The notes under the pieces: model-generated | What the model was told of the DNA's origin: nothing | Database searches by the model: none | Seen by the model: only the letters and a program-made list of their open reading frames with translations | Assembly (NCBI RefSeq): GCF_900215575.1 | Contig: NZ_OBEJ01000002.1 | Location: 496,001-560,000, forward strand | Direction: 5' to 3' | Source of the DNA: Natronoarchaeum philippinense | Lineage (GTDB): Archaea > Halobacteriota > Halobacteria > Halobacteriales > Natronoarchaeaceae | DNA: 64,000 nucleotides | Made by a program: the position numbers and the translations under genes | In this document: in pieces, positions 1 through 64,000 of the stretch | Layout of the letters: each line of letters begins with the position of its first letter | How positions within the stretch are numbered: position 1 is the first letter of the stretch

Positions 1-270
1 CTGCGAACGCGTCAGGAACACTGGAAGCCGACGACCGACGCCGTCCAGCGCTTCGGCCCCGAGGCGTCGAAGAATGTGATCGAACTCGACGCCGCCGACG
101 CGCGGGCCTTCGCCGCCGGCGAGGACTTAGAGCCGGACTGGGACGGCGACTGGGGCTACCTGATCGGCGCCCACGAGATCGCCGGCGGCATCGAGCCGAT
201 CGGCGTCGGCCTGTTCACCCACGGCACGCTGCGCTCGATGGTGCCGAAGGGACGCCAGCGCGACGTGTAG
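1..270 (+). CDS. C-terminal part of a PUA-like / NOP2-Sun-type RNA-modification protein (5' truncated)
   Basis: The frame is open from the first base and stops at TAG 268-270, giving the last 89 residues of a gene that begins outside the window. The visible part ends with a pattern of glycine-rich strands (GVGLFTHGTLRSMVPKGR), resembling the PUA-like C-terminal domain of haloarchaeal proteins annotated as NOL1/NOP2/Sun-type or DUF7122. Such domains bind structured RNA beside a methyltransferase domain. The catalytic part is not visible, so methyltransferase activity is an inference from the family and was not seen. Confidence 0.5.
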   Translation: MRTRQEHWKPTTDAVQRFGPEASKNVIELDAADARAFAAGEDLEPDWDGDWGYLIGAHEIAGGIEPIGVGLFTHGTLRSMVPKGRQRDV

Positions 271-374
271 AGACTGCGAAAGCGGTTTTGAGACTGACGT
301 GTCCCCTCGAAAACCAGTGGCCACGAAGCTTATACCGGCTCCGTAGATGATTCTCGCGTATCGCCATCGGAACC

Positions 375-524
375 ATGCTCAATCTGCAACGATACGTCGA
401 GCGATTCCTCGTCAGAGAGGGAGACACGCCGATCTTTCGGTGTACCGGCTGTGGCTGTACGTACGGCTCGAACAACGACTCCTGTACCGAGTGCTGGAGC
501 GGTCGGCTCGTGCGGGTCGAGTGA
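375..524 (+). CDS. 49-aa zinc-ribbon microprotein
   Basis: ATG 375 opens a 49-codon frame ending TGA 522-524. The protein has a basic helix-like start (LQRYVERFLVREG) followed by Cys23, Cys26 and Cys28, then Cys37 and Cys40, the paired-cysteine layout of a zinc ribbon. A TATA-like CTTATACC at 328-335 lies about 40 nt upstream. Haloarchaea encode many such proteins under 70 residues with two C-x2-C pairs. No function is assigned; RNA, DNA or protein binding is possible. The gene is convergent with the aldo/keto reductase, whose stop is 27 nt away. Confidence 0.7.
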   Translation: MLNLQRYVERFLVREGDTPIFRCTGCGCTYGSNNDSCTECWSGRLVRVE

Positions 525-551
525 GGTCGGGCCGGCGTCCGGACGCCCCGC

Positions 552-1391
552 TTACTGCGAGATACCGTACACGTCTCGACTCCAGTCTTTCTCCCGGGTG
601 TCGTAGACTGCGTGGTCCCGGTCGAGAGCGTCGAGCCGCTCGCGGTCGGCGTCGTCGAGCGACCAGTCGAACAACTCGAAGTTGTCGCGGATGTGCTCGG
701 GCGACCCCGACTTGGGGATGGCGACCACGTCGTTCTCGATGGCCCACCGGAGCACGATCTGGGCGGGCGTCTTCTCGTAGGCCTCGGCCAGTTCCTGCAC
801 GGTGTCGTCGTCGAGCACCTCGGTCCGGGCCAGCGGCGCCGCGGCCTCGATCACGGTGTCGGACTCCCGGATCGCTTCGACCCAGTCGGGCCGTTGGAGC
901 CACGGGTGGTGCTCGATCTGGTTGACGGCGATCGGCACGTCCGAGATGTGATTCGCCGCTCCGAGCTGGTAGGGGCTGAAGTTCGAGACGCCGATGTTCC
1001 GGACTTTCCCCTCCGCGTGGAGCTGTTCCATCGCGTTCAGCGTCTCCCGGAGCGACACCGCCGGGTTGGGCCAGTGGATCAGGTATAGATCGAGGTAGTC
1101 GGTGCCGAGCTTTTCGAGGGACTCCTCGCACGACCTGCGGACCGACTCGTACTCCAGATTCTTCGGGAGCACCTTCGAGGTGAGAAACAGGTCGTCGCGG
1201 TCGTAGTCGGCGAGCACCTCGCCGATCTCGGCCTCGTTCATGTAGCCCTCGGCCGTGTCGACGTGCGTGTAGCCCGCATCGAGCGCGGCGCGAACCCCCT
1301 TCTGGACGGTCTCGCCGCCGATGTCCCACGTTCCGTAGCCGATCATCGGCATCTCGTCGCCGCCGGGCAGCGTCACTGTCGGTGTACTCAT
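552..1391 (-). CDS. Aldo/keto reductase (2,5-diketo-gluconate reductase type)
   Basis: 279 aa, a usual length for the family. ATG 1391 is chosen because family similarity begins at once (TLPGGDEMPMIGYGTW). The N-terminal GYGTWDIGG strand, the DTAEGYMNE segment carrying the catalytic Asp-Tyr pair, the LDLYLIHWPNP strand and the GVSNFSPYQL motif are all present, as is the AIPKSGSPEHIRDN cofactor loop. The enzyme should reduce aldehydes or ketones with NADPH in the cytoplasm; its substrate is unknown. A second, dissimilar aldo/keto reductase lies at 44769-45857. Confidence 0.9.
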   Translation of the reverse strand: MSTPTVTLPGGDEMPMIGYGTWDIGGETVQKGVRAALDAGYTHVDTAEGYMNEAEIGEVLADYDRDDLFLTSKVLPKNLEYESVRRSCEESLEKLGTDYLDLYLIHWPNPAVSLRETLNAMEQLHAEGKVRNIGVSNFSPYQLGAANHISDVPIAVNQIEHHPWLQRPDWVEAIRESDTVIEAAAPLARTEVLDDDTVQELAEAYEKTPAQIVLRWAIENDVVAIPKSGSPEHIRDNFELFDWSLDDADRERLDALDRDHAVYDTREKDWSRDVYGISQ

Positions 1392-1479
1392 ACGGACGCC
1401 ACTATGCGAGAGCCGCCCTAACCGTTGGGGGTTCCGGCACGCGCGTCGGAGTCGAGCAGGACGCCGCGGTCGCCGCGGC

Positions 1480-1926
1480 TCAATCGGCGTGCCGAACAAT
1501 GTGCACGTCGTAGCGCGGGTCCTCCGAGATCGGGTTGCCGACGCTGGTCAGCGGCGTCGAGACGCGGCCGGCGTTCTCGCTGCCGACGAAGATGATCGAC
1601 GCCTCCAGATCGGCCGCGACCTGTCGGATCGCGCGCGTCACGTCGGTCGTCAGCGTCGCCCGGTAGTCGGTCTCTGCGGTCTCCTCGCAGCGAAGCCGCG
1701 CCGCCGGCGCGACATCCTCGACCTGCTGGCGAAGCCGCGTGCAGATTCGGTCGGTGTCGAACTGCTCGCCGGGGTCGATCCAGCCGCGGTCGCGGGCGAA
1801 CTCGGCGTCCGGCGGGATCACCGCCAGCGCGACGACCTCCTCGCCGGTAAGTTCGCCGAACTCGGTCGCGCGGTCGAGCGCGGCCGTCGAGAGCGCCGAG
1901 CCGTCGAACGGCACCAGAAGTGTCAT
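1480..1926 (-). CDS. UspA-family universal stress protein
   Basis: 148 aa starting at ATG 1926; the frame is open upstream, but family similarity starts at MTLLVPFDGS. The chain has the Usp alpha/beta fold with the N-terminal VPFDGSALSTAALDRA segment and a C-terminal DVHIVRH strand. The usual ATP-binding loop G-x2-G-x9-G(S/T) is degenerate here (FVGSENAGRVSTPLTS), so nucleotide binding is uncertain. It lies between Bax1 and an aldo/keto reductase on the same strand, with 50 nt to the former. The role is probably stress adaptation, by family only. Confidence 0.8.
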   Translation of the reverse strand: MTLLVPFDGSALSTAALDRATEFGELTGEEVVALAVIPPDAEFARDRGWIDPGEQFDTDRICTRLRQQVEDVAPAARLRCEETAETDYRATLTTDVTRAIRQVAADLEASIIFVGSENAGRVSTPLTSVGNPISEDPRYDVHIVRHAD

Positions 1927-1976
1927 AGTTCGATCGTCATCGGGACGGATGTTAACTGTTTGGCGGCGGTCGCCGT

Positions 1977-3503
1977 TCACTCCTCGCGCTCGCGGACGGT
2001 CCCGCCGGACAGGCCCTCCCACTCGACGCGGTAGCCAAGCGCCGACAGCGCCGCGCTGGCGTCCCCGATGTCGGCGTCGCCGAGCGCGGATTCGGCCTCC
2101 GACAAGGTCATCCCCGTCTCGATCTCGTCGGCCAGCGCGTCCAGCACAGCGGGGCGGACCAGCGTGCGCCCGATCCGGTCGTGCTCGGGGAACGATTTGT
2201 CTTCGATCGCGGCCTCGCTGACGCCGTGGCGGGACGCCAGCGCGTCGAAGCCGATCACGTCTTCGTCGGGGACGAGTTCCGCGGGGAGGTCGGCCGCGCT
2301 CGCCGCGACCAGCTCGTTCTCGTACGTCCTGAGGGCGTCCCGTACGTCCTTGATCCGGACGGTCCCGGAGTAGGGAATCGCACGGTGGTCCCGTGCCTCG
2401 ATCGCCTCGCCGGCGCCGAGGCTCTCGTCGACGGCGACCAGCAGTTCCTCGTCGTCGACGGCGTCTAACTTTTCGAGCTTCGAGTCGACGTACTCGGGCG
2501 TCCAAAAGCCCATAATCTCGAAGTAGATGGTGAAATCAGCGTGGCGATACTCGAAGGAGAAGTCAGGAATCAGTACGCTCGCGCCGGCCGCCAGCGGCTC
2601 CGGTTCGCGGACGAGGTCCCAGTCGAGATCGAGCGACTCGAATCGGGCGGCGAAGTCGGCCTCGACGCCGCTGTCGTAGCTGACCTCGGTGACGGGCTCG
2701 GCGTCGGGGACGCGCACCGGGTCGTCGTCGGAGAGCCGAAGCTCGCGCTCGGTGCCCCGGTCGTCGATGGTTGCTGTGAGCGTCCACTCGTCGGCTTTCA
2801 CGACGGTCCGAAGCAGTCGGGCGAAGCGGGTGCCGTACCGCCGAGTCGCGCGAAACAGCCGGTCAGGGCCGGTGACGACGACCTCCCGAGCGCCGCCGGT
2901 CCCGTCCTCGTTGTCGATCTTCTTCACCTCGTACATCAGCCGGAGTCGCTTGACGGCCGACACCAGCGCCTTGGGATCGGAGGACCGAACGCGGATCTCG
3001 GTGGCGTCGAACAGCGCGGTCTGTGCCAGCGAGAGGTTGTACTGGGCCAGTAACTCGTCGGGCGCCCAGCGCGCGTCGACCGACGCCAGCGTCTGGCGCG
3101 GTTCGAGGTCGGCGTGCAGCGACTGCTCGACGGCGTCGGCGTCCGCGCCGAGACGGTCGGCGGCTCGGTCGAGCGCGCGCTCCCGGTCGGCCGTCGTCAC
3201 GACGCCCTCGGCTTCGGCGGCCGCGAACGCCGCCGTCCGGGCGCGCTCGGGGTCGAGCGGCGCCCGCGTCTCGAACGCCGCCTCGCGGTCGAGCAGTTTC
3301 GCAAAGCCCCGGACCAGTTTGAAGTCCTCGGCCTCGTGTTCGAGGTCGGTGAGCGCCGCTGTCAACTCTTCTTTCCGGTGGTCGACGTGACCCTGATAGG
3401 TCCCGAGGACCTTCGCGGCCAGCGGGCGGTGACGCCGCTCGGCAAACTGGGGTTGGTAGCCCCCGCCAGCCCGCGAGACGCGCAGCAGGTCCTTGGTGAG
3501 CAT
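1977..3503 (-). CDS. bax1: DUF790 / Bax1-type nuclease, XPB partner
   Basis: 508 aa from ATG 3503; an in-frame upstream start at 3557 would add 18 residues without family similarity. MLTKDLLRVSRAGG is the typical DUF790 opening. The central-C-terminal region has a PD-(D/E)xK-like nuclease core: Asp in LIPDFSFEYRH, then Glu in YFEIMGFWTPEY, followed by K/E residues. Characterised family members (Bax1) bind XPB helicase and cut DNA near bubbles, in a role like that of eukaryotic XPG or XPF. The XPB gene is 2.6 kb upstream on the same strand, with three genes between, which supports the assignment. The C-terminal 90 residues resemble winged-helix folds. Confidence 0.85.
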   Translation of the reverse strand: MLTKDLLRVSRAGGGYQPQFAERRHRPLAAKVLGTYQGHVDHRKEELTAALTDLEHEAEDFKLVRGFAKLLDREAAFETRAPLDPERARTAAFAAAEAEGVVTTADRERALDRAADRLGADADAVEQSLHADLEPRQTLASVDARWAPDELLAQYNLSLAQTALFDATEIRVRSSDPKALVSAVKRLRLMYEVKKIDNEDGTGGAREVVVTGPDRLFRATRRYGTRFARLLRTVVKADEWTLTATIDDRGTERELRLSDDDPVRVPDAEPVTEVSYDSGVEADFAARFESLDLDWDLVREPEPLAAGASVLIPDFSFEYRHADFTIYFEIMGFWTPEYVDSKLEKLDAVDDEELLVAVDESLGAGEAIEARDHRAIPYSGTVRIKDVRDALRTYENELVAASAADLPAELVPDEDVIGFDALASRHGVSEAAIEDKSFPEHDRIGRTLVRPAVLDALADEIETGMTLSEAESALGDADIGDASAALSALGYRVEWEGLSGGTVREREE

Positions 3504-3560
3504 CGCCTCGACGTGGGCGCCGACGGGGCAAAAACGATGCGACGGCGGTCGACGCACTGC

Positions 3561-3613
3561 GGGACGCCGACGGCCTTCGGCGTCGGAGCGCTGGGACGCC
3601 GACGGCCTTCGGC
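3561..3613. repeat. 21-bp direct repeat with hairpin potential downstream of the response regulator
   Basis: GGGACGCCGACGGCCTTCGG plus one C occurs at 3561-3581 and again at 3593-3613, a 32-bp period. In the first copy GACGCCGA can pair with TCGGCGTC across a 6-nt loop, so it could fold as a hairpin. The two copies lie between the response-regulator stop and the Bax1 start, both read leftward. It may be a terminator or processing signal for the upstream gene, or a small duplicated repeat. Confidence 0.5.
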
Positions 3614-3657
3614 ATCGCCGCGATGCCGTCGACGGAGTGTCGGGCTACTCCTGTCGG

Positions 3658-4272
3658 TCACTCCGAGTTCGGCTGCTCGAACTCGCGGAACACCGATCGA
3701 AAGTCCCTGTCCTCGAAGCGGTACAGCGTCGCCTCTAGATCGCCTTCGATCTCCTCGATCCGGCGCTCGAGTCGGACGTAGGCGTCGCTCCGCTGGAGTT
3801 CGGCGTCCGTGACGTGCTTTTCGAGCACCGACCGTTTCGAGACGTTGGCGAAGTATTCCTGAAGTCCATCTTGGTACTTCGTCCGCGCGAGCAGACGTTC
3901 GACGGTGCCGACGAGCGTATCTCGGTCGATCGGCTTGACGAGGTACTCGTCGAACCCCATCTCGACGACATCGAGGTCGGGATCGATGGCCGTGACGACG
4001 GCGACGGGACACTCCGCGCCGCGGTCCCGCAGCGCGGCGAGCACGTCGTCGCCCGAGACGTTGGGCATTCGCCGGTCGAGCAACAGCACGTCGATCTCGT
4101 CGTCCCACGCCGTCAGCGCCGCCTCGCCGCCGTCGGCCACGTGAACGCGGTAGTCGTCCTCGAGCCACGTGGCGTACAGTTGGGCGACCTGCGATTCGTC
4201 CTCGACGATTAGTACGTCGACTTGCGGTCCGTCCTCGGACGTGCCGGCCGGCGCCTCGGTCATAGCAGCCAC
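3658..4272 (-). CDS. HalX-domain response regulator
   Basis: 204 aa from ATG 4272, or 201 from ATG 4263. The receiver domain has the acidic pair Glu24-Asp25 in VLIVEDESQ, the phospho-acceptor Asp66 in LLLDRRMP, and the lysine of EYLVKPID. The remainder (KYQDGLQEYFANVSKRS onward) is the HalX domain, a haloarchaeal output module of unknown action. There is no adjacent histidine kinase; the closest is at 16242. It is read leftward between Bax1 and the alpha/beta hydrolase. Either DNA-independent signalling or partner binding is possible. Confidence 0.88.
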   Translation of the reverse strand: MAAMTEAPAGTSEDGPQVDVLIVEDESQVAQLYATWLEDDYRVHVADGGEAALTAWDDEIDVLLLDRRMPNVSGDDVLAALRDRGAECPVAVVTAIDPDLDVVEMGFDEYLVKPIDRDTLVGTVERLLARTKYQDGLQEYFANVSKRSVLEKHVTDAELQRSDAYVRLERRIEEIEGDLEATLYRFEDRDFRSVFREFEQPNSE

Positions 4273-4394
4273 GCTGCTGATCGTTTCGGCAACGGTGCGC
4301 TCAGGGTCGGTCGGGGGACAGTACGAACAGCTCCGAGGGAGCGCATGGTAACGTCTGACACATTACGTGCCGGACACTATAGCTCTGGCGGACA

Positions 4395-5279
4395 CTACTC
4401 CGAGAGGAAGTCCACGAGCAACCGGTTCACGGCGTCGGTCCGCTCTCTGGGCGCCCAGTGGCCACACTCGGAAAGCACTTCGAGGCTGGCGTCGGGAATT
4501 CGCGTCGCGGCATTTCGGGACCAGTCCGCTGGAAACACCGGGTCGTCGGCACCGTGGATCAGGAGAGTTGGCACCGGCACCTCCTCGAGTCGCGGCGAGT
4601 AGTTGGTGCGAAACCCCGACCGCCGGACTTCGTGTCGACGCCACCGACGGTAGGCCTTGCCGGCTTGGGGGTGCTGGAGTTCACGGTAGTACTCGTCGAT
4701 CACGGCGTCGGACAGCGCATCGACGTCGTGGACGATCCCTCGAAGACTCTGCTTGGCCAGCAGTCGGTGACGCCTGTGTACCGACAGCGAGAGTTCGTTG
4801 AGTATCGGCGCCCGGGAGAGCGCGTACGTCGCCAGCCCGTTCGGCAGTTCCTGTCCCAGCCCGTAGCTGCCGACGAGCGCGAGCTTCTCGACGCGCTCTG
4901 GTTCGCGGAGAGAATAGCCCAGCCCGACGCCGCCGCCCAGCGAGACGCCGACGATGCTGACAGTGTCGAACCCGAGTGCGTCCACCACGGCACTGAGCAC
5001 GTCGACGTGAAACGTCGTGCTGTAGCTGGCGTCGGGTCGGGCGCTGCGGCCGTAGCCAGCCATGTCGAGCGCGACGACGCGGCGATCGGCCGCCAGCGGG
5101 CCGATCGTCGCGCCCCACGACAGCGTCGCGGCGTCGACGGCGCCGCCGTGGAGCAAGCACACCGGCGTTCGGCCGCTCCCCGACGAGAGGTAGTGTAACT
5201 CCAGCCCGTCGACCGTGAGCCACTCGTTGACGGGCTCGAAGTGTGGAGGGTGCTCCGTCGCCATCGTGTAGGTCGTCAT
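4395..5279 (-). CDS. Alpha/beta-hydrolase fold protein
   Basis: 294 aa from ATG 5279, or 289 from ATG 5264. It shows the HGGAVDA oxyanion-loop sequence, the nucleophile elbow GVSLGGG with its serine, an Asp in IHGADDPVFP and the catalytic His in ECGHWAPRE, so the Ser-Asp-His triad is complete. Length and motif order fit the epoxide-hydrolase/haloperoxidase-like group; the substrate cannot be read from sequence. The last 9 bases including the stop (CGGACACTA on the + strand) recur once, 18 nt downstream of the gene end. It lies between the DnaJ-ferredoxin and the response regulator. Confidence 0.85.
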   Translation of the reverse strand: MTTYTMATEHPPHFEPVNEWLTVDGLELHYLSSGSGRTPVCLLHGGAVDAATLSWGATIGPLAADRRVVALDMAGYGRSARPDASYSTTFHVDVLSAVVDALGFDTVSIVGVSLGGGVGLGYSLREPERVEKLALVGSYGLGQELPNGLATYALSRAPILNELSLSVHRRHRLLAKQSLRGIVHDVDALSDAVIDEYYRELQHPQAGKAYRRWRRHEVRRSGFRTNYSPRLEEVPVPTLLIHGADDPVFPADWSRNAATRIPDASLEVLSECGHWAPRERTDAVNRLLVDFLSE

Positions 5280-5383
5280 CACGCGCCGGGAAATACCTTG
5301 CAGCGGTAGAGTGCGTCGTGGGGCGGCAGACGGCGTCGTGAGTCTGCAATCGCTGCCGTGGATCGGCAGCTGACGACGCGGTG

Positions 5384-6037
5384 TCAGTCTGAGTGGGCGC
5401 GCTCGAACCGGCTCGCAGACAGCAACAGTTCTTCGACTTCCGGGAGGTGCTTGACGTTGTAGACGATCTTCGTGTCGGCCGTGACGGGTGTGGTGATACA
5501 GGACAGGCGGATGCCGCGGTCGATCATCTCCGAGGACAGCACGTGGCTCGTCGGCGGCGGGACCTCGCCGTCGATCACCGCGACCGCGCAGTTCGAGCAG
5601 GCACCGCCGCGGCAGGCGAAGGGCCACGCGAGGCCGCTGTTCTCGGCGGCTTCGAGCAGCGATTCGCCCGGTTCGACGACGAACTCCCCGTGGTCGCTCT
5701 CGCTCAGGTCGGCGTCGGCGGCGCGCTCGAACAGGTCGTCGTCGTCCAGCGACCAGCCGTGATCGTCGAGCACCTCGTAGTCGAGATACTCGACGCGGTG
5801 TTCGATTCGCTCGGTGTCGTCGGCGTCGTCGACGGACGGTGAGGACTCTCCGGCGTCGATGTCCGCCCGAACGTCGCCCGACTTGATCCGTTCGTAGGCG
5901 GTCTTGACGGCCTGAAACTCCTCGGTAGAGCCGCCCTGATCGGGATGGGCTGCTTTGACTCGCCGGCGGTAGGCCTCCACGAGTTCGTCCTCGTCCGCGT
6001 CCGGCTCGACACCCAGAATCTCGTATGGGGACGCCAC
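5384..6037 (-). CDS. DnaJ (J domain)-[2Fe-2S] ferredoxin fusion
   Basis: 217 aa with a GTG start at 6037. Residues 3-52 form a J domain with the diagnostic HPD at 31-33. A linker of about 60 acidic residues follows, then a plant-type ferredoxin domain with cluster ligands Cys142, Cys147, Cys150 and Cys180 (C-x4-C-x2-C...C). J domains stimulate DnaK ATPase, while the ferredoxin part carries electrons. The fusion recurs in haloarchaea, to my knowledge, but its job is not established: it could recruit Hsp70 to Fe-S assembly or act as a redox-sensitive co-chaperone. dnaK lies 3 kb away. Confidence 0.88.
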   Translation of the reverse strand: MASPYEILGVEPDADEDELVEAYRRRVKAAHPDQGGSTEEFQAVKTAYERIKSGDVRADIDAGESSPSVDDADDTERIEHRVEYLDYEVLDDHGWSLDDDDLFERAADADLSESDHGEFVVEPGESLLEAAENSGLAWPFACRGGACSNCAVAVIDGEVPPPTSHVLSSEMIDRGIRLSCITTPVTADTKIVYNVKHLPEVEELLLSASRFERAHSD

Positions 6038-6151
6038 AGGGGCCCCTAGCGAACGAACGAATATATTCTCTCGCCCGGCGGCAGGCCTTCCCTCGCTGGA
6101 CGACCGGTGGCGTCCCTGCGGCCCGAGGAGGATCGGCTCACTCCGTTCGCC

Positions 6152-7618
6152 TTATCTCCTCCTGCTCGCTACGCCCTCCTCGGCGGTGTCGTCGGCGACG
6201 ACCTCGTACAGCAGCGCGCGCTCGGTCTCCTCGCTGGGGCGGAGAATGCGCCCGAGCCGCTGGGTGAACTCGCGCTCGCTCCCGCTGCCTGAGAGCACGG
6301 CGGCGACGCTGGCGTCGGGCACGTCGATCCCCTCGTCGAGGACGTTCGAGGTGACGACGCGCGTGTACTCCCCGTCGCGGAACTTCTCCAGGATGTCCCG
6401 GCGTTCGGCCGTCGGCGTCCGGTGGGTGATCGCGGGCGCGAGAAATCGCTCTGCGATGCGGTACGCGAAGTCGTTGTGCGCGGTGAAGACGATGGTGCGC
6501 TGGCCCCGGTGGCGATCGAAAATCTCCGCGAGCGCCTCGACTTTGGCGTCACAACTCATCATGATCTCGCGGGCGCGCTGCTTGGCCAGCAGCGCCTCGC
6601 GGGCGGCCGGATCGCTCCCAGAGCGCTTGACGAGTTCCTGATAGTCGCTGCCGCTTCGGAGTTGGAGGTTCGACTGCGCGAGGTAGTCGGTGAACGTCCC
6701 CTGATTCTCCTCGTAGGCGGCGCGTTCCTCTTCGGTCAGTTCGACCGAGAGCCGGCGCACGTCGTACGGCGAGAGGTGCTCGCCCGCGAGTTCGTCCGGA
6801 TCGAGCGAGTGGACGACCGGCCCGACCAACTCCGCGACGACTTCGTGGGCGTCGTCCGGGCGCTCGAACGTCGCCGTCAGGCCGAGTCGGGCGGGCGCAG
6901 CGAGCAGGCGAGCGATCTCACGGTAGCCTTCGCCGCCGAGATGGTGGACCTCGTCGAAGATCACCAGCCCGAACCGATCGCCCAGTTCGTCGGCCCGGAG
7001 GTACGCCGAGTCGTAGGTCGCCACCGTGATCGGGCCGACGCGCTGGACGCCGCCGCCGAGTTGGCCGATTTCGACGCCGGCGGCAGTGCCCGTCGTGACG
7101 CCGCCGGTCCCTGTCTCGACGCCCTCGCTCCCCGCCTCAGCGTCGCTGGCCCGTCGCCGATTGCCGCCCGAACCGAACTCGGTTTCGAGTTCCTCGCGCC
7201 ACTGTTCGAGCAGGTCGATCGTCGGCACGACGACCAGCGTCGGCGTCGACAGGTCGGCGATCGCGGCCAGCCCGATCACCGTCTTGCCGCTCCCGGTCGG
7301 CAGTTCCAGCACGCCCCGGCGTGGCGCCGACGCGGCGTCGCCGTCCGACGCCGTGGCGTCCTCGCGCCACGCGTCGAGCGCGGCGGTCTGGTACTCTCGA
7401 AGCTGGTAGCTCGACGCCAGTTCCGGAACGGCATCGAGATCGAGCGCGCGATCCTCGTACTCGATATCGCGTGTGTCGAGTCGCTCGCGGATCGCGCCGT
7501 ACCGGTGGGCGGGCGCCCGGTAGGTCTCCGATCGGGGGTCGAACTCGGCGTCCTCGATCCCCTCGGCGTCGGCGCCGTCGATCCGGAGCGTTCCGTCCTC
7601 GAACGAGAGCGAGAGCAC
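6152..7618 (-). CDS. xpb: XPB/Rad25-type DNA helicase
   Basis: 488 aa. GTG 7618 is chosen since the open frame continues upstream but the archaeal XPB N-terminal strand begins at LSLSFEDGTLRI. Superfamily 2 motifs in order: Walker A LPTGSGKTVIGL, DEVH box VIFDEVHHLGG, TATF (motif III), and motif VI QRLGRILRP. The N-terminal damage-recognition-like domain and the RED/thumb region are consistent with archaeal XPB. It should unwind or remodel DNA during repair or transcription, in complex with Bax1 (1977-3503). Confidence 0.88.
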   Translation of the reverse strand: MLSLSFEDGTLRIDGADAEGIEDAEFDPRSETYRAPAHRYGAIRERLDTRDIEYEDRALDLDAVPELASSYQLREYQTAALDAWREDATASDGDAASAPRRGVLELPTGSGKTVIGLAAIADLSTPTLVVVPTIDLLEQWREELETEFGSGGNRRRASDAEAGSEGVETGTGGVTTGTAAGVEIGQLGGGVQRVGPITVATYDSAYLRADELGDRFGLVIFDEVHHLGGEGYREIARLLAAPARLGLTATFERPDDAHEVVAELVGPVVHSLDPDELAGEHLSPYDVRRLSVELTEEERAAYEENQGTFTDYLAQSNLQLRSGSDYQELVKRSGSDPAAREALLAKQRAREIMMSCDAKVEALAEIFDRHRGQRTIVFTAHNDFAYRIAERFLAPAITHRTPTAERRDILEKFRDGEYTRVVTSNVLDEGIDVPDASVAAVLSGSGSEREFTQRLGRILRPSEETERALLYEVVADDTAEEGVASRRR

Positions 7619-7732
7619 GGTAGCGCGTACGCACCTGAGGACAAAAAGCCACGTCACCCGCTACCGCCTCCGGCGGTCGCCCCGCGCTCGGTGGGGATCG
7701 GCGTCCTACCGGGGCCGCCGGTTTCCTGAACC

Positions 7733-7738
7733 CTTATG
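7733..7738 (+). promoter_or_regulatory. TATA-like element of grpE
   Basis: CTTATG is 24 nt before the grpE ATG, the spacing expected if transcription starts at or very close to the start codon. This would make grpE a leaderless gene. Confidence 0.5.
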
Positions 7739-7762
7739 CGTGCCCGGGGGTTTGTACCGGCC

Positions 7763-8866
7763 ATGAGCGAGGACGAGGGCACGGAGCAAGCGCCCCCCGA
7801 GCCGGAGGTCGACGCGGACGCCGACATCGAGATCAGCGAGAATCTGGTCGCCAAGGTCGCGTCCCACGACTCGGAGCTCGGCAAGGAGGTCAAGGCGCTG
7901 GCCGAGATCGCCATCGAGCTGAACCACGCGGTCAGCGATCTGGAATCGGAGCTCGAAGACGTCCGGTCAGAGCGCGACGAGTTGGAGTCCGAGCGCGACG
8001 AACTGGAATCGGAACTCGAAGAGGCCCGCGCGGAAGCCGAGGACTACGAAGAGCGCCTCCAGCGCAAGCAGGCCGATTTCAAGAACTACAAGCAGCGCCA
8101 GCAACGCGAGAAAGAGCGCATCAAAGAGCGCGCCACCGAGGACCTCGTCGAACGGCTGGTCGACGTTCGGGACAACCTCACCCGGGCGGCCGAGCAGGAC
8201 CACGACAACGTCGAGAGCATCCGCGAGGGCGTCGAGATGACGCTCAAGCAGTTCGATCGCGTGCTCGACGACGAGAACGTCACGATGGTCGAACCCGAAG
8301 AGGGCGACGACGTGGACCCCCAGCGCCACGAAGTGATGATGCGGGTCGACGCCGACGAGCCCGAGGGCGACATCGTCGACGTGTACCGGCCGGGCTACGA
8401 GATGGCCGACAAGGTGCTCCAGTCCGCGCAGGTGACGGTCTCGAACGGCAACGGAGTAGCCGACGAGGAAGACGACGCCGACGACGCTGCGGAGGACGAG
8501 GCGCCCGAAGAAGACGAGGCAGACGACGACACCCCGGACGGCGACGGTTCGGTCGCCGACGAGGCGGATGCCGACGGCGACGAGTCCGACGAGGAAGTGG
8601 AAGTAGACGAGCAAACGGACGACGAGGAGAGCGATGACGAGGCGGACGACGCAGCGGAGTCGGAGGACGACGATCCAGAGCCCGAGGAGCGTGCTGACTC
8701 CGAAGCGGACGAGGAAAACTCGGACGGTGAGGAAACCGGCGACGATGCCGACGACCGGGATGGAGCCGAGGATGATGCCGACGCCGAGGACGGCGCCGAC
8801 CACGAGGATGGCGACGGAGGGGACGCCGACGACGCCGTCGAGGCCTCGGCCGCGAACGACGAGTGA
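7763..8866 (+). CDS. grpE: GrpE nucleotide-exchange factor with a very long acidic tail
   Basis: 367 aa. ATG 7763 is chosen over the in-frame upstream start at 7736 because it sits 24 nt after a TATA-like box. Residues of about 55-125 form a Glu/Arg-rich coiled coil, followed by the GrpE beta domain (DPQRHEVMMRVD ... YRPGYEMADKVLQSAQVTVS). That completes a normal GrpE at around residue 225. The remaining 140 or so residues are almost entirely Asp, Glu, Ala, Ser and Gly with no lysine, so the protein is much longer than usual GrpE. It exchanges ADP/ATP on DnaK, whose gene follows after 140 nt. Confidence 0.92.
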   Translation: MSEDEGTEQAPPEPEVDADADIEISENLVAKVASHDSELGKEVKALAEIAIELNHAVSDLESELEDVRSERDELESERDELESELEEARAEAEDYEERLQRKQADFKNYKQRQQREKERIKERATEDLVERLVDVRDNLTRAAEQDHDNVESIREGVEMTLKQFDRVLDDENVTMVEPEEGDDVDPQRHEVMMRVDADEPEGDIVDVYRPGYEMADKVLQSAQVTVSNGNGVADEEDDADDAAEDEAPEEDEADDDTPDGDGSVADEADADGDESDEEVEVDEQTDDEESDDEADDAAESEDDDPEPEERADSEADEENSDGEETGDDADDRDGAEDDADAEDGADHEDGDGGDADDAVEASAANDE

Positions 8867-8882
8867 GCGCCACGGGAGAAGG

Positions 8883-8910
8883 TATATAACCCCGTATCTG
8901 CCATCGGGGT
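8883..8910 (+). promoter_or_regulatory. grpE-dnaK spacer: TATATA followed by a short inverted repeat
   Basis: TATATA at 8883-8888 is followed by ACCCCG (8889-8894) and its complement CGGGGT (8905-8910) with a 10-nt loop, and a T-rich run (TTTTT at 8931) comes after. It may combine a grpE terminator with a second, distal dnaK promoter. No transcript evidence is available from sequence. Confidence 0.35.
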
Positions 8911-8973
8911 GAGACGCGTTTACAGCCGTGTTTTTCGGGTTTTAATTCGTCATTGTGCGACTGTGTAGAAAGG

Positions 8974-8979
8974 TTTATA
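8974..8979 (+). promoter_or_regulatory. TATA box of dnaK
   Basis: TTTATA is separated from the dnaK ATG (9007) by 27 nt, the typical spacing for a haloarchaeal leaderless or very short-leader transcript. Confidence 0.6.
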
Positions 8980-9006
8980 CGGAACAGCCCACAAACCTCT
9001 TGCAAG

Positions 9007-10917
9007 ATGGCCAGTAACAAGATTCTCGGTATCGACCTCGGTACCACGAACAGCGCGTTCGCCGTAATGGAAGGCGGTGACCCGGAGATCATCGTCAACA
9101 GCGAGGGCGAGCGGACGACACCCTCGATCGTCTCCTTTACCGACGAGGGCGAGCGACTGGTCGGGAAGCCGGCGAAGAATCAGGCAGTCCAGAACCCCGA
9201 GCGCACGATCCAGTCGATCAAGCGCCACATGGGCGACGAGGACTACACCGTCGAGATCGACGGCGAGGAGTACACGCCCGAGCAGATCTCGGCGATGACG
9301 CTCCAGAAGATCAAGCACGACGCCGAGGAGTATCTCGGCGACGAAGTCGAGAAAGCCGTCATCACGGTCCCCGCGTACTTCTCGGACCGACAGCGACAGG
9401 CCACGAAGAACGCCGGCGAGATCGCCGGCTTCGAGGTCGAGCGCATCGTCAACGAGCCGACCGCGGCGTCGATGGCCTACGGGCTCGAAGACGACCAAGA
9501 CCAGACCGTCCTCGTGTACGACCTCGGCGGGGGGACGTTCGACGTTTCGATTCTCGACCTCGGCGGCGGCGTCTACGAGGTCGTCGCAACGAACGGCGAC
9601 AACGATCTGGGCGGCGACGACTGGGACGAAGCCATCATCGACTGGCTCGCCGAGGAGTTCGAGAACGAGCACGGCATCGACCTCCGCGAGGACCGGCAGG
9701 CGCTCCAGCGACTCAAGGACGCCGCCGAGGAAGCCAAGATCGAGCTCTCCTCGCGCAAGGAGACCGAGATCAACCTCCCGTTCATCACGGCGACCGACGA
9801 CGGCCCGATCCACCTCGAAGAGAGTCTCACACGCGCGAAGTTCGAGTCGCTCACCAGCGATCTGATCGAGCGCACCGTCGAGCCGACCGAGCAGGCACTC
9901 GAAGACGCCGGCTACTCCAAGGACGACCTCGACGAGGTGCTGATGGTCGGCGGCTCGACGCGGATGCCCCAGGTCCAAGAGCAGGTCGAGGAGATGACGG
10001 GCAAAGAGCCCAAGAAGAACGTCAACCCCGACGAGGCCGTCGCGCTGGGCGCGGCGATTCAGGGCGGCGTGCTCGGCGGCGAGGTCGACGACCTCGTGCT
10101 GCTCGACGTGACGCCGCTTTCGCTCGGTATCGAGGTCAAGGGTGGCATCTTCGAGCGCCTCATCGAGAAGAACACGACGATCCCGACCGAGGAGTCGAAG
10201 ATCTTCACCACCGCCGCGGACAACCAGACATCGGTGCAGGTGCGCGTGTTCCAAGGCGAGCGCGAGATCGCCCAAGAGAACGAGATGCTCGGCGAGTTCC
10301 ACCTGACGGGCATCCCGCCAGCCCCCGCCGGAACGCCCCAGATCGAGGTGTCCTTCAGCATCGACGAGAACGGCATCGTCAACGTGCAGGCGGAGGACAA
10401 GGGCTCGGGCAACGCCGAGGAGATCACCATCGAGGGCGGCGCCGGCCTCTCCGACGAGGAGATCGAGCAGATGCAGCAGGAAGCCGCGGAACACGCCGAA
10501 GAGGACCAGCAGCGCCGCGAGCGCATCGAGGCTCGCAACGCCGCGGAAGAAGCGATCCAGCGCGCTAACACGCTGCTCGAGGAGAACGAGGAAGCCGTCG
10601 ACGACGCGCTCCGAGAGGATATCGAGGCCGAGATCGACAACGTCGAGGCCGTCCTCGACGACGACGACGCGACCAAGGAAGACTACGAAGAGGCCACCGA
10701 AGGACTCACCGAGGCGCTCCAAGAGATCGGCAAGCAGATGTACGATCAGCAGGGCGCACAGGCCGGCGCCGCGGGCGGTGCGGGCGGCATGGGCGGCGCC
10801 GCCGGTCCGGGCGGCCCGGACCCGACGACGGGCACCGACGGCGGCCCTGAGGCCGGCGACGGCGACGAGTTCGTCGACGCCGACTTCGAGGACGTCGACG
10901 AGAGCGACGAGGAGTAA
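9007..10917 (+). CDS. dnaK: Molecular chaperone DnaK (Hsp70)
   Basis: 636 aa; ATG 9007 precedes [20 protein letters not shown], the phosphate-1 motif. Further ATPase-domain signatures are [12 protein letters not shown] (phosphate 2) and [12 protein letters not shown]. The substrate-binding domain begins at about residue 365 ([16 protein letters not shown]), and a helical lid follows with a Gly/Ala-rich then acidic tail ending in the DVDESDEE type. It is a complete bacterial-type Hsp70, as found in haloarchaea. grpE is upstream; a free-standing dnaJ is not in the window, but a J-domain-ferredoxin fusion is at 5384-6037. Confidence 0.97.
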
Positions 10918-10941
10918 CGCGACGAGTCGCTCTCGTCGGCT

Positions 10942-11003
10942 CGATAGACGAGCGGAGCGAGTCTATCGGTGTCTGAAAAAGCGAGCGGAGCGAGCTTTTT
11001 CAG
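10942..11003 (+). repeat. Two adjacent hairpins with the identical 11-nt loop GAGCGGAGCGA
   Basis: Hairpin A has arms CGATAGAC (10942-10949) and GTCTATCG (10961-10968). Hairpin B has arms CTGAAAAAGC (10973-10982) and GCTTTTTCAG (10994-11003). Both loops are exactly GAGCGGAGCGA. B ends in a T-run and lies 56 nt after dnaK, so it can serve as the dnaK terminator. Stems differ completely while loops are identical. Related units occur at 39244-39343 and a degenerate one around 20108. Confidence 0.75.
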
Positions 11004-11146
11004 TTGGACGACGAGGAGGAGAACTGAAGGGACGAGGACTGACACAGCGGCTACGAACGAAGCGCATTTTTCAGTGAGGCCACGGCGGCGTCGGACTGCC
11101 CGGCACAGACAGCACAGTTACGTAGCTGCCGATTCAGGAGACAGTC

Positions 11147-11611
11147 GTGTCCGAGACGACGTTCGACGATTTCGACCACGAGTCGCACATGCGTCGCGCC
11201 TTCGAACTCGCTCGTGAGGCCGCCGCCCGCGGTGATCGGCCGTTCGGGAGCGTGCTCGTCCGCGACGATACGATCGTCATGACCGACTCGAACCGGGTCG
11301 TCACCGAGGACGACATCCGCCGACATCCCGAGTTGCACCTCGCGCATCGGGCGTGTCAGGAACTCAGTCCGGACGAGCGCGCCGAGACGGTCATGTACAC
11401 CAGCACCGAGCCGTGCCCGATGTGTTCGGGCGGGATGATCGACGCCGGGTTCGGACGGGTCGTCTACAGCGTCGGCGGCGACGAAATCGGGGAGTTCGTC
11501 GGGGAGAACTCGCCGGCACGGTCGGCGGCGGTTCTCGACGGCGTCACCGAGGTCGTCGGCCCCGTCTTGAACGACGAGGGACGCCAGATCCACCGCGACT
11601 TCGAGTGGTGA
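11147..11611 (+). CDS. Nucleoside deaminase (CDA/TadA-like)
   Basis: 154 aa with a GTG start at 11147 (GTG TCC GAG). The zinc site reads H60-P61-E62 and PC90-x2-C93 within TSTEPCPMCSGG, so the zinc ligands and the catalytic Glu62 are in place; the HAE of most relatives is HPE here. RPFGSVLVRD at 31-40 is the usual substrate-side loop. It probably deaminates a free base or nucleoside such as guanine or cytosine; the substrate cannot be told. It follows the dnaK hairpins, with its own transcription presumed. Confidence 0.82.
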   Translation: MSETTFDDFDHESHMRRAFELAREAAARGDRPFGSVLVRDDTIVMTDSNRVVTEDDIRRHPELHLAHRACQELSPDERAETVMYTSTEPCPMCSGGMIDAGFGRVVYSVGGDEIGEFVGENSPARSAAVLDGVTEVVGPVLNDEGRQIHRDFEW

Positions 11612-11661
11612 GTCCGGCGGTGGCGGCTCGTATCGCCGTTGCTTTGAGGTCGCGCCTCGCA

Positions 11662-11677
11662 TTTAGGAACGCCTAAA
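11662..11677 (+). promoter_or_regulatory. DtxR/MntR-like operator candidate upstream of the ZIP transporter
   Basis: TTTAGGAACGCCTAAA has perfect 6-bp arms (TTTAGG/CCTAAA) around a 4-bp centre. The arms match the TTAGG-type half-sites of metal-dependent DtxR-family repressors. It ends about 20 bp before a TATA-like GATATTTAC (11697-11705), which is about 25 nt before the ATG at 11727. This would let a metalloregulator control a metal transporter; the specific regulator is inferred. Confidence 0.5.
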
Positions 11678-11726
11678 ACATACAAATTCTGATAAGATAT
11701 TTACTTCCGGAGCCCCAAGTTCCGGT

Positions 11727-12614
11727 ATGGTTCTGCTGGAGAGTCTCGTCGTCGTATTTGTCGCCGGGTTGATCACTGCGCTGGCGACCGGCCTCGGGGC
11801 GATCCCGTTTTTCTTCGTCGAGGAGTTCAGCGACCGGTGGAACGTCGCTCTGTGGGGGATTGCGTCGGGGATCATGCTGACGGTGTCGGTGTTCGGGCTC
11901 GCCGACGAGGGGCTGGCCTACGCGTCCAGTGGGTTCCCGACGCTGCTGGTCGGCGGGCTTCTCTCGGGCGTCGTGCTCGTCGAGGTGTCCGGCCGCATTC
12001 TGGATCACACCGACATCAGTAACGGGTTGAACGGCGAGCTCGCCGATCAGATCGACGACGTGCAGACCGACGGCGCATCCCACGAGGACCTCGCGCCGGA
12101 AGCCAAGGCGTTCGCGGAGGGCGACCTGAAGAAACTGATCCTCATCCTCGGCGTCCTCACGGTCCACAGTTTCCCCGAAGGCGTCGCTGTCGGCGTCTCC
12201 TTTGCCGAGTTGGGGCTGGAGGGAGGAATCCCGATACTCGGGCTCTCGGTGCCGCTGCTGGCCATCTTCATCACTGTCGCCATCGCTATCCACAACATCC
12301 CGGAGGGGACTGCAATCGCCATTCCGATGCGCGCGCTGGGGCTTTCGAACTGGCGGATGGTCGGTGCGGCGGTATTTTCGAGTCTTCCCCAGCCCATCGG
12401 CGCGGTCATCGCCTTCACGTTCGTCTCGTGGGCCGAGGCGTTCCTGCCGGCCGGCTACGGCTTCGCCGCCGGGGCGATGGTGTATCTGGTTCTCACGGAG
12501 TTCGTTCCGGAGGCGCTCGACGCCGGAGCGGAGCTGCCGAACAGCGGGCGCCGGGAGTTGATCGCGGGCCTCCTCGCCGGTGCGGTCGCCATGCTGCCGA
12601 TCGTCTACGCCTGA
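11727..12614 (+). CDS. ZIP-family divalent metal transporter
   Basis: 295 aa and about eight hydrophobic segments. The two hallmark metal-site motifs HSFPEG (within LTVHSFPEGVAVG) and HNIPEG (within AIHNIPEGTAIA) sit in consecutive membrane helices, as in ZIP/ZupT proteins. A cytoplasmic acidic/His loop of about 50 residues (DIDDVQTDGASHEDL) lies between the third and fourth helices. It should move Zn, Fe or Mn ions into the cytoplasm. ATG 11727 follows the promoter and palindrome described at 11662; the spacing suggests a leaderless message. Confidence 0.9.
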   Translation: MVLLESLVVVFVAGLITALATGLGAIPFFFVEEFSDRWNVALWGIASGIMLTVSVFGLADEGLAYASSGFPTLLVGGLLSGVVLVEVSGRILDHTDISNGLNGELADQIDDVQTDGASHEDLAPEAKAFAEGDLKKLILILGVLTVHSFPEGVAVGVSFAELGLEGGIPILGLSVPLLAIFITVAIAIHNIPEGTAIAIPMRALGLSNWRMVGAAVFSSLPQPIGAVIAFTFVSWAEAFLPAGYGFAAGAMVYLVLTEFVPEALDAGAELPNSGRRELIAGLLAGAVAMLPIVYA

Positions 12615-12638
12615 CTCCTTGGGTGTGGGACGCCGACG

Positions 12639-13268
12639 CTACCCGAAGCTCTCGACTTTTGCGGCCTCGAAGTCGCCGCCGGCCGCCTCGATCGCGTCGC
12701 GCACGTCCTCGACGAACGCCTGAAAGCCGAACACGTAGACCTGCCCGTCGTCGGCGACCTCCGCGACGGCGTCGTCGAGCGCGCCGTCGCCGACGATAGC
12801 GACGTGTGCGCCGCCGTTCGAGAGCGTCGAGAGGCGCTCCTCGTGGGCCGGTTCGTCGTCGCGGTAGACGATCGACACGTCGCCGCCCGCGCTCGCCGCT
12901 GCCTCGCCCAGCCCGACTGCGGGACCGACGCCGGGACCGCCGGCGAACACGACGACGCTTTCCTCGCCTTCGTAGTAGACTTCACCGAAGGGACCTTCGA
13001 TCGTGATCTCGTCACCGACCTGCCGGTTGGCGAGCCACGGCGAGAGGTCGCCGTCCGGGTCGACGCCGACCGTGATCTCGAACGTGTCCTCGACATCGGG
13101 CGAGGAGAGGGTGTAGTACCGCGAGAGCTCCTCGCCGTCGACAGTTGCTCTGACGAGCACGAACTGACCGGGCTCGGCCTCGAACCCATCGGGCGTCTCC
13201 AGTTCCAGCGCGATTGTGTCGGGACCGACGGTGTCGACTGCACGAACCGTTACGTCTGTCTCGTCCAT
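12639..13268 (-). CDS. FNR-like FAD/NAD(P)H oxidoreductase
   Basis: 209 aa from ATG 13268. An FAD-binding beta barrel contains the flavin signature RYYTLSSPD, followed by IEGPFGEVYY and the pyridine-nucleotide site VFAGGPGVGPAVGLG. The C-terminal YVFGFQAFVEDV is the position where relatives bind the nicotinamide ring. No iron-sulfur domain is fused, so electrons probably pass to a separate ferredoxin or to a small acceptor. It is convergent with the ZIP gene, 24 nt apart. Confidence 0.82.
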   Translation of the reverse strand: MDETDVTVRAVDTVGPDTIALELETPDGFEAEPGQFVLVRATVDGEELSRYYTLSSPDVEDTFEITVGVDPDGDLSPWLANRQVGDEITIEGPFGEVYYEGEESVVVFAGGPGVGPAVGLGEAAASAGGDVSIVYRDDEPAHEERLSTLSNGGAHVAIVGDGALDDAVAEVADDGQVYVFGFQAFVEDVRDAIEAAGGDFEAAKVESFG

Positions 13269-13577
13269 GCCCGGCCTAGCGCCGCTTGCGGCCTAAGGAC
13301 TTGCGTTCGGCGGCGAGCGTGACCGAACCCCGGTGACGAACTGTTCTATGTATTCGGACAAATATCGACGACTGTCCACGTCATGGGTCGATTTAGGAGT
13401 CCAAAATGATCGTATGGGCACCGTTACTCCGGGCACCGGCCGAAACTTATGTATAAAACTTGCTCTTCACGCAATTGTGCGGAAAGGGAAGCGAACGACG
13501 GGAGCGTTTCAAGCGGTTCATCTAGTGGTGTTCCAGAAGGTTTTTCATTTGGCGCGGGCTACGGCCGCACCACTACC
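13269..13577. other. 309-bp spacer upstream of korAB
   Basis: This gap carries the divergent control regions of the flavin reductase and korA. A strong TATAAAA sits at 13452-13458 and a second T-rich element (TTTTTCATTT, 13540-13549) lies about 30 nt before the korA ATG. Use of the first would give a leader of roughly 95 nt, long for haloarchaea. The reading frame is open from 13449 into korA but the extension has no family similarity. I see no RNA gene. Confidence 0.45.
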
Positions 13578-15332
13578 ATGGCCGAGGATTTAAACTGGGC
13601 AATTGGAGGGGAAGCCGGTGACGGGATCAACTCCACCGGGAAAATATTCGCCCAGGCGCTTGCGCGCGCTGGACGGCACGTGTTCACATCCAAGGACTTC
13701 GCGTCTCGGATCCGCGGCGGATACACCGCGTACAAGGTCCGGTCGTCGACCGAACGAGTGCAAAGCGTCGTCGATCGACTCGATCTGCTGGTCGCGCTGA
13801 CACAGCGCACGATCGACGAGAATCTGGACGAGCTCCACGAGGGCAGCGTCATCATCTACGACGGCGAGCGCTCGTGGGACGCCGAGATTCCCGACGAGAT
13901 GCACGCCGTCGACGTCCCGCTGAAGTCGCTGGCCGAGGACGCGGGCGGCGCGATCATGGCCAACACGGTTGCACTGGGGGCCGCTTGTGAGATCGCTTCG
14001 TTCCCGATCGAGAACCTCGACGAGTCCCTCGAGAAACGCTTCGGGGGCAAAGGCGAGAAGATCGTCGAGAACAACAAGGAAGCCGCACGCCTCGGACGGG
14101 ATCACGTCCAAGAAAACTACGGCGAGTTCGACTACGAGCTGGAGACGACCGACGAGGACTACGTCCTGCTGAACGGCGACGAGGCGATCGGGATGGGCGC
14201 TATCGCCGCCGGCTGCCGGTTCTACTCGGGCTACCCGATCACGCCCGCGACCGACGTGATGGAGTATCTGACCGGCCGGATCGACCAGTACGGCGGCACC
14301 GTCGTGCAGGCCGAAGACGAGCTGTCGGCGATCAACATGGCGCTCGGCGCCGCTCGCGCCGGTGCGCGCGCGATGACTGCCACGTCCGGGCCGGGAATCG
14401 ACCTGATGACCGAAACCTTCGGGCTGGTTGCGACCTCGGAGACGCCGCTTGTCATCTGTGACGTGATGCGCTCGGGCCCCTCGACGGGGATGCCGACCAA
14501 GCAAGAGCAGGGCGACCTCAACATGGCGCTGTACGGCGGCCACGGCGAAATTCCGCGCTTCGTCGTCGCGCCGACGAACGTCGCCGAGTGTTTCCACAAG
14601 ACCGTCGAGGCGTTCAACCTCGCCGAGAAGTACCAGACGCCCGTCTTCCTGGTGGCCGACTTGGCGATGGCGGTCACCGAGCAGACGTTCGCGCCCGAGG
14701 AGTTCGACATGGACGAGGTCGAGGTAGACCGCGGCAAAGTCGTCGACGAGGACGAGGTCGACGAGTGGCTCGACGGGCAGGGCCGGTTCCGCGCCCACGC
14801 CGACACCGACGACGGCATCAGTCCGCGCGCGCTTCCCGGCACGGTCGACGGCGCACATATGTCGACCGGGCTCGAGCACGACGAACTCGGCCGTCGGACC
14901 GAGGACACCGACATGCGCATCCGGCAGGTCGACAAACGCGACCGCAAGGTCGAAACTGCACAGGAGCGCGAAGACTGGTCGCCCCGTGAGTTCGGTAACG
15001 AGGACGCCGATACGCTCGTTATCACGTGGGGGTCGCTCGAAGGCGCGATGGTCGAGGCGCTCGACTTCCTCGAGGAGGACGGGTTCGACGTGCGCTTCCT
15101 CTCGGTACCCTACATCTTCCCCCGCCCCGATCTCAGCGACGAGATCGAGGCGGCCGAGGACGTCATCGTCGTCGAGGAGAACAAGCAGGGCCAGCTCGCG
15201 GACCTGCTCGAACACGACGCGCTGGCACGCGTGAAACGGGTGAACAAGTACAACGGCGTGCGGTTCAAGGCCGACGAACTGGCCGACGATATCAAGTCCG
15301 CGCTCGCGGGAGACGCGGAGGTGAAAGCATGA
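13578..15332 (+). CDS. korA: 2-oxoacid:ferredoxin oxidoreductase, alpha (gamma-alpha fused) subunit
   Basis: 584 aa from ATG 13578. Residues 8-190 are the gamma domain with GGEAGDGI; residues 215-584 are the alpha domain starting FYSGYPITPATDVMEYL, the thiamine-diphosphate-coupling helix. The length fits the haloarchaeal 2-oxoglutarate enzyme (KorA) better than the longer pyruvate enzyme (PorA), so korA is preferred; the substrate is not proved by sequence. With KorB it oxidatively decarboxylates a 2-oxoacid to an acyl-CoA and reduces ferredoxin, the haloarchaeal alternative to NAD-linked dehydrogenase. Its stop overlaps the korB start (ATGA). Confidence 0.9.
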   Translation: MAEDLNWAIGGEAGDGINSTGKIFAQALARAGRHVFTSKDFASRIRGGYTAYKVRSSTERVQSVVDRLDLLVALTQRTIDENLDELHEGSVIIYDGERSWDAEIPDEMHAVDVPLKSLAEDAGGAIMANTVALGAACEIASFPIENLDESLEKRFGGKGEKIVENNKEAARLGRDHVQENYGEFDYELETTDEDYVLLNGDEAIGMGAIAAGCRFYSGYPITPATDVMEYLTGRIDQYGGTVVQAEDELSAINMALGAARAGARAMTATSGPGIDLMTETFGLVATSETPLVICDVMRSGPSTGMPTKQEQGDLNMALYGGHGEIPRFVVAPTNVAECFHKTVEAFNLAEKYQTPVFLVADLAMAVTEQTFAPEEFDMDEVEVDRGKVVDEDEVDEWLDGQGRFRAHADTDDGISPRALPGTVDGAHMSTGLEHDELGRRTEDTDMRIRQVDKRDRKVETAQEREDWSPREFGNEDADTLVITWGSLEGAMVEALDFLEEDGFDVRFLSVPYIFPRPDLSDEIEAAEDVIVVEENKQGQLADLLEHDALARVKRVNKYNGVRFKADELADDIKSALAGDAEVKA

Positions 15333-16195
15333 GTTCAGACGTTCGATTCACAGACTTCAAGTCCGACAAGCAGCCGACTTGGTGTCCCGGATGCGGCGAC
15401 TTCGGGACGATGAACGGCATGATGAAAGCCCTTGCCAACACCGGCAACTCCCCCGACGACACGTTCGTGGTCGCCGGGATCGGCTGTTCCGGCAAGATCG
15501 GGACGTACATGCACAGCTACGCGCTCCACGGCGTCCACGGGCGCGCGCTGCCGGTCGGCACGGGCGTCAAGCTCGCCAACCCCGACCTCGAAGTGATGGT
15601 CGCGGGCGGCGACGGCGACGGCTACTCCATCGGTGCGGGCCACTTCGTCCACGCGGTGCGCCGGAACGTCGACATGACCTACGTCGTCATGGACAACCGC
15701 ATCTACGGGCTCACGAAGGGCCAAGCCTCGCCGACTTCCCGCGAGGACTTCGAGACCTCGACGACGCCGGAGGGGTCCAAGCAGCCGCCGGTCAACCCCC
15801 TCGCGCTCGCGCTGGCCTCCGGAGCCTCGTTTATCGCCCAGTCCTTTAGCTCGGACGCGATGCGTCACACCGAGATCGTCCAGAAGGCGATCGAGCACGA
15901 CGGCTTCGGCTTCGTCAACGTCTTCTCGCCGTGCGTGACGTTCAACGACGTCGACACGTACGACTACTTCCGCGACTCGCTGGTCGATCTGGCAGAGGAA
16001 GACGATTACGACCCGAGCGACCGCGAGCAGGCCAAAGACGCGATCCTCGACGCCGACAAGGAGTACATGGGCGTGCTCTACGAGAACGAGGACTCGGTGC
16101 CCTACAGCGAGCGCCACGGGCTGGACTCGGACATGTCCGACATCCCGGATGGCGCTCCGGAAGACGCGATGGATCTGGTTCGGGAGTTCTACTAA
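15329..16195 (+). CDS. korB: 2-oxoacid:ferredoxin oxidoreductase, beta (ThDP) subunit
   Basis: 288 aa; ATG 15329 overlaps the korA TGA by 4 nt, implying coupled translation. The N-terminal WCPGCGDFG supplies two Cys ligands (19 and 22) of the [4Fe-4S] cluster. GGDGDGYSIGAGH followed by MDNRIYGLTKGQ is the thiamine-diphosphate/Mg site. FSPCVTFN provides a further conserved cysteine. No separate ferredoxin-domain (delta) subunit is present, which fits the two-subunit haloarchaeal enzymes. The electron acceptor should be a free [2Fe-2S] ferredoxin. Confidence 0.92.
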   Translation: MSSDVRFTDFKSDKQPTWCPGCGDFGTMNGMMKALANTGNSPDDTFVVAGIGCSGKIGTYMHSYALHGVHGRALPVGTGVKLANPDLEVMVAGGDGDGYSIGAGHFVHAVRRNVDMTYVVMDNRIYGLTKGQASPTSREDFETSTTPEGSKQPPVNPLALALASGASFIAQSFSSDAMRHTEIVQKAIEHDGFGFVNVFSPCVTFNDVDTYDYFRDSLVDLAEEDDYDPSDREQAKDAILDADKEYMGVLYENEDSVPYSERHGLDSDMSDIPDGAPEDAMDLVREFY

Positions 16196-16217
16196 CTCGC
16201 GGCCGCGGTACTGAACC

Positions 16218-16223
16218 TATTTA
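16218..16223 (+). promoter_or_regulatory. TATA-like element of the histidine kinase gene
   Basis: TATTTA lies 18 nt before GTG 16242 and 24 nt before the in-frame GTG 16248. The spacing favours transcription starting at about 16246, making GTG 16248 a possible real start. Confidence 0.4.
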
Positions 16224-16241
16224 CCCGTTCGCGCACAGGTC

Positions 16242-17975
16242 GTGAGCGTGTCGTCGCTCTCGCTCGGCGTCTCGTGGCTGGCCGTGCTCACCCTGTGTGC
16301 CGGCGGTGCGAATCTGGCGCTGTTGTGGGTCGTCCGTCAGTACCGCGACCGGCCCGGCGGGACGTGGTTCGTCGCGCTCGTCGGGGCGATGGCTGCGGTC
16401 TGTTTCAGCTACGGCGTCGGCCTGACCGTGTTCGAACCGGTCGCGCTCCGGTACGGACTGGAGGTGCTGTTCTGGCTGACCGGCGGCTGGGCGGCGTTCT
16501 CGTGGTTCGCGTTCTCGCTCGCGTACACCGGCCGGGGACGCTTGCTCCGGTCGGGACCGATCGTCGGTATCGCCGCTATCGTCGTCGTTCTGACGGTGCT
16601 GCTGTCGACGAACCAGTACCACCAACTCGCGTGGACCGAGTTCCGAGTCGTGCCCGCGTACGGCGCCGCGACCGTGCGGTACGACCGCGGAATCGCGCTC
16701 ACTGCCGGGTTCGCGCTGATCGCCGTTCTCATCGCCTCGTCGCTGGTGGTTCTCTTAGAGACGGTCGTCAGCTACGGGCGCCTGTTCCGACTCCAGACGG
16801 TCGCGCTCGCGCTCACGCCGGTGCTTCCGACCGTGGCGCTGCTGACGTACGTCTTCGAGATCGGGTCGATGCCGCGCGTGAACCTGTTGCCGCTGACGCT
16901 CGTTCCCCACATGCTGCTCGACACCTACGCGCTGTACGGCGGCGATATGTTCAAATTCGATCCCGCGACCAGACGCATCGGCGAGCGGACGGCGATCGAC
17001 GACGTGGATACGCCGGTCGTCACCGTCGACAACGACGCACGGATCATCACGTTCAACGCGGCCGCGGGCCCGCTGCTGGACGCCGACGACCGGTCGATCG
17101 TCGGCGACCCGCTGGACGAGCACCTCTCGGCGACCGTCGATCCGGCGCGGAGCGAACAGGACATCGAACTCCTCGAAGGCGGGCGGCGGCGTCACTACCG
17201 CACCACCGCGTCGCCGTTTTACGACGCCGACGAAACCCGTCTCGGGTACACCGTCGCCTTTCAGGATATCACTGACATCGTCCAGCGCGAGCGCCACTTC
17301 GAGGTTCTCAACCGCGTGTTGCGCCACAACCTCCGGAACGATCTGACGGTCGTGACGGGCCACGCCTCGCGGGTCGAATCGCAACTCGACGACCCGGAGC
17401 TTTCCGAGTCAGTCTCGATCGTCGTCGACGAGAGCCAGCAACTGCTCGAACTCGCGGACCGCGCGCGGGAACTCGACCGTAGTGTCCGCGAGCAGACTGA
17501 GCCGTCGGCCGTCGAACTTCGCTCGGTGATCGACCAACAGGTCGGCGAGATAGACGCCGCGGCGTCGGCCGACATCGCGGTCAACGTTGCCCCGTCGCTG
17601 ACGGTCCGGACCGATCCGACGCTCCTCGGTCTCGTCGTCGGAAACCTGCTCCAAAATGCCGTCGAGCACAACGACGCCGACGATCCGGTGGTTACTGTCC
17701 GAACGGACGGCCCGGCCAGAGACGGACAGGCGATCCGGCTGGAGATCGCCGACAACGGCCCGGGAATCCCCTCGAACGAGGTCGCAGTGCTCGAAGACGG
17801 CTCCGAGACTGCGCTCGAACACGGGAGCGGGTTGGGGCTGTGGGTCGTCCAGACCGGCGTGACGGCGCTCGGCGGGGACCTCTCGTTCAGCACGGGCGAG
17901 GAGGGCACGACGGTCGCCGTCGTGATCCCCGGACTGGTCGACGACGCCGGCGACGAGGCGGCCCACCATAGTTGA
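16242..17975 (+). CDS. 7TM-PAS histidine kinase
   Basis: 577 aa with a GTG start (16242, or 16248 giving 575). Residues 10-235 contain seven hydrophobic segments of the N-terminal 7TM sensor type. A PAS-like domain follows (about 250-350, VVTVDNDARIITFNAAAG ... YTVAFQDITD). The phospho-acceptor is His362 in RVLRHNLRND, a haloarchaeal H-box. The ATPase domain has NLLQNAVEHN (N box), DNGPGIP (G1) and GSGLGLWVV (G2). It should autophosphorylate in response to an unknown membrane-borne or intracellular cue. No receiver gene is adjacent; the HalX regulator at 3658 is distant. Confidence 0.9.
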   Translation: MSVSSLSLGVSWLAVLTLCAGGANLALLWVVRQYRDRPGGTWFVALVGAMAAVCFSYGVGLTVFEPVALRYGLEVLFWLTGGWAAFSWFAFSLAYTGRGRLLRSGPIVGIAAIVVVLTVLLSTNQYHQLAWTEFRVVPAYGAATVRYDRGIALTAGFALIAVLIASSLVVLLETVVSYGRLFRLQTVALALTPVLPTVALLTYVFEIGSMPRVNLLPLTLVPHMLLDTYALYGGDMFKFDPATRRIGERTAIDDVDTPVVTVDNDARIITFNAAAGPLLDADDRSIVGDPLDEHLSATVDPARSEQDIELLEGGRRRHYRTTASPFYDADETRLGYTVAFQDITDIVQRERHFEVLNRVLRHNLRNDLTVVTGHASRVESQLDDPELSESVSIVVDESQQLLELADRARELDRSVREQTEPSAVELRSVIDQQVGEIDAAASADIAVNVAPSLTVRTDPTLLGLVVGNLLQNAVEHNDADDPVVTVRTDGPARDGQAIRLEIADNGPGIPSNEVAVLEDGSETALEHGSGLGLWVVQTGVTALGGDLSFSTGEEGTTVAVVIPGLVDDAGDEAAHHS

Positions 17976-18038
17976 GCGGGGCTCGGAGCGCCGGCGGCTT
18001 GCGTCAATTATTTCCCGACAGGGGGCCACCCAACGGGT

Positions 18039-18428
18039 ATGTTTGGAGGAGGCGGTGGCGGCGGAATGGATCCGCGCAAGATGAAGCAGATGATGGAACA
18101 GATGGGCGTCGACATGGAGGAGCTCGACGCCAACCGAGTGGTCATCGAGACCGACGACGCTGACCTCGTCTTCGAGGACGTCGACGTCAACAAGATCGAC
18201 GCCCGCGGCCAAGAGACCTATCAGGTCGTCGGCTCGCCCGAGGAGCGCGAGGCCGGCAGCGCAAGCGGCGCGGCCGACGCCGACGCTGACGCCGAGGAAA
18301 GCGACGGCATCCCCGACGACGACATCGAGATCGTCTCGATGCGGACCGGCGCCAGCGAGGACGCCGCCCGCGAGGCGCTCGAAGAGAACGACGGCGATCT
18401 CGCGGCCGCGGTCGACCAGCTAGAGTGA
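18039..18428 (+). CDS. nac: Archaeal nascent polypeptide-associated complex protein (alpha-NAC type)
   Basis: 129 aa. A glycine-rich start and [14 protein letters not shown] lead into the NAC beta-barrel (about 20-70: [20 protein letters not shown] ... YQVVG). An acidic Ala/Asp linker and a C-terminal UBA domain ([19 protein letters not shown], 100-129) follow. The homodimer binds ribosomes and emerging chains. The stop overlaps the trmI GTG start by 4 nt, so the two genes should be co-transcribed and translationally coupled. Confidence 0.95.
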
Positions 18429-19147
18429 CGGTTCTGGTAGTTCGGGGCGACCGCGAGTTCCTCGTCGAGCCCGGCGAGGAGTTCGGCACCGATCTGGGCG
18501 TGCTCGACGTGCCCGAAGACGTCGAGCCCGGCGACACGATCACGACCCACCTCGACGAGCCATTCGAGGTCCGACGGCTGCGCTCTCCGGATCTGTTCGA
18601 TCACATGGAGCGGACGGGCGCGCCGATGATGCCGCGAGACATCGGACTGATCGTCGGCCACGTCGGCGTCCGGACGGACGATCGCGTGCTCGACGCCGGC
18701 ACCGGGACCGGCGTGCTCTCGGCGTATCTCGGCCGGATGGGCGCCGACGTGACGACGTTCGAGCAAAAGGCGGAGTTCGCCGAGGTCGCCCGTGAGAACA
18801 TGGACCTCGCGGGCGTCGCGGATCGCGTCGACGTCAACACCGGTGATCTGACCGAGGAACTCGACGATCTGGGTCGGTTCGACCTGCTCACGCTGGACAC
18901 GCAGGACGCCCCTGCGATCGTCGAGCGCGCGCCGGAGCTGCTGGCCGACGGCGGCTTTCTCGCCGTCTACTCGCCGTTCGTCGAGAACGCCCGCGAGGCG
19001 GCGATCGCCGCCCGCGAGGCCGGCCTCTCGAACGTCGAGACCCAAGAGACGATCCAGCGCGAGATGGACTTCGACGACCGCGGCTCCCGGCCCTCGACCC
19101 GCGGCGTCGGCCACACCGGCTATCTGATCTTCGCGCGCAACGTCTGA
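18425..19147 (+). CDS. trmI: tRNA (adenine-N1)-methyltransferase TrmI
   Basis: 240 aa with a GTG start at 18425 inside the nac stop (GTGA). The SAM-binding motif is [15 protein letters not shown] (about 90-104), preceded by the typical substrate-side segment [24 protein letters not shown] is motif IV, where archaeal TrmI usually has LD-x-P. An N-terminal small beta domain ([15 protein letters not shown]) matches TrmI. Family members place m1A at positions 57 and/or 58 of tRNA, stabilising the T-loop. Confidence 0.9.
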
Positions 19148-19232
19148 CGGCCGCTCGCGGTCGTTCCTTCCCAGCAGTTGGTTCCACACCGCGACACAAG
19201 GATTTATGATTGGTTAGTTGATTGACTTTTTC

Positions 19233-19424
19233 ATGCTGTGGATCGTCGCCGTCATCGTCGCCCTACTTCTGATACAGTGGACGGTCGAGTACGTCCTCAA
19301 GAGCCGCGTTCGGGTCTGTACCAATTGCGGGAACTTCTTCAGCAAGCAAGGCTGGTTGTTCGGCTATCCCAGTCCGCCCAGTGCCTGTCCCGAATGCGGG
19401 ACCGACGTTCACCAGTCGGAATGA
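19233..19424 (+). CDS. 63-aa membrane-anchored zinc-ribbon protein
   Basis: ATG 19233 is preferred over an in-frame TTG at 19218 because TTTATG at 19203-19208 lies about 25 nt upstream. Residues 1-20 form one membrane helix (MLWIVAVIVALLLIQWTVEY), then a basic stretch and two cysteine pairs (VCTNCGNFF and ACPECGTDV), a zinc ribbon facing the cytoplasm by the positive-inside rule. The function is unknown. The following gene, on the other strand, ends 37 nt later. Confidence 0.75.
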   Translation: MLWIVAVIVALLLIQWTVEYVLKSRVRVCTNCGNFFSKQGWLFGYPSPPSACPECGTDVHQSE

Positions 19425-19461
19425 GTGCTCGATGGGCACCACAGCGGCGTCGCACCGCGGC

Positions 19462-20022
19462 CTACGCGACGCCGCCGATCAGTTCGATCAACGCGGACTC
19501 GTAACGTTCAGCGTCCACCTCGACACCGAGATCGTCGTCACCCGACGGGTAGGCTCCGCCGGCGATGGTGAACCCGTCGCCGCGCCAGACGGCGAGCAGT
19601 CCCTCGATCGGGACCGCCATCCCGTCCCACTCGTAGCTGGCGGTGTAGACCGTTGCACTCGCGCGCTTGCCGGAGTCGACCGTCAATCGCTGGCGTCCCT
19701 CGCGAGTGACGGTAGACAGCCCGCGGTCGTCGAGTTGGTCGGCAAACGCCCCCTGCGCGGCTGAGGCCACCGTCGGCTGGAGCAGCGCCTCGACCCGGGA
19801 CGACAGCGCCGGAACGAAGGCGAGCCGGGTTGCGAAGAAAAATCGCGTGATCGGCTCGCCCGTCGCCGTCCTGAAGCGCTCGCGGAGCGGGGCGTCCTCG
19901 TAGACCAGCGTGTACCCCTCGACGGCGACGACCGGCAGGCTAAACAGAGTGTCGACGGAGACTTCGACGCACTCCCAGTCGTCGAGTCGGTCGGCGGCCA
20001 CCTGCGGTGGCGTCGCAGCCAT
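19462..20022 (-). CDS. Conserved haloarchaeal hypothetical protein
   Basis: 186 aa from ATG 20022. There is no signal peptide or clear membrane helix. The chain alternates predicted strands and helices (LFSLPVVAVEGYTLVYED ... FFFATRLAFVPAL ... TASYEWDGMAVPIEGLLAVWRGDGFTIAGG) and ends with ALIELIGGVA. No catalytic motif is recognisable and I cannot assign a named family. Codon use and acidity match the neighbours. A degenerate 11-nt-loop repeat is found just upstream (20108). Confidence 0.7.
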   Translation of the reverse strand: MAATPPQVAADRLDDWECVEVSVDTLFSLPVVAVEGYTLVYEDAPLRERFRTATGEPITRFFFATRLAFVPALSSRVEALLQPTVASAAQGAFADQLDDRGLSTVTREGRQRLTVDSGKRASATVYTASYEWDGMAVPIEGLLAVWRGDGFTIAGGAYPSGDDDLGVEVDAERYESALIELIGGVA

Positions 20023-20097
20023 CAGTACTCGTTAAGACGGCCAGCCTAATTACCGCTGTGGCGTGGTATCACGTGTCATGTCGGCGTCGTGATCCGA

Positions 20098-20126
20098 CGA
20101 TTCCAGCGAGCGAAGCGATCGGGTAA
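20098..20126. repeat. Degenerate copy of the 11-nt-loop hairpin family
   Basis: GAGCGAAGCGA (20108-20118) differs by one base from the GAGCGGAGCGA loops after dnaK. The flanks retain only partial pairing (ATT/AAT and CC/GG). It lies between the 186-aa hypothetical gene and the tfs stop codon. I read it as a decayed member of the family at 10942 and 39244. Confidence 0.45.
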
Positions 20127-20172
20127 TGCTACGCCGCGCGTGGCGAGGCCGCCCAGCTCCGAAAACAGTCCT

Positions 20173-20484
20173 CTAGTGGTCGTCTTCGCGCCACTTGTGC
20201 TCGCACTCGGTACAGACGAAGAATCGAGTTTCGGACTCGTCGGCCGCGCGGATCTGTTGCATGTACCAGTACGCCCGGTCGTTCTCGCATTCGGGACAGC
20301 GGGCGTCGGTCGTCGGCAGGCCGCTGTCGCCCTTGCCGGTCTCGATAATCTCGCTGGCCTCCTGATCGTCGGTGATCACGTAGTTCGCGTCCGGGTTCTT
20401 GGGCTGTTTGTTGCTACAGCTGCTACAGACCCAGAGCTCGTCCTCGGCTTTCATCATCGAACCGCACTCGTCGCAAAACTCCAT
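20173..20484 (-). CDS. tfs: Transcription factor S (TFIIS/RpoM-like transcript-cleavage factor)
   Basis: 103 aa from ATG 20484. The N-terminal zinc ribbon has Cys4, Cys7, Cys20 and Cys23; the C-terminal one has Cys63, Cys66, Cys91 and Cys94. The acidic hairpin Asp82-Glu83 (IRAADESETRFF), which reaches the polymerase active site, is intact, so it should be a cleavage-competent TFS rather than an inactive paralogue. It rescues backtracked RNA polymerase. The gene is 64 nt after the DUF5789 gene in the same direction. Confidence 0.96.
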   Translation of the reverse strand: MEFCDECGSMMKAEDELWVCSSCSNKQPKNPDANYVITDDQEASEIIETGKGDSGLPTTDARCPECENDRAYWYMQQIRAADESETRFFVCTECEHKWREDDH

Positions 20485-20548
20485 CGTTGCCTCCACTATC
20501 CGCGGCGGGGTTTTAACACCCGCGGTCGCCGCCTGCCGCCCGGTGGGA

Positions 20549-20806
20549 CTATCCCTCGCCTTCCGATTGGTAGGGCTCGCCGACGGCCTCGCGGGGCAAC
20601 GCGTTGTTGAGTTCGTCCTGCAGGTCATCCGCGGAGTCGAACGAGTCACTCGACGTGTCCGAGATCAGTTCGCCGAGATTGGCCTCTCCATCGGCCAGTT
20701 CGAGCGTCACGTCGGTCAGTTCGTCGGCGGCGTCGTCGCGCATCACCGGGTAGTCGAGGTCGTCGAGCACGTCGTCGACGCGGCTTAGTCTGGTAGTTCG
20801 TCCCAT
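20549..20806 (-). CDS. DUF5789-like small acidic protein
   Basis: 85 aa from ATG 20806. The sequence (RLSRVDDVLDDLDYPVMRDDAADEL ... LADGEANLGELI ... LQDELNNALPREAVGEP) resembles the haloarchaeal family I recall as DUF5789. It is soluble and strongly acidic, with no cysteine pairs. No function is known. It is divergent from the 165-aa gene starting at 20905, and tfs follows downstream. Confidence 0.7.
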   Translation of the reverse strand: MGRTTRLSRVDDVLDDLDYPVMRDDAADELTDVTLELADGEANLGELISDTSSDSFDSADDLQDELNNALPREAVGEPYQSEGEG

Positions 20807-20904
20807 GATATTCGCTACGTCGTCACTTGCCTTCTACGTGGTGGCTCCGACGCGGGCGGCCGATCCAGAACTGGCAAGTACGGGCGCGTCGATACCATCA
20901 CCCG

Positions 20905-21402
20905 ATGACGCTCTCGGACGTGGCTCGTGACCGGCTCGCCGACGTTGTCGAGCTTCAGCCGACGAAAAACGGCGAGTTACAGGACCGGTGGGAACTCGAC
21001 AGCGGCAGCGAGGTCCACCAGTTTCTCGAATCGGAACTGAGCGACTACTACTACCGCGACGACAACAGTCTGATCCGGGCCACGTCGGAGGCCAACGACA
21101 TGGTCGACGTCGAACCGGGCGTCGAGGGCGAGCCCGATGCGGTGCCAAGCGTCGTCCGCGTCCCCGAGCTACAGGCCCGTATTCTCGATGTGCTCGCGGG
21201 ACCCGACGAGCGCTCCGAGAGCGTGGTGTCGGTGCTCCACGCCGTGCGCGAGGCCTTCGACATCGACGCCGACGCCGACGCCGTCCGGTCGGGACTCCAG
21301 AGCCTGCGACGCAAGGGCGTCGTCGAGGTCGAGTACCGAAGCGTTCCGACCTTCCGGCTGACCGCCGCGCGCGACTCGATTGACGTCGAAGTGTCGGACT
21401 GA
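20905..21402 (+). CDS. DUF5797-like haloarchaeal protein
   Basis: 165 aa. ATG 20905 is chosen because family-like sequence starts at MTLSDVARDRLADVVELQPTK; an upstream frame from 20827 is open but unrelated. It appears to contain two winged-helix-like parts: residues 5-60 (NGELQDRWELDSGSEVHQFLE) and 95-155 (ILDVLAGPDERSESVVSVLHA ... LRRKGVVEVEYR). This suggests a DNA- or RNA-binding regulator, an inference from fold pattern only. It converges on the DUF5787 gene. Confidence 0.7.
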   Translation: MTLSDVARDRLADVVELQPTKNGELQDRWELDSGSEVHQFLESELSDYYYRDDNSLIRATSEANDMVDVEPGVEGEPDAVPSVVRVPELQARILDVLAGPDERSESVVSVLHAVREAFDIDADADAVRSGLQSLRRKGVVEVEYRSVPTFRLTAARDSIDVEVSD

Positions 21403-21410
21403 CCCGGCTT

Positions 21411-22463
21411 TCACTGCCCGGGCCGGCGGCGACGCCGCCGCGCCGCCAGCAGTTTCCGAAGTCGGTTGCCCGGACCGCCCTCGATCGGCCAGCCGCGCTG
21501 GCGCCACGCCGGGGGCTCGGGCTCGTACTCCCCACACGAGCCCGAACACTCCGCGCTCGTCGGGGTACACTCCTTGGCGCCACAGCGGGGGAGCAACTGG
21601 CCGTCGGCGTCGCGCAACTGGAAGTGCCGGCAGTCCGGACGCATCGTGTCGACGAACGACCGCCAGCCCCGTTCGTAGGCGCGCTCTGCGATCCGCAGGC
21701 GCGTCTCTCGTTTTTGCTCGGGCTCGGCGTACTCGAACGTCGCCGCCGACTGGACGAACTCCGAGTCACTTTCAGCCCGCTCGCCGATCCGGGTGCCCGG
21801 CGCGTCGGCGTCGAGCGTGCGGGGATGCCACGCGACAGCCGCCGATTTCGACTCGGGATCGACCGCGAGCACGCCCGCCTCGACCGGGATATCTTCGAGC
21901 AGCGCCGGCTCGATGCGCTCGCCGGTCGCGGTCGTTGCGACCCACGCCTCGTCGGCCAACCCGAGCGCAACGTCGCGCTCTAGCTGGGGGCGCAGCGTGC
22001 GGGCCGCGCTGGCGTCGAGATCGGGCTTGTTCTCGATGGCGACGATTCGGTCGATCCAGTCGGGGTAGGGCCACTTCCGGCGGATCTCGATCCGGTTGCC
22101 GTCCCGTCGCACGTCGAGAATCCCGCGGTCGTCGGCCTCGTGGATCGCCTCGCGGACGTACCGCCACGAGTAGCCCGGCTCGGGCAGCGCGTCCCGGTAC
22201 CACGCCCACTCCTCGGGCGCCGAGCGGACGACGTGGAGCAGGTCGCCGTCGAGTCGCTCGGCGCCGAAGTTAGCCCGCCGGCGGAGCGCCTCGCGGTCGG
22301 CCTCGATCACGATCGTGTCCCAGCGCCGCCGCTTGGTACCGAGTTGGCGGGCGACGAGCACGGCGCGGTCCTCGGCGCGCTCGCCGGCCGGTGGCCATTC
22401 GTGCTCGGCCCATCGGCAGACCAGCAGTTCGAACTCGAACTCCGAGGCGGGCGGCGGGCTCAC
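21411..22463 (-). CDS. DUF5787-like haloarchaeal protein
   Basis: 350 aa from GTG 22463; the frame is open further upstream but similarity starts at SEFEFELLVCRWAE. It has an arginine-rich segment (QLGTKRRRWDTIVIEAD), then VAIENKPDLDASAARTLRPQLERDVALGLADEAW, where Glu-x-Lys in a strand followed by Gln resembles the core of PD-(D/E)xK nucleases. Near the end, four cysteines (CGAKECTPTSAECSGSC) could bind metal or an iron-sulfur cluster. A nuclease role is therefore possible, not shown. Confidence 0.72.
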   Translation of the reverse strand: MSPPPASEFEFELLVCRWAEHEWPPAGERAEDRAVLVARQLGTKRRRWDTIVIEADREALRRRANFGAERLDGDLLHVVRSAPEEWAWYRDALPEPGYSWRYVREAIHEADDRGILDVRRDGNRIEIRRKWPYPDWIDRIVAIENKPDLDASAARTLRPQLERDVALGLADEAWVATTATGERIEPALLEDIPVEAGVLAVDPESKSAAVAWHPRTLDADAPGTRIGERAESDSEFVQSAATFEYAEPEQKRETRLRIAERAYERGWRSFVDTMRPDCRHFQLRDADGQLLPRCGAKECTPTSAECSGSCGEYEPEPPAWRQRGWPIEGGPGNRLRKLLAARRRRRRPGQ

Positions 22464-22512
22464 GCTCGCACAAGGCGTCCGATCGAATAAAACGATTCGG
22501 GGCTTGCGGGGG

Positions 22513-23145
22513 CTACTCGCCGTCCGGCTCGCCGGCGCCGTCGCGGACCTTGACGGCCATCCCGGCGTCGAAATCGAGCATGGCGTCGGCCGACAGCTCC
22601 GCCCGCCCGACCGCCAGTAGGGAGCCGTCGTGGTGGACGACGAGCACCTCGTCACCGGAACGGATGTCGGGGTCGGCCTCGGTGACGAACTTCGCAAACG
22701 TGTTGCTCCCATCGCGGACGAACGGCTCGCTCTCGTCGCCGACGACCACGCGGTTCGACGGGTGCTCGAGTTCGGCAAGCCGTCGTCCGCCCTCGATGCC
22801 GAGGGTGAAGCGGCCGTCGACGCCAAGCGTGATGAGCCGGCCGCCGTCGGCGTCCTGACCAGACGGAGTCGAGTCAGGGCTCGACGAGCGAGGCTCGTCG
22901 GCGATCACTTGGCTCGGACGGCCCGAGCTACTGCGCTTTACCTCGTAGTCCTCGTCCTCGGGGAACAGCGCCGCCCCGGCGCCGGCGCCGAACTGATACT
23001 CCGCGACGCGCCGGAGGTCGCGCCCGTCTTGCCCCAGCCCGCCGGCGTCGGTGTCCTCGTTCATAGCGACCAGTCGGAACCCGAGGGGCGAAAGGGCTTC
23101 GACCCGCGCCGGGTCGAGCGCGAGCACGCTCTCGTTCATTGTCAT
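22513..23145 (-). CDS. PUA-domain protein with a palindrome-encoded insert
   Basis: 210 aa from ATG 23145 (or 23139). The C-terminal 80 residues form a PUA domain (FAKFVTEADPDIRSGDEVLVVHHDGSLLAVGRAELSADAML), a fold that binds modified or structured RNA. The N-terminal part (LRRVAEYQFGAGAGAALFP) matches stand-alone archaeal PUA proteins related to the C-terminal part of archaeosine tRNA-guanine transglycosylase. Between them is a Ser/Pro/Asp-rich stretch of about 35 residues whose DNA consists of three hairpins (22868-22928). It is divergent from a small membrane-protein gene. Confidence 0.75.
   Translation of the reverse strand: MTMNESVLALDPARVEALSPLGFRLVAMNEDTDAGGLGQDGRDLRRVAEYQFGAGAGAALFPEDEDYEVKRSSSGRPSQVIADEPRSSSPDSTPSGQDADGGRLITLGVDGRFTLGIEGGRRLAELEHPSNRVVVGDESEPFVRDGSNTFAKFVTEADPDIRSGDEVLVVHHDGSLLAVGRAELSADAMLDFDAGMAVKVRDGAGEPDGE
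22868..22928. repeat. Three tandem GC-rich palindromes inside the PUA-protein gene
   Basis: Three hairpins follow each other: GTCGAG/CTCGAC (22868-22873, 22880-22885), CGACGAGC/GCTCGTCG with a 3-nt loop (22882-22889, 22893-22900), and GCTCGG/CCGAGC (22912-22917, 22923-22928). They coincide with the low-complexity linker of the protein, consistent with an in-frame palindromic insertion. Confidence 0.6.
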
Positions 23146-23218
23146 ACGATATCATGGCTCCTGCTGTCGGTTCGTAGAGAAAGCTATAAACAGTGGGAAG
23201 CTAATTTCTCGTACAATC

Positions 23219-23395
23219 ATGGATACGACTAAGATCGGCCTCGGGGCGCTGCTGCTGGTGGTTTCTACCGTGCTCCTGCTGGCCATCGGCGCAAACGGTA
23301 CGGGCATTCCCGTCCTGCTCGGCGGCGTCGCCGCACTCGGGATGGCTGCCGGCTCCTTGCTTATCGGCACGACGAACGACGGTCCTACGGTCTGA
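23219..23395 (+). CDS. 58-aa two-helix membrane protein
   Basis: ATG 23219 follows a CTATAAAC element (23184-23191) by about 28 nt, so the message is probably leaderless. The protein has two hydrophobic helices (IGLGALLLVVSTVLLLAIG and IPVLLGGVAALGMAAGSLLIG) separated by a short glycine/asparagine turn, and a short polar tail. No family is recognised. It shares an intergenic region of 73 nt with the divergent PUA-protein gene. Confidence 0.7.
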   Translation: MDTTKIGLGALLLVVSTVLLLAIGANGTGIPVLLGGVAALGMAAGSLLIGTTNDGPTV

Positions 23396-23466
23396 TCGCA
23401 GCTCAGTTCTCGCGTTCGACCTGATTGGCCAGCGTTAGCTGTGCGTTCTCTCAGATCGACGCCGCC

Positions 23467-23964
23467 CTACAACAGGAACGTCTCGGTCCGCTCGCTCAGG
23501 TCGACGAAGGAGTCGGCGGCCGCCTTGAGCTCTTCTGCGGTCGAGGATTCGAAGCTCATCACCTCGACGCGGACGCCCTCGTGACGCAGGTGCGAGCACA
23601 GCCGCGAGAAGTCGCCGTCGCCGGTACACAACACGACGGTGTCGACGTGGTTGGCCAGCGTGACGGCGTCTAAGCTCATTCCCACGTCCCAGTCTGCCTT
23701 CTTCGACCCGTCGCTGAACGTCTTGATGTCCTTGATCTTCGTCTCGAAGCCGATGTCGGTCAGCGCCTCGAAGAAGCTCTCCTCGTCGGGCGAGTCCGCT
23801 CGGATCACGTACGCGATCGCGCGGGTGAGTTCGCGCCCCTGCACGCTCTTTTCGAGCAGCGCCGAGTAGTCGATGTTGTTCGAGTAGAGGCTATGGGCGC
23901 TATGGTACAGATTTTGCGCGTCGACCAGCACGGCGACGCGTTGCCCGGAGTGGATATCGGTCAT
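23467..23964 (-). CDS. NYN-domain (LabA/DUF88-like) putative ribonuclease
   Basis: 165 aa from ATG 23964. The PIN-like NYN fold is marked by VLVDAQNLYHS (Asp15, Asn18), KADWDVGMSLDAV and CTGDGDFSRLCSHL, which together supply the acidic metal-binding residues. The family cleaves RNA; targets here are unknown. A TATTTATC box on the minus strand about 22 nt before the start suggests a leaderless transcript. It is followed by the small membrane protein gene in convergent orientation. Confidence 0.85.
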   Translation of the reverse strand: MTDIHSGQRVAVLVDAQNLYHSAHSLYSNNIDYSALLEKSVQGRELTRAIAYVIRADSPDEESFFEALTDIGFETKIKDIKTFSDGSKKADWDVGMSLDAVTLANHVDTVVLCTGDGDFSRLCSHLRHEGVRVEVMSFESSTAEELKAAADSFVDLSERTETFLL

Positions 23965-24042
23965 GGTTCCCGTTCACGCGGGCGGAGATAAATACCTTCG
24001 TTCGCCCTCGCGCCGAAGCGACGCCGCGCCCGGGCGTGTCAG

Positions 24043-24867
24043 TCAGTAGCTGCGAAGCCGTCGAATGCGCTCTTCGGTGTCGGGGTGGGTCGAGAACAGT
24101 TTCTTGACGCCGCCGCCGTCGCCGAAGATACACAGCGCGCTGACGGAGTCGTCGATGTTGCTCTCGCGGCCTTGGGCGCCGCGCTGGATCTTCTCTAAGG
24201 CGCGGGCGAGCGGCTCGCCGCTGCCGATCACGTCGGCGGCGTCGCTGTCGGCGACGTACTCCCGGTATCGGGAGATGGCCAGCACGAAGATCATCACGAA
24301 CATCTGGGTCAGCATCCCGGCGATCCAGCCCAGTATGAGGTCGGCGATCTCGTTGTCGCCGGTTGCGATCACGAGCCACTGGACGACGATGCCGACGATG
24401 GCGGCGACCGACTGGCCGAGCGTCATCGTCACCACGTCGCGGTTCGCGATGTGTGCGAGTTCGTGCGCGAGCACGCCTTCGAGTTCGTCCTGCTGGAGCG
24501 TGTGGATCAGTTCCGTCGAGACGACGACGGTGCCGTTGCCCTTCCGGCCCGTTGCGAAGGCGTTGGGGACGCCCATCTGGGCGACCATCAGTCGCGGCTT
24601 GTCGATGCCCAGATCGTCGGACATCCGCTCGACTGCGCGGTGGATTTCGCGGTACTGATCTTCGGGCATATCGTCGGCGCCGACGCTCCACAGCGCCATC
24701 TTCGTCCCGAGGAGGTACTGGAAGCCGGCGAACCCGACGGCGAGCGCCAGCACAATCGGTAGCGAGAGGTTGAACAGAACCATCGCAACCCCCGCTGCGA
24801 GTGCGAAAAAGGCGAACAGGATGGTGCTGACGATCGCCATCCGTATCTTCAGGCCGAGGTGTCTCAT
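24043..24867 (-). CDS. htpX: HtpX-type M48 membrane zinc metalloprotease
   Basis: 274 aa; ATG 24867 is chosen because the frame upstream is open but similarity starts at MRHLGLKIRMAI. Two N-terminal helices (10-50), the zinc motif HELAH at 135-139, two further membrane segments (about 147-200), and the third ligand Glu203 in SRYREYVADSDA are all present. FSTHPDTEERI near the C-terminus is characteristic. It removes damaged membrane proteins with its active site in the cytoplasm. A TTTATC element lies about 25 nt upstream. Confidence 0.92.
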   Translation of the reverse strand: MRHLGLKIRMAIVSTILFAFFALAAGVAMVLFNLSLPIVLALAVGFAGFQYLLGTKMALWSVGADDMPEDQYREIHRAVERMSDDLGIDKPRLMVAQMGVPNAFATGRKGNGTVVVSTELIHTLQQDELEGVLAHELAHIANRDVVTMTLGQSVAAIVGIVVQWLVIATGDNEIADLILGWIAGMLTQMFVMIFVLAISRYREYVADSDAADVIGSGEPLARALEKIQRGAQGRESNIDDSVSALCIFGDGGGVKKLFSTHPDTEERIRRLRSY

Positions 24868-25187
24868 ACGCGAGGGTGTTCCCGCTCGTACTTGATAAAT
24901 TCCGCGGCGTCTGTCGAGACACCAGCCGTACGGCCATCCCGGTACCAGAAACGATAAGTTGCAGCGCCACGACGGCACAACCGTGCTACTGACCGCTCGC
25001 CGTCGCGTCGGTCGACGCCGCGTCGTGAGCGGAAGCGCCGTCCTTTTCAAAAAACGCGATCGGTAGAGCGCTCGCTGCGGGGCTGGCGACCTCGTCGCGG
25101 GCGCGTTCCGGCCGATCAATCGATTGATACCCCACCAGCGACACACACTACCCAGAGAACGATCGCGGTTTGCGAACCCACCAACAC
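24868..25187. other. 320-bp divergent spacer between htpX and the dap operon
   Basis: Apart from the htpX promoter on the minus strand and a 14-bp palindrome (25115-25128) before dapA, nothing is recognised. There is a short A-run (CAAAAAACG at about 25050) and no convincing tRNA-like cloverleaf or open frame. An attenuator or riboswitch for lysine was looked for and none of the conserved elements were seen. Confidence 0.4.
25115..25128 (+). promoter_or_regulatory. Perfect 14-bp palindrome ATCAATCGATTGAT upstream of dapA
   Basis: It ends 59 nt before the dapA ATG and its right half (GATTGATA) could double as a TATA-like element. A perfect, AT-rich palindrome in an otherwise GC-rich region suggests an operator for the lysine operon. 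The Lrp/AsnC family is the usual type of amino-acid regulator in haloarchaea, but the factor is not identified. Confidence 0.45.
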
Positions 25188-26105
25188 ATGACACAGGAAC
25201 TGTTCAGCGGCGTGTTCCCGGCGATGGTCACGCCCTTCGCGGACGACGAGAGCATCGATCACGAACAGCTGCGAGCCGACGCCCAGCGTCTCGAAGCCGC
25301 CGGCGTCGACGGGCTCGTGCCCGTCGGTTCGACTGGCGAAAGCGCGACGCTGACCCACGACGAGCACGTCGAAGTCGTCGAGACGGTCGTCGACGCCGTC
25401 GAGGACGTGCCCGTGATCGCGGGCACCGGCTCGAACAACACCCGCGAGGCGCTGGAACTCTCAGAGCGTGCAGCCGACGCCGGCGCCGACGCCTTGCTTC
25501 TCATTTCGCCGTACTACAACAAGCCCGAACAGCGCGGGCTGGTCGAGCACTTCCGAACGATCGCCGACGCGATCGACCTGCCCCAGATCGTCTACAACGT
25601 CCCCTCGCGCACGGGCCGGAACATCGAACCTGACACGGCCGTCGAGCTGGCTCGCCACGAGAACATCGCGGGGTTCAAGGCCGCCAGCGGGGATCTGAAT
25701 CAGGTCTCCGAGATCGTCGAGCGCACGCGCGAGGAGGACTTCGCGGTGCTGTCGGGCGACGACGGCCTGACGCTGCCGATGCTGTCGGTCGGCGCGACCG
25801 GCGGGATCAGCGTCGTCGCCAACGTCGAACCCGAGCGCACCTGCGCGATGGTCGGAGCGGCGCTGTCGGGCGACTTCGGACGCGCCCGCGAACTCCACCA
25901 CGAACTCGGCCCGCTGATGCGCGCGCTGTTCACCGAGACCAACCCGATCCCGGTCAAGGAAGCGATGCACATCCGCGGGCACTGCCAGCCGACGCTGCGC
26001 TCGCCGCTGACCCGGCTGTCCGAGGAGTATCGCGTCGAGCTCGCCAACCTGCTCGACGACCTCGACGAGCAGCGCGCGGCCAGCCCGGCGGAGGTCGAGG
26101 GATGA
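25188..26105 (+). CDS. dapA: 4-hydroxy-tetrahydrodipicolinate synthase
   Basis: 305 aa from ATG 25188; a TTG at 25170 is in frame but less likely. Signatures of the TIM barrel: GVFPAMVTPF, PVGSTGESATLTHDEH, the Tyr of ISPYYNKPEQ and IVYNVPSRTGRN, and the Schiff-base lysine in IAGFKAASGD. It condenses pyruvate with aspartate semialdehyde, the first step specific to lysine. It is the first gene of a six-gene run; its stop overlaps dapB by 4 nt. Confidence 0.95.
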   Translation: MTQELFSGVFPAMVTPFADDESIDHEQLRADAQRLEAAGVDGLVPVGSTGESATLTHDEHVEVVETVVDAVEDVPVIAGTGSNNTREALELSERAADAGADALLLISPYYNKPEQRGLVEHFRTIADAIDLPQIVYNVPSRTGRNIEPDTAVELARHENIAGFKAASGDLNQVSEIVERTREEDFAVLSGDDGLTLPMLSVGATGGISVVANVEPERTCAMVGAALSGDFGRARELHHELGPLMRALFTETNPIPVKEAMHIRGHCQPTLRSPLTRLSEEYRVELANLLDDLDEQRAASPAEVEG

Positions 26106-26860
26106 GCCGCATCGCGGTCGTGGGCGCCACCGGCCGCACCGGCGGCGAGGTCGTCGACGCCGGCGTCGAGCGCGACGATGTCGATGTCGTCGTCGGCTTC
26201 GCCAGCGAGGCCGGCGAGCGATCCGGCGTCCCCGTTCGACCGGTCGCCGACATCGAGGCCGCGCTCGCCGACCGTGATATCGACGCCGTCGTCGACTTCT
26301 CGACGCCAGAGGTAACGCATACCGTCGTCGACACCTGCGTCGAGTCCGGCATCGCGCTCGTCGTCGGCACCACCGGATTCGACGAGGACGGCGAGGCGTC
26401 GCTGCGCGCCGCCGGCGAGGACATTCCCGTCCTCAAGGCGACCAATTTCTCGCGTGGCGTCAACGTCCTCCAGCGCGTCGTCGGCGAGGCCGTCGCCGCG
26501 CTCGATGGCTACGACCTCGAACTGATGGAATCCCACCACAACGGCAAGGTCGACGCGCCGTCCGGCACCGCCAACTCCATTCTGGAGACCGTACAGGAAG
26601 AACGCGATGTCGAACCCGTCTACGGCCGCGAGGGCCACGCCCCCCGCGACGAGGACGAGATCGGCGTGTTCGCCCGGCGCGCGGGCGACATCCGCGGCGA
26701 GCACGAGCTAATTCTGGCGGGCAACGACGAGGTCCTGAGCCTTTCCCACCGAGCGGAAGACCGCGGCGTGTTCGCCGCCGGCGCGCTCGACGCCGCGGCG
26801 TGGGTCGCGGGACGAAATCCTGACTGGTATACCTTCGGCGAAGTAATCGACGACACATGA
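26102..26860 (+). CDS. dapB: 4-hydroxy-tetrahydrodipicolinate reductase
   Basis: 252 aa; ATG 26102 overlaps the dapA TGA. The nucleotide-binding loop is VVGATGRTGGEVV, and the active-site signature ELMESHHNGKVDAPSGTA carries the His-His and Lys residues of the family. VVGTTGFDE and TNFSRGVNV are also present. It reduces the dapA product with NAD(P)H to tetrahydrodipicolinate. Confidence 0.95.
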   Translation: MSRIAVVGATGRTGGEVVDAGVERDDVDVVVGFASEAGERSGVPVRPVADIEAALADRDIDAVVDFSTPEVTHTVVDTCVESGIALVVGTTGFDEDGEASLRAAGEDIPVLKATNFSRGVNVLQRVVGEAVAALDGYDLELMESHHNGKVDAPSGTANSILETVQEERDVEPVYGREGHAPRDEDEIGVFARRAGDIRGEHELILAGNDEVLSLSHRAEDRGVFAAGALDAAAWVAGRNPDWYTFGEVIDDT

Positions 26861-27687
26861 GCCTCGAATCCGACATCGACGACCTGTGGCAGCGAAAGCA
26901 GAACGGACTGACGGCCGCCGACGCGACCGACGAGCACCTCGACGTGCTCGACGAATTCCTCGCCGCGCTCGAAGCCGGCGACGTGCGCGCCGCCGAGAAG
27001 CACGGTGACGAGTGGGAGGCAAACGAGTGGGTCAAGCAGGGCATCCTGCTCAACTTCGGCCTGCGCGAGACCGTCGCCCGCGAGTACGGCGGCGTCGACT
27101 ACCACGACGTGCTCCCGCTCCGGGAGACGGCCGACCTGAACGAGCGCGGCACGCGCAACACGCCCGACGGGACCGCGATCCGCCGGGGCGCCTATCTGGG
27201 CGAGGACTGCATCATGATGTCGCCCTCGTTCGTCAACATCGGCGCTCACGTCGGCGACGGGACGCTGATCGACTCGTGTGACACCGTCGGGTCGTGCGCT
27301 CAGATCGGCGAGAACGTCAAGCTCGGCGCCAACACGCTGATCGGCGGCGTGCTCGAACCCGTCGAGGACGCCCCCGTGATCGTCGAGGACGGCGTCTCGC
27401 TGGGCGCTGGCTGTAGAGTGACGAGCGGCTTCGTCGTCGGCGAGAACAGCGTCGTCGGCGAGAACACGCTCCTGACGCCGCGGATCCCCGTCTACGACCT
27501 CGTCGAGGAGGAGGTCATCTACGGCGAACTGCCGCCCGAGCGTCGGGCGTTCCAGCGCTTCGTCGAGTCCTCGGTCAGCGATCACGAGATGATCGACGGC
27601 GGCGCGTTCAAGCCCGCCGTGGTCGCCACCCACATCGAGGACGAGACGCTGGAGGCCACCGAGCGCGAGGACGCGCTCCGGGAGTGA
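26857..27687 (+). CDS. dapD: Tetrahydrodipicolinate N-succinyltransferase
   Basis: 276 aa; ATG 26857 overlaps the dapB stop by 4 nt. The C-terminal two thirds is a left-handed beta-helix of hexapeptide repeats (IRRGAYLGEDCIMMSPSFVN, IGAHVGDGTLID, IGENVKLGANTLIGG). It transfers succinyl from succinyl-CoA to tetrahydrodipicolinate, which commits the pathway to the succinylase branch. This choice agrees with dapE downstream. Confidence 0.94.
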   Translation: MSLESDIDDLWQRKQNGLTAADATDEHLDVLDEFLAALEAGDVRAAEKHGDEWEANEWVKQGILLNFGLRETVAREYGGVDYHDVLPLRETADLNERGTRNTPDGTAIRRGAYLGEDCIMMSPSFVNIGAHVGDGTLIDSCDTVGSCAQIGENVKLGANTLIGGVLEPVEDAPVIVEDGVSLGAGCRVTSGFVVGENSVVGENTLLTPRIPVYDLVEEEVIYGELPPERRAFQRFVESSVSDHEMIDGGAFKPAVVATHIEDETLEATEREDALRE

Positions 27688-27697
27688 TCCGGTCGAC

Positions 27698-28981
27698 ATG
27701 AGCGAGGACCGACCCGAGTTCGACTGCGCGATGCCCGAGAACCCCGAGATACGGCGTCTCGACGAGTGGGACGGCCAGCGACTGCGCCGACTCGCCGACG
27801 AGTACGCCAGCCCGCTGTACGTCCTCGATCTCCAGCGGGTGCGCGAGAACTACCGTCGGCTGTTCGCGGCGTTTCCGGACGCCGACGTTCACTTTGCGGC
27901 GAAGGCAAACACCGCGCGGCCGGTCCTGCGGACGCTCCACTCCGAGGGCGCCGGAATCGAGTGTGCCTCGGCGGGCGAGGCCGTCCGCGCGCTCGACGCC
28001 GGCGTCCCCTCCGAGCGAGTCCAGTACACGGCGGTCAACCCGCCCGCCGAGGACCTCGATCTGGTCGTCGGGCGCTGGGAAGACGGCGCAGACGACCTCA
28101 CCATCACCGTCGGCGCGCTGGACACGCTCGACCGACTGGAATCGCGGGGCTACGACGGACGCCTCTGCGTCCGCGTCAACCCCGGCGTCGGCGCCGGCCA
28201 CCACGAGAAGGTGGCGACGGGCGCCGACGCGAAGTTCGGCGTTCCCTACGAGCGCGCCGGCGAGGCGCTCGCGGAGGCCGCCGACCGCGGGTTCGACGTG
28301 GTCGGCATCCACGCCCACGCCGGCAGCGGCATCTCCGGCGAGGACCTCGACTCCCACCGCGAACTCGTCTCGCGGATGGGCGATCTGGCCCGCGATTCGC
28401 CCGTCGATCTGGAGTTCGTCGACATCGGCGGCGGCTTCGGCGTCCCCTACCGCGAGGACGAGGACCCCCTCGATCTCGACGCCGTCGCCGACGCGACGCG
28501 GGCGGCGCTCGGCGAAATTGATGCCACGCTGGTGATCGAGCCGGGACGCTATCTCGTCGCGGACGCCGGTGTCCTGCTGACGACCGTCAACACGGTCAAG
28601 CCGGCTCCCGACACGCGCGTCGTCGGCGTCGACTCCGGCATGACGACGCTGTTGCGCCCGGCGATGTACGACGCCTACCACCCGATCCGGAACGTCGCCG
28701 CGAACGCCGCCGATCGGCCTGCTGTCGCACAGACAGTGACGGGGCCGATCTGCGAGAGCGCCGACGTGTTCTGCACCGACCGGTCGATCGCTGAATGCCG
28801 CCGTGGCGACATGCTGGCGATCGGCAACGCCGGCGCGTACGGCTACGAGATGGCGAGCCAGTACAACTCCCGTCCCCGACCGGCGACGGTCGTGCTCGAC
28901 CGCGGGCAGGAGGCCGTCGCTCGGCGCCGCGAGACGATCGACGACGTGACGCGGCTGGAACAGGAGGTCGAGTGGCTATGA
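27698..28981 (+). CDS. lysA: Diaminopimelate decarboxylase
   Basis: 427 aa from ATG 27698, 10 nt after dapD; an alternative in-frame ATG at 27731 would give 416 aa. Fold type III PLP enzyme: the PLP lysine is in HFAAKANTARPV, GIHAHAGSGI and VDIGGGFGVPY bind the phosphate, and EPGRYLVADAG and the GAYGYEMASQYNSR segment complete the active site. It decarboxylates meso-diaminopimelate to lysine, the last step, and lies before dapF and dapE. Confidence 0.94.
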   Translation: MSEDRPEFDCAMPENPEIRRLDEWDGQRLRRLADEYASPLYVLDLQRVRENYRRLFAAFPDADVHFAAKANTARPVLRTLHSEGAGIECASAGEAVRALDAGVPSERVQYTAVNPPAEDLDLVVGRWEDGADDLTITVGALDTLDRLESRGYDGRLCVRVNPGVGAGHHEKVATGADAKFGVPYERAGEALAEAADRGFDVVGIHAHAGSGISGEDLDSHRELVSRMGDLARDSPVDLEFVDIGGGFGVPYREDEDPLDLDAVADATRAALGEIDATLVIEPGRYLVADAGVLLTTVNTVKPAPDTRVVGVDSGMTTLLRPAMYDAYHPIRNVAANAADRPAVAQTVTGPICESADVFCTDRSIAECRRGDMLAIGNAGAYGYEMASQYNSRPRPATVVLDRGQEAVARRRETIDDVTRLEQEVEWL

Positions 28982-28994
28982 CTGAGGTGAGGAT

Positions 28995-29882
28995 ATGATC
29001 CCCTTCGAGAAGTACAACGGCACCGACAACGACTTCGTCGTGATCGAAGCGGCCGACGCGACGACGATTCCGAACCTCTCGGAGTTCGCCGTCGAGCACT
29101 GCGACCGTTCGGACGGCCTCGGCGCCGACCGCGAGGGCGCGACGACCGGCGCCGACGGCGTTCTCGTGCTCGATGTCGACGCCGACGCCGAACCGGTCCG
29201 CGTCGAGATGACGCTGTACCAGCCCGACGGCGGCACCGCCGCGATGTGTGGCAACGGCGCCCGGGTCGTCGCCGCGTGGGCCCACGAACGCACCGGCGAG
29301 ACCGACTTCGTCATCGAGACGGGTGCGGGCGACCGCGCCGCGACCGTCGAGAAAGCTGAATCGGGCGAGTTCGTCGTCAGTGTCGAGATGGGCGAGCCGG
29401 CGTTTTCGCCGGGCGATGTCCCGCTCGCCGAGTCGTACGACGAGCCGATCATCGAGGAGGACATCGGCGAGCTGACCGTCACTGCGGTCAACACCGGCGT
29501 TCCCCACGCCGTCGCGTTCGTCGAGGATGTCGACGCCGTGGAGCTGGACGCCGTCGCGCCGGCCACCCGCCACGCCGACGCCTTCCCCGAGGGAGCGAAC
29601 GTCAACCTCGCCGCAGTGGACGGAGACGGGTTCCGCCAGCGCACCTTCGAGCGCGGCGTCGAGGGCGAGACGAAGGCCTGTGGCACCGGCGCAGTCGCCA
29701 TCGCCGCGGTCGCTCGGCGCCTCGGGCACACCGACGAGGACGCGATCCGCGTCAGCCCGCCCGGCGGCGACCTCGATATCCGCGTTCCCGACGAGGGGCC
29801 GGCCATCCTGCGCGGGCCGGTCGCGTTCGAGTACGCCGACCGGGTCGACCCGCTGGGCGACGCGCTCGGAGGCGGGTTCTGA
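28995..29882 (+). CDS. dapF: Diaminopimelate epimerase
   Basis: 295 aa from ATG 28995. The two catalytic cysteines are in AAMCGNGARVVA and ETKACGTGAVAIA, with the typical start FEKYNGTDNDFVV. It interconverts LL- and meso-diaminopimelate without cofactor. As archaea lack peptidoglycan diaminopimelate, its use here must be for lysine alone. The TGA overlaps the dapE ATG by one base. Confidence 0.94.
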   Translation: MIPFEKYNGTDNDFVVIEAADATTIPNLSEFAVEHCDRSDGLGADREGATTGADGVLVLDVDADAEPVRVEMTLYQPDGGTAAMCGNGARVVAAWAHERTGETDFVIETGAGDRAATVEKAESGEFVVSVEMGEPAFSPGDVPLAESYDEPIIEEDIGELTVTAVNTGVPHAVAFVEDVDAVELDAVAPATRHADAFPEGANVNLAAVDGDGFRQRTFERGVEGETKACGTGAVAIAAVARRLGHTDEDAIRVSPPGGDLDIRVPDEGPAILRGPVAFEYADRVDPLGDALGGGF

Positions 29883-31039
29883 TGGCCGCCGGCAGCGAGC
29901 GCGGCGACGACCGGAGCGACGAGTTCGACCCCGTCGCCTTCCTCGACGAAGCCGTGCCGATCGAATCACACGAGTCCGTCGAGGAGATGCGAACGTTCCT
30001 CGTCGACACGCTCGCCGAGCACGGCGTCGACGCAGCGGTCGACGACGCCGGGAACGTGGTCGCATCGCGGACCGCCGCTTCTGCGGGCGAAACTGCAGGC
30101 ATCCACGTCGTTCTCAACACCCACATCGACACCGTCCCTCCCCACGTCCCCTACGACCGGGACGACGAGCGCATCTACGGCCGGGGCTCGTGCGACGCCA
30201 AAGGACCGCTGGCCGTCTTGCTCGCCGGCTTTCTGACCGTCGACCCCGGTGACGGACGGCTCACACTCGCCGTCTCGCCCGATGAGGAGACTCTCTCGAC
30301 GGGCGCCGCCGCGCTCGACATCGAGGAACTGGTGCCGGGCGCCGCGCCGCCCGACGCCGTGATCGTCGGCGAGCCTACAGGATTAGATGTCTGTAACGCC
30401 GCCAAAGGACGCTTTCAGGGAACGGTCTCGTTGGGCGGCGAAAACGCCCACGCCGCAGAGCCCGACGACGGCGTCAACGCCGTCGCCGCGGTCCGGGAAC
30501 TGATCGACGCCGTCGAGACGTTCGACGAGCGCGAGGACACGCCCGACCCGCACAGCTCGCTGGGCGCGCCGACGCTGACGCCGACGACCATCGAGGGCGG
30601 CACCGCGACGAATCAGGTGCCCGCCGACTGTTCGGTCGTCGTCGACCGCCGATCGGTGCCGCCGGAGACCAGCGAGGGGTTCCGGAGCGCGCTCGAAGCC
30701 CACGTCCGCGAGCGCGTCCCCGAGGACGTGGCCGTCGAGTTCGCGTTGACCGACCGCGAGAGCCCGTTTCTGGAGGCGTTTGCGACCGACACCGACGACC
30801 CGCTCGTCGAAACGCTCGCCGAGGCCGCCGGCGGGGCTGTGCGGCCCTTCACCGCAGCGACGGAAGCGTCGTACTTCGCCGCCCACGCGCCGACGGTCGT
30901 GTTCGGCCCCGGCTATCTGGCCGACGACGAGGGCGCTGTCGCGCACTCGGAACGCGAGTACGTCCCGATCGAGGAGGTCGAACGCGCGACCGACGCCGTC
31001 GCGGCGACGCTCGACGGACTCCTCGGACGCCGCGGGTAG
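29882..31039 (+). CDS. dapE: M20-family succinyl-diaminopimelate desuccinylase
   Basis: 385 aa from ATG 29882. Dinuclear-zinc signatures: LNTHIDTVPPH, GRGSCDAKGPLA and SPDEETLSTGA (the catalytic Glu and bridging Asp), followed by VGEPTGLDVCNAAKGR and the dimerisation domain with NAHAAEPDDG. Position in the dap operon favours DapE over the related ArgE/ACY1/LysK enzymes. It removes succinate from N-succinyl-LL-diaminopimelate. The aminotransferase step (DapC) is not encoded here and must be elsewhere. Confidence 0.9.
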   Translation: MAAGSERGDDRSDEFDPVAFLDEAVPIESHESVEEMRTFLVDTLAEHGVDAAVDDAGNVVASRTAASAGETAGIHVVLNTHIDTVPPHVPYDRDDERIYGRGSCDAKGPLAVLLAGFLTVDPGDGRLTLAVSPDEETLSTGAAALDIEELVPGAAPPDAVIVGEPTGLDVCNAAKGRFQGTVSLGGENAHAAEPDDGVNAVAAVRELIDAVETFDEREDTPDPHSSLGAPTLTPTTIEGGTATNQVPADCSVVVDRRSVPPETSEGFRSALEAHVRERVPEDVAVEFALTDRESPFLEAFATDTDDPLVETLAEAAGGAVRPFTAATEASYFAAHAPTVVFGPGYLADDEGAVAHSEREYVPIEEVERATDAVAATLDGLLGRRG

Positions 31040-31129
31040 GCCGACGCTCGATTTTTCGACGCCGATGCGGTGTTTCTCGCCCGGCGGGCGTACACAAAGC
31101 ATACACGGAGGGTGTCGAATCGTCTCTAC

Positions 31130-31996
31130 ATGAAGCGCAGACAGGTCCTCGCCGGCGCGGCTGGTGCCCTCTCCGTGACGCTGGCCGGCTGTGCCGACCC
31201 GAAAGCGGTGCTGACGATGACGGCGATTTCCGACGAGGAGATCGCCGCTCGCGCGTCGGCGTCACCCCCGGGCCGGGTGTCGAGACGGATCATCCGAACG
31301 GCCGTCGAGAACGGCTCGGCGACGGCGTCCGGCACGCGGCCTCCGCTCGGCGTCGACTCCCCGATCGCGTTCGACGGCGCGTACTACGAACTCTCCCGCT
31401 CGTCGACGCGGATCGGCGACGAGCTGCGAGTCACGGTCAAGGTCGATCCCGGCGAGCGTGCGCCCGACGCGGCGACGGTCGCGTTCGGAGAGCTTCCCGA
31501 TCCCGACCGCGAGTTGCTCGGCCGGATCGTCCCGCCGCCGGAGGGACGCGAAGACGCCGTCGGCGCCTCGGCGATCTACGACGGCGCCGACCGCGAGGCG
31601 TCGGCGCTGGTTCCCGGGGCCGAGTACGGCGCGGTCGAGCGCGACGGCGAACGGTTTCCGTTCGAAGTCGTCGGCCGGGACGAGGTCGACGCCTACGAGT
31701 ACCGCTACGAGGCGACGCAGGTCGCCGCCGACGCCGCGGCGTTCGCGGATCGGCTCCGCGAGGCCCACCTGTTCGAGTTGTCCGGACTGAGCGACGCCGA
31801 ACGAGAGATCGTCGAGTCGGCGATCGGCGGCGGCTACTACGAGGGATCGGTCAGCGACGCGTTTTCCTCGCTCGCCGATCGGTTCCGCGATCACGACGCC
31901 GTCGATCCGTCCGACTGGGGCGGGGAGTTCCTCGTCCGGTACGAGGAGACCGACTACTGGGCGGATCTTCAGCACCCGCCGAGCGACGCCGACTGA
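31130..31996 (+). CDS. Tat-exported lipoprotein of unknown function
   Basis: 288 aa; ATG 31130 gives a clean Tat lipoprotein signal: MKRRQVLAGAAG followed by the lipobox LAGC, with Cys22 as the likely lipidated residue. The mature part alternates acidic loops and strands, with no cysteines or catalytic motif. The region around YEYRYEATQVAADAAAFADRL looks helical. I cannot name the family. It sits between dapE and an ABC transporter on the same strand with its own spacing on both sides. Confidence 0.8.
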   Translation: MKRRQVLAGAAGALSVTLAGCADPKAVLTMTAISDEEIAARASASPPGRVSRRIIRTAVENGSATASGTRPPLGVDSPIAFDGAYYELSRSSTRIGDELRVTVKVDPGERAPDAATVAFGELPDPDRELLGRIVPPPEGREDAVGASAIYDGADREASALVPGAEYGAVERDGERFPFEVVGRDEVDAYEYRYEATQVAADAAAFADRLREAHLFELSGLSDAEREIVESAIGGGYYEGSVSDAFSSLADRFRDHDAVDPSDWGGEFLVRYEETDYWADLQHPPSDAD

Positions 31997-32072
31997 GCCG
32001 CGACGTGACGCCGCCGGCGCGAGGGCCGCTCCGGGCGCAACGATTTTGACGCCGCCGTGTGATGTCGATCCG

Positions 32073-32993
32073 ATGAGCGCTATCGAGGTCGCCGGCCTCA
32101 CCAAGGACTACGGCGACGTGCTCGCCAACGACGACGTGACGTTCGACGTCGAATCGGGCGAGATCTTCGGCTATCTGGGACCGAACGGCGCCGGTAAGAC
32201 GACGACGATTCGCACGCTGATGGGGCTCCAGTCGCCGACCGACGGCACCGCCACCGTGCTGGGTGCGGACATCCGCAGCGAGTCGGAACTGGTCGCGGCC
32301 AAGCAACGAATCGGCTATCTGCCCGCGAATCCGGCGTTCGACGAGACTGCGACCGGCGAGGAGGTGCTCGACCTCCACGCGTCGCTCAAGGGCGACCAGC
32401 GCCGCGAGGAGCTGCTAGAACTGTTCGATCCGCCGCTAGAGCGGCCGATACGGGACTACTCGACCGGCAACGTCCAAAAGCTCGGGCTCGTGCAGGCGTT
32501 CATGCACGATCCCGATCTGGTGGTAATGGACGAGCCCACCTCGGGACTCGATCCGCTGCTCCAGCGGCGGTTCAACGAGTTCGTCCGGAGCGAGCGCGAC
32601 CGGGGAACGACGGTGTTTCTCTCCTCGCACGTGCTCAGCGAGGTGCGCCAGATCTGCGACCGCGTCGGCATCATCCGCGGGGGCCGGATCGTCACCGTCG
32701 AGTCCGTCGCGGACCTGCTCGGTCGCTCGGGCAAGTCCGTCACGCTCCGGGTTGCCGGCCACGTCGAGCGAGACGCCGTCGACCTGCCCGGCGCGCACGA
32801 TCTCGTCGTCGAGCGCGTCGACGTGCCGGACGACGACGGACGCGTGACGGAAGTTTCGTTCACCTACACTGGCGACGTGAACGAGTTGGCCGACATCATC
32901 GCCGGGTTCGACCTGCTGGAGTTCGGCGTCGAGGAGGCCCCGCTCGAAGACGTGTTTATGCGGTTTTACGGCGACGAGGAGGGGACAGCTTGA
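32073..32993 (+). CDS. ABC-2 type exporter, ATP-binding protein
   Basis: 306 aa from ATG 32073. Walker A is LGPNGAGKTTTIR, the Q-loop region GYLPANPAF, the ABC signature YSTGNVQKLGL (degenerate LSGGQ), Walker B LVVMDEPTSGLDP and the switch histidine SSHVLSE. A C-terminal domain of about 80 residues follows, as in exporters of the NatA/CcmA type. The stop overlaps the permease start (TGATG). Substrate unknown. Confidence 0.93.
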   Translation: MSAIEVAGLTKDYGDVLANDDVTFDVESGEIFGYLGPNGAGKTTTIRTLMGLQSPTDGTATVLGADIRSESELVAAKQRIGYLPANPAFDETATGEEVLDLHASLKGDQRREELLELFDPPLERPIRDYSTGNVQKLGLVQAFMHDPDLVVMDEPTSGLDPLLQRRFNEFVRSERDRGTTVFLSSHVLSEVRQICDRVGIIRGGRIVTVESVADLLGRSGKSVTLRVAGHVERDAVDLPGAHDLVVERVDVPDDDGRVTEVSFTYTGDVNELADIIAGFDLLEFGVEEAPLEDVFMRFYGDEEGTA

Positions 32994-33781
32994 TGCTCGA
33001 AATCGCCCGGTACGCCGGTCGAAAACGTCTCAAGGGAGCCGCCGCGATGACTGGCGGCATCGCCGCGCTGACGACGATGTACGTCCTGCTCTTTCCCTCG
33101 ATCACCGGCGCGGCGGATCTGGATGAGTTCATTCAGGCGTACCCGCCGTCGCTCGTCGAGGCCTTCGGCATCCGGACGCTCAACACCATCGAGGGGTTTC
33201 TGGCGACCGAGCTGTACGCGTTCGCGTGGGTGATCCTGCTCGGCCTGTACTTCGCGTACGCCGGCGCCGGACTGATCGCCGACGATGTCGAGCGCGACCG
33301 GATGGACGTGTTGCTGTCCTTGCCGATCACCCGGAGCCGGCTGCTGCTGGAGAAGTTCGCGTCGCTCGCGGTCCCGCTCGTCGTCACGAACGCCGTGATG
33401 CCCGCGGTCGTGTTCCTCGGCGTGCTGGCGATCGGCGAGGACGTGAACATGGCGCGGATCGTGATGGCCCACGTCCTCTCGATGCCGTATCTGATCGCCT
33501 GCGGCGCGATCGGGCTGGTCGCGTCGGTCGCCGCCGATCGTGCGTCGCTGGCCCAGCGAGGCGCCGCCGGCGCCGTCTTCGCGCTGTTCCTGTTCGAGTC
33601 GGTGGTGACTGGGACCGCCCTCGAACCGCTCGGCGGCCTCTCGCCGACGCGGTACTACGCGCCCAGCGACATCCTCGTCGACGGCACGTACGACTTCGCC
33701 GGCGCGGCGATTCTGCTGGCCGGGACGGCGCTGCTGGTGCTGGCGAGCAGGGAGTGGTTCCGCCGGAAGGACGTGGAGTGA
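32993..33781 (+). CDS. ABC-2 type exporter, permease
   Basis: 262 aa from ATG 32993. About six hydrophobic segments, with a large first loop (SITGAADLDEFIQAYPPSLVEAFG) and the short cytoplasmic DDVERDRMDVLLSLPITRSRLLLEKF segment, typical for ABC-2 permeases where it couples to the ATPase. It should form the membrane channel for the ATPase at 32073. Substrate unknown. Confidence 0.9.
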   Translation: MLEIARYAGRKRLKGAAAMTGGIAALTTMYVLLFPSITGAADLDEFIQAYPPSLVEAFGIRTLNTIEGFLATELYAFAWVILLGLYFAYAGAGLIADDVERDRMDVLLSLPITRSRLLLEKFASLAVPLVVTNAVMPAVVFLGVLAIGEDVNMARIVMAHVLSMPYLIACGAIGLVASVAADRASLAQRGAAGAVFALFLFESVVTGTALEPLGGLSPTRYYAPSDILVDGTYDFAGAAILLAGTALLVLASREWFRRKDVE

Positions 33782-33810
33782 GGTGATCGACCGCCGAGAC
33801 CGTGGGGCGC

Positions 33811-35217
33811 TCAGTACCCTCCGGCTTCGGCGTCGACGACGACTTCCAGATCGAACGGCACGTCGGCCGGGGCGTCGTCGGGCATGAGGTAGCCGACCGC
33901 AAAGGCCGAGTAGACGGTGCCGGCCATCACCTCGACGTCGAACGTCGCGGCGACCTCGCCGTCGTTGTTCTCGGTCGCCGGCCGGACTTCCAGCGTGTAG
34001 CTGCCAGCGGGGACCTCAGCCGTCGCCGCCTCGGCAAACCCGACATCCTCGTACAGCGCGTCGCCGCTTCCAGCGACGGTAACGTCGACTGCGGGCGCGT
34101 CCGGTGAAGTGTGAACGAGACTGACGCGAGCCATCTCGCCCGGATCGCTCAGGTCGTTCTCGTACAACTCGACCGAGAACGGCTGATTCTGCTCGGCGAG
34201 TTCGCCCAGCGCGACGGCGGAGTAGGCACCGCTGGACAGCTCGATCGTCTCGTCGAACACGACCGTCTCGGCGTCGCCGGCGGCGGTGATCATCACGTCG
34301 TGGCTCCCCGTGGCGAGTTCGAGGTAGTCGCTGACGGCGCGGTAGGGCACGTCTTCGAGTACGGCGTCGCCGTCGACGTACACGTCCACGTTCGGCGCGT
34401 CCGGCGACATGTGGGCGGCACGGAGCTGGCTCATCTCCGATCCGGCTTCGGCGTCGACGACCACTTCGAGGTCGAACGGCGCGTCGGCCGGAGCGTCGCC
34501 CGGCGAGAGGTAGCCGACCGCGAACGCCGAGTAGACCGCGCCGGCCATCAGTTCCACGTCGAACGTGGCGACGACCTCGCCGTCGTTGTTCTCGGTCGCC
34601 GGCCGGACCTCCAGCGTGTAGCTTCCCGCCGGTACCTCGGCCGTCGCGGTGCCGCCGAACTCGACACCCTCGAACAGCGCGTCGCCGCTCTCGTGGACAG
34701 TGACATCGACCGCGGGCGCGTCCGGCGAGGCGTGGACGAGCCTGACGCGGGCCATCTCGCCCGGGTCGCTCAGATCGTCTTCGAGCACCACCGGAGCGAA
34801 GGGCTGGTTCTCCTCGGCCAGTTCCCCGAGCGCGGCGACGGTGAAATCGCCCGCCGGGATCTCTAACTGGTCATCGAAGACGACCGTGTCGGCGTCGCCG
34901 GCGGCGGTGATCATCACGTCGTAGGTCCCGGGCGCCAGTTCGAGGTAGTCGCTGACGGCGCGGTAGGGCACGTCTTCGAGCACGGCGTCGCCGTCGACGT
35001 ACACGTCGACGTTCGGCGCGTCCGGCGCGAGGTGGGCGACCCGCAGGTTCGCCATCGTCTCCGCTCCCTCGTCCATCGAGTCGTCGGACTCGTTACCGGC
35101 CGACTCGTTGTTGTCTCCCTCGTCGTCGCCGCCGCCCCCGGTACAGCCCGCCAGCGTCCCCAGAACAACCGCTCCCCCCGTCGTCTTCAGAACCGTTCTG
35201 CGTGTTTGTGCTTGCAT
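33811..35217 (-). CDS. Tat lipoprotein with duplicated DUF4397 domains
   Basis: 468 aa from ATG 35217. The twin-arginine signal (QAQTRRTVLKTTGG) ends in the lipobox LAGC, then a Gly/Asp/Glu/Asn/Ser-rich tether precedes two copies of a DUF4397 unit of 207 residues. Each copy contains two beta-rich halves: RVAHLAPDAPNVDVYVDGD and VRLVHASPDAPAVDVTVHES. The DNA of the halves is strongly similar at a 621-bp period, indicating a fairly recent duplication. It should sit outside the membrane facing the S-layer; an adhesive or structural role is an inference. Confidence 0.85.
   Translation of the reverse strand: MQAQTRRTVLKTTGGAVVLGTLAGCTGGGGDDEGDNNESAGNESDDSMDEGAETMANLRVAHLAPDAPNVDVYVDGDAVLEDVPYRAVSDYLELAPGTYDVMITAAGDADTVVFDDQLEIPAGDFTVAALGELAEENQPFAPVVLEDDLSDPGEMARVRLVHASPDAPAVDVTVHESGDALFEGVEFGGTATAEVPAGSYTLEVRPATENNDGEVVATFDVELMAGAVYSAFAVGYLSPGDAPADAPFDLEVVVDAEAGSEMSQLRAAHMSPDAPNVDVYVDGDAVLEDVPYRAVSDYLELATGSHDVMITAAGDAETVVFDETIELSSGAYSAVALGELAEQNQPFSVELYENDLSDPGEMARVSLVHTSPDAPAVDVTVAGSGDALYEDVGFAEAATAEVPAGSYTLEVRPATENNDGEVAATFDVEVMAGTVYSAFAVGYLMPDDAPADVPFDLEVVVDAEAGGY
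33821..35062 (-). repeat. 621-bp imperfect tandem duplication within the DUF4397 gene
   Basis: For example CCGGCTTCGGCGTCGACGAC occurs at 33821 and at 34442, exactly 621 bp (207 codons) apart. The two copies encode near-identical segments such as DAPNVDVYVDGDAVLEDVPY. Confidence 0.75.
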
Positions 35218-35431
35218 AGCGACGGTTCGAAGGTCCACGTGATATCCTAAAACCTAATGCCGGATTGAATTACCAAAATAGCCACATTCGAACCCAAATT
35301 CGGCAGAGTTTGTGTAGTTATAACGCAAATAAAAATTCGTATGTTTGCAAAAACCAGAGTCACATAGCGCCGCGGTCGTCGTGTTTGCTCAGTCGGTGCG
35401 ACGCCGAAGCCGGGCTGGCGCTGCCGGGGCG
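35218..35431. other. AT-rich spacer before the DUF4397 gene
   Basis: About the first 150 bp are unusually AT-rich for this genome (for example AACGCAAATAAAAATTCG). A GATATCC element lies about 25 nt before the DUF4397 start on the minus strand and is a possible TATA box. No gene is seen. Confidence 0.4.
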
Positions 35432-35986
35432 TCACACCTCGCGGATGACTTCGGCGGGATTCCCGCCGACCACGACGCCGTCGGGCACGTCTTCGGTCAC
35501 GACGGCGCCCGACGCGACGACGGCGTCGTCGCCGACCGAGACGCCCGGGTTCAGCACCGACCGCCCGCCGATCCAGACGCGGTCGCCGACCGTGACCGGT
35601 TCGCCGAACTCGGTGCCGGACGTGCGCTCGACCGGATCGAGCGGGTGGCTCGCAGTGTAGACGTGGACGCCGGGGCCGAGCATGCACTCGTCGCCGAACT
35701 CGATGGCACAGACGTCCAGAAAGACGCAGTCGTAGTTGGCGAAGAAGTCGTCGCCGACGCTGATGTTGTAGCCGTAATCGCAGCGAAACGGCGGCTCGAC
35801 GGTGACGTTCTCGCCGGTCGCGCCCAGTAGGTCGTCGAGTATCGCACGCCGAGCGTCGGCGTCCGCCGGCGCGGTGTCGTTGAACCCGCGGGTTCGTTCC
35901 CGTGCGCGCTGGCGTTCCTCGACCAGCGTCGGATCGGTCGGGTCGTACGACTCGCCCGCGAGCATCTTCGTTTTCTCCGATGGCAC
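35432..35986 (-). CDS. Sugar O-acetyltransferase (maltose acetyltransferase type)
   Basis: 184 aa with GTG 35986 as start (PSEKTKMLAGESYDP is the usual family opening); an ATG at 35962 is an alternative. Left-handed beta-helix repeats with the family signature CMLGPGVHVYTASHPLD, where the His is catalytic, and VWIGGRSVLNPGVSVGDDAVVASGAVV. It transfers acetyl from acetyl-CoA to a sugar hydroxyl. Substrate range cannot be told. It lies 41 nt downstream of purB in the same direction. Confidence 0.88.
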   Translation of the reverse strand: MPSEKTKMLAGESYDPTDPTLVEERQRARERTRGFNDTAPADADARRAILDDLLGATGENVTVEPPFRCDYGYNISVGDDFFANYDCVFLDVCAIEFGDECMLGPGVHVYTASHPLDPVERTSGTEFGEPVTVGDRVWIGGRSVLNPGVSVGDDAVVASGAVVTEDVPDGVVVGGNPAEVIREV

Positions 35987-36027
35987 GATTCGCTGTTTCC
36001 TCGCGGGCAAAAAGAGTCTGTGGAACC

Positions 36028-37407
36028 TTACAGCTCGCCGACGAGGTCGTCGGCCAGTCCGACGTACGTCTCGGGTGAGAGCGCGTGCAGTTCGGTGCGG
36101 GTCTCCTCGTCGACGTCGAGCTCGTCGAACAGCTCCCGGAAGTCCTCGATCGTGACGCGCTCGCCGCGCGTGAGTTCCTTGACCTGCTCGTAGGCGTCCT
36201 CGTGGCCCTCGCGGCGGAGGATCGTCTGGACGGCCTCGCCGATGATCTCGGGCGTGCCCTGCAGATCCTCGCGCATGACCTGCTCGTTGGGGACGACCTT
36301 GTCGAGGCCGTTCTGGAGTTTCGTGTAGCCGATCAGGCAGTGGGCTAACGCGCCGCCGATGTTGCGCTTGACCGTCGAGTCCGAGAGGTCCCGCTGGAGC
36401 CGCGAGGTGGTGACATAATCCGCCAGAAAGTCCAGATCGGAGTTGGCCTTCGAGAGGTTCCCCTCGCTGTTCTCGAAGTCGATCGGGTTGACCTTGTGTG
36501 GCATCGTCGAGGAGCCGGTCTCTCCCTCGACGGCCTCTTGGCCGAGATAGCGCTGGCTGACGTACAGCCAGATGTCGAGGTCAAGATCGAGCATGACGGT
36601 GTTGACGCGGCCGAGCGCGTCGAACAGCGCCGCCAGATCGTCGCAGGGGTTGACCTGCGTCGTGAGCGCGGTGTACTCCAGCCCGAGTCGGTCGACGAAG
36701 TCGCCGGCGAACTCCTGCCAGTCGACCTCGGGGTACGCCGCGACGTGGGCGGCGAACGTGCCGCTGGCGCCGCCGAGTTTGCCCGAGAGACCGTCTTTGG
36801 CCTGCTTGACCTGCCCGACTGCACGGCCGACGCGGGCGGCGTAGACGGCCATCTCCTTGCCGAACGTGGTCGGCGTGGCGGGCTGGCCGTGGGTCCGGGC
36901 GAGCATCGGCACGTCCCGGTACTCGCGGGCGAGTTTCGTCAGCGCGTTCTGGACGCTCGTGAGTTCGGGGACGATCACCTCTTCCATGGCGTCCCGGACG
37001 AGCAGTCGGTGTGCGAGGTTGTTCACGTCCTCGCTGGTGAGCCCGAAGTGAATCCACGGCGAGACGCGGTCGAGATCGTCGGGGAGGTGATGCCGGATGA
37101 AATACTCGACGGCCTTGACGTCGTGGTTCGTCGCCGAGAAGTCGGCGTACCCCTCCGTCTCCAGTTGCTTGACGACCTTGGCGTCTTCCTCGGTGAAGTT
37201 CTTGTACAGCGCCCGCAGCGTCGCGCGGTCCTGCGTGTCGAGCGCGAGGTCGGTCTCCTCTAAGTCCGCCAACGCGATCAGGTACTCGACCTCGACGCGG
37301 ATCCGGGCGCGCATCAGCCCCGCCTCGCTGGCGTAGGGCGAGAGCGGTGCGGTCCGGCCGGCGTAGCGTCCGTCGAGCGGCGAGACGGCGTACAGCGACT
37401 CTGTCAT
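36028..37407 (-). CDS. purB: Adenylosuccinate lyase
   Basis: 459 aa from ATG 37407. The fumarase/aspartase superfamily signature SSTMPHKVNPIDFEN is present, as are TSEDVNN, the catalytic-region THGQPATPTTFGKE and QRDLSDSTVKRN. Length and the start (SLYAVSPLDGRYAG) match the longer, E. coli-like PurB subfamily. It acts twice in purine synthesis: SAICAR to AICAR and adenylosuccinate to AMP. It is divergent from the purN/AICAR-transformylase fusion, which uses the AICAR it makes. Confidence 0.96.
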   Translation of the reverse strand: MTESLYAVSPLDGRYAGRTAPLSPYASEAGLMRARIRVEVEYLIALADLEETDLALDTQDRATLRALYKNFTEEDAKVVKQLETEGYADFSATNHDVKAVEYFIRHHLPDDLDRVSPWIHFGLTSEDVNNLAHRLLVRDAMEEVIVPELTSVQNALTKLAREYRDVPMLARTHGQPATPTTFGKEMAVYAARVGRAVGQVKQAKDGLSGKLGGASGTFAAHVAAYPEVDWQEFAGDFVDRLGLEYTALTTQVNPCDDLAALFDALGRVNTVMLDLDLDIWLYVSQRYLGQEAVEGETGSSTMPHKVNPIDFENSEGNLSKANSDLDFLADYVTTSRLQRDLSDSTVKRNIGGALAHCLIGYTKLQNGLDKVVPNEQVMREDLQGTPEIIGEAVQTILRREGHEDAYEQVKELTRGERVTIEDFRELFDELDVDEETRTELHALSPETYVGLADDLVGEL

Positions 37408-37576
37408 GAGTTAGGCTGTCCCGTCGGGGACAAAAAGCGTGTCGGAACGTGAGAACCACAGACGTGGATATTTCTACGGACAGTATCGGCTACGAAGGGT
37501 AAATATATCCACAAATGTGCATATTTCGGCCGATCGTATCGCAACTACTTTTGTCTCCGCGTTCGCCGCTTCGAAT
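37408..37576. promoter_or_regulatory. Divergent purB/purNH control region with AT-rich inverted repeats
   Basis: GTGGATA (37464-37470) pairs with TATCCAC (37506-37512), and AAATAT (37501-37506) pairs with ATATTT (37521-37526). A CTTTTTG on the minus strand about 25 nt before purB is a likely TATA box. These AT-rich repeats in the middle of a divergent purine pair look like binding sites for a purine regulator or a divergent core promoter. Confidence 0.45.
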
Positions 37577-39226
37577 ATGACACGGATCGCTGGCCTGGCG
37601 AGTAATCGCGGACGAAACCTGCTGCACATCGACGATCTCGCGCCCGGCGGGGCCGAGCTCGCGGTCGTGCTGACCAACGACGCCGACGCGCCGGTCCTCG
37701 ACGCGGCCGCCGAGCGCGGGATTCCCACCGAAGTCGTCGAGCGCGACGACGGCGAGTCCCGGCAGGCCCACGAGGAGCGCATCAACGAGGCGCTGGCCGA
37801 GCACGATTTCGATCTGGTCTGTCTCGACGGGTACATGCGCATCCTCACGGACACGTTCCTCGACGCCCAGCCCGAGACGCTGAACGTCCACCCCTCCTTG
37901 CTGCCCTCGTTCCCCGGCATGGACGCGTGGGGCGACGCGATAGAGGCCGGCGTCGACGTGACCGGCTGTACCGTCCACGTCGTCACGGACGCCACCGACG
38001 AGGATGGCGAGGTCGTCGAATCGGAGGTCGACGGCGGCCCGATCGTCACCCAAGAGCCGATCCCGATCTACGAGGGCGACGACGCCGACGGGCTGGCCGA
38101 CCGGGTGCTCTACGAGGGCGAGTTCAAGGCCTACCCCCGCGCAGTGCAGTGGTTCGCGGAAGACCGCGTCGAGGTCGACTACGAGAACGGCGTCGTCCAC
38201 ACGCCCGAAGACGACGAGGACCTCCCGGCGCGCTTTCTCGCCACCGGCGATCAGGTCGCCGATCTCCGGTACGGCGAGAACCCCCATCAGGACGCCGCGG
38301 CGTACGCCGACTACTCCTGCGAGGAGGCCTCGGTCCTGAACGCGGACCAGCTCAACGAGGGCGCCAAGAGCCTCTCCTATAACAACTACAACGACGCCGA
38401 CGCCGCGCTGAACCTCGTCAAGGAGTACGACGACCCCGCCGCCGCGGTGATCAAACACACCAACCCCGCCGGCGCTGCGGTCGCCGACACGCTTGCCGAC
38501 GCCTACCGCGACGCGCTCTCGACCGACGCCAAGAGCGCCTTCGGCGGCATCGTCGCGCTGAACCGCGAGTGCGACGCCGAAACCGCCGCGGAGATCACCG
38601 ACTCGTTCAAGGAGGTCGTCGTCGCGCCGGGCTACACCGACGACGCCCTCGACGAACTGTTCGAGAAGGACAACCTGCGCGTGCTCGATGTGGGGCACGG
38701 GGACGGTCGGACGGGCGAGTCCGACCGGTCCGCTCTCGACACGCCCGTCGAGCACCACACCGAAAAGCGCCTCGCCGGCGGCCGCCTCGTGCAAGAGCGC
38801 GACCGCCAGTCGCTCTCGCGCGAGGACCTCGAAGTCGTCACCGAGCGCGAGCCGACCGACGAGCAGTTCGAGTCGCTGCTCTTCGCGTGGCAGACGATCA
38901 AGCACGTCAAGTCCAACGCGATTCTCTTTGCCGACGGCACCGAGACGGTCGGCGTCGGCGCCGGGCAGGTCTCCCGCGTCGACGCGGTCGAAATCGCCAA
39001 GATGAAAGCCGACTCGGACGCCGAAGGTAAGGACGCCGACGGCGCCGTGATGGCATCGGACGCCTTCTTCCCGTTCCCGGACGCCCTCGAACTCGCCGCC
39101 GAGGCCGGTATCGAGGCCGTCATCCAGCCCGGCGGCTCCGTGAACGACGAGGACGTGATCGAGGCCGCCGACGAGCACGACGTTGCGATGGTCATGACCG
39201 GTCAGCGGTGCTTCCGGCACGACTAA
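37577..39226 (+). CDS. PurN-AICAR transformylase fusion (PurH without cyclohydrolase)
   Basis: 549 aa from ATG 37577; the upstream open frame is unrelated. Residues 1-200 are a GAR transformylase (RIAGLASNRGRN, NVHPSLLPSFPGMDAW with the catalytic His and Asp region). Residues 225-549 are the AICAR transformylase part of PurH (RYGENPHQDAAAY, KSLSYNNYNDADAAL, AVIKHTNPAGAA, HVKSNAILFADG, VIQPGGSVND). The N-terminal IMP cyclohydrolase domain of bacterial PurH is absent and replaced by PurN, so IMP closure needs another enzyme. Two hairpins (38705-38752) lie inside the gene. Confidence 0.92.
   Translation: MTRIAGLASNRGRNLLHIDDLAPGGAELAVVLTNDADAPVLDAAAERGIPTEVVERDDGESRQAHEERINEALAEHDFDLVCLDGYMRILTDTFLDAQPETLNVHPSLLPSFPGMDAWGDAIEAGVDVTGCTVHVVTDATDEDGEVVESEVDGGPIVTQEPIPIYEGDDADGLADRVLYEGEFKAYPRAVQWFAEDRVEVDYENGVVHTPEDDEDLPARFLATGDQVADLRYGENPHQDAAAYADYSCEEASVLNADQLNEGAKSLSYNNYNDADAALNLVKEYDDPAAAVIKHTNPAGAAVADTLADAYRDALSTDAKSAFGGIVALNRECDAETAAEITDSFKEVVVAPGYTDDALDELFEKDNLRVLDVGHGDGRTGESDRSALDTPVEHHTEKRLAGGRLVQERDRQSLSREDLEVVTEREPTDEQFESLLFAWQTIKHVKSNAILFADGTETVGVGAGQVSRVDAVEIAKMKADSDAEGKDADGAVMASDAFFPFPDALELAAEAGIEAVIQPGGSVNDEDVIEAADEHDVAMVMTGQRCFRHD
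38705..38752. repeat. Two hexaloop palindromes inside the purN/AICAR-transformylase gene
   Basis: GGTCGGAC (38705-38712) and GTCCGACC (38719-38726) form an 8-bp stem with loop GGGCGA; CTCGAC (38735-38740) and GTCGAG (38747-38752) form a 6-bp stem with loop ACGCCC. They encode a Gly/Asp/Ser-rich segment (GHGDGRTGESDRSALD) of the transformylase domain. Confidence 0.55.
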
Positions 39227-39500
39227 CAGGAGTGTCTGAAATTCGCAGGGCGAGCGTAGCGAGTCCTGCGGCGTTTCAGGCATAACTGAGCGATAAGCGA
39301 AGGAATGCCGGAAGCTCGAAAGACGACCGAAGGGAGTCTTTCGGTGTTTCCGGCACGACTAACGGGAGTGGCGGAAGCCCGTCAGAGCAAGCTCTGACGG
39401 TGCTTTAGACACGATTGAGCGCTAGCGATTGAGTGTCTAAAGTTCGCTGGGCGAACGCTGTGAGCTAGCAGTATTTTAGATACGATTGAGTGTCCGAAGC
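39212..39500. repeat. Array of nested palindromes after the purN/AICAR-transformylase gene
   Basis: Five hairpin units follow the stop codon. Unit 1: outer arms CTGAAA/TTTCAG around CGCAGGGC/GTCCTGCG (39236-39279). Unit 2: GCCGGAA/TTCCGGC around CGAAAGAC/GTCTTTCG (39307-39354). Unit 3: CCGTCAGAGC/GCTCTGACGG (39379-39400). Unit 4: CTTTAGACA/TGTCTAAAG (39403-39442). Unit 5: TCTAAA/TTTAGA around a degenerate stem (39436-39480). Inner loops of units 1, 2 and 5 are 11 nt (GAGCGTAGCGA, GACCGAAGGGA, GAACGCTGTGA). Between units a motif like CACGAYTRA recurs. The gene end itself is duplicated at 39350. Confidence 0.8.
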
Positions 39501-39537
39501 CGGCGCGCCACGCCGACGCGACAACCCGCCCCGCCGG

Positions 39538-39972
39538 TCACTCAGTTTCGTGTACCACGACCACGGTCATCGGGGCGTTACGAACCACTTTCTCGGCGAC
39601 ACTCCCGAACAACAGTCGGCCCGCCCGATCTCGGCCGTGGCTGCCCATAACGATCTGGTCGATGTCGTTTTCGATGGCGTAGTCGACGATCTCCCGACCG
39701 GCGTCGCCCGTCTCAACTGTCGTATCGACCTCTCGGTCGCGCTCGTCGGCGGTCTCGGTGATGCCGTCGAGCAGTTCGCGGGCCTGCGTCGTCGCGTTGT
39801 CGTACCCCGGGAGTCCCGTGTCGGAGTCGGAAAACGCCGCCCAGTACCCCTCCGGGAGGTGAATGACGTGCAGCGCCGTGATCGCGGCGTCGGGAAACTC
39901 GTCGAGCGCGTACTCGAACGCGGCCGCCGACTGGGGCGACTCGTCGACCGGTACCAGAATGCTCTCGATCAT
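39538..39972 (-). CDS. UspA-family universal stress protein
   Basis: 144 aa from ATG 39972. ILVPVDESPQSAAAFEYAL starts the fold, and the ATP-binding loop is well preserved: VMGSHGRDRAGRLLFGSVAEKVVRNAPMTVVVV fits G-x2-G-x9-G(S). It should bind ATP, unlike the degenerate Usp at 1480. It ends next to the palindrome array, which may act as a shared terminator for this gene and the fusion gene. Confidence 0.9.
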   Translation of the reverse strand: MIESILVPVDESPQSAAAFEYALDEFPDAAITALHVIHLPEGYWAAFSDSDTGLPGYDNATTQARELLDGITETADERDREVDTTVETGDAGREIVDYAIENDIDQIVMGSHGRDRAGRLLFGSVAEKVVRNAPMTVVVVHETE

Positions 39973-40090
39973 GTGTCTCGGTAACGACGGACGAGAACTT
40001 ATACGCGGACGCCGCATCGTCCGGCCGCCGTCGACGCCGAGGTACGGCGTCGCCCGAGAGCTTTTACCGATTGCCGCTCACCTGCCGGAT

Positions 40091-40873
40091 ATGCCAGACC
40101 TGTCTGCGTGTTACTTCTGTGGCGCCGCCGCTGACGCCCCGGTCCGGGAGTACGATGTCGTGCCGGACGACTCGCTCCGGTCGACGGCGATGCTGTGCTC
40201 CGGGTGCCGGAAAAAGCTCGAAACAGTCCTCTCGTCGGCCGTGCGGGGCGCGCGCCCCTCCGACCAGCCGCTCGACGTGACACTCGACTCGGTCGACGGC
40301 GACGCGGACGCGTCGGCGTCTGCCCTCGAGACCGAGAGCGGAGCCGGTCTCGCAGCGGCCGAGCAGAGTGGTGACGCCTCGGCATCGCCTCCTGTGGCCG
40401 GCGACGACGGCGAGACATCCGATCCATCAGCTGAATCCGAGGATACGCCAGACCCACTCGCCGGGTCGACCGATGACTCGACAACCGAAGGGATCGTGTT
40501 CGACGCCGAAGCCGACGCGTCGGCGTCCGGCAGCGACGACAGCGAGGAAGTGGCTGCAGGCGAGGACGGCGATGCACATGGCGACGACGCCGCGGCGTCC
40601 GGGGCGGCCGAAACGCCAGAATCGGCCGGCGCGGCCGCATCGGCGTCGAACGAGCGCCAGCCCGACGCCGACATCGAGCGTCCCGACACGGACACGTACA
40701 ACCGCGTCGTTCGACTGCTCCAGAACCGCGAGTTCCCCGTGAATCGCTCGGAGTTCTCGGAGTTGGCGTCCTCGGCGTACGACATCCCGGCCGACGAGTG
40801 CGCGCGCGTGATCGACTACGCGATCTATCGGGGCGAACTCGTCGAGGAGAGCGGGATGCTGAAACAGCCCTGA
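40091..40873 (+). CDS. Zinc-finger / acidic linker / winged-helix-like haloarchaeal protein
   Basis: 260 aa from ATG 40091. Residues 8-45 hold two cysteine pairs (CYFCGAA and LCSGCRKK), a treble-clef-like zinc site. Residues 60-195 are low complexity, rich in Asp, Glu, Ser and Ala. The last 60 residues (YNRVVRLLQNREFPVNRSEFSELASSAYD ... YAIYRGELVEE) look like a small helical or winged-helix domain. The layout suggests a DNA- or RNA-binding protein with a flexible tether. No family name is recognised. Confidence 0.72.
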   Translation: MPDLSACYFCGAAADAPVREYDVVPDDSLRSTAMLCSGCRKKLETVLSSAVRGARPSDQPLDVTLDSVDGDADASASALETESGAGLAAAEQSGDASASPPVAGDDGETSDPSAESEDTPDPLAGSTDDSTTEGIVFDAEADASASGSDDSEEVAAGEDGDAHGDDAAASGAAETPESAGAAASASNERQPDADIERPDTDTYNRVVRLLQNREFPVNRSEFSELASSAYDIPADECARVIDYAIYRGELVEESGMLKQP

Positions 40874-40911
40874 TCGGGTGCTGGTTCTGTAGAAGCGGTT
40901 CGACGCCGCGC

Positions 40912-41496
40912 TCAAGCGATGTCGCGGTCGACCCGTTCGGGCGCGCGCCAGTCGGTCGTGAGTTCCAGCAGGTCGACGACGATCCGGCCCGTGGCGCCCC
41001 AGACGGTGTAGCCGTCGACGTGGAAGTAGTGGATCACGATGTCGCCGTAGTGTGGGTGCTCGCGCCGCTCGTACTCGTAGTTCTCGGGGTCGAGTAAGCC
41101 AGAGAGAGGCAACACCGCGATCTCGGCAACTTCGCGCTCGTCGGCGACGTAGGTGCGGTCGGGGACGCGGGCGACGAAGGGCGTGACGGCGTACTCGGTG
41201 ATCGTCCGGATGTCATCGAGTTGGCCGATCACGTCGGCCTCGTCGGGGACTAGCCCGATCTCCTCGTTGGCCTCCCGGAGGGCGGTCGCGCGGATCGACT
41301 CGTCGACCGACTCGCGGCCGCCGCCGGGGAAACTCATCTGACCGGGATGCTCGCCGAGGTGGTCGGCCCGCTTGGTGAAGAGGAGGTAGTGCTCGTCGCC
41401 GCGCTCGATCACGGGCGCGAGCACTGCCGCGTCGTAGGGCTCGTCGGGGATCTCGCGGGGCTCGTGCTCGGCCGCCCGATCAAGGTCCATTCGCAT
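40912..41496 (-). CDS. Nudix hydrolase, CoA pyrophosphatase type
   Basis: 194 aa from ATG 41496 (or 41490). The Nudix box is GGGRESVDESIRATALREANEEIGL, nearly canonical, preceded by the CoA-family segment LLFTKRADHLGEHPGQMSFP. Members hydrolyse CoA or related nucleotides into 3',5'-ADP and phosphopantetheine. The last 40 residues (YFHVDGYTVWGATGRIVVDLLEL) are also typical. It faces the zinc-finger protein gene tail to tail. Confidence 0.88.
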   Translation of the reverse strand: MRMDLDRAAEHEPREIPDEPYDAAVLAPVIERGDEHYLLFTKRADHLGEHPGQMSFPGGGRESVDESIRATALREANEEIGLVPDEADVIGQLDDIRTITEYAVTPFVARVPDRTYVADEREVAEIAVLPLSGLLDPENYEYERREHPHYGDIVIHYFHVDGYTVWGATGRIVVDLLELTTDWRAPERVDRDIA

Positions 41497-41562
41497 CGAC
41501 TCGGCTGTGCTACGTGCTCCGGAGTGAAAGCGTTTCAGAATCCGCCGTGACGCCGCGGGCGT

Positions 41563-42036
41563 TCAGGCGTCCGCGAGCGCGGCGTCGAGACGGCCGCGCA
41601 CGTCGCCGAGATCGACCGGCGCCCACGCCTCGGCGTCGTAGGTAACGTCGATGAGTCGCTCGATCCGGTCGGCGTCGCCCCCGTCGGTCGCCGCGTCGGC
41701 GTCCGATCGAATGCGGTCGGCGACCTGCTCGCCAAGCCGGGCCCGGTCGGGCGACCGGTCGGGAACGTCCATGATGTGGGGCAGATCCTCGGCGTGCTCT
41801 GGCTCGGCGGGAAACGCCGCCGGCCCCGAGACCAGCAGGTCGGCGTCGTCCGGGCGCTCGTAGCGCACCAGAAAGTACCGCTCGACGGCGGTTTCGATCG
41901 ACGCGGCGACGGCGTCCTCGTCGGGGTCGTCCCCCCGGCGGGCGCCGAGTTCGATCATCGCTTGGGAGAGTTCCGTGCGAGTCAGTCCGCCAAAGAGGTC
42001 GACCACGCCAGCGAGTTCGTCCAGCGTCGCGCTCAT
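41563..42036 (-). CDS. DUF7109-like haloarchaeal protein
   Basis: 157 aa from ATG 42036. The first half is helical (LDELAGVVDLFGGLTRTELSQAMIELGARRG), followed by a possible winged segment (IETAVERYFLVRYERPD) and a glycine/proline-rich part. Opening residues resemble a family I recall as DUF7109. No enzymatic motif. It is 60 nt downstream of the glycosyltransferase gene and may be in the same unit. Confidence 0.65.
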   Translation of the reverse strand: MSATLDELAGVVDLFGGLTRTELSQAMIELGARRGDDPDEDAVAASIETAVERYFLVRYERPDDADLLVSGPAAFPAEPEHAEDLPHIMDVPDRSPDRARLGEQVADRIRSDADAATDGGDADRIERLIDVTYDAEAWAPVDLGDVRGRLDAALADA

Positions 42037-42096
42037 GGCGGTGGGTCACGGCGGAGGTTCAAAGCGTTTTCTCGTCGAAGGACCGCCGGCGGCCGC

Positions 42097-43221
42097 TCAG
42101 TCGTCGAGCGCGACGCCGCCGGCCGAGTCCGGAATAGACGCCAGCGAACGCTCTGCAGCGTCGACGACTTCGGCGGGAGAAAGCGGGGCGTCCGTCCACG
42201 CGGGCAGACGCCGATCGGGACCGGGCTCACCGATGGCTTCGGCGTACGTTTGGACCTGCTCTCGCTCGGCGGTCCGGTCGAAGGCGAGGTCGTTGAACGC
42301 GGCGTCGGCGGCGTACTGGTCGACCATCGCGGCGCCGGCCTCGCGGTAGGCCTCGCGGACGGCGTCGTAGTCGACCTCGATGCCGCGGTCGTCGAGGATA
42401 CGAAAGAGCGCGGCGCCGACGTACTCGGCCATCCCCGAGAGGCCGGCCGCGCCCGAGACCGCGCGGTGGTCGTGCTCGTGAGTGCCGAGATCGACCTGTG
42501 CGGTGCCGTCGAAGCCGGCGTACTCGAACGTCTCCCCGAGCGTGCCGACTTCCAGCCCCCAGCCGGGCTGGGCGCGCAGCGACCGGGCCAGTTCGGCTGT
42601 GGCGGCGAACTCGCCGGCCAGCGCGTACCGGAACGCGCCGAGATAGTCGAGCACCGGATCGTCGTAGGCGTCGCCGAGCGCGCGCACCAGCGGGGCGACG
42701 AACAGCCGGTAGAGTCGGCCGTACAGCCGGTCGTTCTCCACGCGGGCGTAGTACCCCTTCGAGAACGAGTAGCCCTCGTCGAGGGGCGCCAGCAGCCGCG
42801 GGACGTGCGTCGGCGCGTAGCTCTCGGCGTCGGCGTCGTGGACGACGACGTACTCGCTGTCGGCGGCGGCGACGCCGAGGGCGAGCCACACATCCCGGCC
42901 CTTCCCGTGCTCGCCGTCCAGACCGCGGTCGGCCAGCAGCGTCTCGACGGCGGGGCCGTTGCACCACAGCAGGTCGGCGTCGAACCCGAACTCGCCCAGC
43001 CACTCCCGGAACGGCCCGACGCGCTCGGGCGGCGCGCGCAGCGCCACGATAACTCGGCCGGGGTCGACATCGGCCAGCGTCGAGAGGACACGCTCGGCCG
43101 CGCGGCCGGCGTACTCCCGGTCGGTCATCGGAACCACCACTGCGCTGCGGCCCGTCGGCGCGTCCGGCCGCGCCTCCGTCAGGTCGTGCAGCGTGGCGAT
43201 CCGTTCCTGGACGTACTCCAT
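42097..43221 (-). CDS. GT81-like glycosyltransferase (glucosyl-3-phosphoglycerate synthase type)
   Basis: 374 aa from ATG 43221; an in-frame TTG at 43248 is less likely. GT-A fold: VVVPMTDREYAG, the metal site VVHDADAESYAP, then FSKGYYARVENDRLYGRLYRL, AFRYALAGEFAA and GWGLEVGTLGE followed by QVDLGTHEHDHRAV, where the last His residues match GT81 enzymes. Relatives make glucosylglycerate or mannosylglycerate phosphates, which are compatible solutes. The exact sugar and acceptor are unproved. Confidence 0.8.
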   Translation of the reverse strand: MEYVQERIATLHDLTEARPDAPTGRSAVVVPMTDREYAGRAAERVLSTLADVDPGRVIVALRAPPERVGPFREWLGEFGFDADLLWCNGPAVETLLADRGLDGEHGKGRDVWLALGVAAADSEYVVVHDADAESYAPTHVPRLLAPLDEGYSFSKGYYARVENDRLYGRLYRLFVAPLVRALGDAYDDPVLDYLGAFRYALAGEFAATAELARSLRAQPGWGLEVGTLGETFEYAGFDGTAQVDLGTHEHDHRAVSGAAGLSGMAEYVGAALFRILDDRGIEVDYDAVREAYREAGAAMVDQYAADAAFNDLAFDRTAEREQVQTYAEAIGEPGPDRRLPAWTDAPLSPAEVVDAAERSLASIPDSAGGVALDD

Positions 43222-43272
43222 CGTAGATTGCTTGGTCCGGACGCTCAAAACGTCGGCGCTTCCGGTCAGTAC

Positions 43273-44460
43273 TCAGACCGTACGGGCGTCCGAGGGGAGC
43301 ACGTCGAGGGCGTACAACACGACGAGCGCGAGGAACACGACGCCGAGCACCGCCGCGAGCGAACGAAAGAGCGGCGTAAATCCGAGGCCGGCGTCTCGGA
43401 GCGAGCCGACGGCGACGCTCCCGCTGGCTTGGACGAGCATCATGCTCGCGCTGTAGAACGCGTAGGCGCTGGCGCGGTGCTGGTCGGGGAGCGAGGCGAG
43501 CAGGTAGGTATCAACCGCCGGAAACAGCCCGTGGATGACGTAGCCGAGGACGACGCTGACCGCGACCACGAGCACGGTCGTCTGGACGACGGTCAGCGCG
43601 AGCAGCGAGACGACGAACCCGGCTAGAATGGCGAGCAACAGCGGCACGTACGGGACCCGATCCGCGAGGCGTCCGGTCAGCCAGAACGCCGGGACGCCGG
43701 CGGCGAACACGACCGTCAGCATCCGGCGGGCCAGCGGCTCACTGAATCCTTTCGTCTCGGTGAGGTAGGTAACGTAGAAGTTGAAAAACCCGTTCCAGAC
43801 GAACCCCGTCGCGCCGACGATGACGACCGCCGCGAGGACGATCGGCCACTGGCGCCGGAGCGCCCCGAGCAGGTCGCGGTCGGCCGTGCCGGCCGTGGGC
43901 AGCGTCGCGCCCCGCGCGACCCAGTAGAACACCGCAGTCGCCAGCGCGGCCGCGATCGCCAGCCCGACGAACACGGCGCGCCACGACCAGACGGCGATGA
44001 CGCCGCCGACCGTCAGCGGGGCTGCGGCGGCGGCGAGTTGGCTGGCCGTGCCGTGGATGCCCATCGCCCGGCCGACGCGCGAGGGAAACAGCTCGCTGAC
44101 CAGCGGATTGGCCGCGACGAAGTAGGCGCCGCTGGCCAGCCCCAACAGGAGCGCCCCCACGCCGAGCGCGACGACCGACTGGGCCGTCGCCGCGAACGCC
44201 GCCGCCCCCGTGAGGACGACGCCGGTGCCGAGCACGACCCGCTGGCGCGACACTCGCGTCAGCAGGTAGCCCGTCGGCAGTCGCAGGAGGGCGCTTCCGA
44301 CCCACGTCAGCGTGACGACCAGCCCCGCGACGCCGGCCGACAGGCCGAACGCCGAACGTAGCGGTTCGACCAGCGGCGCGAACACCACCCGCGCGAAGTT
44401 GACGAGAAAGACGAGCGCACACAGCGATCCGAGCACTCGGCCCCTGCTCGATCGGCTCAC
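43273..44460 (-). CDS. MFS transporter
   Basis: 395 aa with a GTG start at 44460. Twelve hydrophobic segments in two halves; the loop 2-3 motif is GYLLTRVSRQRVVLGTG (a variant of the MFS A motif) and the second half has GRLADRVPYVPL. It lacks large extra domains. Substrate unknown; the type resembles drug/sugar-phosphate or nitrate-like permeases only in general. It lies 51 nt upstream of the GT81-like gene on the same strand. Confidence 0.88.
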   Translation of the reverse strand: MSRSSRGRVLGSLCALVFLVNFARVVFAPLVEPLRSAFGLSAGVAGLVVTLTWVGSALLRLPTGYLLTRVSRQRVVLGTGVVLTGAAAFAATAQSVVALGVGALLLGLASGAYFVAANPLVSELFPSRVGRAMGIHGTASQLAAAAAPLTVGGVIAVWSWRAVFVGLAIAAALATAVFYWVARGATLPTAGTADRDLLGALRRQWPIVLAAVVIVGATGFVWNGFFNFYVTYLTETKGFSEPLARRMLTVVFAAGVPAFWLTGRLADRVPYVPLLLAILAGFVVSLLALTVVQTTVLVVAVSVVLGYVIHGLFPAVDTYLLASLPDQHRASAYAFYSASMMLVQASGSVAVGSLRDAGLGFTPLFRSLAAVLGVVFLALVVLYALDVLPSDARTV

Positions 44461-44597
44461 GGTCAGCGTTTTTCGCCGCCGCGTTTCAATATCCCGGTTC
44501 GGAGCCGGTCTGGCAGGGATTGGGCAGTCCCGCGCCGATTCGCCCGTTTCGAAGCTGACCCCGGGATTTTTGCCAGTTGGTTACATCTATCACGATC

Positions 44598-44768
44598 ATG
44601 AAATCCGTCCGAAAGGCGCTGCGCGACGGCGACCTGTTCAAGGACACCTACGAGCGCGTCAACTGCGACGACTGCGAGAAGACGCTCAAGACCGAGAACG
44701 ACCCCGCGGAGGTCGGCACCGTCCGGGTCTGCCCGGAGTGTGGCGGCGAGTGGAAAGAACTGCGCTGA
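44598..44768 (+). CDS. 56-aa zinc-finger microprotein (HVO_0758-like)
   Basis: ATG 44598 gives MKSVRKALRDGDLFKDTYER followed by NCDDCEKTLKTENDPAEVG and CPECGGEWKELR: two Cys pairs for one zinc ion. I recall an almost identical Haloferax volcanii microprotein, HVO_0758, described as a structured zinc finger. The role is not settled. The message is probably leaderless (T-run about 25 nt upstream). Convergent with the aldo/keto reductase, which ends directly after it. Confidence 0.85.
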   Translation: MKSVRKALRDGDLFKDTYERVNCDDCEKTLKTENDPAEVGTVRVCPECGGEWKELR

Positions 44769-45857
44769 TCACTCGAAGACGGCGTCGAACGCGTCCGCGC
44801 CCAGCGGGTCGAACGTTCCGGCCGCGACGTTTTCGGCCACGTGATCGGCGGACTTGGCGCCGACGAGCGAGCAGGTGACGCCGGGCGCGCTGCGGGCGAA
44901 GTTGATCGCGCGCTGGGCCGTCGTGTCGCCCTGCAGGCGGGCGGCCACCTCGTCGGGGAGGCGCTCGGCGAGTTCGCCCTGCGCGATGCTCGCGCTGGTG
45001 AACACGTCGAGGCCGGCGTCGTTGGCAAAGGCGAGCGCGCTCTTGTCGCCCTCGGGCGTCTCGTGGGCCTCGACGGTGAAGGCGTCGGCCATCACGACGT
45101 TGAAGGGTAACTGAATCGCCCGGAAGTGCGTGGCAGTGTTGCCGGCGCTGTCGGCGGCCTCGCGCGCTCTGGTGACGACTTCGGGCAAGGAGAGGTAGCT
45201 GTCCGCTCCCCGAGGGACGCGGAAGCAGTCCCACGTCGCGACGCCGTAGTGGTTGATGTCGCCCGCCGCCGCTCGTTCCTCCAGCCGCTCGAACGCGGCT
45301 TCGAGCTGATCGTAGACGGCTTCTCGGGAGCGTTCCGCGAGCTGTGTTTCGGGGTTATGGACGTAGTAGAGGTCGATCGTGTCCAGTCCGAGGTTCTCCA
45401 GCGACCGGTCGAGTTGGTCGTCGACGAAGTCGGGATGGATACAGTGGGTCCCTCGGACCAGCGCGTCGCGGGGCAGGATTCCGGGTTCGACGAACTCGTC
45501 GAGGACGTACTGGCCGGGGTCGTCGGGACGCTCGCCGTCGAAGGGAACGAAGCCGCCCTTGGTTGCGACGACGACTTCCTCGCGCTCGATATCGGCGTCG
45601 GCCAGCGCTCGCCCGACGACGCGCTCGCTGCGCTGGCACCGATAGTTGATCGCGGTGTCGACGGCGTCGATACCGTTTTCCAACCCCGTGACGAGCGCTT
45701 CGTGGTACTGCTCGTCGACCGCGTCGGTCGGGTCGCCGAGGTAGGTGCCGATCCCGATGCTCGATACCAGCCCGTCGCCGAACCGCCGGAAGTAGGTCCG
45801 GCCGAACGACTCGTGGAACCGGTCGCGGTACGACCACGTACCCGAACTCGTTGCCAT
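44769..45857 (-). CDS. Aldo/keto reductase family protein (long form)
   Basis: 362 aa from ATG 45857. AKR elements: SSIGIGTYLGDP, GIDAVDTAINYRCQRSERVVG with the Asp and Tyr, VVATKGGFVPF with Lys, TIDLYYVHNPETQ with His, and CSLVGAKSADHVAENV for the cofactor. Long insertions, such as the region around RPDDPGQYVLDEFVEPG, make it longer than the usual 280-330 residues. Substrate unknown. Its stop abuts that of the 56-aa zinc finger. Confidence 0.88.
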   Translation of the reverse strand: MATSSGTWSYRDRFHESFGRTYFRRFGDGLVSSIGIGTYLGDPTDAVDEQYHEALVTGLENGIDAVDTAINYRCQRSERVVGRALADADIEREEVVVATKGGFVPFDGERPDDPGQYVLDEFVEPGILPRDALVRGTHCIHPDFVDDQLDRSLENLGLDTIDLYYVHNPETQLAERSREAVYDQLEAAFERLEERAAAGDINHYGVATWDCFRVPRGADSYLSLPEVVTRAREAADSAGNTATHFRAIQLPFNVVMADAFTVEAHETPEGDKSALAFANDAGLDVFTSASIAQGELAERLPDEVAARLQGDTTAQRAINFARSAPGVTCSLVGAKSADHVAENVAAGTFDPLGADAFDAVFE

Positions 45858-45986
45858 GCCCTCGGCTACGGGCCGGCCGTGGAAAAGTTGGGCTACTTCG
45901 GGGTCGAACGCCACACAGCGGCGTCGACACGCCGCGGCGACCGCTGGGAGTCGGTCACTCGGATGCCGGTGCGACCGGCGCCAGAG

Positions 45987-47156
45987 TCAGACGCCGACGA
46001 ACCGGAAGAACAGGAACGAAATCGTCGCGGCGGCCGACGGCGAGAAGATCCACAGCGAGATGACGCGGGCGGTCGCGGCGGCGTCGTACAGGTCGCCGAC
46101 GCGCAGATCTTCGGACTCTTCCTCGCCGATGCGCTCGACATCCTCAGGCGCCCGGCCCTCGTCGGCGGTCAGCGCGTGCACCGACACGTCGACTTCCTTC
46201 TTGCGCGTGATCGTGTCCGAGATCGTCGCCACGCGGGTCGCCCGGCCCCAACCGAGGCCGACGATGCACATGATCGAACTCAGCGCGAGGCTGACGGGGA
46301 TGCCGAGATACGAGAGAAACGTCGTGATCGTCGAGGAGACGACGGCGACGATAAGTGCGGCCAGAATCGGTAGGTCAGTGAGATCGGTTCCCACAGTGTC
46401 CATCGTCCGGCGGGCGATCGTAAACCCGCCCAGTCCGATGGCGACCGCCCCCAGCAAGATCCCCCGGTCCATCGAGATGGCCTCGCTGCCGACCAGCGGT
46501 GCGACGGCGTTGGCGACGTTGCTGGCACCGGCGCTAAACGCCATGTAACAGGCGATAGCGACCACGAGCGCGCTCCCGACGACCTCCCGGGGCGTCGTGT
46601 TCGGTCCCAGCGCCGGGCGCGGCACGGCGCCGCTGCGATCCAGCGCGAACAGCGATCCGGGCGAGGTTTCGACCGCAAAGCGCGCTTCGAGGTGGGGGTA
46701 GAGATACCGACCGATCACGCCGCCGATCCAGAACGCGAGGACGGGGGCGACGATCCACCACAGCACGATCCGACCCATCTCCTCGTAGCTGAGGTCGCCG
46801 ACGGCCAGCCCCAGTCCTGCGATGGCGCCGACAGCGGTCATCGACGTCGAGACGGGAACGCCGTAGACGTTGGCGACGAGCATGCCTAGGCCGATAAACA
46901 GCAGGATGGCGACGCTCGCAGAGAGCGTGAAGTAGTCGGCCGGGACGATCTTGCCGCCCATCGTCTCGACGACGTTCCGGCCGACGGTCCACCCGCCCAG
47001 CAGGACGAACACGCTCATCAGCGCCCCGGCCGTCACCTTCCTGAGTAGTCCGGCGCCGACGGCCGGCCCGAACGCGACGCCCGTCGAGGAGCCGCCGATG
47101 TTGAATCCGACGAAGGCCGCCACGAGCAGCCCGGCGATCAGCAGTACCTCGACCAA
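45987..47156 (-). CDS. PiT-family inorganic phosphate transporter
   Basis: 389 aa with a TTG start at 47156. Two homologous halves: AAFVGFNIGGSSTGVAFGPAVGAG and YMAFSAGASNVANAVAPLVG, each holding the PiT signature, among about ten hydrophobic segments. A cytoplasmic loop of about 60 residues near the C-terminus (VSVHALTADEGRAPEDVERIGEE) precedes the last helices. Such proteins import phosphate with Na+ or H+. The downstream PhoU-like partner is absent; a 72-aa membrane protein gene is upstream. Confidence 0.9.
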   Translation of the reverse strand: MVEVLLIAGLLVAAFVGFNIGGSSTGVAFGPAVGAGLLRKVTAGALMSVFVLLGGWTVGRNVVETMGGKIVPADYFTLSASVAILLFIGLGMLVANVYGVPVSTSMTAVGAIAGLGLAVGDLSYEEMGRIVLWWIVAPVLAFWIGGVIGRYLYPHLEARFAVETSPGSLFALDRSGAVPRPALGPNTTPREVVGSALVVAIACYMAFSAGASNVANAVAPLVGSEAISMDRGILLGAVAIGLGGFTIARRTMDTVGTDLTDLPILAALIVAVVSSTITTFLSYLGIPVSLALSSIMCIVGLGWGRATRVATISDTITRKKEVDVSVHALTADEGRAPEDVERIGEEESEDLRVGDLYDAAATARVISLWIFSPSAAATISFLFFRFVGV

Positions 47157-47229
47157 GCGACGAACACCTCTGTCATGTCTCGAAGACGACGCCGTGCGGA
47201 CTTAGGGGTGCCGGGATCGGGTCGGACGA

Positions 47230-47448
47230 TTACTCGAACAGTTCGGCTTCTTGGGAAAGGTCGTCGACGCCGTCGACGGGGCCGTTGACGAACAGTCCGT
47301 GATAGATCGCTGCCATCGCCACGAGTCCGCCGATGGCCATCGTCAGCGGGACCGCGGCCGACGTGGCGACGCCGACGCCGAGACCGGCGAGGAGGCTGAT
47401 CGCGACCCCACCCAGCACGAGATCGTAGTACTGTACGGTGTAGTCCAT
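47230..47448 (-). CDS. 72-aa two-helix membrane protein
   Basis: ATG 47448 opens MDYTVQYYDLVLGGVAISLLAG, then two hydrophobic helices with Gly/Ala-rich contacts and an acidic tail (VDGVDDLSQEAELFE). It reads toward the PiT gene, 73 nt away, but I cannot tell whether it takes part in phosphate uptake. Small proteins of this type are common in haloarchaea. No named family. Confidence 0.75.
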   Translation of the reverse strand: MDYTVQYYDLVLGGVAISLLAGLGVGVATSAAVPLTMAIGGLVAMAAIYHGLFVNGPVDGVDDLSQEAELFE

Positions 47449-47492
47449 ACGCTCAACTCGGGCGCCCGGACACAAAACTCCCGGCAACTCGT

Positions 47493-48653
47493 CTAGATGT
47501 CACCAGCCAGCGCCTCGAACAGTCGCTCGGTGAACTCGTGTTCGGTGAGCCCCTCGGAGGGGCCGATTCCCTGCATGTGCGCGATCGAAACCTTCCCGCC
47601 GCCCATCCGGGCGTGGCCGCCGGCCGACGCCATCGGAATGTCCTCGACCGCCGAGGAGAGGATATCACCCATGTGGACGCGGTCGTCGCGCGAGCGCCCC
47701 GAGAGATGGAGACTACCGTCGTGCTCGCCGTAGACGACGACGGCCGTGATCCCTTCGAGCGCGAGCAGTTCGTCGGCCGCCTGCGGGATGGCGTCGACGT
47801 TCGAGACCGATCCGACCGCGGCGATCGCAAAGGAGCCACGGATCTCGCGCTCGCGGATCGCACGGGCCTTGATCTCTAAGGTTTCAGCGCTGACCTGCGG
47901 GTTAGCGATCCTGTCGAGTGCGCCCTCGTCGATTCCGGGAAACAGGTACGCCGCGGCGGAAAACTCGGCTTCGGTACAGCCCTTCGTAAGGTGGTTGGTG
48001 TCGGATTGGATGCCGTACAGGAGTCCGGTCGCCACCTCCCACGAGAGCGGCTGTGCCGCGTCGTCTTCGTCGTCGTCGGCCGGGCGGGCGCCGACCGACT
48101 GGAGGTACTCGGCGAGGATGCTCGCACAGGCGCCGTAGTTCGTGCGAACGTCGGTGAGTTCTTCGCCCTCGCCGCCGCCGGGATGGTGGTCGACGACGGC
48201 GAACGGGTCGACGCGATCGGCGCCGGGAAAGCCCCGGGCTGCGTTGTGATCGACGAGGACGACCGGGTCGGCTTCCAGTTCGTCTGCTGTCTCGATCTGC
48301 TCGGCTTCGAGGTCGAGGACGGTCCGGAACGCCCGGTTTTCCTGATGACGGATCTGTCCGGGGTAGCAAAGTCTGGCCTCCGTATCGACGGCCTCGGCCA
48401 GCTGGGCGACCGCCAACGCTGAGGACATCGCGTCGGGATCGGGGTTCGGATGCATCAACACTGCAATACGGTCGTGTTCGCCCAGCAGCCGCTGGAACCG
48501 AACGCCTGGAGGTCGCCTGATCCACTGGACCCCGAACCACAGCACCGCCAGCAACACGACGGCAGCGATGCCGCCGAGCAACAGCGTCAGATCGGGGCCC
48601 ACCGCCCGGAGCGCGTCGTCGACGACGCCTCGCTGGGCGACTGGAGACCGCAT
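47493..48653 (-). CDS. Membrane-anchored DHH-DHHA1 phosphoesterase
   Basis: 386 aa from ATG 48653. One membrane helix (about 22-45) precedes the DHH domain: HPNPDPDAMSSAL (68-80), VLVDHNAARG and VDHHPGG (DHH 155-157), which bind two Mn ions. The DHHA1 domain ends with GGHARMGGG. Relatives degrade short RNA (nanoRNase) or cyclic dinucleotides. The membrane anchor is unusual for NrnA-like enzymes and resembles GdpP only in outline, as no PAS or GGDEF part is present. Confidence 0.85.
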   Translation of the reverse strand: MRSPVAQRGVVDDALRAVGPDLTLLLGGIAAVVLLAVLWFGVQWIRRPPGVRFQRLLGEHDRIAVLMHPNPDPDAMSSALAVAQLAEAVDTEARLCYPGQIRHQENRAFRTVLDLEAEQIETADELEADPVVLVDHNAARGFPGADRVDPFAVVDHHPGGGEGEELTDVRTNYGACASILAEYLQSVGARPADDDEDDAAQPLSWEVATGLLYGIQSDTNHLTKGCTEAEFSAAAYLFPGIDEGALDRIANPQVSAETLEIKARAIREREIRGSFAIAAVGSVSNVDAIPQAADELLALEGITAVVVYGEHDGSLHLSGRSRDDRVHMGDILSSAVEDIPMASAGGHARMGGGKVSIAHMQGIGPSEGLTEHEFTERLFEALAGDI

Positions 48654-48779
48654 ATGCGTTGTGAGACACCCATCGGCTAAGAATGTTCGCCCGAACCGGC
48701 ATCAAACAGCAGCGCCGCCTCCAAAACGTCCAGTTCAACCCACCACACGGCACCGTTTCAGCGATCGCCCCTCGCGCCC

Positions 48780-49679
48780 TCAGTCGGATTTGCCGGCACG
48801 GTACGCGTCGATTGCGTCCCGGTATCCCTCGCGGTACGTCGGATACACGAGGTCGTACCCCAGCGACCGAAGCCGGTCGTTCGAGCAGCGCTTGCTCGTC
48901 TCGATACGGCGTCGCGCCGCCGCCGAGAGGTCCGGATCGTCGAGCCGTTCGGCTTTCGTTCGCTTCGGCGGTGCGGACTCGCCACACCGCTCGGCCAGCC
49001 AGTCCGCGAAGTCCCACTTCGGCGCCGGTTCGTCGTCGGTGACGAGTACGACGCCGTCCCGGGCGAGATCCTCACCCAGCAGGTACGCCACGGCGCCGGC
49101 GGCGTCGTCGCGGTGAACCATGTTCAGATACCCCTCGGTCACCGGTCCGTCGAGATAGCGCTGAAGCCGATACCGTTCCGGTCCGTACAGCCCGGAGAAC
49201 CGAGCGACTGTGCCGTCGATCCCGTGCTCGGCGGCGTGCTCGCGGGCGATCCGCTCGGCCTCGGCGAGCACTTCAGTCTTCTCGGTGGTCGGCTCGATCC
49301 GTGTCGACTCGTCGACGAACGCCCCGTCGTGGTCGCCGTAGACGCCCGTGCTCGACGTGTAGACGAGCCGATCCGGGGCGTCCTCGCGGGCGCCGAAGTG
49401 ATCGATCGCAGTTCGGAGACCGTCGACGTACACTTCGCGGGCGGCGTCGGCGCCGCGGCCGCCGGAACTCGCCGCGAAGACGACCGCGTCGGCGTCCGGC
49501 ACGGCCGACAGGGCGTCGGCGTCCGTGACATTCGCCTGTACCGCCTCGAAACCGGCGTCTTCGATCGCCGCGACGCCGTCGTCCGATCGCCTGACGCCGA
49601 CCACCTCGTGACCGGCGGCCGTCAGCTGCCGTCCGAGTTCGAGGCCGACGTAGCCACAGCCGAGAATTGCGACGCGCAT
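48780..49679 (-). CDS. NAD(P)-dependent epimerase/SDR (YeeZ-like)
   Basis: 299 aa from ATG 49679. Rossmann motif ILGCGYVGLELGRQL, then VYTSSTGVYGDHDG with the catalytic Ser/Thr and Tyr region, and VARFSGLYGPERYRLQR. The Y-x3-K pair typical of extended SDRs is not clear, which is usual for the YeeZ-like group. The function could be in sugar-nucleotide change or as an NAD-binding regulator. It follows the DUF5791 gene on the same strand with 43 nt between. Confidence 0.82.
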   Translation of the reverse strand: MRVAILGCGYVGLELGRQLTAAGHEVVGVRRSDDGVAAIEDAGFEAVQANVTDADALSAVPDADAVVFAASSGGRGADAAREVYVDGLRTAIDHFGAREDAPDRLVYTSSTGVYGDHDGAFVDESTRIEPTTEKTEVLAEAERIAREHAAEHGIDGTVARFSGLYGPERYRLQRYLDGPVTEGYLNMVHRDDAAGAVAYLLGEDLARDGVVLVTDDEPAPKWDFADWLAERCGESAPPKRTKAERLDDPDLSAAARRRIETSKRCSNDRLRSLGYDLVYPTYREGYRDAIDAYRAGKSD

Positions 49680-49722
49680 GGGCCCACTCGGTGCCCCGCG
49701 CAACTGCCTTTTTCGGTCGACG

Positions 49723-50154
49723 CTAGCGCTGCCGGTCGACGATGGCGTGCTCGATGGCGACGAACTCGTCGAGCGTCGCCGGCGCGCGGCGTTCGAGTTT
49801 CTGCTGGACCTCCTTGGCGGAGAGGTCGTCGTCGATCTCGTTGGCCAGCGTCTCGACGTCGAGGACGGCCGAGGACATTCCCAGTAGGAGGTGTTCCCAC
49901 GCCATCTCGACGATCGTCTCGGCGTCGGGCGCGTCGGCGTCCAGCGCCTGCAGCGCCGCGGCGTCGCCCACCGAGATGTCGGGCGACTCACCGGCCGTCA
50001 GCGCCGTGACCGCATCACGGTCGACGCCGGTCTCCGCGATGACTGTGTCGACGCCGCCGCCGTCCTCGACGGCCGCGCGGAGAGCGTCGTCGTACTCGCT
50101 TCGCAGGTCCGCGGGCGACAGCCCGTCGGTGTCGAATCGCTGTTCGTGGAGCAT
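49723..50154 (-). CDS. DUF5791-like haloarchaeal protein
   Basis: 143 aa from ATG 50154; a TTG at 50178 is in frame. It is acidic and mostly helical: RSEYDDALRAAVEDGGGVDTVIAETGVDRDAVTAL, then LLLGMSSAVLDVETLANEIDDDLSAKEVQQKLE. The first half may be a small helix-turn-helix (ETGVDRDAVTALTAGESPDIS). Resembles a family I recall as DUF5791. It starts 24 nt after the stop of the 1049-aa gene. Confidence 0.7.
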   Translation of the reverse strand: MLHEQRFDTDGLSPADLRSEYDDALRAAVEDGGGVDTVIAETGVDRDAVTALTAGESPDISVGDAAALQALDADAPDAETIVEMAWEHLLLGMSSAVLDVETLANEIDDDLSAKEVQQKLERRAPATLDEFVAIEHAIVDRQR

Positions 50155-50178
50155 ATCGGTGAGAGCGCTCGCCGACAA

Positions 50179-53100
50179 TTAGGCGTTACCACTCGGCGTC
50201 TCGGGCGCCGGCATGGCAGCGTCGTCGGGCGCACCGTCGACGAAGCCGGGATCCGGCCAGCCGCCCGAGCGCTCGGTCGGGCTGCCGCCGACGTCGCCGA
50301 CGCCGCTTTTTCCGGCCGGAACGACGACCAACACGGTCGTGTCCGCCCGGAACGCGACTCGCGTCGACCGACCGATCGTCTCGGGGATGCCGTCGCCCGT
50401 CAGGTCGAGCTTTACCGAATCGCCGTCCCGGACGTACGATGTCGTTCCGCCGACGGCACCGCCCGCTACCGGCGTGCCCTGCCGGGCGTCGATCCGGAAG
50501 GTCGCGTACTTACCGGCCAGTTCGACCGTCCAGACGTTCGCCGTCGCGTACCAGTAGCCCGGCACCGGCGTCACCGGGAAGCCGGCCGGCATCTTCGAGG
50601 CGTTCGTCGCAAGCTTCGTTCGGAGGCGCTGTTGCTGTCGCTTGACGGCGTCCTGTGCCATCACTTTCGCTTGTCGACGCGTCTCTTCGACGACTGTTCC
50701 GACGGCGCTGTCGGGAAGTCGCACCGTCTCGCCGGACGCCGCGTCCGAGAGCGTGACGAGCAGTCGCGATCGCAGTCGATCTCGGAACGCCGGCGTCGAG
50801 GGCGTATCGTCGCGCTTGGCGGCAACCCGGGCTACTGCCGCGGCCGCCGAGCCGTCGACCAGCGCGATCGCGCGGGCGCTCGGTGAGTCCCACTCGTTCA
50901 GCGCACCATCGATAATTGCGGTTCGATAGTGGTAGGGAAGCGAAGTCTGCTCCCCGAGTACGCCCAGCGCTTTGCCGCGGAGAACCCGGTTCGAGCTAAC
51001 GAGCTCCTCGCGCAACTGTCGCCGGCTCGCCCCGGCGCCGTCGCTTCCCGACAGCGACGCGACGCCGTCGGCCGCGGCAAGCGCCCGAGCGCTGCGCCGG
51101 AGCCCGACCGTCTCGACGTCGCCGAGCGCGCTGTCGGTGACCGCGGCCGGCACCGGGTTCGCCGGGTCCGCAAACAGGTTCGCTGTCTCGGCGACCAACG
51201 GGTGGTACGTGGCGTTTGCGGGCAGCGTCGAGAGATCGGAGTTGGTGATCGACGCGAGCGTCAGGTACGCCGGCGTTCCGTCGACGCTCAGTCTGATCGA
51301 GTCGGCGGGTGGCGCCGCGGCCGTCGACCGTGGCTCGGCCGCTTGCACGTCGTTTCGGAGCGAGAGCAGCGAGTCGAGGTTCCCGATCGGCGCGGCGCCC
51401 GCGCCGTCCAGCGAACTCTCGACGCCGTTTTGAGTCGCTTCGACATCTTCGGCGGCCGCATCGAGGTCGTCGACGAGTCGGTTGAGGTACGCCACCCGCG
51501 CCGCAGCGCGGGCCTTGTCGGCGACGCTCTCGTAGGACTGATACCGATCGGTTTCGGCGTTACGACGCGCCCGCAGTTTCGCTTCCAGTTCGGCGGCCGG
51601 ATTCACGCCCGTTGCGAGACGGCCCCGGTCGACGGTCACGCTGATGTCACGGGCCGTCTCCCTGAGTTCGACGAGGTCGCGATAGATCCAGTCCCGAACT
51701 GTCGGTGCTGGCGGTCGACCGACGGTGATCTTGCGGTCGTCAAGATCGCCACGAACGGCTGCCCGCGCTGCGGCGTCAGGCCCGCCGGCAGCGTCGAGCA
51801 GCCGATCGACGGCCTCCTCAGGGACGCCGTCGAGGTTTCGGCTTTCCGCCGGGCCGCCGGGTTCGTAGAGTCGCTCGATGCGGTGCTCGGGCACGCGAGC
51901 GCTCCGGGCGGGGTTGCCGACCACCGCGATGCCGACGTGGTGTGTCGTCGTCCAGTTCGCGCTCGTCGTTCGCGTCGATCCGTTTCGGGCGATCCAGCGC
52001 GTCGTTGCGACGTGCTCGCGTGTGACGGTTCGGGCGTGGGCGGCGTACTCGTCCCAGCCGTAGGGGCCGCTCGGCGTCGGCCTGTCGTTCGCTGAGACCT
52101 CAGTAATCGTCTTCGTGACCGATTCGTCGGTCTCCCACCAGTCCGGGCCCGGCCGGGCCGGAGCGACCGATTCGTTGCTGTCGGTGCGTTCGACATCGAC
52201 GACGCGCTCGACGTTGGCCTCGTACAGGTCGTCGACGATTTCGTCCAGCGAATCGCCATCGCGCCCGGTCGAGAGAGCGTCCAGTGCGACGACCGCAGAG
52301 CGGTTGACGCCGACGGTCGTTTCGGATCGCCCGGCTGCGGGCTGGCCGGCCTCAGCGGCTGGCTCGGCAATCTGGCCGCCGCCGTCGACCGGTACGGTCT
52401 GGTCCCCGAGGACGGCGTCGAGCCACCGCTCGCCGTCGTAGCCCGCCCCGGCCAGCAAGTCGGTCGTTCCCACTCGCGCTGCCGCCCGACCCATCGCAGC
52501 ACGGCCGGCGGGGTCGCTGGTCCCGATCGCGGCCCGCTGGGTCTGGAGCAGCGCGGAGTTCGCGCTGAGTTCGACGTGGCGGTTCGCAAGGACGTTCTCG
52601 ATCGGTGCGCCGCCGTACTGGGCGTAGCCGCGCGCCCACGTGATCGCGTACAGCCGCGCGGCGAGGCGCCGGCCGAAGCCGGGGCCGGCGAGCGCGCCCC
52701 GATCGAGTTGCGTCTCGAATCGGGTGGCGCGCTCGTGGAGCGCCAGCGCCGGCGTCGCCACCGAGACGGTTACCGATCGCTCGGTGCGCTCGATCGTCCG
52801 GCCGCGCACGGTCGCTTCGAGCGAGACGTTCTCGACTTCGACGCCGACGACGCCGACGCCGCGGTCGACGAGGCGGACCCGGTCGAGGGCGTCACGCATC
52901 GTCGAGGCGTTCGTGATCGGCTGCAGGTCGGCGTCGACCCGGACGCCGCCGACCGACGCCTCGGTGTCGGCGAGCGCGGCGACCGCCTGCTGGTAGATTC
53001 TGATCCGGAACGCGTCGCGGTACGGGGTCTCGGCGTCGAGCACTTGTCCAAACGTATTGTTCGCGCGCTCGACGACGGGGGCGCTGGCGGCGTTCGCTCC

Positions 53101-53328
53101 GGCACGCTCGACGGCCTGCCGGAGCTCGGTGCGGACGACGCTCTCGGCTCGGTCGATTGCGGGCCCGGCGTCGGCGTCGACCTGCGGCGGGCCGCGGGCC
53201 GAGAGCGCGACCGTCCACGTGACGCTGCCGACGAGCAAGAGCACGCCGAGCAGCGCGAAGGGCACGCGAGCGCGATCGTCCTCGGCCAGCCGAACCCGGG
53301 GGCCGGCGTCCGTCTCGCGCCACTTCAT
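50179..53328 (-). CDS. Giant (1049-aa) DUF7286-like pilus-cluster protein
   Basis: 1049 aa from ATG 53328, chosen since it overlaps the stop of the preceding gene by 4 nt and gives a short basic/acidic N-terminus with one membrane helix (VPFALLGVLLLVGSVTWTVAL). The rest, of about 1000 residues, should lie outside the cell: it is Ala/Asp/Thr-rich and helical with an Ig-like or beta-rich end (WYATANVWTVELAGKYATFR). It ends in a hydrophobic-poor Gly/Pro tail (GDVGGSPTERSGGWPDPG). Resembles haloarchaeal DUF7286. Last gene of the pilus-like cluster; surface adhesin or major structural tip is inferred. Confidence 0.75.
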   Translation of the reverse strand: MKWRETDAGPRVRLAEDDRARVPFALLGVLLLVGSVTWTVALSARGPPQVDADAGPAIDRAESVVRTELRQAVERAGANAASAPVVERANNTFGQVLDAETPYRDAFRIRIYQQAVAALADTEASVGGVRVDADLQPITNASTMRDALDRVRLVDRGVGVVGVEVENVSLEATVRGRTIERTERSVTVSVATPALALHERATRFETQLDRGALAGPGFGRRLAARLYAITWARGYAQYGGAPIENVLANRHVELSANSALLQTQRAAIGTSDPAGRAAMGRAAARVGTTDLLAGAGYDGERWLDAVLGDQTVPVDGGGQIAEPAAEAGQPAAGRSETTVGVNRSAVVALDALSTGRDGDSLDEIVDDLYEANVERVVDVERTDSNESVAPARPGPDWWETDESVTKTITEVSANDRPTPSGPYGWDEYAAHARTVTREHVATTRWIARNGSTRTTSANWTTTHHVGIAVVGNPARSARVPEHRIERLYEPGGPAESRNLDGVPEEAVDRLLDAAGGPDAAARAAVRGDLDDRKITVGRPPAPTVRDWIYRDLVELRETARDISVTVDRGRLATGVNPAAELEAKLRARRNAETDRYQSYESVADKARAAARVAYLNRLVDDLDAAAEDVEATQNGVESSLDGAGAAPIGNLDSLLSLRNDVQAAEPRSTAAAPPADSIRLSVDGTPAYLTLASITNSDLSTLPANATYHPLVAETANLFADPANPVPAAVTDSALGDVETVGLRRSARALAAADGVASLSGSDGAGASRRQLREELVSSNRVLRGKALGVLGEQTSLPYHYRTAIIDGALNEWDSPSARAIALVDGSAAAAVARVAAKRDDTPSTPAFRDRLRSRLLVTLSDAASGETVRLPDSAVGTVVEETRRQAKVMAQDAVKRQQQRLRTKLATNASKMPAGFPVTPVPGYWYATANVWTVELAGKYATFRIDARQGTPVAGGAVGGTTSYVRDGDSVKLDLTGDGIPETIGRSTRVAFRADTTVLVVVPAGKSGVGDVGGSPTERSGGWPDPGFVDGAPDDAAMPAPETPSGNA

Positions 53329-54215
53329 CGGTCCCACGTCCGTACGGTGATCGTCACGCGGCCGGGCGACGCCGCGCCGGCCGCCGCGATTGGATCGTCG
53401 TAGTGCTTCCGAACGTCGGCTTCGAGCGCGGTCGAGAGTCGGTTCTGTAGGCGGGTGTTGACCGCACTGACCTCCTCGGGCGACGGCGTCGACGTGATCG
53501 ACGCGTTGAACGCGTCGGCGGCCAGCCGATACCGGTGGACCGCGAGCGTCGATGCGGGCGGCTGGCCGCGAAGCGCGACGCGCGTGTCGGCCGGCGGGAA
53601 CAGCGTCTGAACGACACAGTCCGCGAACAGTCCCGGCAGCCTGTCGAACCCGTTCTTGCGGGCAGCGAGATCGGCCGCCTCGTTCGTACACCCCGTCGTC
53701 ACCGACACGGCCGTCGTCGCCGCGGTGACATCGGCGTCCGGCGGCGGTCGCGGTCCCACGGCTACGGTCCCGTTGACCGACGACTCGGGGAACGGTTCCC
53801 AGCGCGCAACGACGCGAACGCCGGCGTCGACGACAGCCAGCTGCTCGCTCGTCGCCGCCACGACCCGCTCGGGAAACTCGTCGTGTGGCACGACGCGGTG
53901 TCCGTCGACGCGCGTCTCAGCGACCGCCGCCGCGGCGAGCAACTCGCCGAGCGTCCCGTGAGCCGAACGGCGGTAGGCCGTCTCGGACGCCTCCGGGTAG
54001 GTCGGTGCGGCCTCGCTCGTCACCGAGGGTTGTACCGAGTAGTCGACGGCCGCGGTGCTGGTCGTCAGCACGTCCGCGACCGACGCCGCCGTCCGCTCAC
54101 CGCGGATCTGCTGGCCGCTCGATGGCGCCGCGACGTGGACGCCGACGGCGGCGGTCACGAGCAACAGGCAGGCCACCACGTCAAGCACCGTGCTGACGCC
54201 GCGGTCGGGGCTCAC
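53325..54215 (-). CDS. DUF7284-like pseudopilin-type protein
   Basis: 296 aa with a GTG start at 54215, overlapping the previous gene by 4 nt. MSPDRGVSTVLDVVACLLLVTAAVGVHV is a short polar leader with Arg-Gly followed by a membrane helix, like archaeal prepilins of the TadE/TadF kind. The outside part has a Cys pair (VTTGCTNEAADL and FADCVVQTLFP) that may form a disulfide. Two-part beta/alpha body, no catalytic motif. Resembles DUF7284 of haloarchaeal pilus clusters. Confidence 0.75.
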   Translation of the reverse strand: MSPDRGVSTVLDVVACLLLVTAAVGVHVAAPSSGQQIRGERTAASVADVLTTSTAAVDYSVQPSVTSEAAPTYPEASETAYRRSAHGTLGELLAAAAVAETRVDGHRVVPHDEFPERVVAATSEQLAVVDAGVRVVARWEPFPESSVNGTVAVGPRPPPDADVTAATTAVSVTTGCTNEAADLAARKNGFDRLPGLFADCVVQTLFPPADTRVALRGQPPASTLAVHRYRLAADAFNASITSTPSPEEVSAVNTRLQNRLSTALEADVRKHYDDPIAAAGAASPGRVTITVRTWDR

Positions 54216-54613
54216 GACCAGATCACCGTCTCGAACGTGCCGGTCCGGATCCGCCCCGATCCGACGCGCACCGAGACCAGCCGCGACGCCGTCCTCGCGT
54301 CGCGGGCAGCCGGATCCGTCTCGACGGGCGGCGTCGGCCCGGCGCTCCAGCGGCGCCCACCGACGCGGAGCGAGACGTTCGCCTCGTAGCCGCCCGGGAC
54401 GGTGGCGACGCTCGCGTCGAGTCGGTCCGGAACGACGACGCCGCCGTCGCTGGCTCGTTCGAGGGCGTCGCTCGTCGCCGGCTCGACGATGCTGCGCTCC
54501 GGGCCGGGAGAGCGGTCCAGCAGCGTCGTCGCGTACAGCGACACCGCCAGACAGACTACGGCGGCGGCGAGCAACGCGGGGATCGGCATGACGGCACCGC
54601 GCGTATCCGGCAT
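54212..54613 (-). CDS. DUF7285-like pseudopilin-type protein
   Basis: 133 aa from ATG 54613, or 136 from GTG 54622 which would overlap the preceding stop. MPDTRGAVMPIPALLAAAVVCL is an Arg-Gly leader then one membrane helix (LAAAVVCLAVSLYATTLL), and the outside part is a small beta-rich domain (GGYEANVSLRVGGRRWSAG ... RLVSVRVGSGRIRTGTFE). Resembles DUF7285. The start overlaps the next gene's GTG by 4 nt (TGA/GTG), so the genes are coupled. Confidence 0.72.
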   Translation of the reverse strand: MPDTRGAVMPIPALLAAAVVCLAVSLYATTLLDRSPGPERSIVEPATSDALERASDGGVVVPDRLDASVATVPGGYEANVSLRVGGRRWSAGPTPPVETDPAARDARTASRLVSVRVGSGRIRTGTFETVIWS

Positions 54614-54614
54614 C

Positions 54615-55085
54615 TCAGGCACCCACCAGCGTCGCGTCGATGTCGTCCCAGCTCACCGTCCGCACCGAAAGGCGATCGGGCGAGACGCGCCACGACGGAT
54701 CGCGTGCTCGGGCCCGATCCAGCGCCTCGTCGAACGCTTCGGGCGACTCGAAGACGTGATCCGGCCGGGCGCCACGGAGCAGTTCCCAGAGCATAGTTCC
54801 CTCACGAACCGGCGTGACGGGGCCGTAGGCCAGCGTCTCGAAAGCCGCTTCGTCACCGGATCGGACGCCGATACGGTCGGATTCGATCCGGACCGCATCG
54901 GCCGAGAGCGGATAGGTTCCGGTTCCGGTGTGGCGGCTTCCCGCGACGGCGTCGACGGCGTTGGCCGGGCCCGCGGCGTCCGGCGGCGGTCCGTCGGGCA
55001 GTTGTGCGACGATTCCGACGAGCGACGCCCCGAGTAGGGAGAGCCCGATCCAGACGTACCACGCGTCGGCTGGCGAGTCGAACAT
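54615..55085 (-). CDS. DUF7283-like pilus-cluster protein
   Basis: 156 aa from ATG 55085. MFDSPADAWYVWIGLSLLGA starts with a short leader and a membrane helix (WYVWIGLSLLGASLVGIVAQL), then a linker (PDGPPPDAAGPANAV) and a beta domain with GTGTYPLSADAVRIESDRIGV. Resembles DUF7283. A TTTATACCGGA promoter lies exactly 20 nt before the start codon, so it heads its own transcription unit that continues through the next three genes. Confidence 0.75.
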   Translation of the reverse strand: MFDSPADAWYVWIGLSLLGASLVGIVAQLPDGPPPDAAGPANAVDAVAGSRHTGTGTYPLSADAVRIESDRIGVRSGDEAAFETLAYGPVTPVREGTMLWELLRGARPDHVFESPEAFDEALDRARARDPSWRVSPDRLSVRTVSWDDIDATLVGA

Positions 55086-55105
55086 GGCCCGCTCTCGCCG
55101 CCCGA

Positions 55106-55116
55106 TCCGGTATAAA
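55106..55116 (-). promoter_or_regulatory. Shared promoter element, copy 1 (before the DUF7283-like gene)
   Basis: TTTATACCGGA on the minus strand, followed by 20 nt (TCGGGCGGCGAGAGCGGGCC) to ATG 55085. The 11-mer is identical to copy 2 at 58941-58951 and the distance is the same. Confidence 0.7.
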
Positions 55117-55138
55117 TGCCGGCTCGGTGTGGCGTCGG

Positions 55139-56956
55139 TCAGACCACCAGCCCGGCGGCGACGAACGCCGTCAGATAGATCGCGGTCGCCGACAGCACGG
55201 CGCCGCCGACGCGGTAGCCGACCAGTGCGCGGTCGAGTCCCCGTTCGAGGCCGATCGCCAGCGCGGTCAGGATCGCCGCCAGCGCGAGCGCGTACGCGCC
55301 GACGACCGGGCCGAGCACCGCGGTCGGCACGGCCTCGGCGCCGTCGCCCAGCGCCGCCATCCGGTCGGACAGCGCCACGGTGACGCCGGCGACCAGCGGG
55401 CCGAAGATCGTCGCCGTGCTCCGGAGCGTGCCGGTGATCGTCGCAAGCTCCCGTCGTGCCTCGTCCTCGACCGACCGGAGCTCTTCGAGGTGGCCGGCCA
55501 TCGAGACGATCGCGGTCCCGGCCGGCTTCCCCTCGCGGGCGGCCAGCGCCAACAGCGTCGCCGTGCTCCGGGCGCGCGGGCTGGGAACGTCCGCGAGCGC
55601 GCCCTGATCGCCGAGGAACGACGCCCGGACGCCGATGCGAAGCTGGCGCTGGCGGCCGGCGGCGTCGGCGAGCATCGTGCCGGTCGCGCCGTCGAGTCGC
55701 TCGCCAGCCCGTTCGATCGCCGTCTCGACGGCGGCGCCGTTTCGTACCTCGCGTCCGACGAGATAGAGGGCGTCTGGCAGTCCGTCCTCGACCGCACGCA
55801 CGTGGTCTCGAACTGACGCAATGGGTCGATACCACCACGCCAGCCCCGCGCCGACGCCACAGCCGACGCCGGCGAGCGCACCTGCCCAGCCGCCGATGGC
55901 GCTTCCCGCGACGGCGCCGCCGCTGACAGCCCCTACGAGGCCGACGGCGAGGGGTCGCCACCACGCCCCAGTCACGTCTGGATGCGAGCGATCGACCGGC
56001 GGTGGCGGGAACGCGACGGGACGCCGAAGCAAGAGCCAGCACGCGCCTACGAGCACGACGCCGGGGAGCACGCCGCAGTAGACGACCACCAGCACAGGCG
56101 CGGAGATCGGTACGCCGGCCAAGCGTGCTGCGGGCGCGACCGCGATCAACGCCAGCGGGAGCAAGACGCCGAAGGCGTACAGCGCGGTCGCCGGCTCCCG
56201 GATCGAGCCGGCGAAGCCGGCCATCCGATCGCGCGTCCCGTCGAGCACGGCCCGGAGCGCCCGATCGAGCGATCGGGAGCGCTCCGTGGCGCCCGCCGTC
56301 GCCGCGGCGTCGAGCAGCGTCACCGCCCGCCCGAGTTCCGGGAACCAGCGCTCCCACTCCGCGGCGAAGCCGTCGAAGCCCGCGCGTGCGGTTCCCTCGG
56401 CCCGGCTGGCGTGGCTGGCGAGGCTCTCGGCGAGCGGTCCGTCGCCCGTCTCGGCGGCGAACGCGGCGGCAGACTCGGCGGTCGGCGTCACCCGCATTCT
56501 GAGGACCGCCCGGCCGACGATGCTGGGTGCGGCCCCCAGCGCCAGCGCGCGCCGGGCCGCGGCGAGCACGGGCGGAAGGCGATGGACGGCGTGGATTGCC
56601 CCGAGCGCGGCGACGAGCACGAACAGGACGGCTGCGGGGCGGAACGCCGGCGGCGCCAGCAAGACTGTCGGCGTCAGTGCGACGGCTGCGACCACGGCGG
56701 CGCCGTACCCCGCTTCGACGACGGTTGCGGGGCCGACCGGCAGGTCGAGAAAGGCGAGCGCCCGCCGGAGTTCGACGCTCGCGGTTTCGCTGCCGGGCTC
56801 GCCTGCTGCGTTGGCAGACGCGGACGCCGCGGCGTCGCCGGCATCGGTCCGACGCCGCACCCCACCGGATCTGCCGGGTGTGGGACGTGTCCTGTTTTCC
56901 CCATCTACGTCGACCGGCGAGACACGGGCGAGCGCGTACAGCAGTCGCGCCAGCAT
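55139..56956 (-). CDS. TadC/GspF-like membrane platform protein (duplicated)
   Basis: 605 aa; ATG 56956 overlaps the ATPase stop (TGATG), with GTG 56959 possible. An N-terminal polar region of about 65 residues is followed by two GspF-type domains, each a helical bundle with paired membrane helices. Hydrophobic helices lie at about 85-130 and 265-310 in the first half, and 335-375 and 535-605 in the second. Family helical segments such as VTLLDAAATAGATERSRSL and VSMAGHLEELRSVEDEARREL are visible. It should act as the inner-membrane platform turned by the ATPase. Archaeal FlaJ-like pilus systems carry this duplicated type. Confidence 0.82.
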   Translation of the reverse strand: MLARLLYALARVSPVDVDGENRTRPTPGRSGGVRRRTDAGDAAASASANAAGEPGSETASVELRRALAFLDLPVGPATVVEAGYGAAVVAAVALTPTVLLAPPAFRPAAVLFVLVAALGAIHAVHRLPPVLAAARRALALGAAPSIVGRAVLRMRVTPTAESAAAFAAETGDGPLAESLASHASRAEGTARAGFDGFAAEWERWFPELGRAVTLLDAAATAGATERSRSLDRALRAVLDGTRDRMAGFAGSIREPATALYAFGVLLPLALIAVAPAARLAGVPISAPVLVVVYCGVLPGVVLVGACWLLLRRPVAFPPPPVDRSHPDVTGAWWRPLAVGLVGAVSGGAVAGSAIGGWAGALAGVGCGVGAGLAWWYRPIASVRDHVRAVEDGLPDALYLVGREVRNGAAVETAIERAGERLDGATGTMLADAAGRQRQLRIGVRASFLGDQGALADVPSPRARSTATLLALAAREGKPAGTAIVSMAGHLEELRSVEDEARRELATITGTLRSTATIFGPLVAGVTVALSDRMAALGDGAEAVPTAVLGPVVGAYALALAAILTALAIGLERGLDRALVGYRVGGAVLSATAIYLTAFVAAGLVV

Positions 56957-58920
56957 CACTTGCCGGCCTCGCCGTCGACCTCGGCCCGGTCGCTGTGCTC
57001 GTTCTCTCTGAGGGCGTCGCGTTCATCCCGCCGGCGCACACCGTAAGCGGTCGCCACGTCGGCCGGTCGAGTTCTACTCTCCGTCACCAGACGCTCCAGT
57101 TCGGCTTCGCGGTCCGACAGCAGTTTGCGGATATCGGCGTAGGACTCCCCTGAGCGCCGGAGCCGGTCGAGCAGCCGGCTCTCGCCGCGCCCGATGCGCC
57201 CGGTCGGTTCGAGGATGCCGTCGTGCAGTTCGAACAGCGACGCGAACGCGACGCCGTCCTCCCGGTCGAGCACTTCCTCGACGCGCTCGACACGGCGTGC
57301 GCGCCCCTCGGGGCCCTCGTAGGCCGCGACCGTAACGACGAGGTCCGTCACCGCGAAGGAGGACTCGGGCACGTCGAGGTCGGCGACGACGCGCTCGCGG
57401 ACCGACGCGCCGCCGTCGCCGTGGATCGTTCCGAGGACGGCACTGCCGCTGGCGCCGACGCGCATCGCCTCGTAGAGCACTTGGGCCTCCTCGCCGCGGA
57501 CTTCGCCCAGTACGAGCGCGCCCTCGCCGAGGCGGAGCGCCGTCCTGAGCGCCGCGGTCGGCGTGATGCCCGGCCCGTCGTCGGCGTCGACCGCGGTCGT
57601 TAGCTGCTGTACGTCTCGATCTGTGTCCAGGAGGGCGCCGACGGGCAGCTCGGGCGTGTCTTCGATGACGACCGTCCGCGTCGCGGGCGACAGTTCCCAC
57701 AGCAGGGCGCCGAGCAGCGTCGTCTTGCCGGCGCCGCGGGTGCCGGCGATCAGCCCGGCGCAGGATCGTTCGACGGCGACCGAGAGCAACGCGGCGGCGT
57801 CGGGCGGGAGCGTTCCGTTGGCCACGAGCGCGGGGATCGTCAGCGGCTCGTCGCCCTGATCGCGGAAGACGAAGGCGTCGCCGTCGCTGACGGGATCGGT
57901 GACGCCCGCGACGCGGACCGTCCGGTCGTCTCCGATCTCGGCAGAGGCGGCCAGCGTCGGGCTGGCACGCGAGAACGCCCGGCCGCTCGCGCGGCGGAAC
58001 CGGGAGGCAAGCGCCGCGGCGTCCTGCTCGGTGAGCCGAACGTTCGTCGGGAGCCGGTCGCCGTCGAACAGCACGCGCACCGGGTTGTCATCGACCGGCG
58101 CGGTGGCGAACACGTCCGAGACGGCGGGGTCAGAGAGGAGATCGGAGACGGCGCCGAACCCGCGCGTGTGCTTTTCGAGGATCTCGGTCAGTTCGGTGAC
58201 AGGAGTCCCCTCGTCGGCGACGCGCCGGACGGCACGGCCGGGCGCCCGATCCTCGCCGTCGACGCCGCCCGCTGCGAGCAGTCGATAGGCCGCGGCGAGC
58301 GTCGCTCGCGCGTCGGCATCGAGACGCCACGACGCGGGCAACAGGTGGTAGGTTCGACCGGCGCCCGGCCGCTCGTAGATCCGGGCGTCGCTGCCGGTAT
58401 CGAGCGACCGCGTGTCGAGTAGTCGACCGTCGGCTGGCGGTCTAGCCGCAACCCGGGCGCCGGCGACCGTCGGCCCGACGTAGGGCCGGAGCGCTGTCTC
58501 GTAGCTCGCCGCCGACTCGGCGACGGCGGCCAGCCCGGTTTCGGCGGCGACGCCGCTGATTTGCGATCCTCTGGCGTCGGCGTCGCGGCTGGCTCGCAGC
58601 GGATCGCGGCGTGCACGCTCGGCGAGTCGTTCGTCGCGAAACGCGATCCGCTCGGCGAACCGGCCCGCGGCGACCAGCAGGGCGGCAGCGCGGTCCTCGT
58701 AGGCGCGTTCGACGCCGTCGGTGCGCGTCACCACGCGCTCGGCGTCGCGCTCGGTCAGCGCGTCGACGACGGTTGCCCGACACTTCTCGCTCTCGGCGAG
58801 TTTACCGGCGCCCGCGCAGTCGCCGGCATCCACCCTGAGCGTCTCACCGTCGAACGCCGGGCGACAGCCACAGTACCCGTCGTCGCCGCCACCTCTGATA
58901 CGATCGAGTAGCTTCCGCAT
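56956..58920 (-). CDS. Type IV pilus/Tad-type secretion ATPase
   Basis: 654 aa from ATG 58920. The N-terminal 260 residues are specific and contain a Cys-x-Cys (GYCGCRPAF) and two more cysteines (DCAG, KCRA), a possible metal or iron-sulfur site at the front. The ATPase core has Walker A LIAGTRGAGKTTLLG, Asp box VVIEDTPELPVG, Walker B ALVLGEVRGEEA and the His box VLGTIHGDGG. It should power assembly through the TadC-like platform, whose gene overlaps its stop. A TTTATACCGGA promoter stands exactly 20 nt upstream. Confidence 0.88.
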   Translation of the reverse strand: MRKLLDRIRGGGDDGYCGCRPAFDGETLRVDAGDCAGAGKLAESEKCRATVVDALTERDAERVVTRTDGVERAYEDRAAALLVAAGRFAERIAFRDERLAERARRDPLRASRDADARGSQISGVAAETGLAAVAESAASYETALRPYVGPTVAGARVAARPPADGRLLDTRSLDTGSDARIYERPGAGRTYHLLPASWRLDADARATLAAAYRLLAAGGVDGEDRAPGRAVRRVADEGTPVTELTEILEKHTRGFGAVSDLLSDPAVSDVFATAPVDDNPVRVLFDGDRLPTNVRLTEQDAAALASRFRRASGRAFSRASPTLAASAEIGDDRTVRVAGVTDPVSDGDAFVFRDQGDEPLTIPALVANGTLPPDAAALLSVAVERSCAGLIAGTRGAGKTTLLGALLWELSPATRTVVIEDTPELPVGALLDTDRDVQQLTTAVDADDGPGITPTAALRTALRLGEGALVLGEVRGEEAQVLYEAMRVGASGSAVLGTIHGDGGASVRERVVADLDVPESSFAVTDLVVTVAAYEGPEGRARRVERVEEVLDREDGVAFASLFELHDGILEPTGRIGRGESRLLDRLRRSGESYADIRKLLSDREAELERLVTESRTRPADVATAYGVRRRDERDALRENEHSDRAEVDGEAGK

Positions 58921-58940
58921 GGCCGGTCCTCGCCGCGAGT

Positions 58941-58951
58941 TCCGGTATAAA
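58941..58951 (-). promoter_or_regulatory. Shared promoter element, copy 2 (before the secretion ATPase)
   Basis: TTTATACCGGA on the minus strand, then 20 nt (ACTCGCGGCGAGGACCGGCC) to ATG 58920. Identical 11-mer and spacing to copy 1 at 55106-55116; the 20-nt tails agree at 14 of 20 positions. Confidence 0.7.
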
Positions 58952-58972
58952 TCTGCGCCCGGTCGGTCCGGA

Positions 58973-59437
58973 TTATCTCTCGGACGCGATGCGCTCGACG
59001 ACGATTCGACGGCGCTCGTCTTCGTGCAGCGAGAGGGCGATTTCGTGCGGGCCCGCTCCGTCGAGTTCGACCGGCGTGTCGCCGTCGGTAGTGATCGCAA
59101 CGGGGGTGCTGATGCGACGGACGCGCCGCTTGCCGCCGCCGATTCGGTAGCTGAACAGCAGTGTGCGTTCGGACCGCGCGTCGAGCCGGGCAGCGTCGAT
59201 CTCGGCTTCGTCCCAGCCGCCGCCCGGAAGTTCGATCTCGACGACGCGACGGGCGCCGGGCCGCCCCTCCGGAACTGCCTCGTCGGCCGCGACCGAGCGC
59301 GCGGCGGCTTCGAGACGGTCGACAGCAGTCTCGATCCCCCCGTTGGCGCGGCGCACGCGAGCCCGGTCGATTCCCGGCGTCGCGGCGGCTGCCAGCGCGG
59401 CCGACAGCAGGGTGGCCAGCAGCGTGCGACGGATCAC
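58973..59437 (-). CDS. DUF7311-like small secreted or membrane-anchored protein
   Basis: 154 aa with a GTG start at 59437, overlapping the stop of the preceding gene by 4 nt. An N-terminal hydrophobic stretch (TLLATLLSAALAAAATPG) may be a signal or anchor; it is followed by an arginine-rich helix (IETAVDRLEAAARSVAADE) and a beta domain (RRVVEIELPGGGWDEAEIDA). Resembles DUF7311. It lies between the coiled-coil protein and the ATPase and has no catalytic motif. Confidence 0.72.
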   Translation of the reverse strand: MIRRTLLATLLSAALAAAATPGIDRARVRRANGGIETAVDRLEAAARSVAADEAVPEGRPGARRVVEIELPGGGWDEAEIDAARLDARSERTLLFSYRIGGGKRRVRRISTPVAITTDGDTPVELDGAGPHEIALSLHEDERRRIVVERIASER

Positions 59438-60192
59438 AGCGCGTTCCTGAGCCGGGCGACGATCCCCTGCTCGTCGACGTCCTCGATCGGGTCAGCGTCA
59501 CGCTCGTCGCTGTGGTGGTTCTCTGGTTGGTCGGGCCGAGTGGTGTGGTCGTCGCCTCGGGTGACGCCGCAGTGAGGACAGTGGCGACGGGTATCGGCGG
59601 ATCGGGGGGTAGCAGTCTGCGACCCGGCGGGCTGACGTTGCTGTCGAGGCTGCCTCGGAGCGTTTCGTGTTCGGTGGTCGGTCGCGTGCTCTGTTGCAGC
59701 CCCGTCGCCTCTCGTGGGCGGTCGCCGGCGATCACCGGGCCGGTCGGTGCCGCGTGGGGAGGGATCGGGGCTCGGAGTGGCGTCGTCGCGGCCGATGTCC
59801 GAGGTATCACCACCGCGATCAGCGTCTGGGCGGGAACCATCGCTCTCGGCGTCTTGCGACGGCTTCGGCATCTCGACGCCGCCGTCTTGCAGTCTCTTCT
59901 CGACGGCGTCGAGGCGCTCCCTGATGTCGTCGAGCCCGTCTTCGGCATCGTCGACGGCCGCCAGCGCAGCGTCGGCTCGTGCCGCGAGATCGTCGTCAGT
60001 CGAGCGCACTTCGCCGACGTAGCCCCGAACCGCTTGCAGTCCGGCTTCGATCTCTGCCGTCGTCGATTCGAGGTCGTCGACGCGCTCGGTCAGTTCGCCC
60101 GTCGGATCGACGAGATCAGCGTCGGCGTCACCGTCGGCGACAGCACGCTCGACAGCTCTGAGTCGCTCGTCTACCGCGTCGATGTCGGTCAC
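59434..60192 (-). CDS. DUF7310-like coiled-coil protein with a C-terminal zinc pair
   Basis: 252 aa with a GTG start at 60192. Residues 5-100 are a heptad-rich coiled coil (RLRAVERAVADGDADADL ... LTERVDDLESTTAEIEAGLQ ... LDDIRERLDAVEKRLQDG). A long polar, Pro/Arg/Asp-rich linker follows, then one pair CPHCG and an acidic end (DEQGIVARLRNAL). Resembles DUF7310. Promoter copy 3 (CTTATGTCGGA) lies exactly 20 nt before the start. It begins the pilus-like cluster and may form a scaffold with the ATPase. Confidence 0.75.
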   Translation of the reverse strand: MTDIDAVDERLRAVERAVADGDADADLVDPTGELTERVDDLESTTAEIEAGLQAVRGYVGEVRSTDDDLAARADAALAAVDDAEDGLDDIRERLDAVEKRLQDGGVEMPKPSQDAESDGSRPDADRGGDTSDIGRDDATPSPDPSPRGTDRPGDRRRPPTRGDGAATEHATDHRTRNAPRQPRQQRQPAGSQTATPRSADTRRHCPHCGVTRGDDHTTRPDQPENHHSDERDADPIEDVDEQGIVARLRNAL

Positions 60193-60212
60193 GGTCCGGG
60201 GTCGCCGCCCGA

Positions 60213-60223
60213 TCCGACATAAG
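60213..60223 (-). promoter_or_regulatory. Shared promoter element, copy 3 (before the coiled-coil gene)
   Basis: CTTATGTCGGA on the minus strand, then 20 nt (TCGGGCGGCGACCCCGGACC) to GTG 60192. Eight of 11 bases match copies 1 and 2 and the spacing is the same; the tail agrees with copy 1 at 16 of 20 positions. Confidence 0.65.
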
Positions 60224-60270
60224 GGTGTGGTAGCACAAGGTTCATGGCCGCCGCCCGAATTGGCAACTGT

Positions 60271-61350
60271 ATGAAAGTCGCCCTCGTCGGCGTCGGACAG
60301 GCTGGTGGCAAGGTGACCGAAGCCATCGCCGCGTTCGACGACCAGATGGACTTCGGCGCGGTGCGTGGCGCCCTCGCGGTCAACAGCGCACAGGCGGACC
60401 TCCGATCGCTTTCGCTGGATACCGTGCTCGTCGGGCAGGACCGGGTGAACGGACACGGCGTCGGAGGCGACAACGAACTCGGCGCCGAAGTGATGCAGGC
60501 AGACGCGAATCAGGTGATGAGTTCGCTCGACGGCCGAATCACCGCCGAGGCCGAAGCGATCGTCGTCGTTGCGGGGCTCGGCGGCGGCACCGGCAGCGGC
60601 GGCGCGCCCGTGCTCGCCCGCGAACTCTCGAAGGTCTACAGCGTCCCCGTCTACGCGCTCGGCATCCTGCCGGGCCGCGACGAGGGCTCGCTGTATCAGG
60701 CCAACGCCGGGCGCTCGCTGAAGACGCTGACGCGGGAAGCCGACGCGACCCTACTGATCGACAACGACGCGTGGCACGACGCCGGCGAGAGCGTCGAGGG
60801 CGCGTTCGATGCGATCAATCAGGAAATCGCCCGTCGGGTCGGGCTGTTGCTGGCCTCCGGCGAGGCCGTCGAAGGCGTCGGCGAGAGCGTCGTCGACTCC
60901 AGCGAAGTGATCAACACGCTGCGCGACGGCGGCGTCGCCGCGCTGGGCTACGCCAGCGCCGCCGCCAGCGACGACAGCGCCGACAACATCAACACGGTCA
61001 CGAGCACCGCTCGGAAGGCGCTCTTTACCGGCACCAGCCTGCCCGACGCGACGACGGCCGACGCAGCCTTGCTGGTCGTCGCCGGCAAGCCCGAGGCCAT
61101 CCCGCGCAAGGGCGTCGAGCGCGCTCGCCGGATGGTCGAGGACGAAACCGGCAGTCTGCAGGTCCGAGGCGGGGACTTCCCGCTGCAGTCCGACCAACTG
61201 GCCGCGCTGGTGCTGCTCGGCGGCGTCGAGCGCTCCGACCGGATCGACGAGTTCATGCAGCGCGCGCGGGAGGCCCAGAAGGCTGAAAACGAACCCGAGC
61301 GCGACCCGACCGAACAGTTCCAGAACGACGAACTCGACGGCCTGTTTTAG
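60271..61350 (+). CDS. CetZ-family tubulin/FtsZ-like protein
   Basis: 359 aa from ATG 60271 (MKVALVGVGQAGGK); an in-frame ATG at 60244 would add nine residues. The GTP phosphate loop is GGGTGSGG (104-111), with ALAVNSAQADL, GHGVGGDNELG and LIDNDAWHDAGESVEGAFDAINQEI, closely matching archaeal CetZ. An acidic tail ends the protein. CetZ proteins control cell shape and motility in haloarchaea. The gene is divergent from the pilus-like cluster, starts 78 nt apart. Confidence 0.93.
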   Translation: MKVALVGVGQAGGKVTEAIAAFDDQMDFGAVRGALAVNSAQADLRSLSLDTVLVGQDRVNGHGVGGDNELGAEVMQADANQVMSSLDGRITAEAEAIVVVAGLGGGTGSGGAPVLARELSKVYSVPVYALGILPGRDEGSLYQANAGRSLKTLTREADATLLIDNDAWHDAGESVEGAFDAINQEIARRVGLLLASGEAVEGVGESVVDSSEVINTLRDGGVAALGYASAAASDDSADNINTVTSTARKALFTGTSLPDATTADAALLVVAGKPEAIPRKGVERARRMVEDETGSLQVRGGDFPLQSDQLAALVLLGGVERSDRIDEFMQRAREAQKAENEPERDPTEQFQNDELDGLF

Positions 61351-61451
61351 CGGTCAGTCCCCCGATTTCGTTTGTGCCCCTCGACGCGGTGGCTTCGGCG
61401 CCGAGCGACGCCGCTGGTCGACCGCTTGCGGGATGAAAAAGACAGCGTCGC

Positions 61452-62792
61452 CTACAGCAGCGTCGCGCCGTCGAAGTCAGCGCGACCGTACTCGATGTCG
61501 AGCAGGTCGAGCAGCGTCGGCGTGATGTCGAACAGGTCGGCACCTTTGACCGTCGCCTCGGGATCGTCGATGAACAGGCAGGCGTTGTCGAAGCTGTGCA
61601 TTCCGTTGCGCGGGCCCTTGCCGAACACGTCCTCGTGGCCCTTGAAGCCGGCCTTGAGGTCGTAGCCGTGGTTCGGGATCACGACCAGATCGGGCGCGAT
61701 GTCGTCGTGGTCGCCGCGGAAGGCGTCTTCTTTCTCGACGACGCGGTCGGCCACCGGTCCGTGGGGGCCTTCGAGCGCTTCGAGTTCCTCCTTGAGTTCC
61801 TGTCGGACCTCTTCGTAGTCTTCCTCGGGGACGCTCCCGCGGGGCTCGCGGCCCTCCAGATTGATGTAGAAGCGACCGGGAATCAGCGAGTACGCCGTCG
61901 TGTCGTCGGAGATGTCGCCCAGTTCCTCGTGATCGTCGTCCTCGAAGTCGAGCCAGCCGTTCTCTTCGAGCCACGCGTTGCAGTGGACCTCGTGTTCGAG
62001 CGTCGTGAAGCCGTGGTCGGAGGCGACGACCATCGTCACGTCTTCGGGAAGTTGCTCGCGCAGTTGGCCGAGATAGTCGTCGAGTTTGCGGTAGAACTCG
62101 AGGAACTCCTCTTTGTACTCGCCGTCTTTCTCGTAGTGCTCGAACAGGAAGTGGTTGACACGATCGGTCGTCATGAAGACGCCGAAAAACAGATCCCAGT
62201 CGTCCTGCTCGACGTAGTTCGAGAACGCCTCGTACCGGGCGTCGAGCGTCTTGTGGGCGTTCTCGATGAACGCGGACTTGTCGTCGTCGTGGCCGAGCTT
62301 GGCGTTGGCGTCGATCTTGTAATCGATGCCGTCCAGATACTCGGCCAGCTCGTCGGGGTAGGCGGCCTTGTCGATACCCGGCGAGAGGAACCCAGAGACC
62401 ATCCGCTGGACGTTTCGCTGTGGCGGGAACGTGACGGGGACGTTCATCACGGTGGCGTCGCGGCCCTCCTCTTGGGCGATGTCCCAGACGCGGTCGGCCT
62501 GCACGTCCCGACCCATCGGAACGTAGGTGTCGTAGGAGCCGACTTCGCGGTCCTGAAAGCCGTAGACGCCCGTCTCGCCGGGATTCTTCCCGGTCGTCAG
62601 GCCCGGCCAGCAGGCGGAGGATTCGGGCGGGACGATGCTGTCTATCGGACCGGCGGCGCCGTCCTCGGCCAGCGCCGCCAGATTCTCGAACTCGTCGAAG
62701 TGGTCCGCGAGCAGGCTATACGGTACGCCGTCGATGCCGAAAAAGGCGACACGCGGGGCGTCGTCGCCGCGCAACCGATCGAAGAGACCCAT
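61452..62792 (-). CDS. Type I phosphodiesterase/nucleotide pyrophosphatase-family protein
   Basis: 446 aa from ATG 62792. Alkaline-phosphatase superfamily: RVAFFGIDGVPYSLL holds the first metal Asp, SSACWPGLTTGKNPG the Ser/Thr nucleophile region, then FMTTDRVNHFLFEH and VVASDHGFTTLEHEVH with Asp-His pairs, and GMHSFDNACLF with the last His. The metal-binding set is therefore complete. It may hydrolyse phosphodiesters or sugar-phosphate linkages; the substrate is unknown. Not obviously exported, as no signal peptide is seen. Confidence 0.88.
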   Translation of the reverse strand: MGLFDRLRGDDAPRVAFFGIDGVPYSLLADHFDEFENLAALAEDGAAGPIDSIVPPESSACWPGLTTGKNPGETGVYGFQDREVGSYDTYVPMGRDVQADRVWDIAQEEGRDATVMNVPVTFPPQRNVQRMVSGFLSPGIDKAAYPDELAEYLDGIDYKIDANAKLGHDDDKSAFIENAHKTLDARYEAFSNYVEQDDWDLFFGVFMTTDRVNHFLFEHYEKDGEYKEEFLEFYRKLDDYLGQLREQLPEDVTMVVASDHGFTTLEHEVHCNAWLEENGWLDFEDDDHEELGDISDDTTAYSLIPGRFYINLEGREPRGSVPEEDYEEVRQELKEELEALEGPHGPVADRVVEKEDAFRGDHDDIAPDLVVIPNHGYDLKAGFKGHEDVFGKGPRNGMHSFDNACLFIDDPEATVKGADLFDITPTLLDLLDIEYGRADFDGATLL

Positions 62793-62930
62793 GTTGCCCC
62801 CTTGAGTGGACTGATACAAGAAGGTTCTTTTCGGGTGCGAGAACGGCCGCTCGTCGCCGATCGCGTCAATGCTTGCAGGAGTCGAGCCGTCGCGGCGTCG
62901 AGACGCCGCCGCGCACGCTCTCCGGACGGG

Positions 62931-63065
62931 TCACTCCTCGTCGCGGTCCTCGGCGTCCGGCGTCGTCTCCGAATCGAAGTTGACCGGAACGACGGTCGGA
63001 TGAGCGATGCCGACGCTGGGCCCGTCTTCGCGGCGATCGTCCGAGGGCGGTGTTCTCGTAGCCAT
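62931..63065 (-). CDS. Possible 44-aa small acidic protein
   Basis: ATG 63065 opens a 44-codon frame (MATRTPPSDDRREDGPSVGI, ending in DAEDRDEE). Composition is like other haloarchaeal proteins and the codon third positions are GC-rich, but there is no domain and homology cannot be judged. A spurious frame remains possible. Confidence 0.35.
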   Translation of the reverse strand: MATRTPPSDDRREDGPSVGIAHPTVVPVNFDSETTPDAEDRDEE

Positions 63066-63273
63066 CACGGCTGGACGTAGGAGTGGGACGCCCAAAAGAT
63101 TACCCATGCTCATAACACATGACCGGATCGGCGCAGTATTCCTCCGGTGCATGTGGGCGACGCCGAAACCGCGCGACGCCGCCGTGGAGACGCCAGTGTT
63201 GGCTGTCGGGGCGATCTGGCGACCGGCCAGCGGCGTCACGACGGCGCTGAAAAAACGAAGTTCGAACGACGGC
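63066..63273. other. Spacer before the pyrophosphatase gene end
   Basis: 208 bp with no gene recognised. An AAAAAA run at 63250-63255 near the pyrophosphatase stop (read leftward as a T-run) may be its terminator. Confidence 0.35.
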
Positions 63274-63819
63274 TCAGTTGCGCGGGCTGTCGAAGTTCTC
63301 GTCGTAGAGGTCCATCGCGTGTTCGATGGCGTCCTTCGCGGCGTCTTTGTCCTCCCAGCCGAGCGTCTCGACTTCCTTGCCCGCTTCGAGGTTCTTGTAG
63401 GTCTCGAAGAACTCCTCGATCTCGTCGAGCTGCTGGTCCGAGAGGTCTTCGAGGCCCTCGACGTGGTCGTAGCGGGGGTCCTCAGTGGGGACGGCGATGA
63501 CCTTGTCGTCTTGCTCGCCGTCGTCGTCCATCTTCATCAGTGCGACCGGACGGGCCTCGATCACGCAGCCGGGGAACGTCTGGTCCTCGACGAGCACGAG
63601 CACGTCGAAGGGGTCCTCGTCGTCGTAGTACGACCGCGGGATGAACCCGTAGTCCGAAGGGTAGTGAACGTTCGAGTGGAGCACGCGGTCGAGCACGACG
63701 CCGGGCACGTCCTTGTCGTACTCGTACTTGTTGCGCTCGCCTTTGAGACACTCGACGACTGCGTAGATCTCTTCGGGCGGGTTCGGTCCCGTCTCCAGAT
63801 CTTCCCAGAGGTTCGTCAT
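63274..63819 (-). CDS. ppa: Inorganic pyrophosphatase (family I)
   Basis: 181 aa from ATG 63819. Family I signatures: VVECLKGERNKYEYDKD with active-site Glu and Lys, HYPSDYGFIPRSYYDDEDPFDVLVL with the Asp-x4-Asp-x-Asp-like metal set (DDEDPFDVLV), and VEDQTFPGCVIEARPVAL. It hydrolyses pyrophosphate with Mg2+. CTTTTTGG about 27 nt upstream on the minus strand suits a leaderless transcript. Confidence 0.96.
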   Translation of the reverse strand: MTNLWEDLETGPNPPEEIYAVVECLKGERNKYEYDKDVPGVVLDRVLHSNVHYPSDYGFIPRSYYDDEDPFDVLVLVEDQTFPGCVIEARPVALMKMDDDGEQDDKVIAVPTEDPRYDHVEGLEDLSDQQLDEIEEFFETYKNLEAGKEVETLGWEDKDAAKDAIEHAMDLYDENFDSPRN

Positions 63820-64000
63820 TGCAGGTACGGATCGTCGAGGCGGCCAAAAAGCATTTTCGGCATTGCCCCGAGCATCAATACGGACAAAAACGGCCACGAA
63901 ACGACGGTGTCGGCCGGACGCGAGTTGCGAACGGCCGTCCCGTTCCAGTGGCTACTGACCCGCATATTACGAATTGATATCGAAGAATAGTTACGAAGTG
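63820..64000. other. Window end, control region of ppa
   Basis: 181 bp. Carries the ppa promoter on the minus strand; nothing else recognised. An open frame that runs to the edge (ending near 63990) has no family similarity. Confidence 0.3.

Follow-up and report, generated by a model that had tools for sequence, protein, structure and literature searches.

Hairpin modules with tandem-GA/GNA tips, wrapped in copies of the host gene 3′ end, in haloarchaeal genomes

We focus here on a group of intergenic hairpins in a 64,000-nucleotide stretch of the Natronoarchaeum philippinense genome, referred to as the window, and on the gene-end structures of which they are part (Table 1). Directly 3′ of dnaK, the last codons of the gene pair with an inverted copy of themselves, which is followed by two hairpins and then by a second, degenerate version of the tail. 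As the original prediction had it, the two hairpins have unrelated stems and hold GAGCGGAGCGA in common. The downstream tail copy is weak by itself (13/16) and becomes clear only against the orthologs. A scan for bacterial-type terminators and promoters 3′ of dnaK found none, and no Rfam family matched the window at gathering score. A second array lies behind a gene that we take, from its protein, to be a purN-purH-like fusion. Both of the hairpins proposed there are real, and the 8-bp stem ascribed to each applies to that at 39317–39343, whereas the one at 39245–39269 (GAGCGTAGCGA) has 7 pairs, one of which is G-T. The isolated match at 20108–20118, on the other hand, had been taken for a copy with a decayed stem; its 11-mer is present, its stem is absent and 188 of 200 shuffles fold better than it does (z +1.28). 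It is thus counted as a chance match, so that the "at least five copies" claimed for the 64 kb come down to four hairpins.

Table 1. Gene-end units and related features in the window.
Feature	Position	Strand	Remarks
dnaK CDS, gene whose 3′ end is copied	9007–10917	+	codon-usage gene caller
Tail a, last dnaK codons	10896–10908	+	5′ arm of 13-bp stem spanning the stop codon
a′, inverted copy of dnaK tail	10926–10938	+	3′ arm; stop codon TAA (10915–10917) in loop
Hairpin 1	10942–10968	+	CGATAGAC – tip GA-GC-GGA-GC-GA (10950–10960) – GTCTATCG; 8-bp stem
Hairpin 2	10973–11003	+	CTGAAAAAGC – tip GA-GC-GGA-GC-GA (10983–10993) – GCTTTTTCAG; 10-bp stem
a′′, degenerate downstream copy of dnaK acidic tail and stop	11004–11027	+	reads DDEEEN plus stop
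Bare GAGCGAAGCGA	20108–20118	+	no stem; judged a non-member
purN-purH-like fusion gene (presumed name), 3′ end copied	37577–39226	+	
Outer stem CTGAAA/TTTCAG	39232–39279	+	encloses hairpin with tip GAGCGTAGCGA (39252–39262)
a′, inverted copy of purNH-like gene end	39307–39315	+	GCCGGAAGC
Hairpin with tip GACCGAAGGGA (39325–39335)	39317–39343	+	inner pair changed to C-G; 8 pairs
a′′, purNH-like gene 3′ end with stop codon	39343–39362	+	19/20 identical to 39207–39226
Third array hairpin, CGTCAGAG/CTCTGACG	39380–39399	+	different tip

What had been described as a conserved 11-nt loop is in fact a structured tip, misread as single-stranded. It parses as GA-(2 bp)-GNA-(2 bp)-GA, that is, a tandem G·A/A·G mismatch, two covarying base pairs and a GNA triloop, with an inner pair that varies between G-C, C-G and A-T; the GA mismatches are presumably of the sheared geometry. 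This reading follows from an open scan for hairpins around dnaK at 80 haloarchaeal loci (1.06 Mb), in which GA/GA followed by 2 bp and a triloop is the commonest class of hairpins with 2x2 mismatches (15 of 984 on both strands, against 9 for the next unrelated class), 13 of these 15 carrying a GNA triloop on inner pairs GC, CC or AC. When dnaK tips were gathered without requiring complementarity, 22 of 31 matches nevertheless paired at 6 or more of the 8 flank positions, with G-T counted as a pair. The tip sequence also fits the definition of a GNA mini-hairpin, a GNA loop on at least two G-C pairs, as given in the accessible part of PMC4686876, where d(GCGNAGC) DNA mini-hairpins are described as extraordinarily heat- and nuclease-stable, with a melting temperature of 78 C. 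The core GC-GNA-GC is identical in sequence; that of the source, as far as its accessible part goes, is a synthetic DNA oligonucleotide, whereas here it is a genomic motif framed by tandem GA.

In the 3.16-Mb source genome, the exact loop occurs 83 times against 41 for a reversed-pattern control, and with one mismatch allowed there are 34 matches in the window compared with 22.5 ± 5.1 in shuffles; bare loop counts of this kind are weak evidence, too weak to decide. Loop and stem pairing taken together, on the other hand, are decisive for the hairpins being real. The genome-wide search for the loop with complementary flanks, which had been proposed as a check, finds stems far above chance: at least 5 Watson-Crick pairs are formed by the flanks of 17 of 79 exact-loop sites, while random re-pairing of the same flanks gave a mean of 0.48 and a maximum of 4 in 1000 rounds. 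The proposals of a genome-wide element at gene ends and of a location between genes also stand, in that all 40 tips whose flanks form 5 or more pairs are intergenic as called with our own simple codon-usage gene caller and ARAGORN; about 88% of the window is coding. These well-stemmed tips are sense to the upstream gene in 33 cases and antisense in 7, and a perfect 16-nt direct repeat flanks 16 of the 40, compared with 3 of 150 random positions.

The tip is part of a larger haloarchaeal unit consisting of a, a hairpin or short loop, a′, a GA/GNA hairpin and a′′, where a is the gene 3′ end, a′ its inverted and a′′ its direct copy; a′ is absent from some copies. In dnaK orthologs the end of the coding sequence pairs with its own inverted copy immediately past the stop, placing the stop codon in a hairpin loop, and this stop stem is followed by hairpins (with a GNA tip in several species) and then by a second copy of the acidic tail with a stop of its own. 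Stop-spanning Watson-Crick stems of at least 9 bp are present at 13 of 80 dnaK genes versus 5 of 807 other genes. The 13-bp stop-codon hairpin of the window (10896–10938) is shared by several genera, and changes at silent sites of the gene are mirrored by changes in the 3′ UTR. General tail copying at protein genes was considered and rejected: downstream tail copies of at least 17/20 were found for 5 of 787 predicted genes versus 2 and 3 in two controls, which is not convincingly above those controls, and units at protein genes are therefore rare, with dnaK a special case.

tRNA genes are the main habitat of the units. In the source genome, 21 of 45 tRNA genes have a copy of their own 3′ end (at least 18/22) within 600 nt downstream and none of the 45 has one within 600 nt upstream, while inverted copies of at least 15/22 lie downstream of 14 and upstream of 1; in the congener G050, the direct copy is found downstream of 20 of 43 tRNA genes and upstream of none. 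Behind the tRNA end, hairpin H1 comes first, then the inverted T-arm, H2 and the direct copy; the inserts measure 65–285 nt in the cases listed, mostly 100–200, and are built of hairpins. The copy spans the T-loop to the discriminator base: of 88 tRNA genes examined in the two genomes, 37 have copies of at least 19/22, and in these the left extension is 0–2 nt in 36 and the right extension 0–3 nt in 32. At L187, L025, L026 and L011, extra small hairpin insertions sit within the copied tRNA end, between its T-arm and acceptor parts.

The unit is restricted to one order. Of 49 named haloarchaeal genomes, 39 contain the tRNA pattern GATTTGAA-N20-50-TTCAAATC and none contains its reversed control; a stricter version is present in 42 of 53 genomes of the source order and in 0 of 241 others in the phylum (control 0); since the pattern fits only T-loops of one sequence, both fractions are minima. 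Viral contigs were set aside as a source of evidence: at least 120 stretches match the tRNA-arm pattern, but in 2.9 million contigs an AT-rich 16-base palindrome will find matches by chance. A BLAST search of plasmids and phages with one unit returned short chance matches only.

Among 67 tRNA-linked units, the GA-rich strand is the tRNA (sense) strand in 59 and the antisense strand in 2, with 6 ties, a count that is not built into the search since the regular expression is its own reverse complement. Two inverted modules (L140 and L365) and the antisense tips mentioned above nevertheless mean that the sense orientation is not obligatory, and the folding energies of the two strands barely differ (−12.7 kcal/mol sense versus −11.6 antisense). 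In a set of 20 units, hand-chosen for one type and length, there are 22 double-changed cells compared with 6.3 after shuffling and 0–2 after sliding, and 95.9% of cells pair. T-runs adjoin many units. The sense bias and the covariation favour an RNA role, for which a terminator or an RNA-protein site, both raised originally, would remain candidates. They would also be accounted for, together with the excess of dnaK stop-codon stems, tandem arrays such as L187 and the adjoining T-runs, if the units were purely RNA features, i.e. resident 3′-trailer or 3′-UTR structures that arose by tandem gene-end duplication and evolved in place, with a role as a terminator, as a block to exonucleases or as a switch that alternates a:a′ and a′:a′′ pairing. 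The accessible part of a study of Haloferax volcanii (PMC7237163) lends this some weight, with hairpins upstream of 503 termination sites, one of which gave 59% termination when tested. We consider such a purely RNA origin rather unlikely, in view of the differences between congeners.

Orthologous tRNAs of two congeners often differ in the presence of a unit or in the module carried. At one tRNA (L169/L382) the site is filled in G000 and empty in G050, and what follows the copy in one resembles what follows the tRNA in the other, which points to insertion of new sequence. Moreover, for 12 of 17 modules the nearest counterpart sits at a different tRNA of the same genome rather than at the orthologous one, a comparison that pits the best of many loci against a single ortholog and so favours the other locus. 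Both observations speak against structures evolving in place, as does the failure to call a bacterial-type terminator 3′ of dnaK. The original suggestion of a small mobile palindrome is upheld in part, by the filled and empty sites and by near-identical modules at different genes; the stems, on the other hand, do not reproduce any single repeat, and the arms duplicate the 3′ end of the host gene, a feature absent from that suggestion. At L365 (tRNA-Ile, G050) and at L140 (after dnaK), the module lies in the opposite orientation between its arms, a state that recombination of the inverted arms could produce.

A related element of CTTTTT type consists of CTTTTTNGCCNANNTTTTT, a hairpin and AAAAAGG (CTTTTTNGCCNANNTTTTT...AAAAAGGTGG); of 9 haloarchaeal genomes, 6 contain it, with 24 copies in all, and the reversed control gave 0 (loci L408–L431, e.g. 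L426, L427 and L430). An exact repeat of at least 25 nt links the upstream sequence, mostly a visible gene end, to a downstream copy at 11 of the 24 loci, a number in which two arrays are counted twice, and the other 13 have none that long; no inverted copy of the gene end was seen there. The host genes include what we take, from their proteins, to be ileS-like and nuoI-like genes. At L418/L421 and L411/L416 there are near-identical tandem arrays of the unit with the gene tail, suggesting recent amplification.

We infer, with about even confidence, that these are small haloarchaeal modules, folded as RNA or as ssDNA, which move from one gene 3′ end to the next by making copies of the target end and which probably act as 3′-trailer or terminator structures. 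A module would pass to a new gene end when a short stretch of homology there primes copy-back synthesis or gene conversion; between tRNA genes, this stretch would be the T-loop, which is largely common to tRNAs and would let modules pass from one to another. After transfer, the arms would become copies of the new host gene's end, and two template switches, with the hairpins as turning points, could write a-H1-a′-H2-a′′. The sense orientation would then be kept through the very stable folding of the transcript or of a displaced single strand, sealing or terminating the 3′ trailer. Much of this anatomy is also what a neutral by-product of replication would leave behind, if stable GNA mini-hairpins fold the nascent strand back to copy itself, yielding a functionless a-H1-a′-H2-a′′ and repairing stems toward perfect complementarity. 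The zigzag of a, a′ and a′′ is the expected product of two template switches, the stems are arbitrary, modules are inverted at L140 and L365, and GNA/GC mini-hairpins are exceptionally stable, as reported in the accessible part of PMC4686876. We nonetheless think such an origin improbable: fold-back copying would replace the GA/GA mismatches with Watson-Crick pairs, yet they are conserved, and both the 59:2 sense bias and the confinement to one order are at odds with it. Simple self-priming fold-back was set aside as the sole cause because the mismatches persist and, since it also leaves the strand bias unexplained, selection on the folded sense strand was added to the proposed copying between gene ends. 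Seen from the side of mobility, the modules may, though we put this somewhat below an even chance, represent a new mobile or semi-mobile class that, on insertion, turns its arms into copies, one inverted and one direct, of the host 3′ end while the host end always stays intact. The same tentative reading describes a target-copying "gene-end cap" with tandem-GA/GNA tips, confined to haloarchaea and, in the two genomes whose tRNA genes were gone through individually, present at roughly half of these genes.

If true, an undescribed structured module that duplicates the end of its own host gene lies next to roughly half the tRNA genes of two haloarchaeal genomes and next to dnaK of several genera, and most other genomes of the source order contain some units. 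This would bear on the termination or trimming of archaeal tRNA and mRNA 3′ ends, as well as on the reshaping of genomes by short homology and hairpins, and for annotation it means that gene finders can be misled by tRNA half-copies. Haloferax and Haloarcula genetics make the module amenable to test.

Tyrosine integrases that act at tRNA genes duplicate the tRNA 3′ end from the T-loop, and a tRNA 3′-end duplication with a fixed crossover is found here too, the left edge lying at the T-loop in 36 of 37. The units might be footprints of integrative elements, the ends left after deletion of what an integrase had inserted, and the copy from T-loop to discriminator as well as the filled and empty sites would agree with this. 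It is, however, very unlikely, as the same architecture stands behind dnaK, the purNH-like gene and other protein genes with unrelated ends, an inverted copy a′ lies inside and modules are exchanged between loci; between the repeats, the inserts listed (about 65–285 nt) consist of hairpins rather than an integrase or element body. MITEs carry fixed terminal inverted repeats shared with a transposon, whereas the inverted arms here follow the host gene and not the element. REP sequences, in the accessible part of PMC3733652 on GTAG and CGTC repeats, are likewise short, intergenic, clustered hairpins with variant stems and a possible RNA role; those described there are bacterial, with a conserved stem-loop and a GTAG/CGTC tag, whereas here the stems vary, the tip is conserved, no constant tag is seen (tags being judged by eye) and the arms copy the host gene end. 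The PATEs and SMRs of Haloquadratum, as described in the accessible part of PMC3119063, resemble the units in being haloarchaeal, small, palindromic and non-coding; neither PATEs nor SMRs duplicate their target, which for SMRs is another mobile element, while the units are found at the 3′ ends of genes, of which between 20 nt and about 200 nt is duplicated. That the units are REP- or PATE-like palindromes mobilised by IS200/IS605 Y1 transposases, which their clustered intergenic hairpins and the existence of haloarchaeal PATEs might suggest, is highly improbable, given these long duplications and the lack of a conserved stem, and Y1 transposases are not likely to be the driver: a Y1_Tnp search found a single match in the source genome, with an internal TGA, and there is one in G050. 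Haloarchaeal transcription terminators, finally, share the position 3′ of genes, the T-runs and the hairpins; the accessible part of the H. volcanii 3′-end study (PMC7237163) reports T-stretches and hairpins and mentions neither gene-end copies nor the GA/GNA tip, the string GAGCG being absent from it. The H. volcanii genome paper has no match for "tRNA gene" or "inverted repeat", and in the openly licensed PMC literature, judged mostly on titles and abstract starts, we recognised no description of a gene-end-copying module. Wrapping in inverted and direct copies of the host gene end is absent from the mobile-repeat families compared; we count the module among the small palindromes, with a fair chance that it forms a class of its own.

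What the first reader, a model, noticed from the sequence alone, without database searches (positions are those of the whole stretch)
50179..60192. Eight-gene type IV pilus/Tad-like machine of unassigned function
Coiled-coil protein, small anchored protein, secretion ATPase, duplicated TadC-like platform and four proteins with one N-terminal membrane helix are read in one direction with 1-8 nt overlaps or near-abutting ends. Seen: the ATPase motifs, the Arg-Gly-hydrophobic leaders of two of the helix proteins (DUF7284- and DUF7285-like), and the tight packing. Known: ATPase plus TadC-type pairs assemble pili or secrete. Inferred: a surface machine whose main outside component is the 1049-aa protein. 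I recognise the small proteins only as uncharacterised haloarchaeal DUFs, so the machine's product appears undescribed.
Basis: partly seen in the sequence, partly recalled or inferred. Interest (0 to 1): 0.7.

Follow-up and report, generated by a model that had tools for sequence, protein, structure and literature searches.

The report
Archaeal type IV pilus gene cluster
This is a haloarchaeon's copy of a widespread, already catalogued but experimentally unstudied pilus-type machine (the pilB2-C2 cluster beside the tubulin gene cetZ2), and comparing it across genomes splits it into an engine part and a set of five surface proteins whose function nobody has tested.

Summary
The eight genes are real and conserved: 62 of 80 named haloarchaeal loci hold all eight in the same order, and DUF7286 occurs in 187 of 242 haloarchaeal genomes. 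But the machine is not undescribed. Its neighbour is cetZ2, and the cluster matches the 'pilB2/C2 type IV pili regulon' of Brown and Duggin 2023 and the 'subclade 4F' pilus system of Makarova 2016, whose function is stated to be unknown. A tree groups the ATPase with methanogen ATPases sharing its cysteine-rich N-terminus, apart from the archaellum and other Pil ATPases of this genome. The 'one operon' reads better as three units, with TATA-like boxes before g1, g3 and g5. Methanogens and one close relative carry g2 and g5-g8 (or counterparts) apart from the ATPase and platform, so the parts are an engine and a cassette of five membrane-helix proteins. Three cassette proteins have Arg-Gly/Ala leaders conserved in most orthologs; two do not. 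Predicted models neither prove nor exclude a pilin fold. Best reading: a pilus or pseudopilus with the 1049-aa protein near the tip; its product remains untested.

The parts
59434..60192 (-). g1, 252 aa coiled-coil protein, DUF7310 (corresponds to the cytoplasmic coiled-coil component of the 4F system)
   Evidence: Pfam PF23991 E 1e-23; conserved position
58973..59437 (-). g2, 154 aa, N-terminal membrane helix, DUF7311; homologous to a methanogen protein that carries a prepilin-like leader, which the haloarchaeal form lacks
   Evidence: Pfam PF23993 E 5e-37; hhalign probability 96.8 with the methanogen protein
58946..58951 (-). TTTATA, TATA-like box 25 nt upstream of the ATPase start
   Evidence: position recurs in a quarter of orthologs
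56956..58920 (-). g3, 654 aa secretion ATPase (PilB2 / subclade 4F) with N-terminal four-cysteine region (C17, C19, C35, C47)
   Evidence: PF00437 E 4e-16; motifs and cysteines conserved in 67 orthologs; tree
55139..56959 (-). g4, 606 aa membrane platform (PilC2/TadC-like), 7 predicted helices
   Evidence: weak T2SSF in orthologs; follows g3, also in methanogens
55111..55116 (-). TTTATA, TATA-like box 25 nt upstream of g5
   Evidence: A/T box about 30-36 nt before g5 in 63% of 79 orthologs
54615..55085 (-). g5, 156 aa, N-terminal membrane helix, DUF7283; Asp/Glu plus Ala/Thr/Ser before the helix, no Arg-Gly leader
   Evidence: PF23954 E 6e-52
54212..54622 (-). g6, 136 aa, DUF7285, R[AG]Q[TV]EP-type leader (RGAV in the window); model is an N-terminal helix plus four-stranded sheet
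   Evidence: PF23956; AlphaFold2 pLDDT 90
53325..54215 (-). g7, 296 aa, DUF7284, R[AG]xS-type leader (RGVS in the window)
   Evidence: PF23955 E 1e-82
50179..53328 (-). g8, 1049 aa, DUF7286, R[GA]R[VI]PFAL leader; the large external component
   Evidence: PF23957 1076 bits; AlphaFold2 pLDDT 82
49723..50154 (-). DUF5791 protein downstream (position fits arCOG04674 of the cetZ2 region; inferred)
   Evidence: PF19104 E 2e-47; near g8 in 75 of 80 loci
48780..49679 (-). sugar-nucleotide epimerase-like gene downstream (position fits arCOG03095; inferred)
   Evidence: sequence; found in 74 of 80 loci
60271..61350 (+). cetZ2, divergent tubulin-family neighbour
   Evidence: PDB 4b45 523 bits against 4b46 330 bits; adjacent to g1 in 48 of 80 loci

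Best explanation
The cluster is the cetZ2-linked pilB2-C2 (Makarova subclade 4F) type IV pilus-type system (identity about 0.95). Mechanism, inferred: the ATPase g3 and platform g4 push membrane-helix subunits outwards. g2 and g5-g8 are a cassette of five pilin-like or pilin-associated proteins; those with leaders (g6, g7, probably g8) are cut by the genome's prepilin peptidase. They form a short pseudopilus, or the initiating and tip complex of a pilus, with the 1049-aa DUF7286 protein as tip or adhesin-like subunit (about 0.5 for this mechanism). The coiled-coil protein g1 and CetZ2 are likely cytoplasmic partners that regulate or place the machine. Shown here: gene content, conserved order, ATPase orthology, leaders, modular splitting. 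Not shown: processing, a filament, or a function.
For: Families. Neighbour is CetZ2. Order conserved in 62 of 80 loci. Literature match: PMC9856176 and PMC4858521 (coiled-coil protein, FtsZ-like neighbour, cysteine-rich ATPase N-terminus, S-layer-like protein). ATPase tree: a branch with SH-aLRT 100 holds haloarchaeal g3 and methanogen ATPases, with the archaellum and other Pil ATPases outside. Leaders resemble the processing sites RAVS, RAQI and KGQV listed in PMC4371748. A prepilin peptidase family member is in the genome. Cassette homology to methanogens for g2, g6, g7 and g8, probabilities 97-100 with off-diagonal under 3. Separation of engine and cassette in methanogens and in G033.
Against: No pilin match for the g6 model (best matches ribosomal protein uS3, Z 8.4); for g8 only Z 4.2 to a Thermus competence pilin over residues 49-192, tied with unrelated hot-dog folds. 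g2 and g5 lack the canonical leader, and g8 has Arg at +1. None of the five is a Pilin_N protein. No experiment on this locus was found.
Confidence: 0.7

Rival explanations
1. The engine assembles PilA-family pilins encoded elsewhere, and g2/g5-g8 only start and cap that pilus; the product is an ordinary adhesion pilus variant.
For: The genome has about a dozen Pilin_N matches, none in this cluster. PilB3-C3 of Haloferax volcanii works with pilins in trans, and Makarova assigns mostly stand-alone major pilins to subclade 4F.
Against: No Pilin_N gene is linked to this cluster in the window, and a pairing of ATPase and pilin cannot be tested from sequence alone.
Confidence: 0.25
2. A type II secretion-like pseudopilus that exports proteins or remodels the cell surface, with DUF7286 in the role of the large tip pseudopilin GspK.
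For: Several small helix proteins plus one large one, overlapping and nearly always together; no PilA-type pilin in the cassette.
Against: No secreted substrate or channel identified; haloarchaea have a single membrane; the g8 model is not matched to GspK.
Confidence: 0.2
3. Part of the archaellum or a bacterial-type Tad system.
For: The best NCBIfam hit of the ATPase is TadA (TIGR03819) and it also hits the archaellum motor FlaI.
Against: These hits are far below their cut-offs (119.7 against 373 bits, 90.7 against 550). The genome has a separate archaellum-like locus with FlaH-, FlaI- and FlaJ-like genes and an archaellin-like gene, and g3 lies outside that group in the tree.
Confidence: 0.02

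Closest known systems
pilB2/C2 type IV pili regulon next to cetZ2 in Haloferacales and Halobacteriales (Brown and Duggin 2023, PMC9856176)
   Same: cetZ2 neighbour, ATPase, platform, several predicted pilins and a surface protein, and flanking hypothetical and epimerase genes
   Different: Nothing found that sets this copy apart; the DUF composition, the three units and the engine/cassette split were not in the passages read
Archaeal T4P subclade 4F (Makarova, Koonin and Albers 2016, PMC4858521)
   Same: Cysteine-rich ATPase N-terminus, TadC, coiled-coil protein, FtsZ-like neighbour, shared with Methanomicrobia
   Different: No PilA-family major pilin in the cluster here; arCOG numbers could not be assigned with the tools
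Haloferax volcanii PilB3-C3 and PilB1-C1 adhesion pili; Halobacterium salinarum pil-1
   Same: Same class of machine
   Different: Described as other ATPase clades with other pilin sets; those have tested adhesion roles, this one has none that I found
Type II secretion minor pseudopilins GspH-I-J-K
   Same: Set of overlapping genes for small and one large membrane-helix protein (analogy from own knowledge)
   Different: No sequence or fold match found

Membership tests
Archaeal T4P subclade 4F / pilB2-C2 regulon | Secretion ATPase of the archaeal VirB11/PilB family with intact motifs | tested here: met
   PF00437 above cut-off; Walker A, Asp, Walker B and His boxes almost invariant in 67 orthologs
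Archaeal T4P subclade 4F / pilB2-C2 regulon | ATPase groups with methanomicrobial ATPases that have a cysteine-rich N-terminus | tested here: met
   One branch, SH-aLRT 100; methanogen members carry 11-15 Cys before Walker A; four Cys 97% conserved in haloarchaea
Archaeal T4P subclade 4F / pilB2-C2 regulon | Cognate TadC-type platform next to the ATPase | tested here: met
   g4 follows g3 in haloarchaea and methanogens; T2SSF likeness is weak
Archaeal T4P subclade 4F / pilB2-C2 regulon | Coiled-coil protein and FtsZ-family (CetZ2) gene in the locus | tested here: met
   DUF7310; CetZ2
Archaeal T4P subclade 4F / pilB2-C2 regulon | Dedicated PilA-family major pilin (arCOG02981 or arCOG10216) | tested here: inconclusive
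   None in the cluster; about a dozen Pilin_N matches elsewhere in the genome cannot be assigned
Type IV pilins (PibD substrates) | Charged residue plus Gly/Ala directly before an N-terminal hydrophobic helix | tested here: met
   g6, g7 and, with Arg at +1, g8; not g2; g5 has only an acidic residue plus Ala/Thr/Ser
Type IV pilins (PibD substrates) | Cleavage by PibD | not testable with these tools
   Only the peptidase family's presence in the genome is shown
Type IV pilins (PibD substrates) | Pilin fold | tested here: inconclusive
   g6 and g8 models, no clear PDB match
Archaellum | ATPase of the archaellum clade in an archaellum operon | tested here: not met
   Separate archaellum-like locus in the genome; tree
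Bacterial Tad system | TadA above the NCBIfam cut-off | tested here: not met
   119.7 bits against 373.15

The most novel reading that the evidence does not exclude
The cetZ2-linked cluster is a distinct pseudopilus-type machine, guided by a tubulin-family filament, in which a separable five-protein cassette without any PilA-type pilin builds a tip-like structure around the 1000-residue DUF7286 protein.
Probability: 0.15. Interest if true: 0.7.

Novelty: already known. Interest (0 to 1): 0.35.

Why it matters
The system is in about three quarters of the haloarchaeal genomes sampled and in methanogens, yet no function has been tested that I could find. Naming its exact parts (DUF7310, DUF7311, ATPase, platform, DUF7283-7286), the engine/cassette split and the CetZ2 link gives clear deletion targets in Haloferax volcanii, whose genome also has the DUF7286 and DUF7283 families, and would let several Pfam DUFs be annotated as pilus-system components.

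Tried and rejected
Foldseek and VIA searches of the g6 and g8 models gave no usable relative; the uS3, SecB and hot-dog matches were set aside as common arrangements. Homology among g2, g5, g6, g7 and g8 was tested in five pairings by profile comparison and not found; DUF7285 has a faint likeness to DUF7287 (8 of 59 members, best E 9e-4), a lead only. PDB sequence search with DUF7286: nothing. No paper in the library mentions DUF7286, and HVO numbers that I tried as a guess for the neighbours of cetZ2 led to no functional data. Halobacterium salinarum 'pilB2' (pil-2, OE1347R; 7 co-transcribed ORFs, 6.9 kb, 8.5-fold up in adherent cells) was not used as evidence: its size and three prepilins fit another (4C-type) locus better, so the shared name is probably a trap (inference). 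The literature labels PilB2 of Haloferax differently (4C in PMC6491452, while PMC4858521 puts the FtsZ-linked systems in 4F); which label is right was not settled. A high A-over-T skew at 8-11 kb of the window proved to lie over grpE- and dnaK-like genes.

Full report
What is there. On the minus strand between 60192 and 50179 lie eight genes: g1 252 aa (DUF7310 coiled coil), g2 154 aa (DUF7311), g3 654 aa (T2SSE-family ATPase), g4 606 aa (platform), g5 156 aa (DUF7283), g6 136 aa (DUF7285), g7 296 aa (DUF7284) and g8 1049 aa (DUF7286); families. Downstream follow a DUF5791 gene and an epimerase-like gene; upstream and divergent is a tubulin-family gene.

Not chance. DUF7286 occurs in 187 of 242 haloarchaeal genomes sampled and in the Haloferax volcanii control genome; DUF7283 occurs in 176 of 234 and in the same control. 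A scan of named genomes gave 80 loci. In 62 of them all eight genes stand in the same order and direction, and four more differ only by the midpoints of overlapping hits; eight of the remaining fourteen are contig-end or small-contig cases and the other six are rearranged or split (my count). The window's DUF7286 protein is 32-40% identical to the orthologs aligned.

What it is. The neighbour is CetZ2: it matches PDB 4b45 with 523 bits and 4b46 with 330; that these entries are CetZ2 and CetZ1 is from my own knowledge, as the file calls both FtsZ. [quoted passage not shown] Makarova and colleagues (PMC4858521) describe a halobacterial subclade 4F pilus system with a cysteine-rich ATPase N-terminus, a coiled-coil protein, an FtsZ-like neighbour and an S-layer-like protein. 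The window fits both. A tree of 47 ATPases puts g3 of haloarchaea and the methanogen ATPases with 11-15 cysteines before Walker A on one side of a branch with SH-aLRT 100, with the other Pil and archaellum ATPases of this genome on the other side; the tool warns of long branches, and the HALO_L037 row is a fragment. Four N-terminal cysteines of g3 are 97% conserved in 67 orthologs. The archaellum of this genome is a separate locus.

Organisation. Genes overlap by 4-8 nt except for gaps of 52 nt before g3 and 53 nt before g5. In both gaps TTTATA stands 25 nt before the ATG. In orthologs a run of six A/T about 30-36 nt upstream is found before g1, g3 and g5 in 31, 25 and 63% and before the other five genes in 0-2%. 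I read this as three transcription units: g1-g2, g3-g4 and g5-g8 (inference; no transcript data).

Two modules. In methanogen genomes (L117-L121) homologs of g2, g6, g7 and g8 are clustered, mostly in the same order, with another small helix protein in the place of g5, while g3-g4 homologs lie elsewhere. Profile comparison gives 96.8, 97.4, 97.7 and 100% probability on the diagonal and under 3 off it; g5 and its methanogen counterpart are not related by this test. In G033, of the window's own family, cetZ, g1, g3, g4, a g5, DUF5791 and the epimerase are at one site, while g2, g5, g6, g7 and g8 are at another (L165, L166). G077 has a full cluster and a second g5-g8 set (L173, L174). So g2 travels with g5-g8, which makes five cassette proteins.

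Are they pilins? g6 keeps R[AG] before the helix in about 95% of loci, g8 R[GA]R in about 97%; g7 has R[AG] in just over half of the aligned loci, partly because start codons are uncertain. The sites resemble processing sites listed for known archaeal pilins (RAVS, RAQI, KGQV). g5 has [DE][ATS] only, and g2 lacks the leader that its methanogen homologs show. The g6 model (pLDDT 90) has an N-terminal helix, two further helices and a four-stranded sheet, but its best PDB matches are to ribosomal protein uS3 (Z 8.4). The g8 model (pLDDT 82) has an alpha/beta region near the N-terminus that reaches Z 4.2 with a Thermus competence pilin, level with unrelated folds. I treat the fold question as open.

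How it most likely works. g3 and g4 form the assembly motor and platform; cassette proteins are inserted through their N-terminal helices, at least g6, g7 and probably g8 are trimmed by the prepilin peptidase found in the genome, and they build a pseudopilus or a pilus-initiating tip complex, with DUF7286 outside. The shaft may be made of PilA-type pilins from other loci, of which the genome has about a dozen candidates. g1 and CetZ2 are the likely cytoplasmic partners. All of this paragraph except the gene content is inference.

Novelty. The system is known and catalogued; its function is not.

Noticed in passing
L165:2113-9543 and L166:4863-10427: In genome G033 the cluster is split: the cetZ site keeps g1, g3, g4 and a g5, and a second site holds g2 and g5-g8.
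   Followed up: partly
L122:16519-17394 and 18806-19801; L127:3-938, 1537-2346, 2951-3775: Short stand-alone ORFs of about 270-330 aa that match the DUF7286 profile (in L122 only its C-terminal part, positions about 815-1011).
   Followed up: no
L117:1-6549: Near the methanogen cassette, a run of about eight further small helix proteins, several with Gly-Gln leaders, apparently including a partial duplication.
   Followed up: no
window 58920-58780 (g3 residues 1-47): CxC-X15-C-X11-C at the ATPase N-terminus, 97% conserved; might bind a metal.
   Followed up: partly
G056, G012, G125; L014: Partial or stop-interrupted DUF7286 genes, which suggests that the system is being lost in some lineages.
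   Followed up: no
L131:6473-10687 (own genome, C2 near 686 kb): Another ATPase of this genome sits in a 1404-codon open frame, fitting the PilB4 type with extra domains (inference).
   Followed up: no
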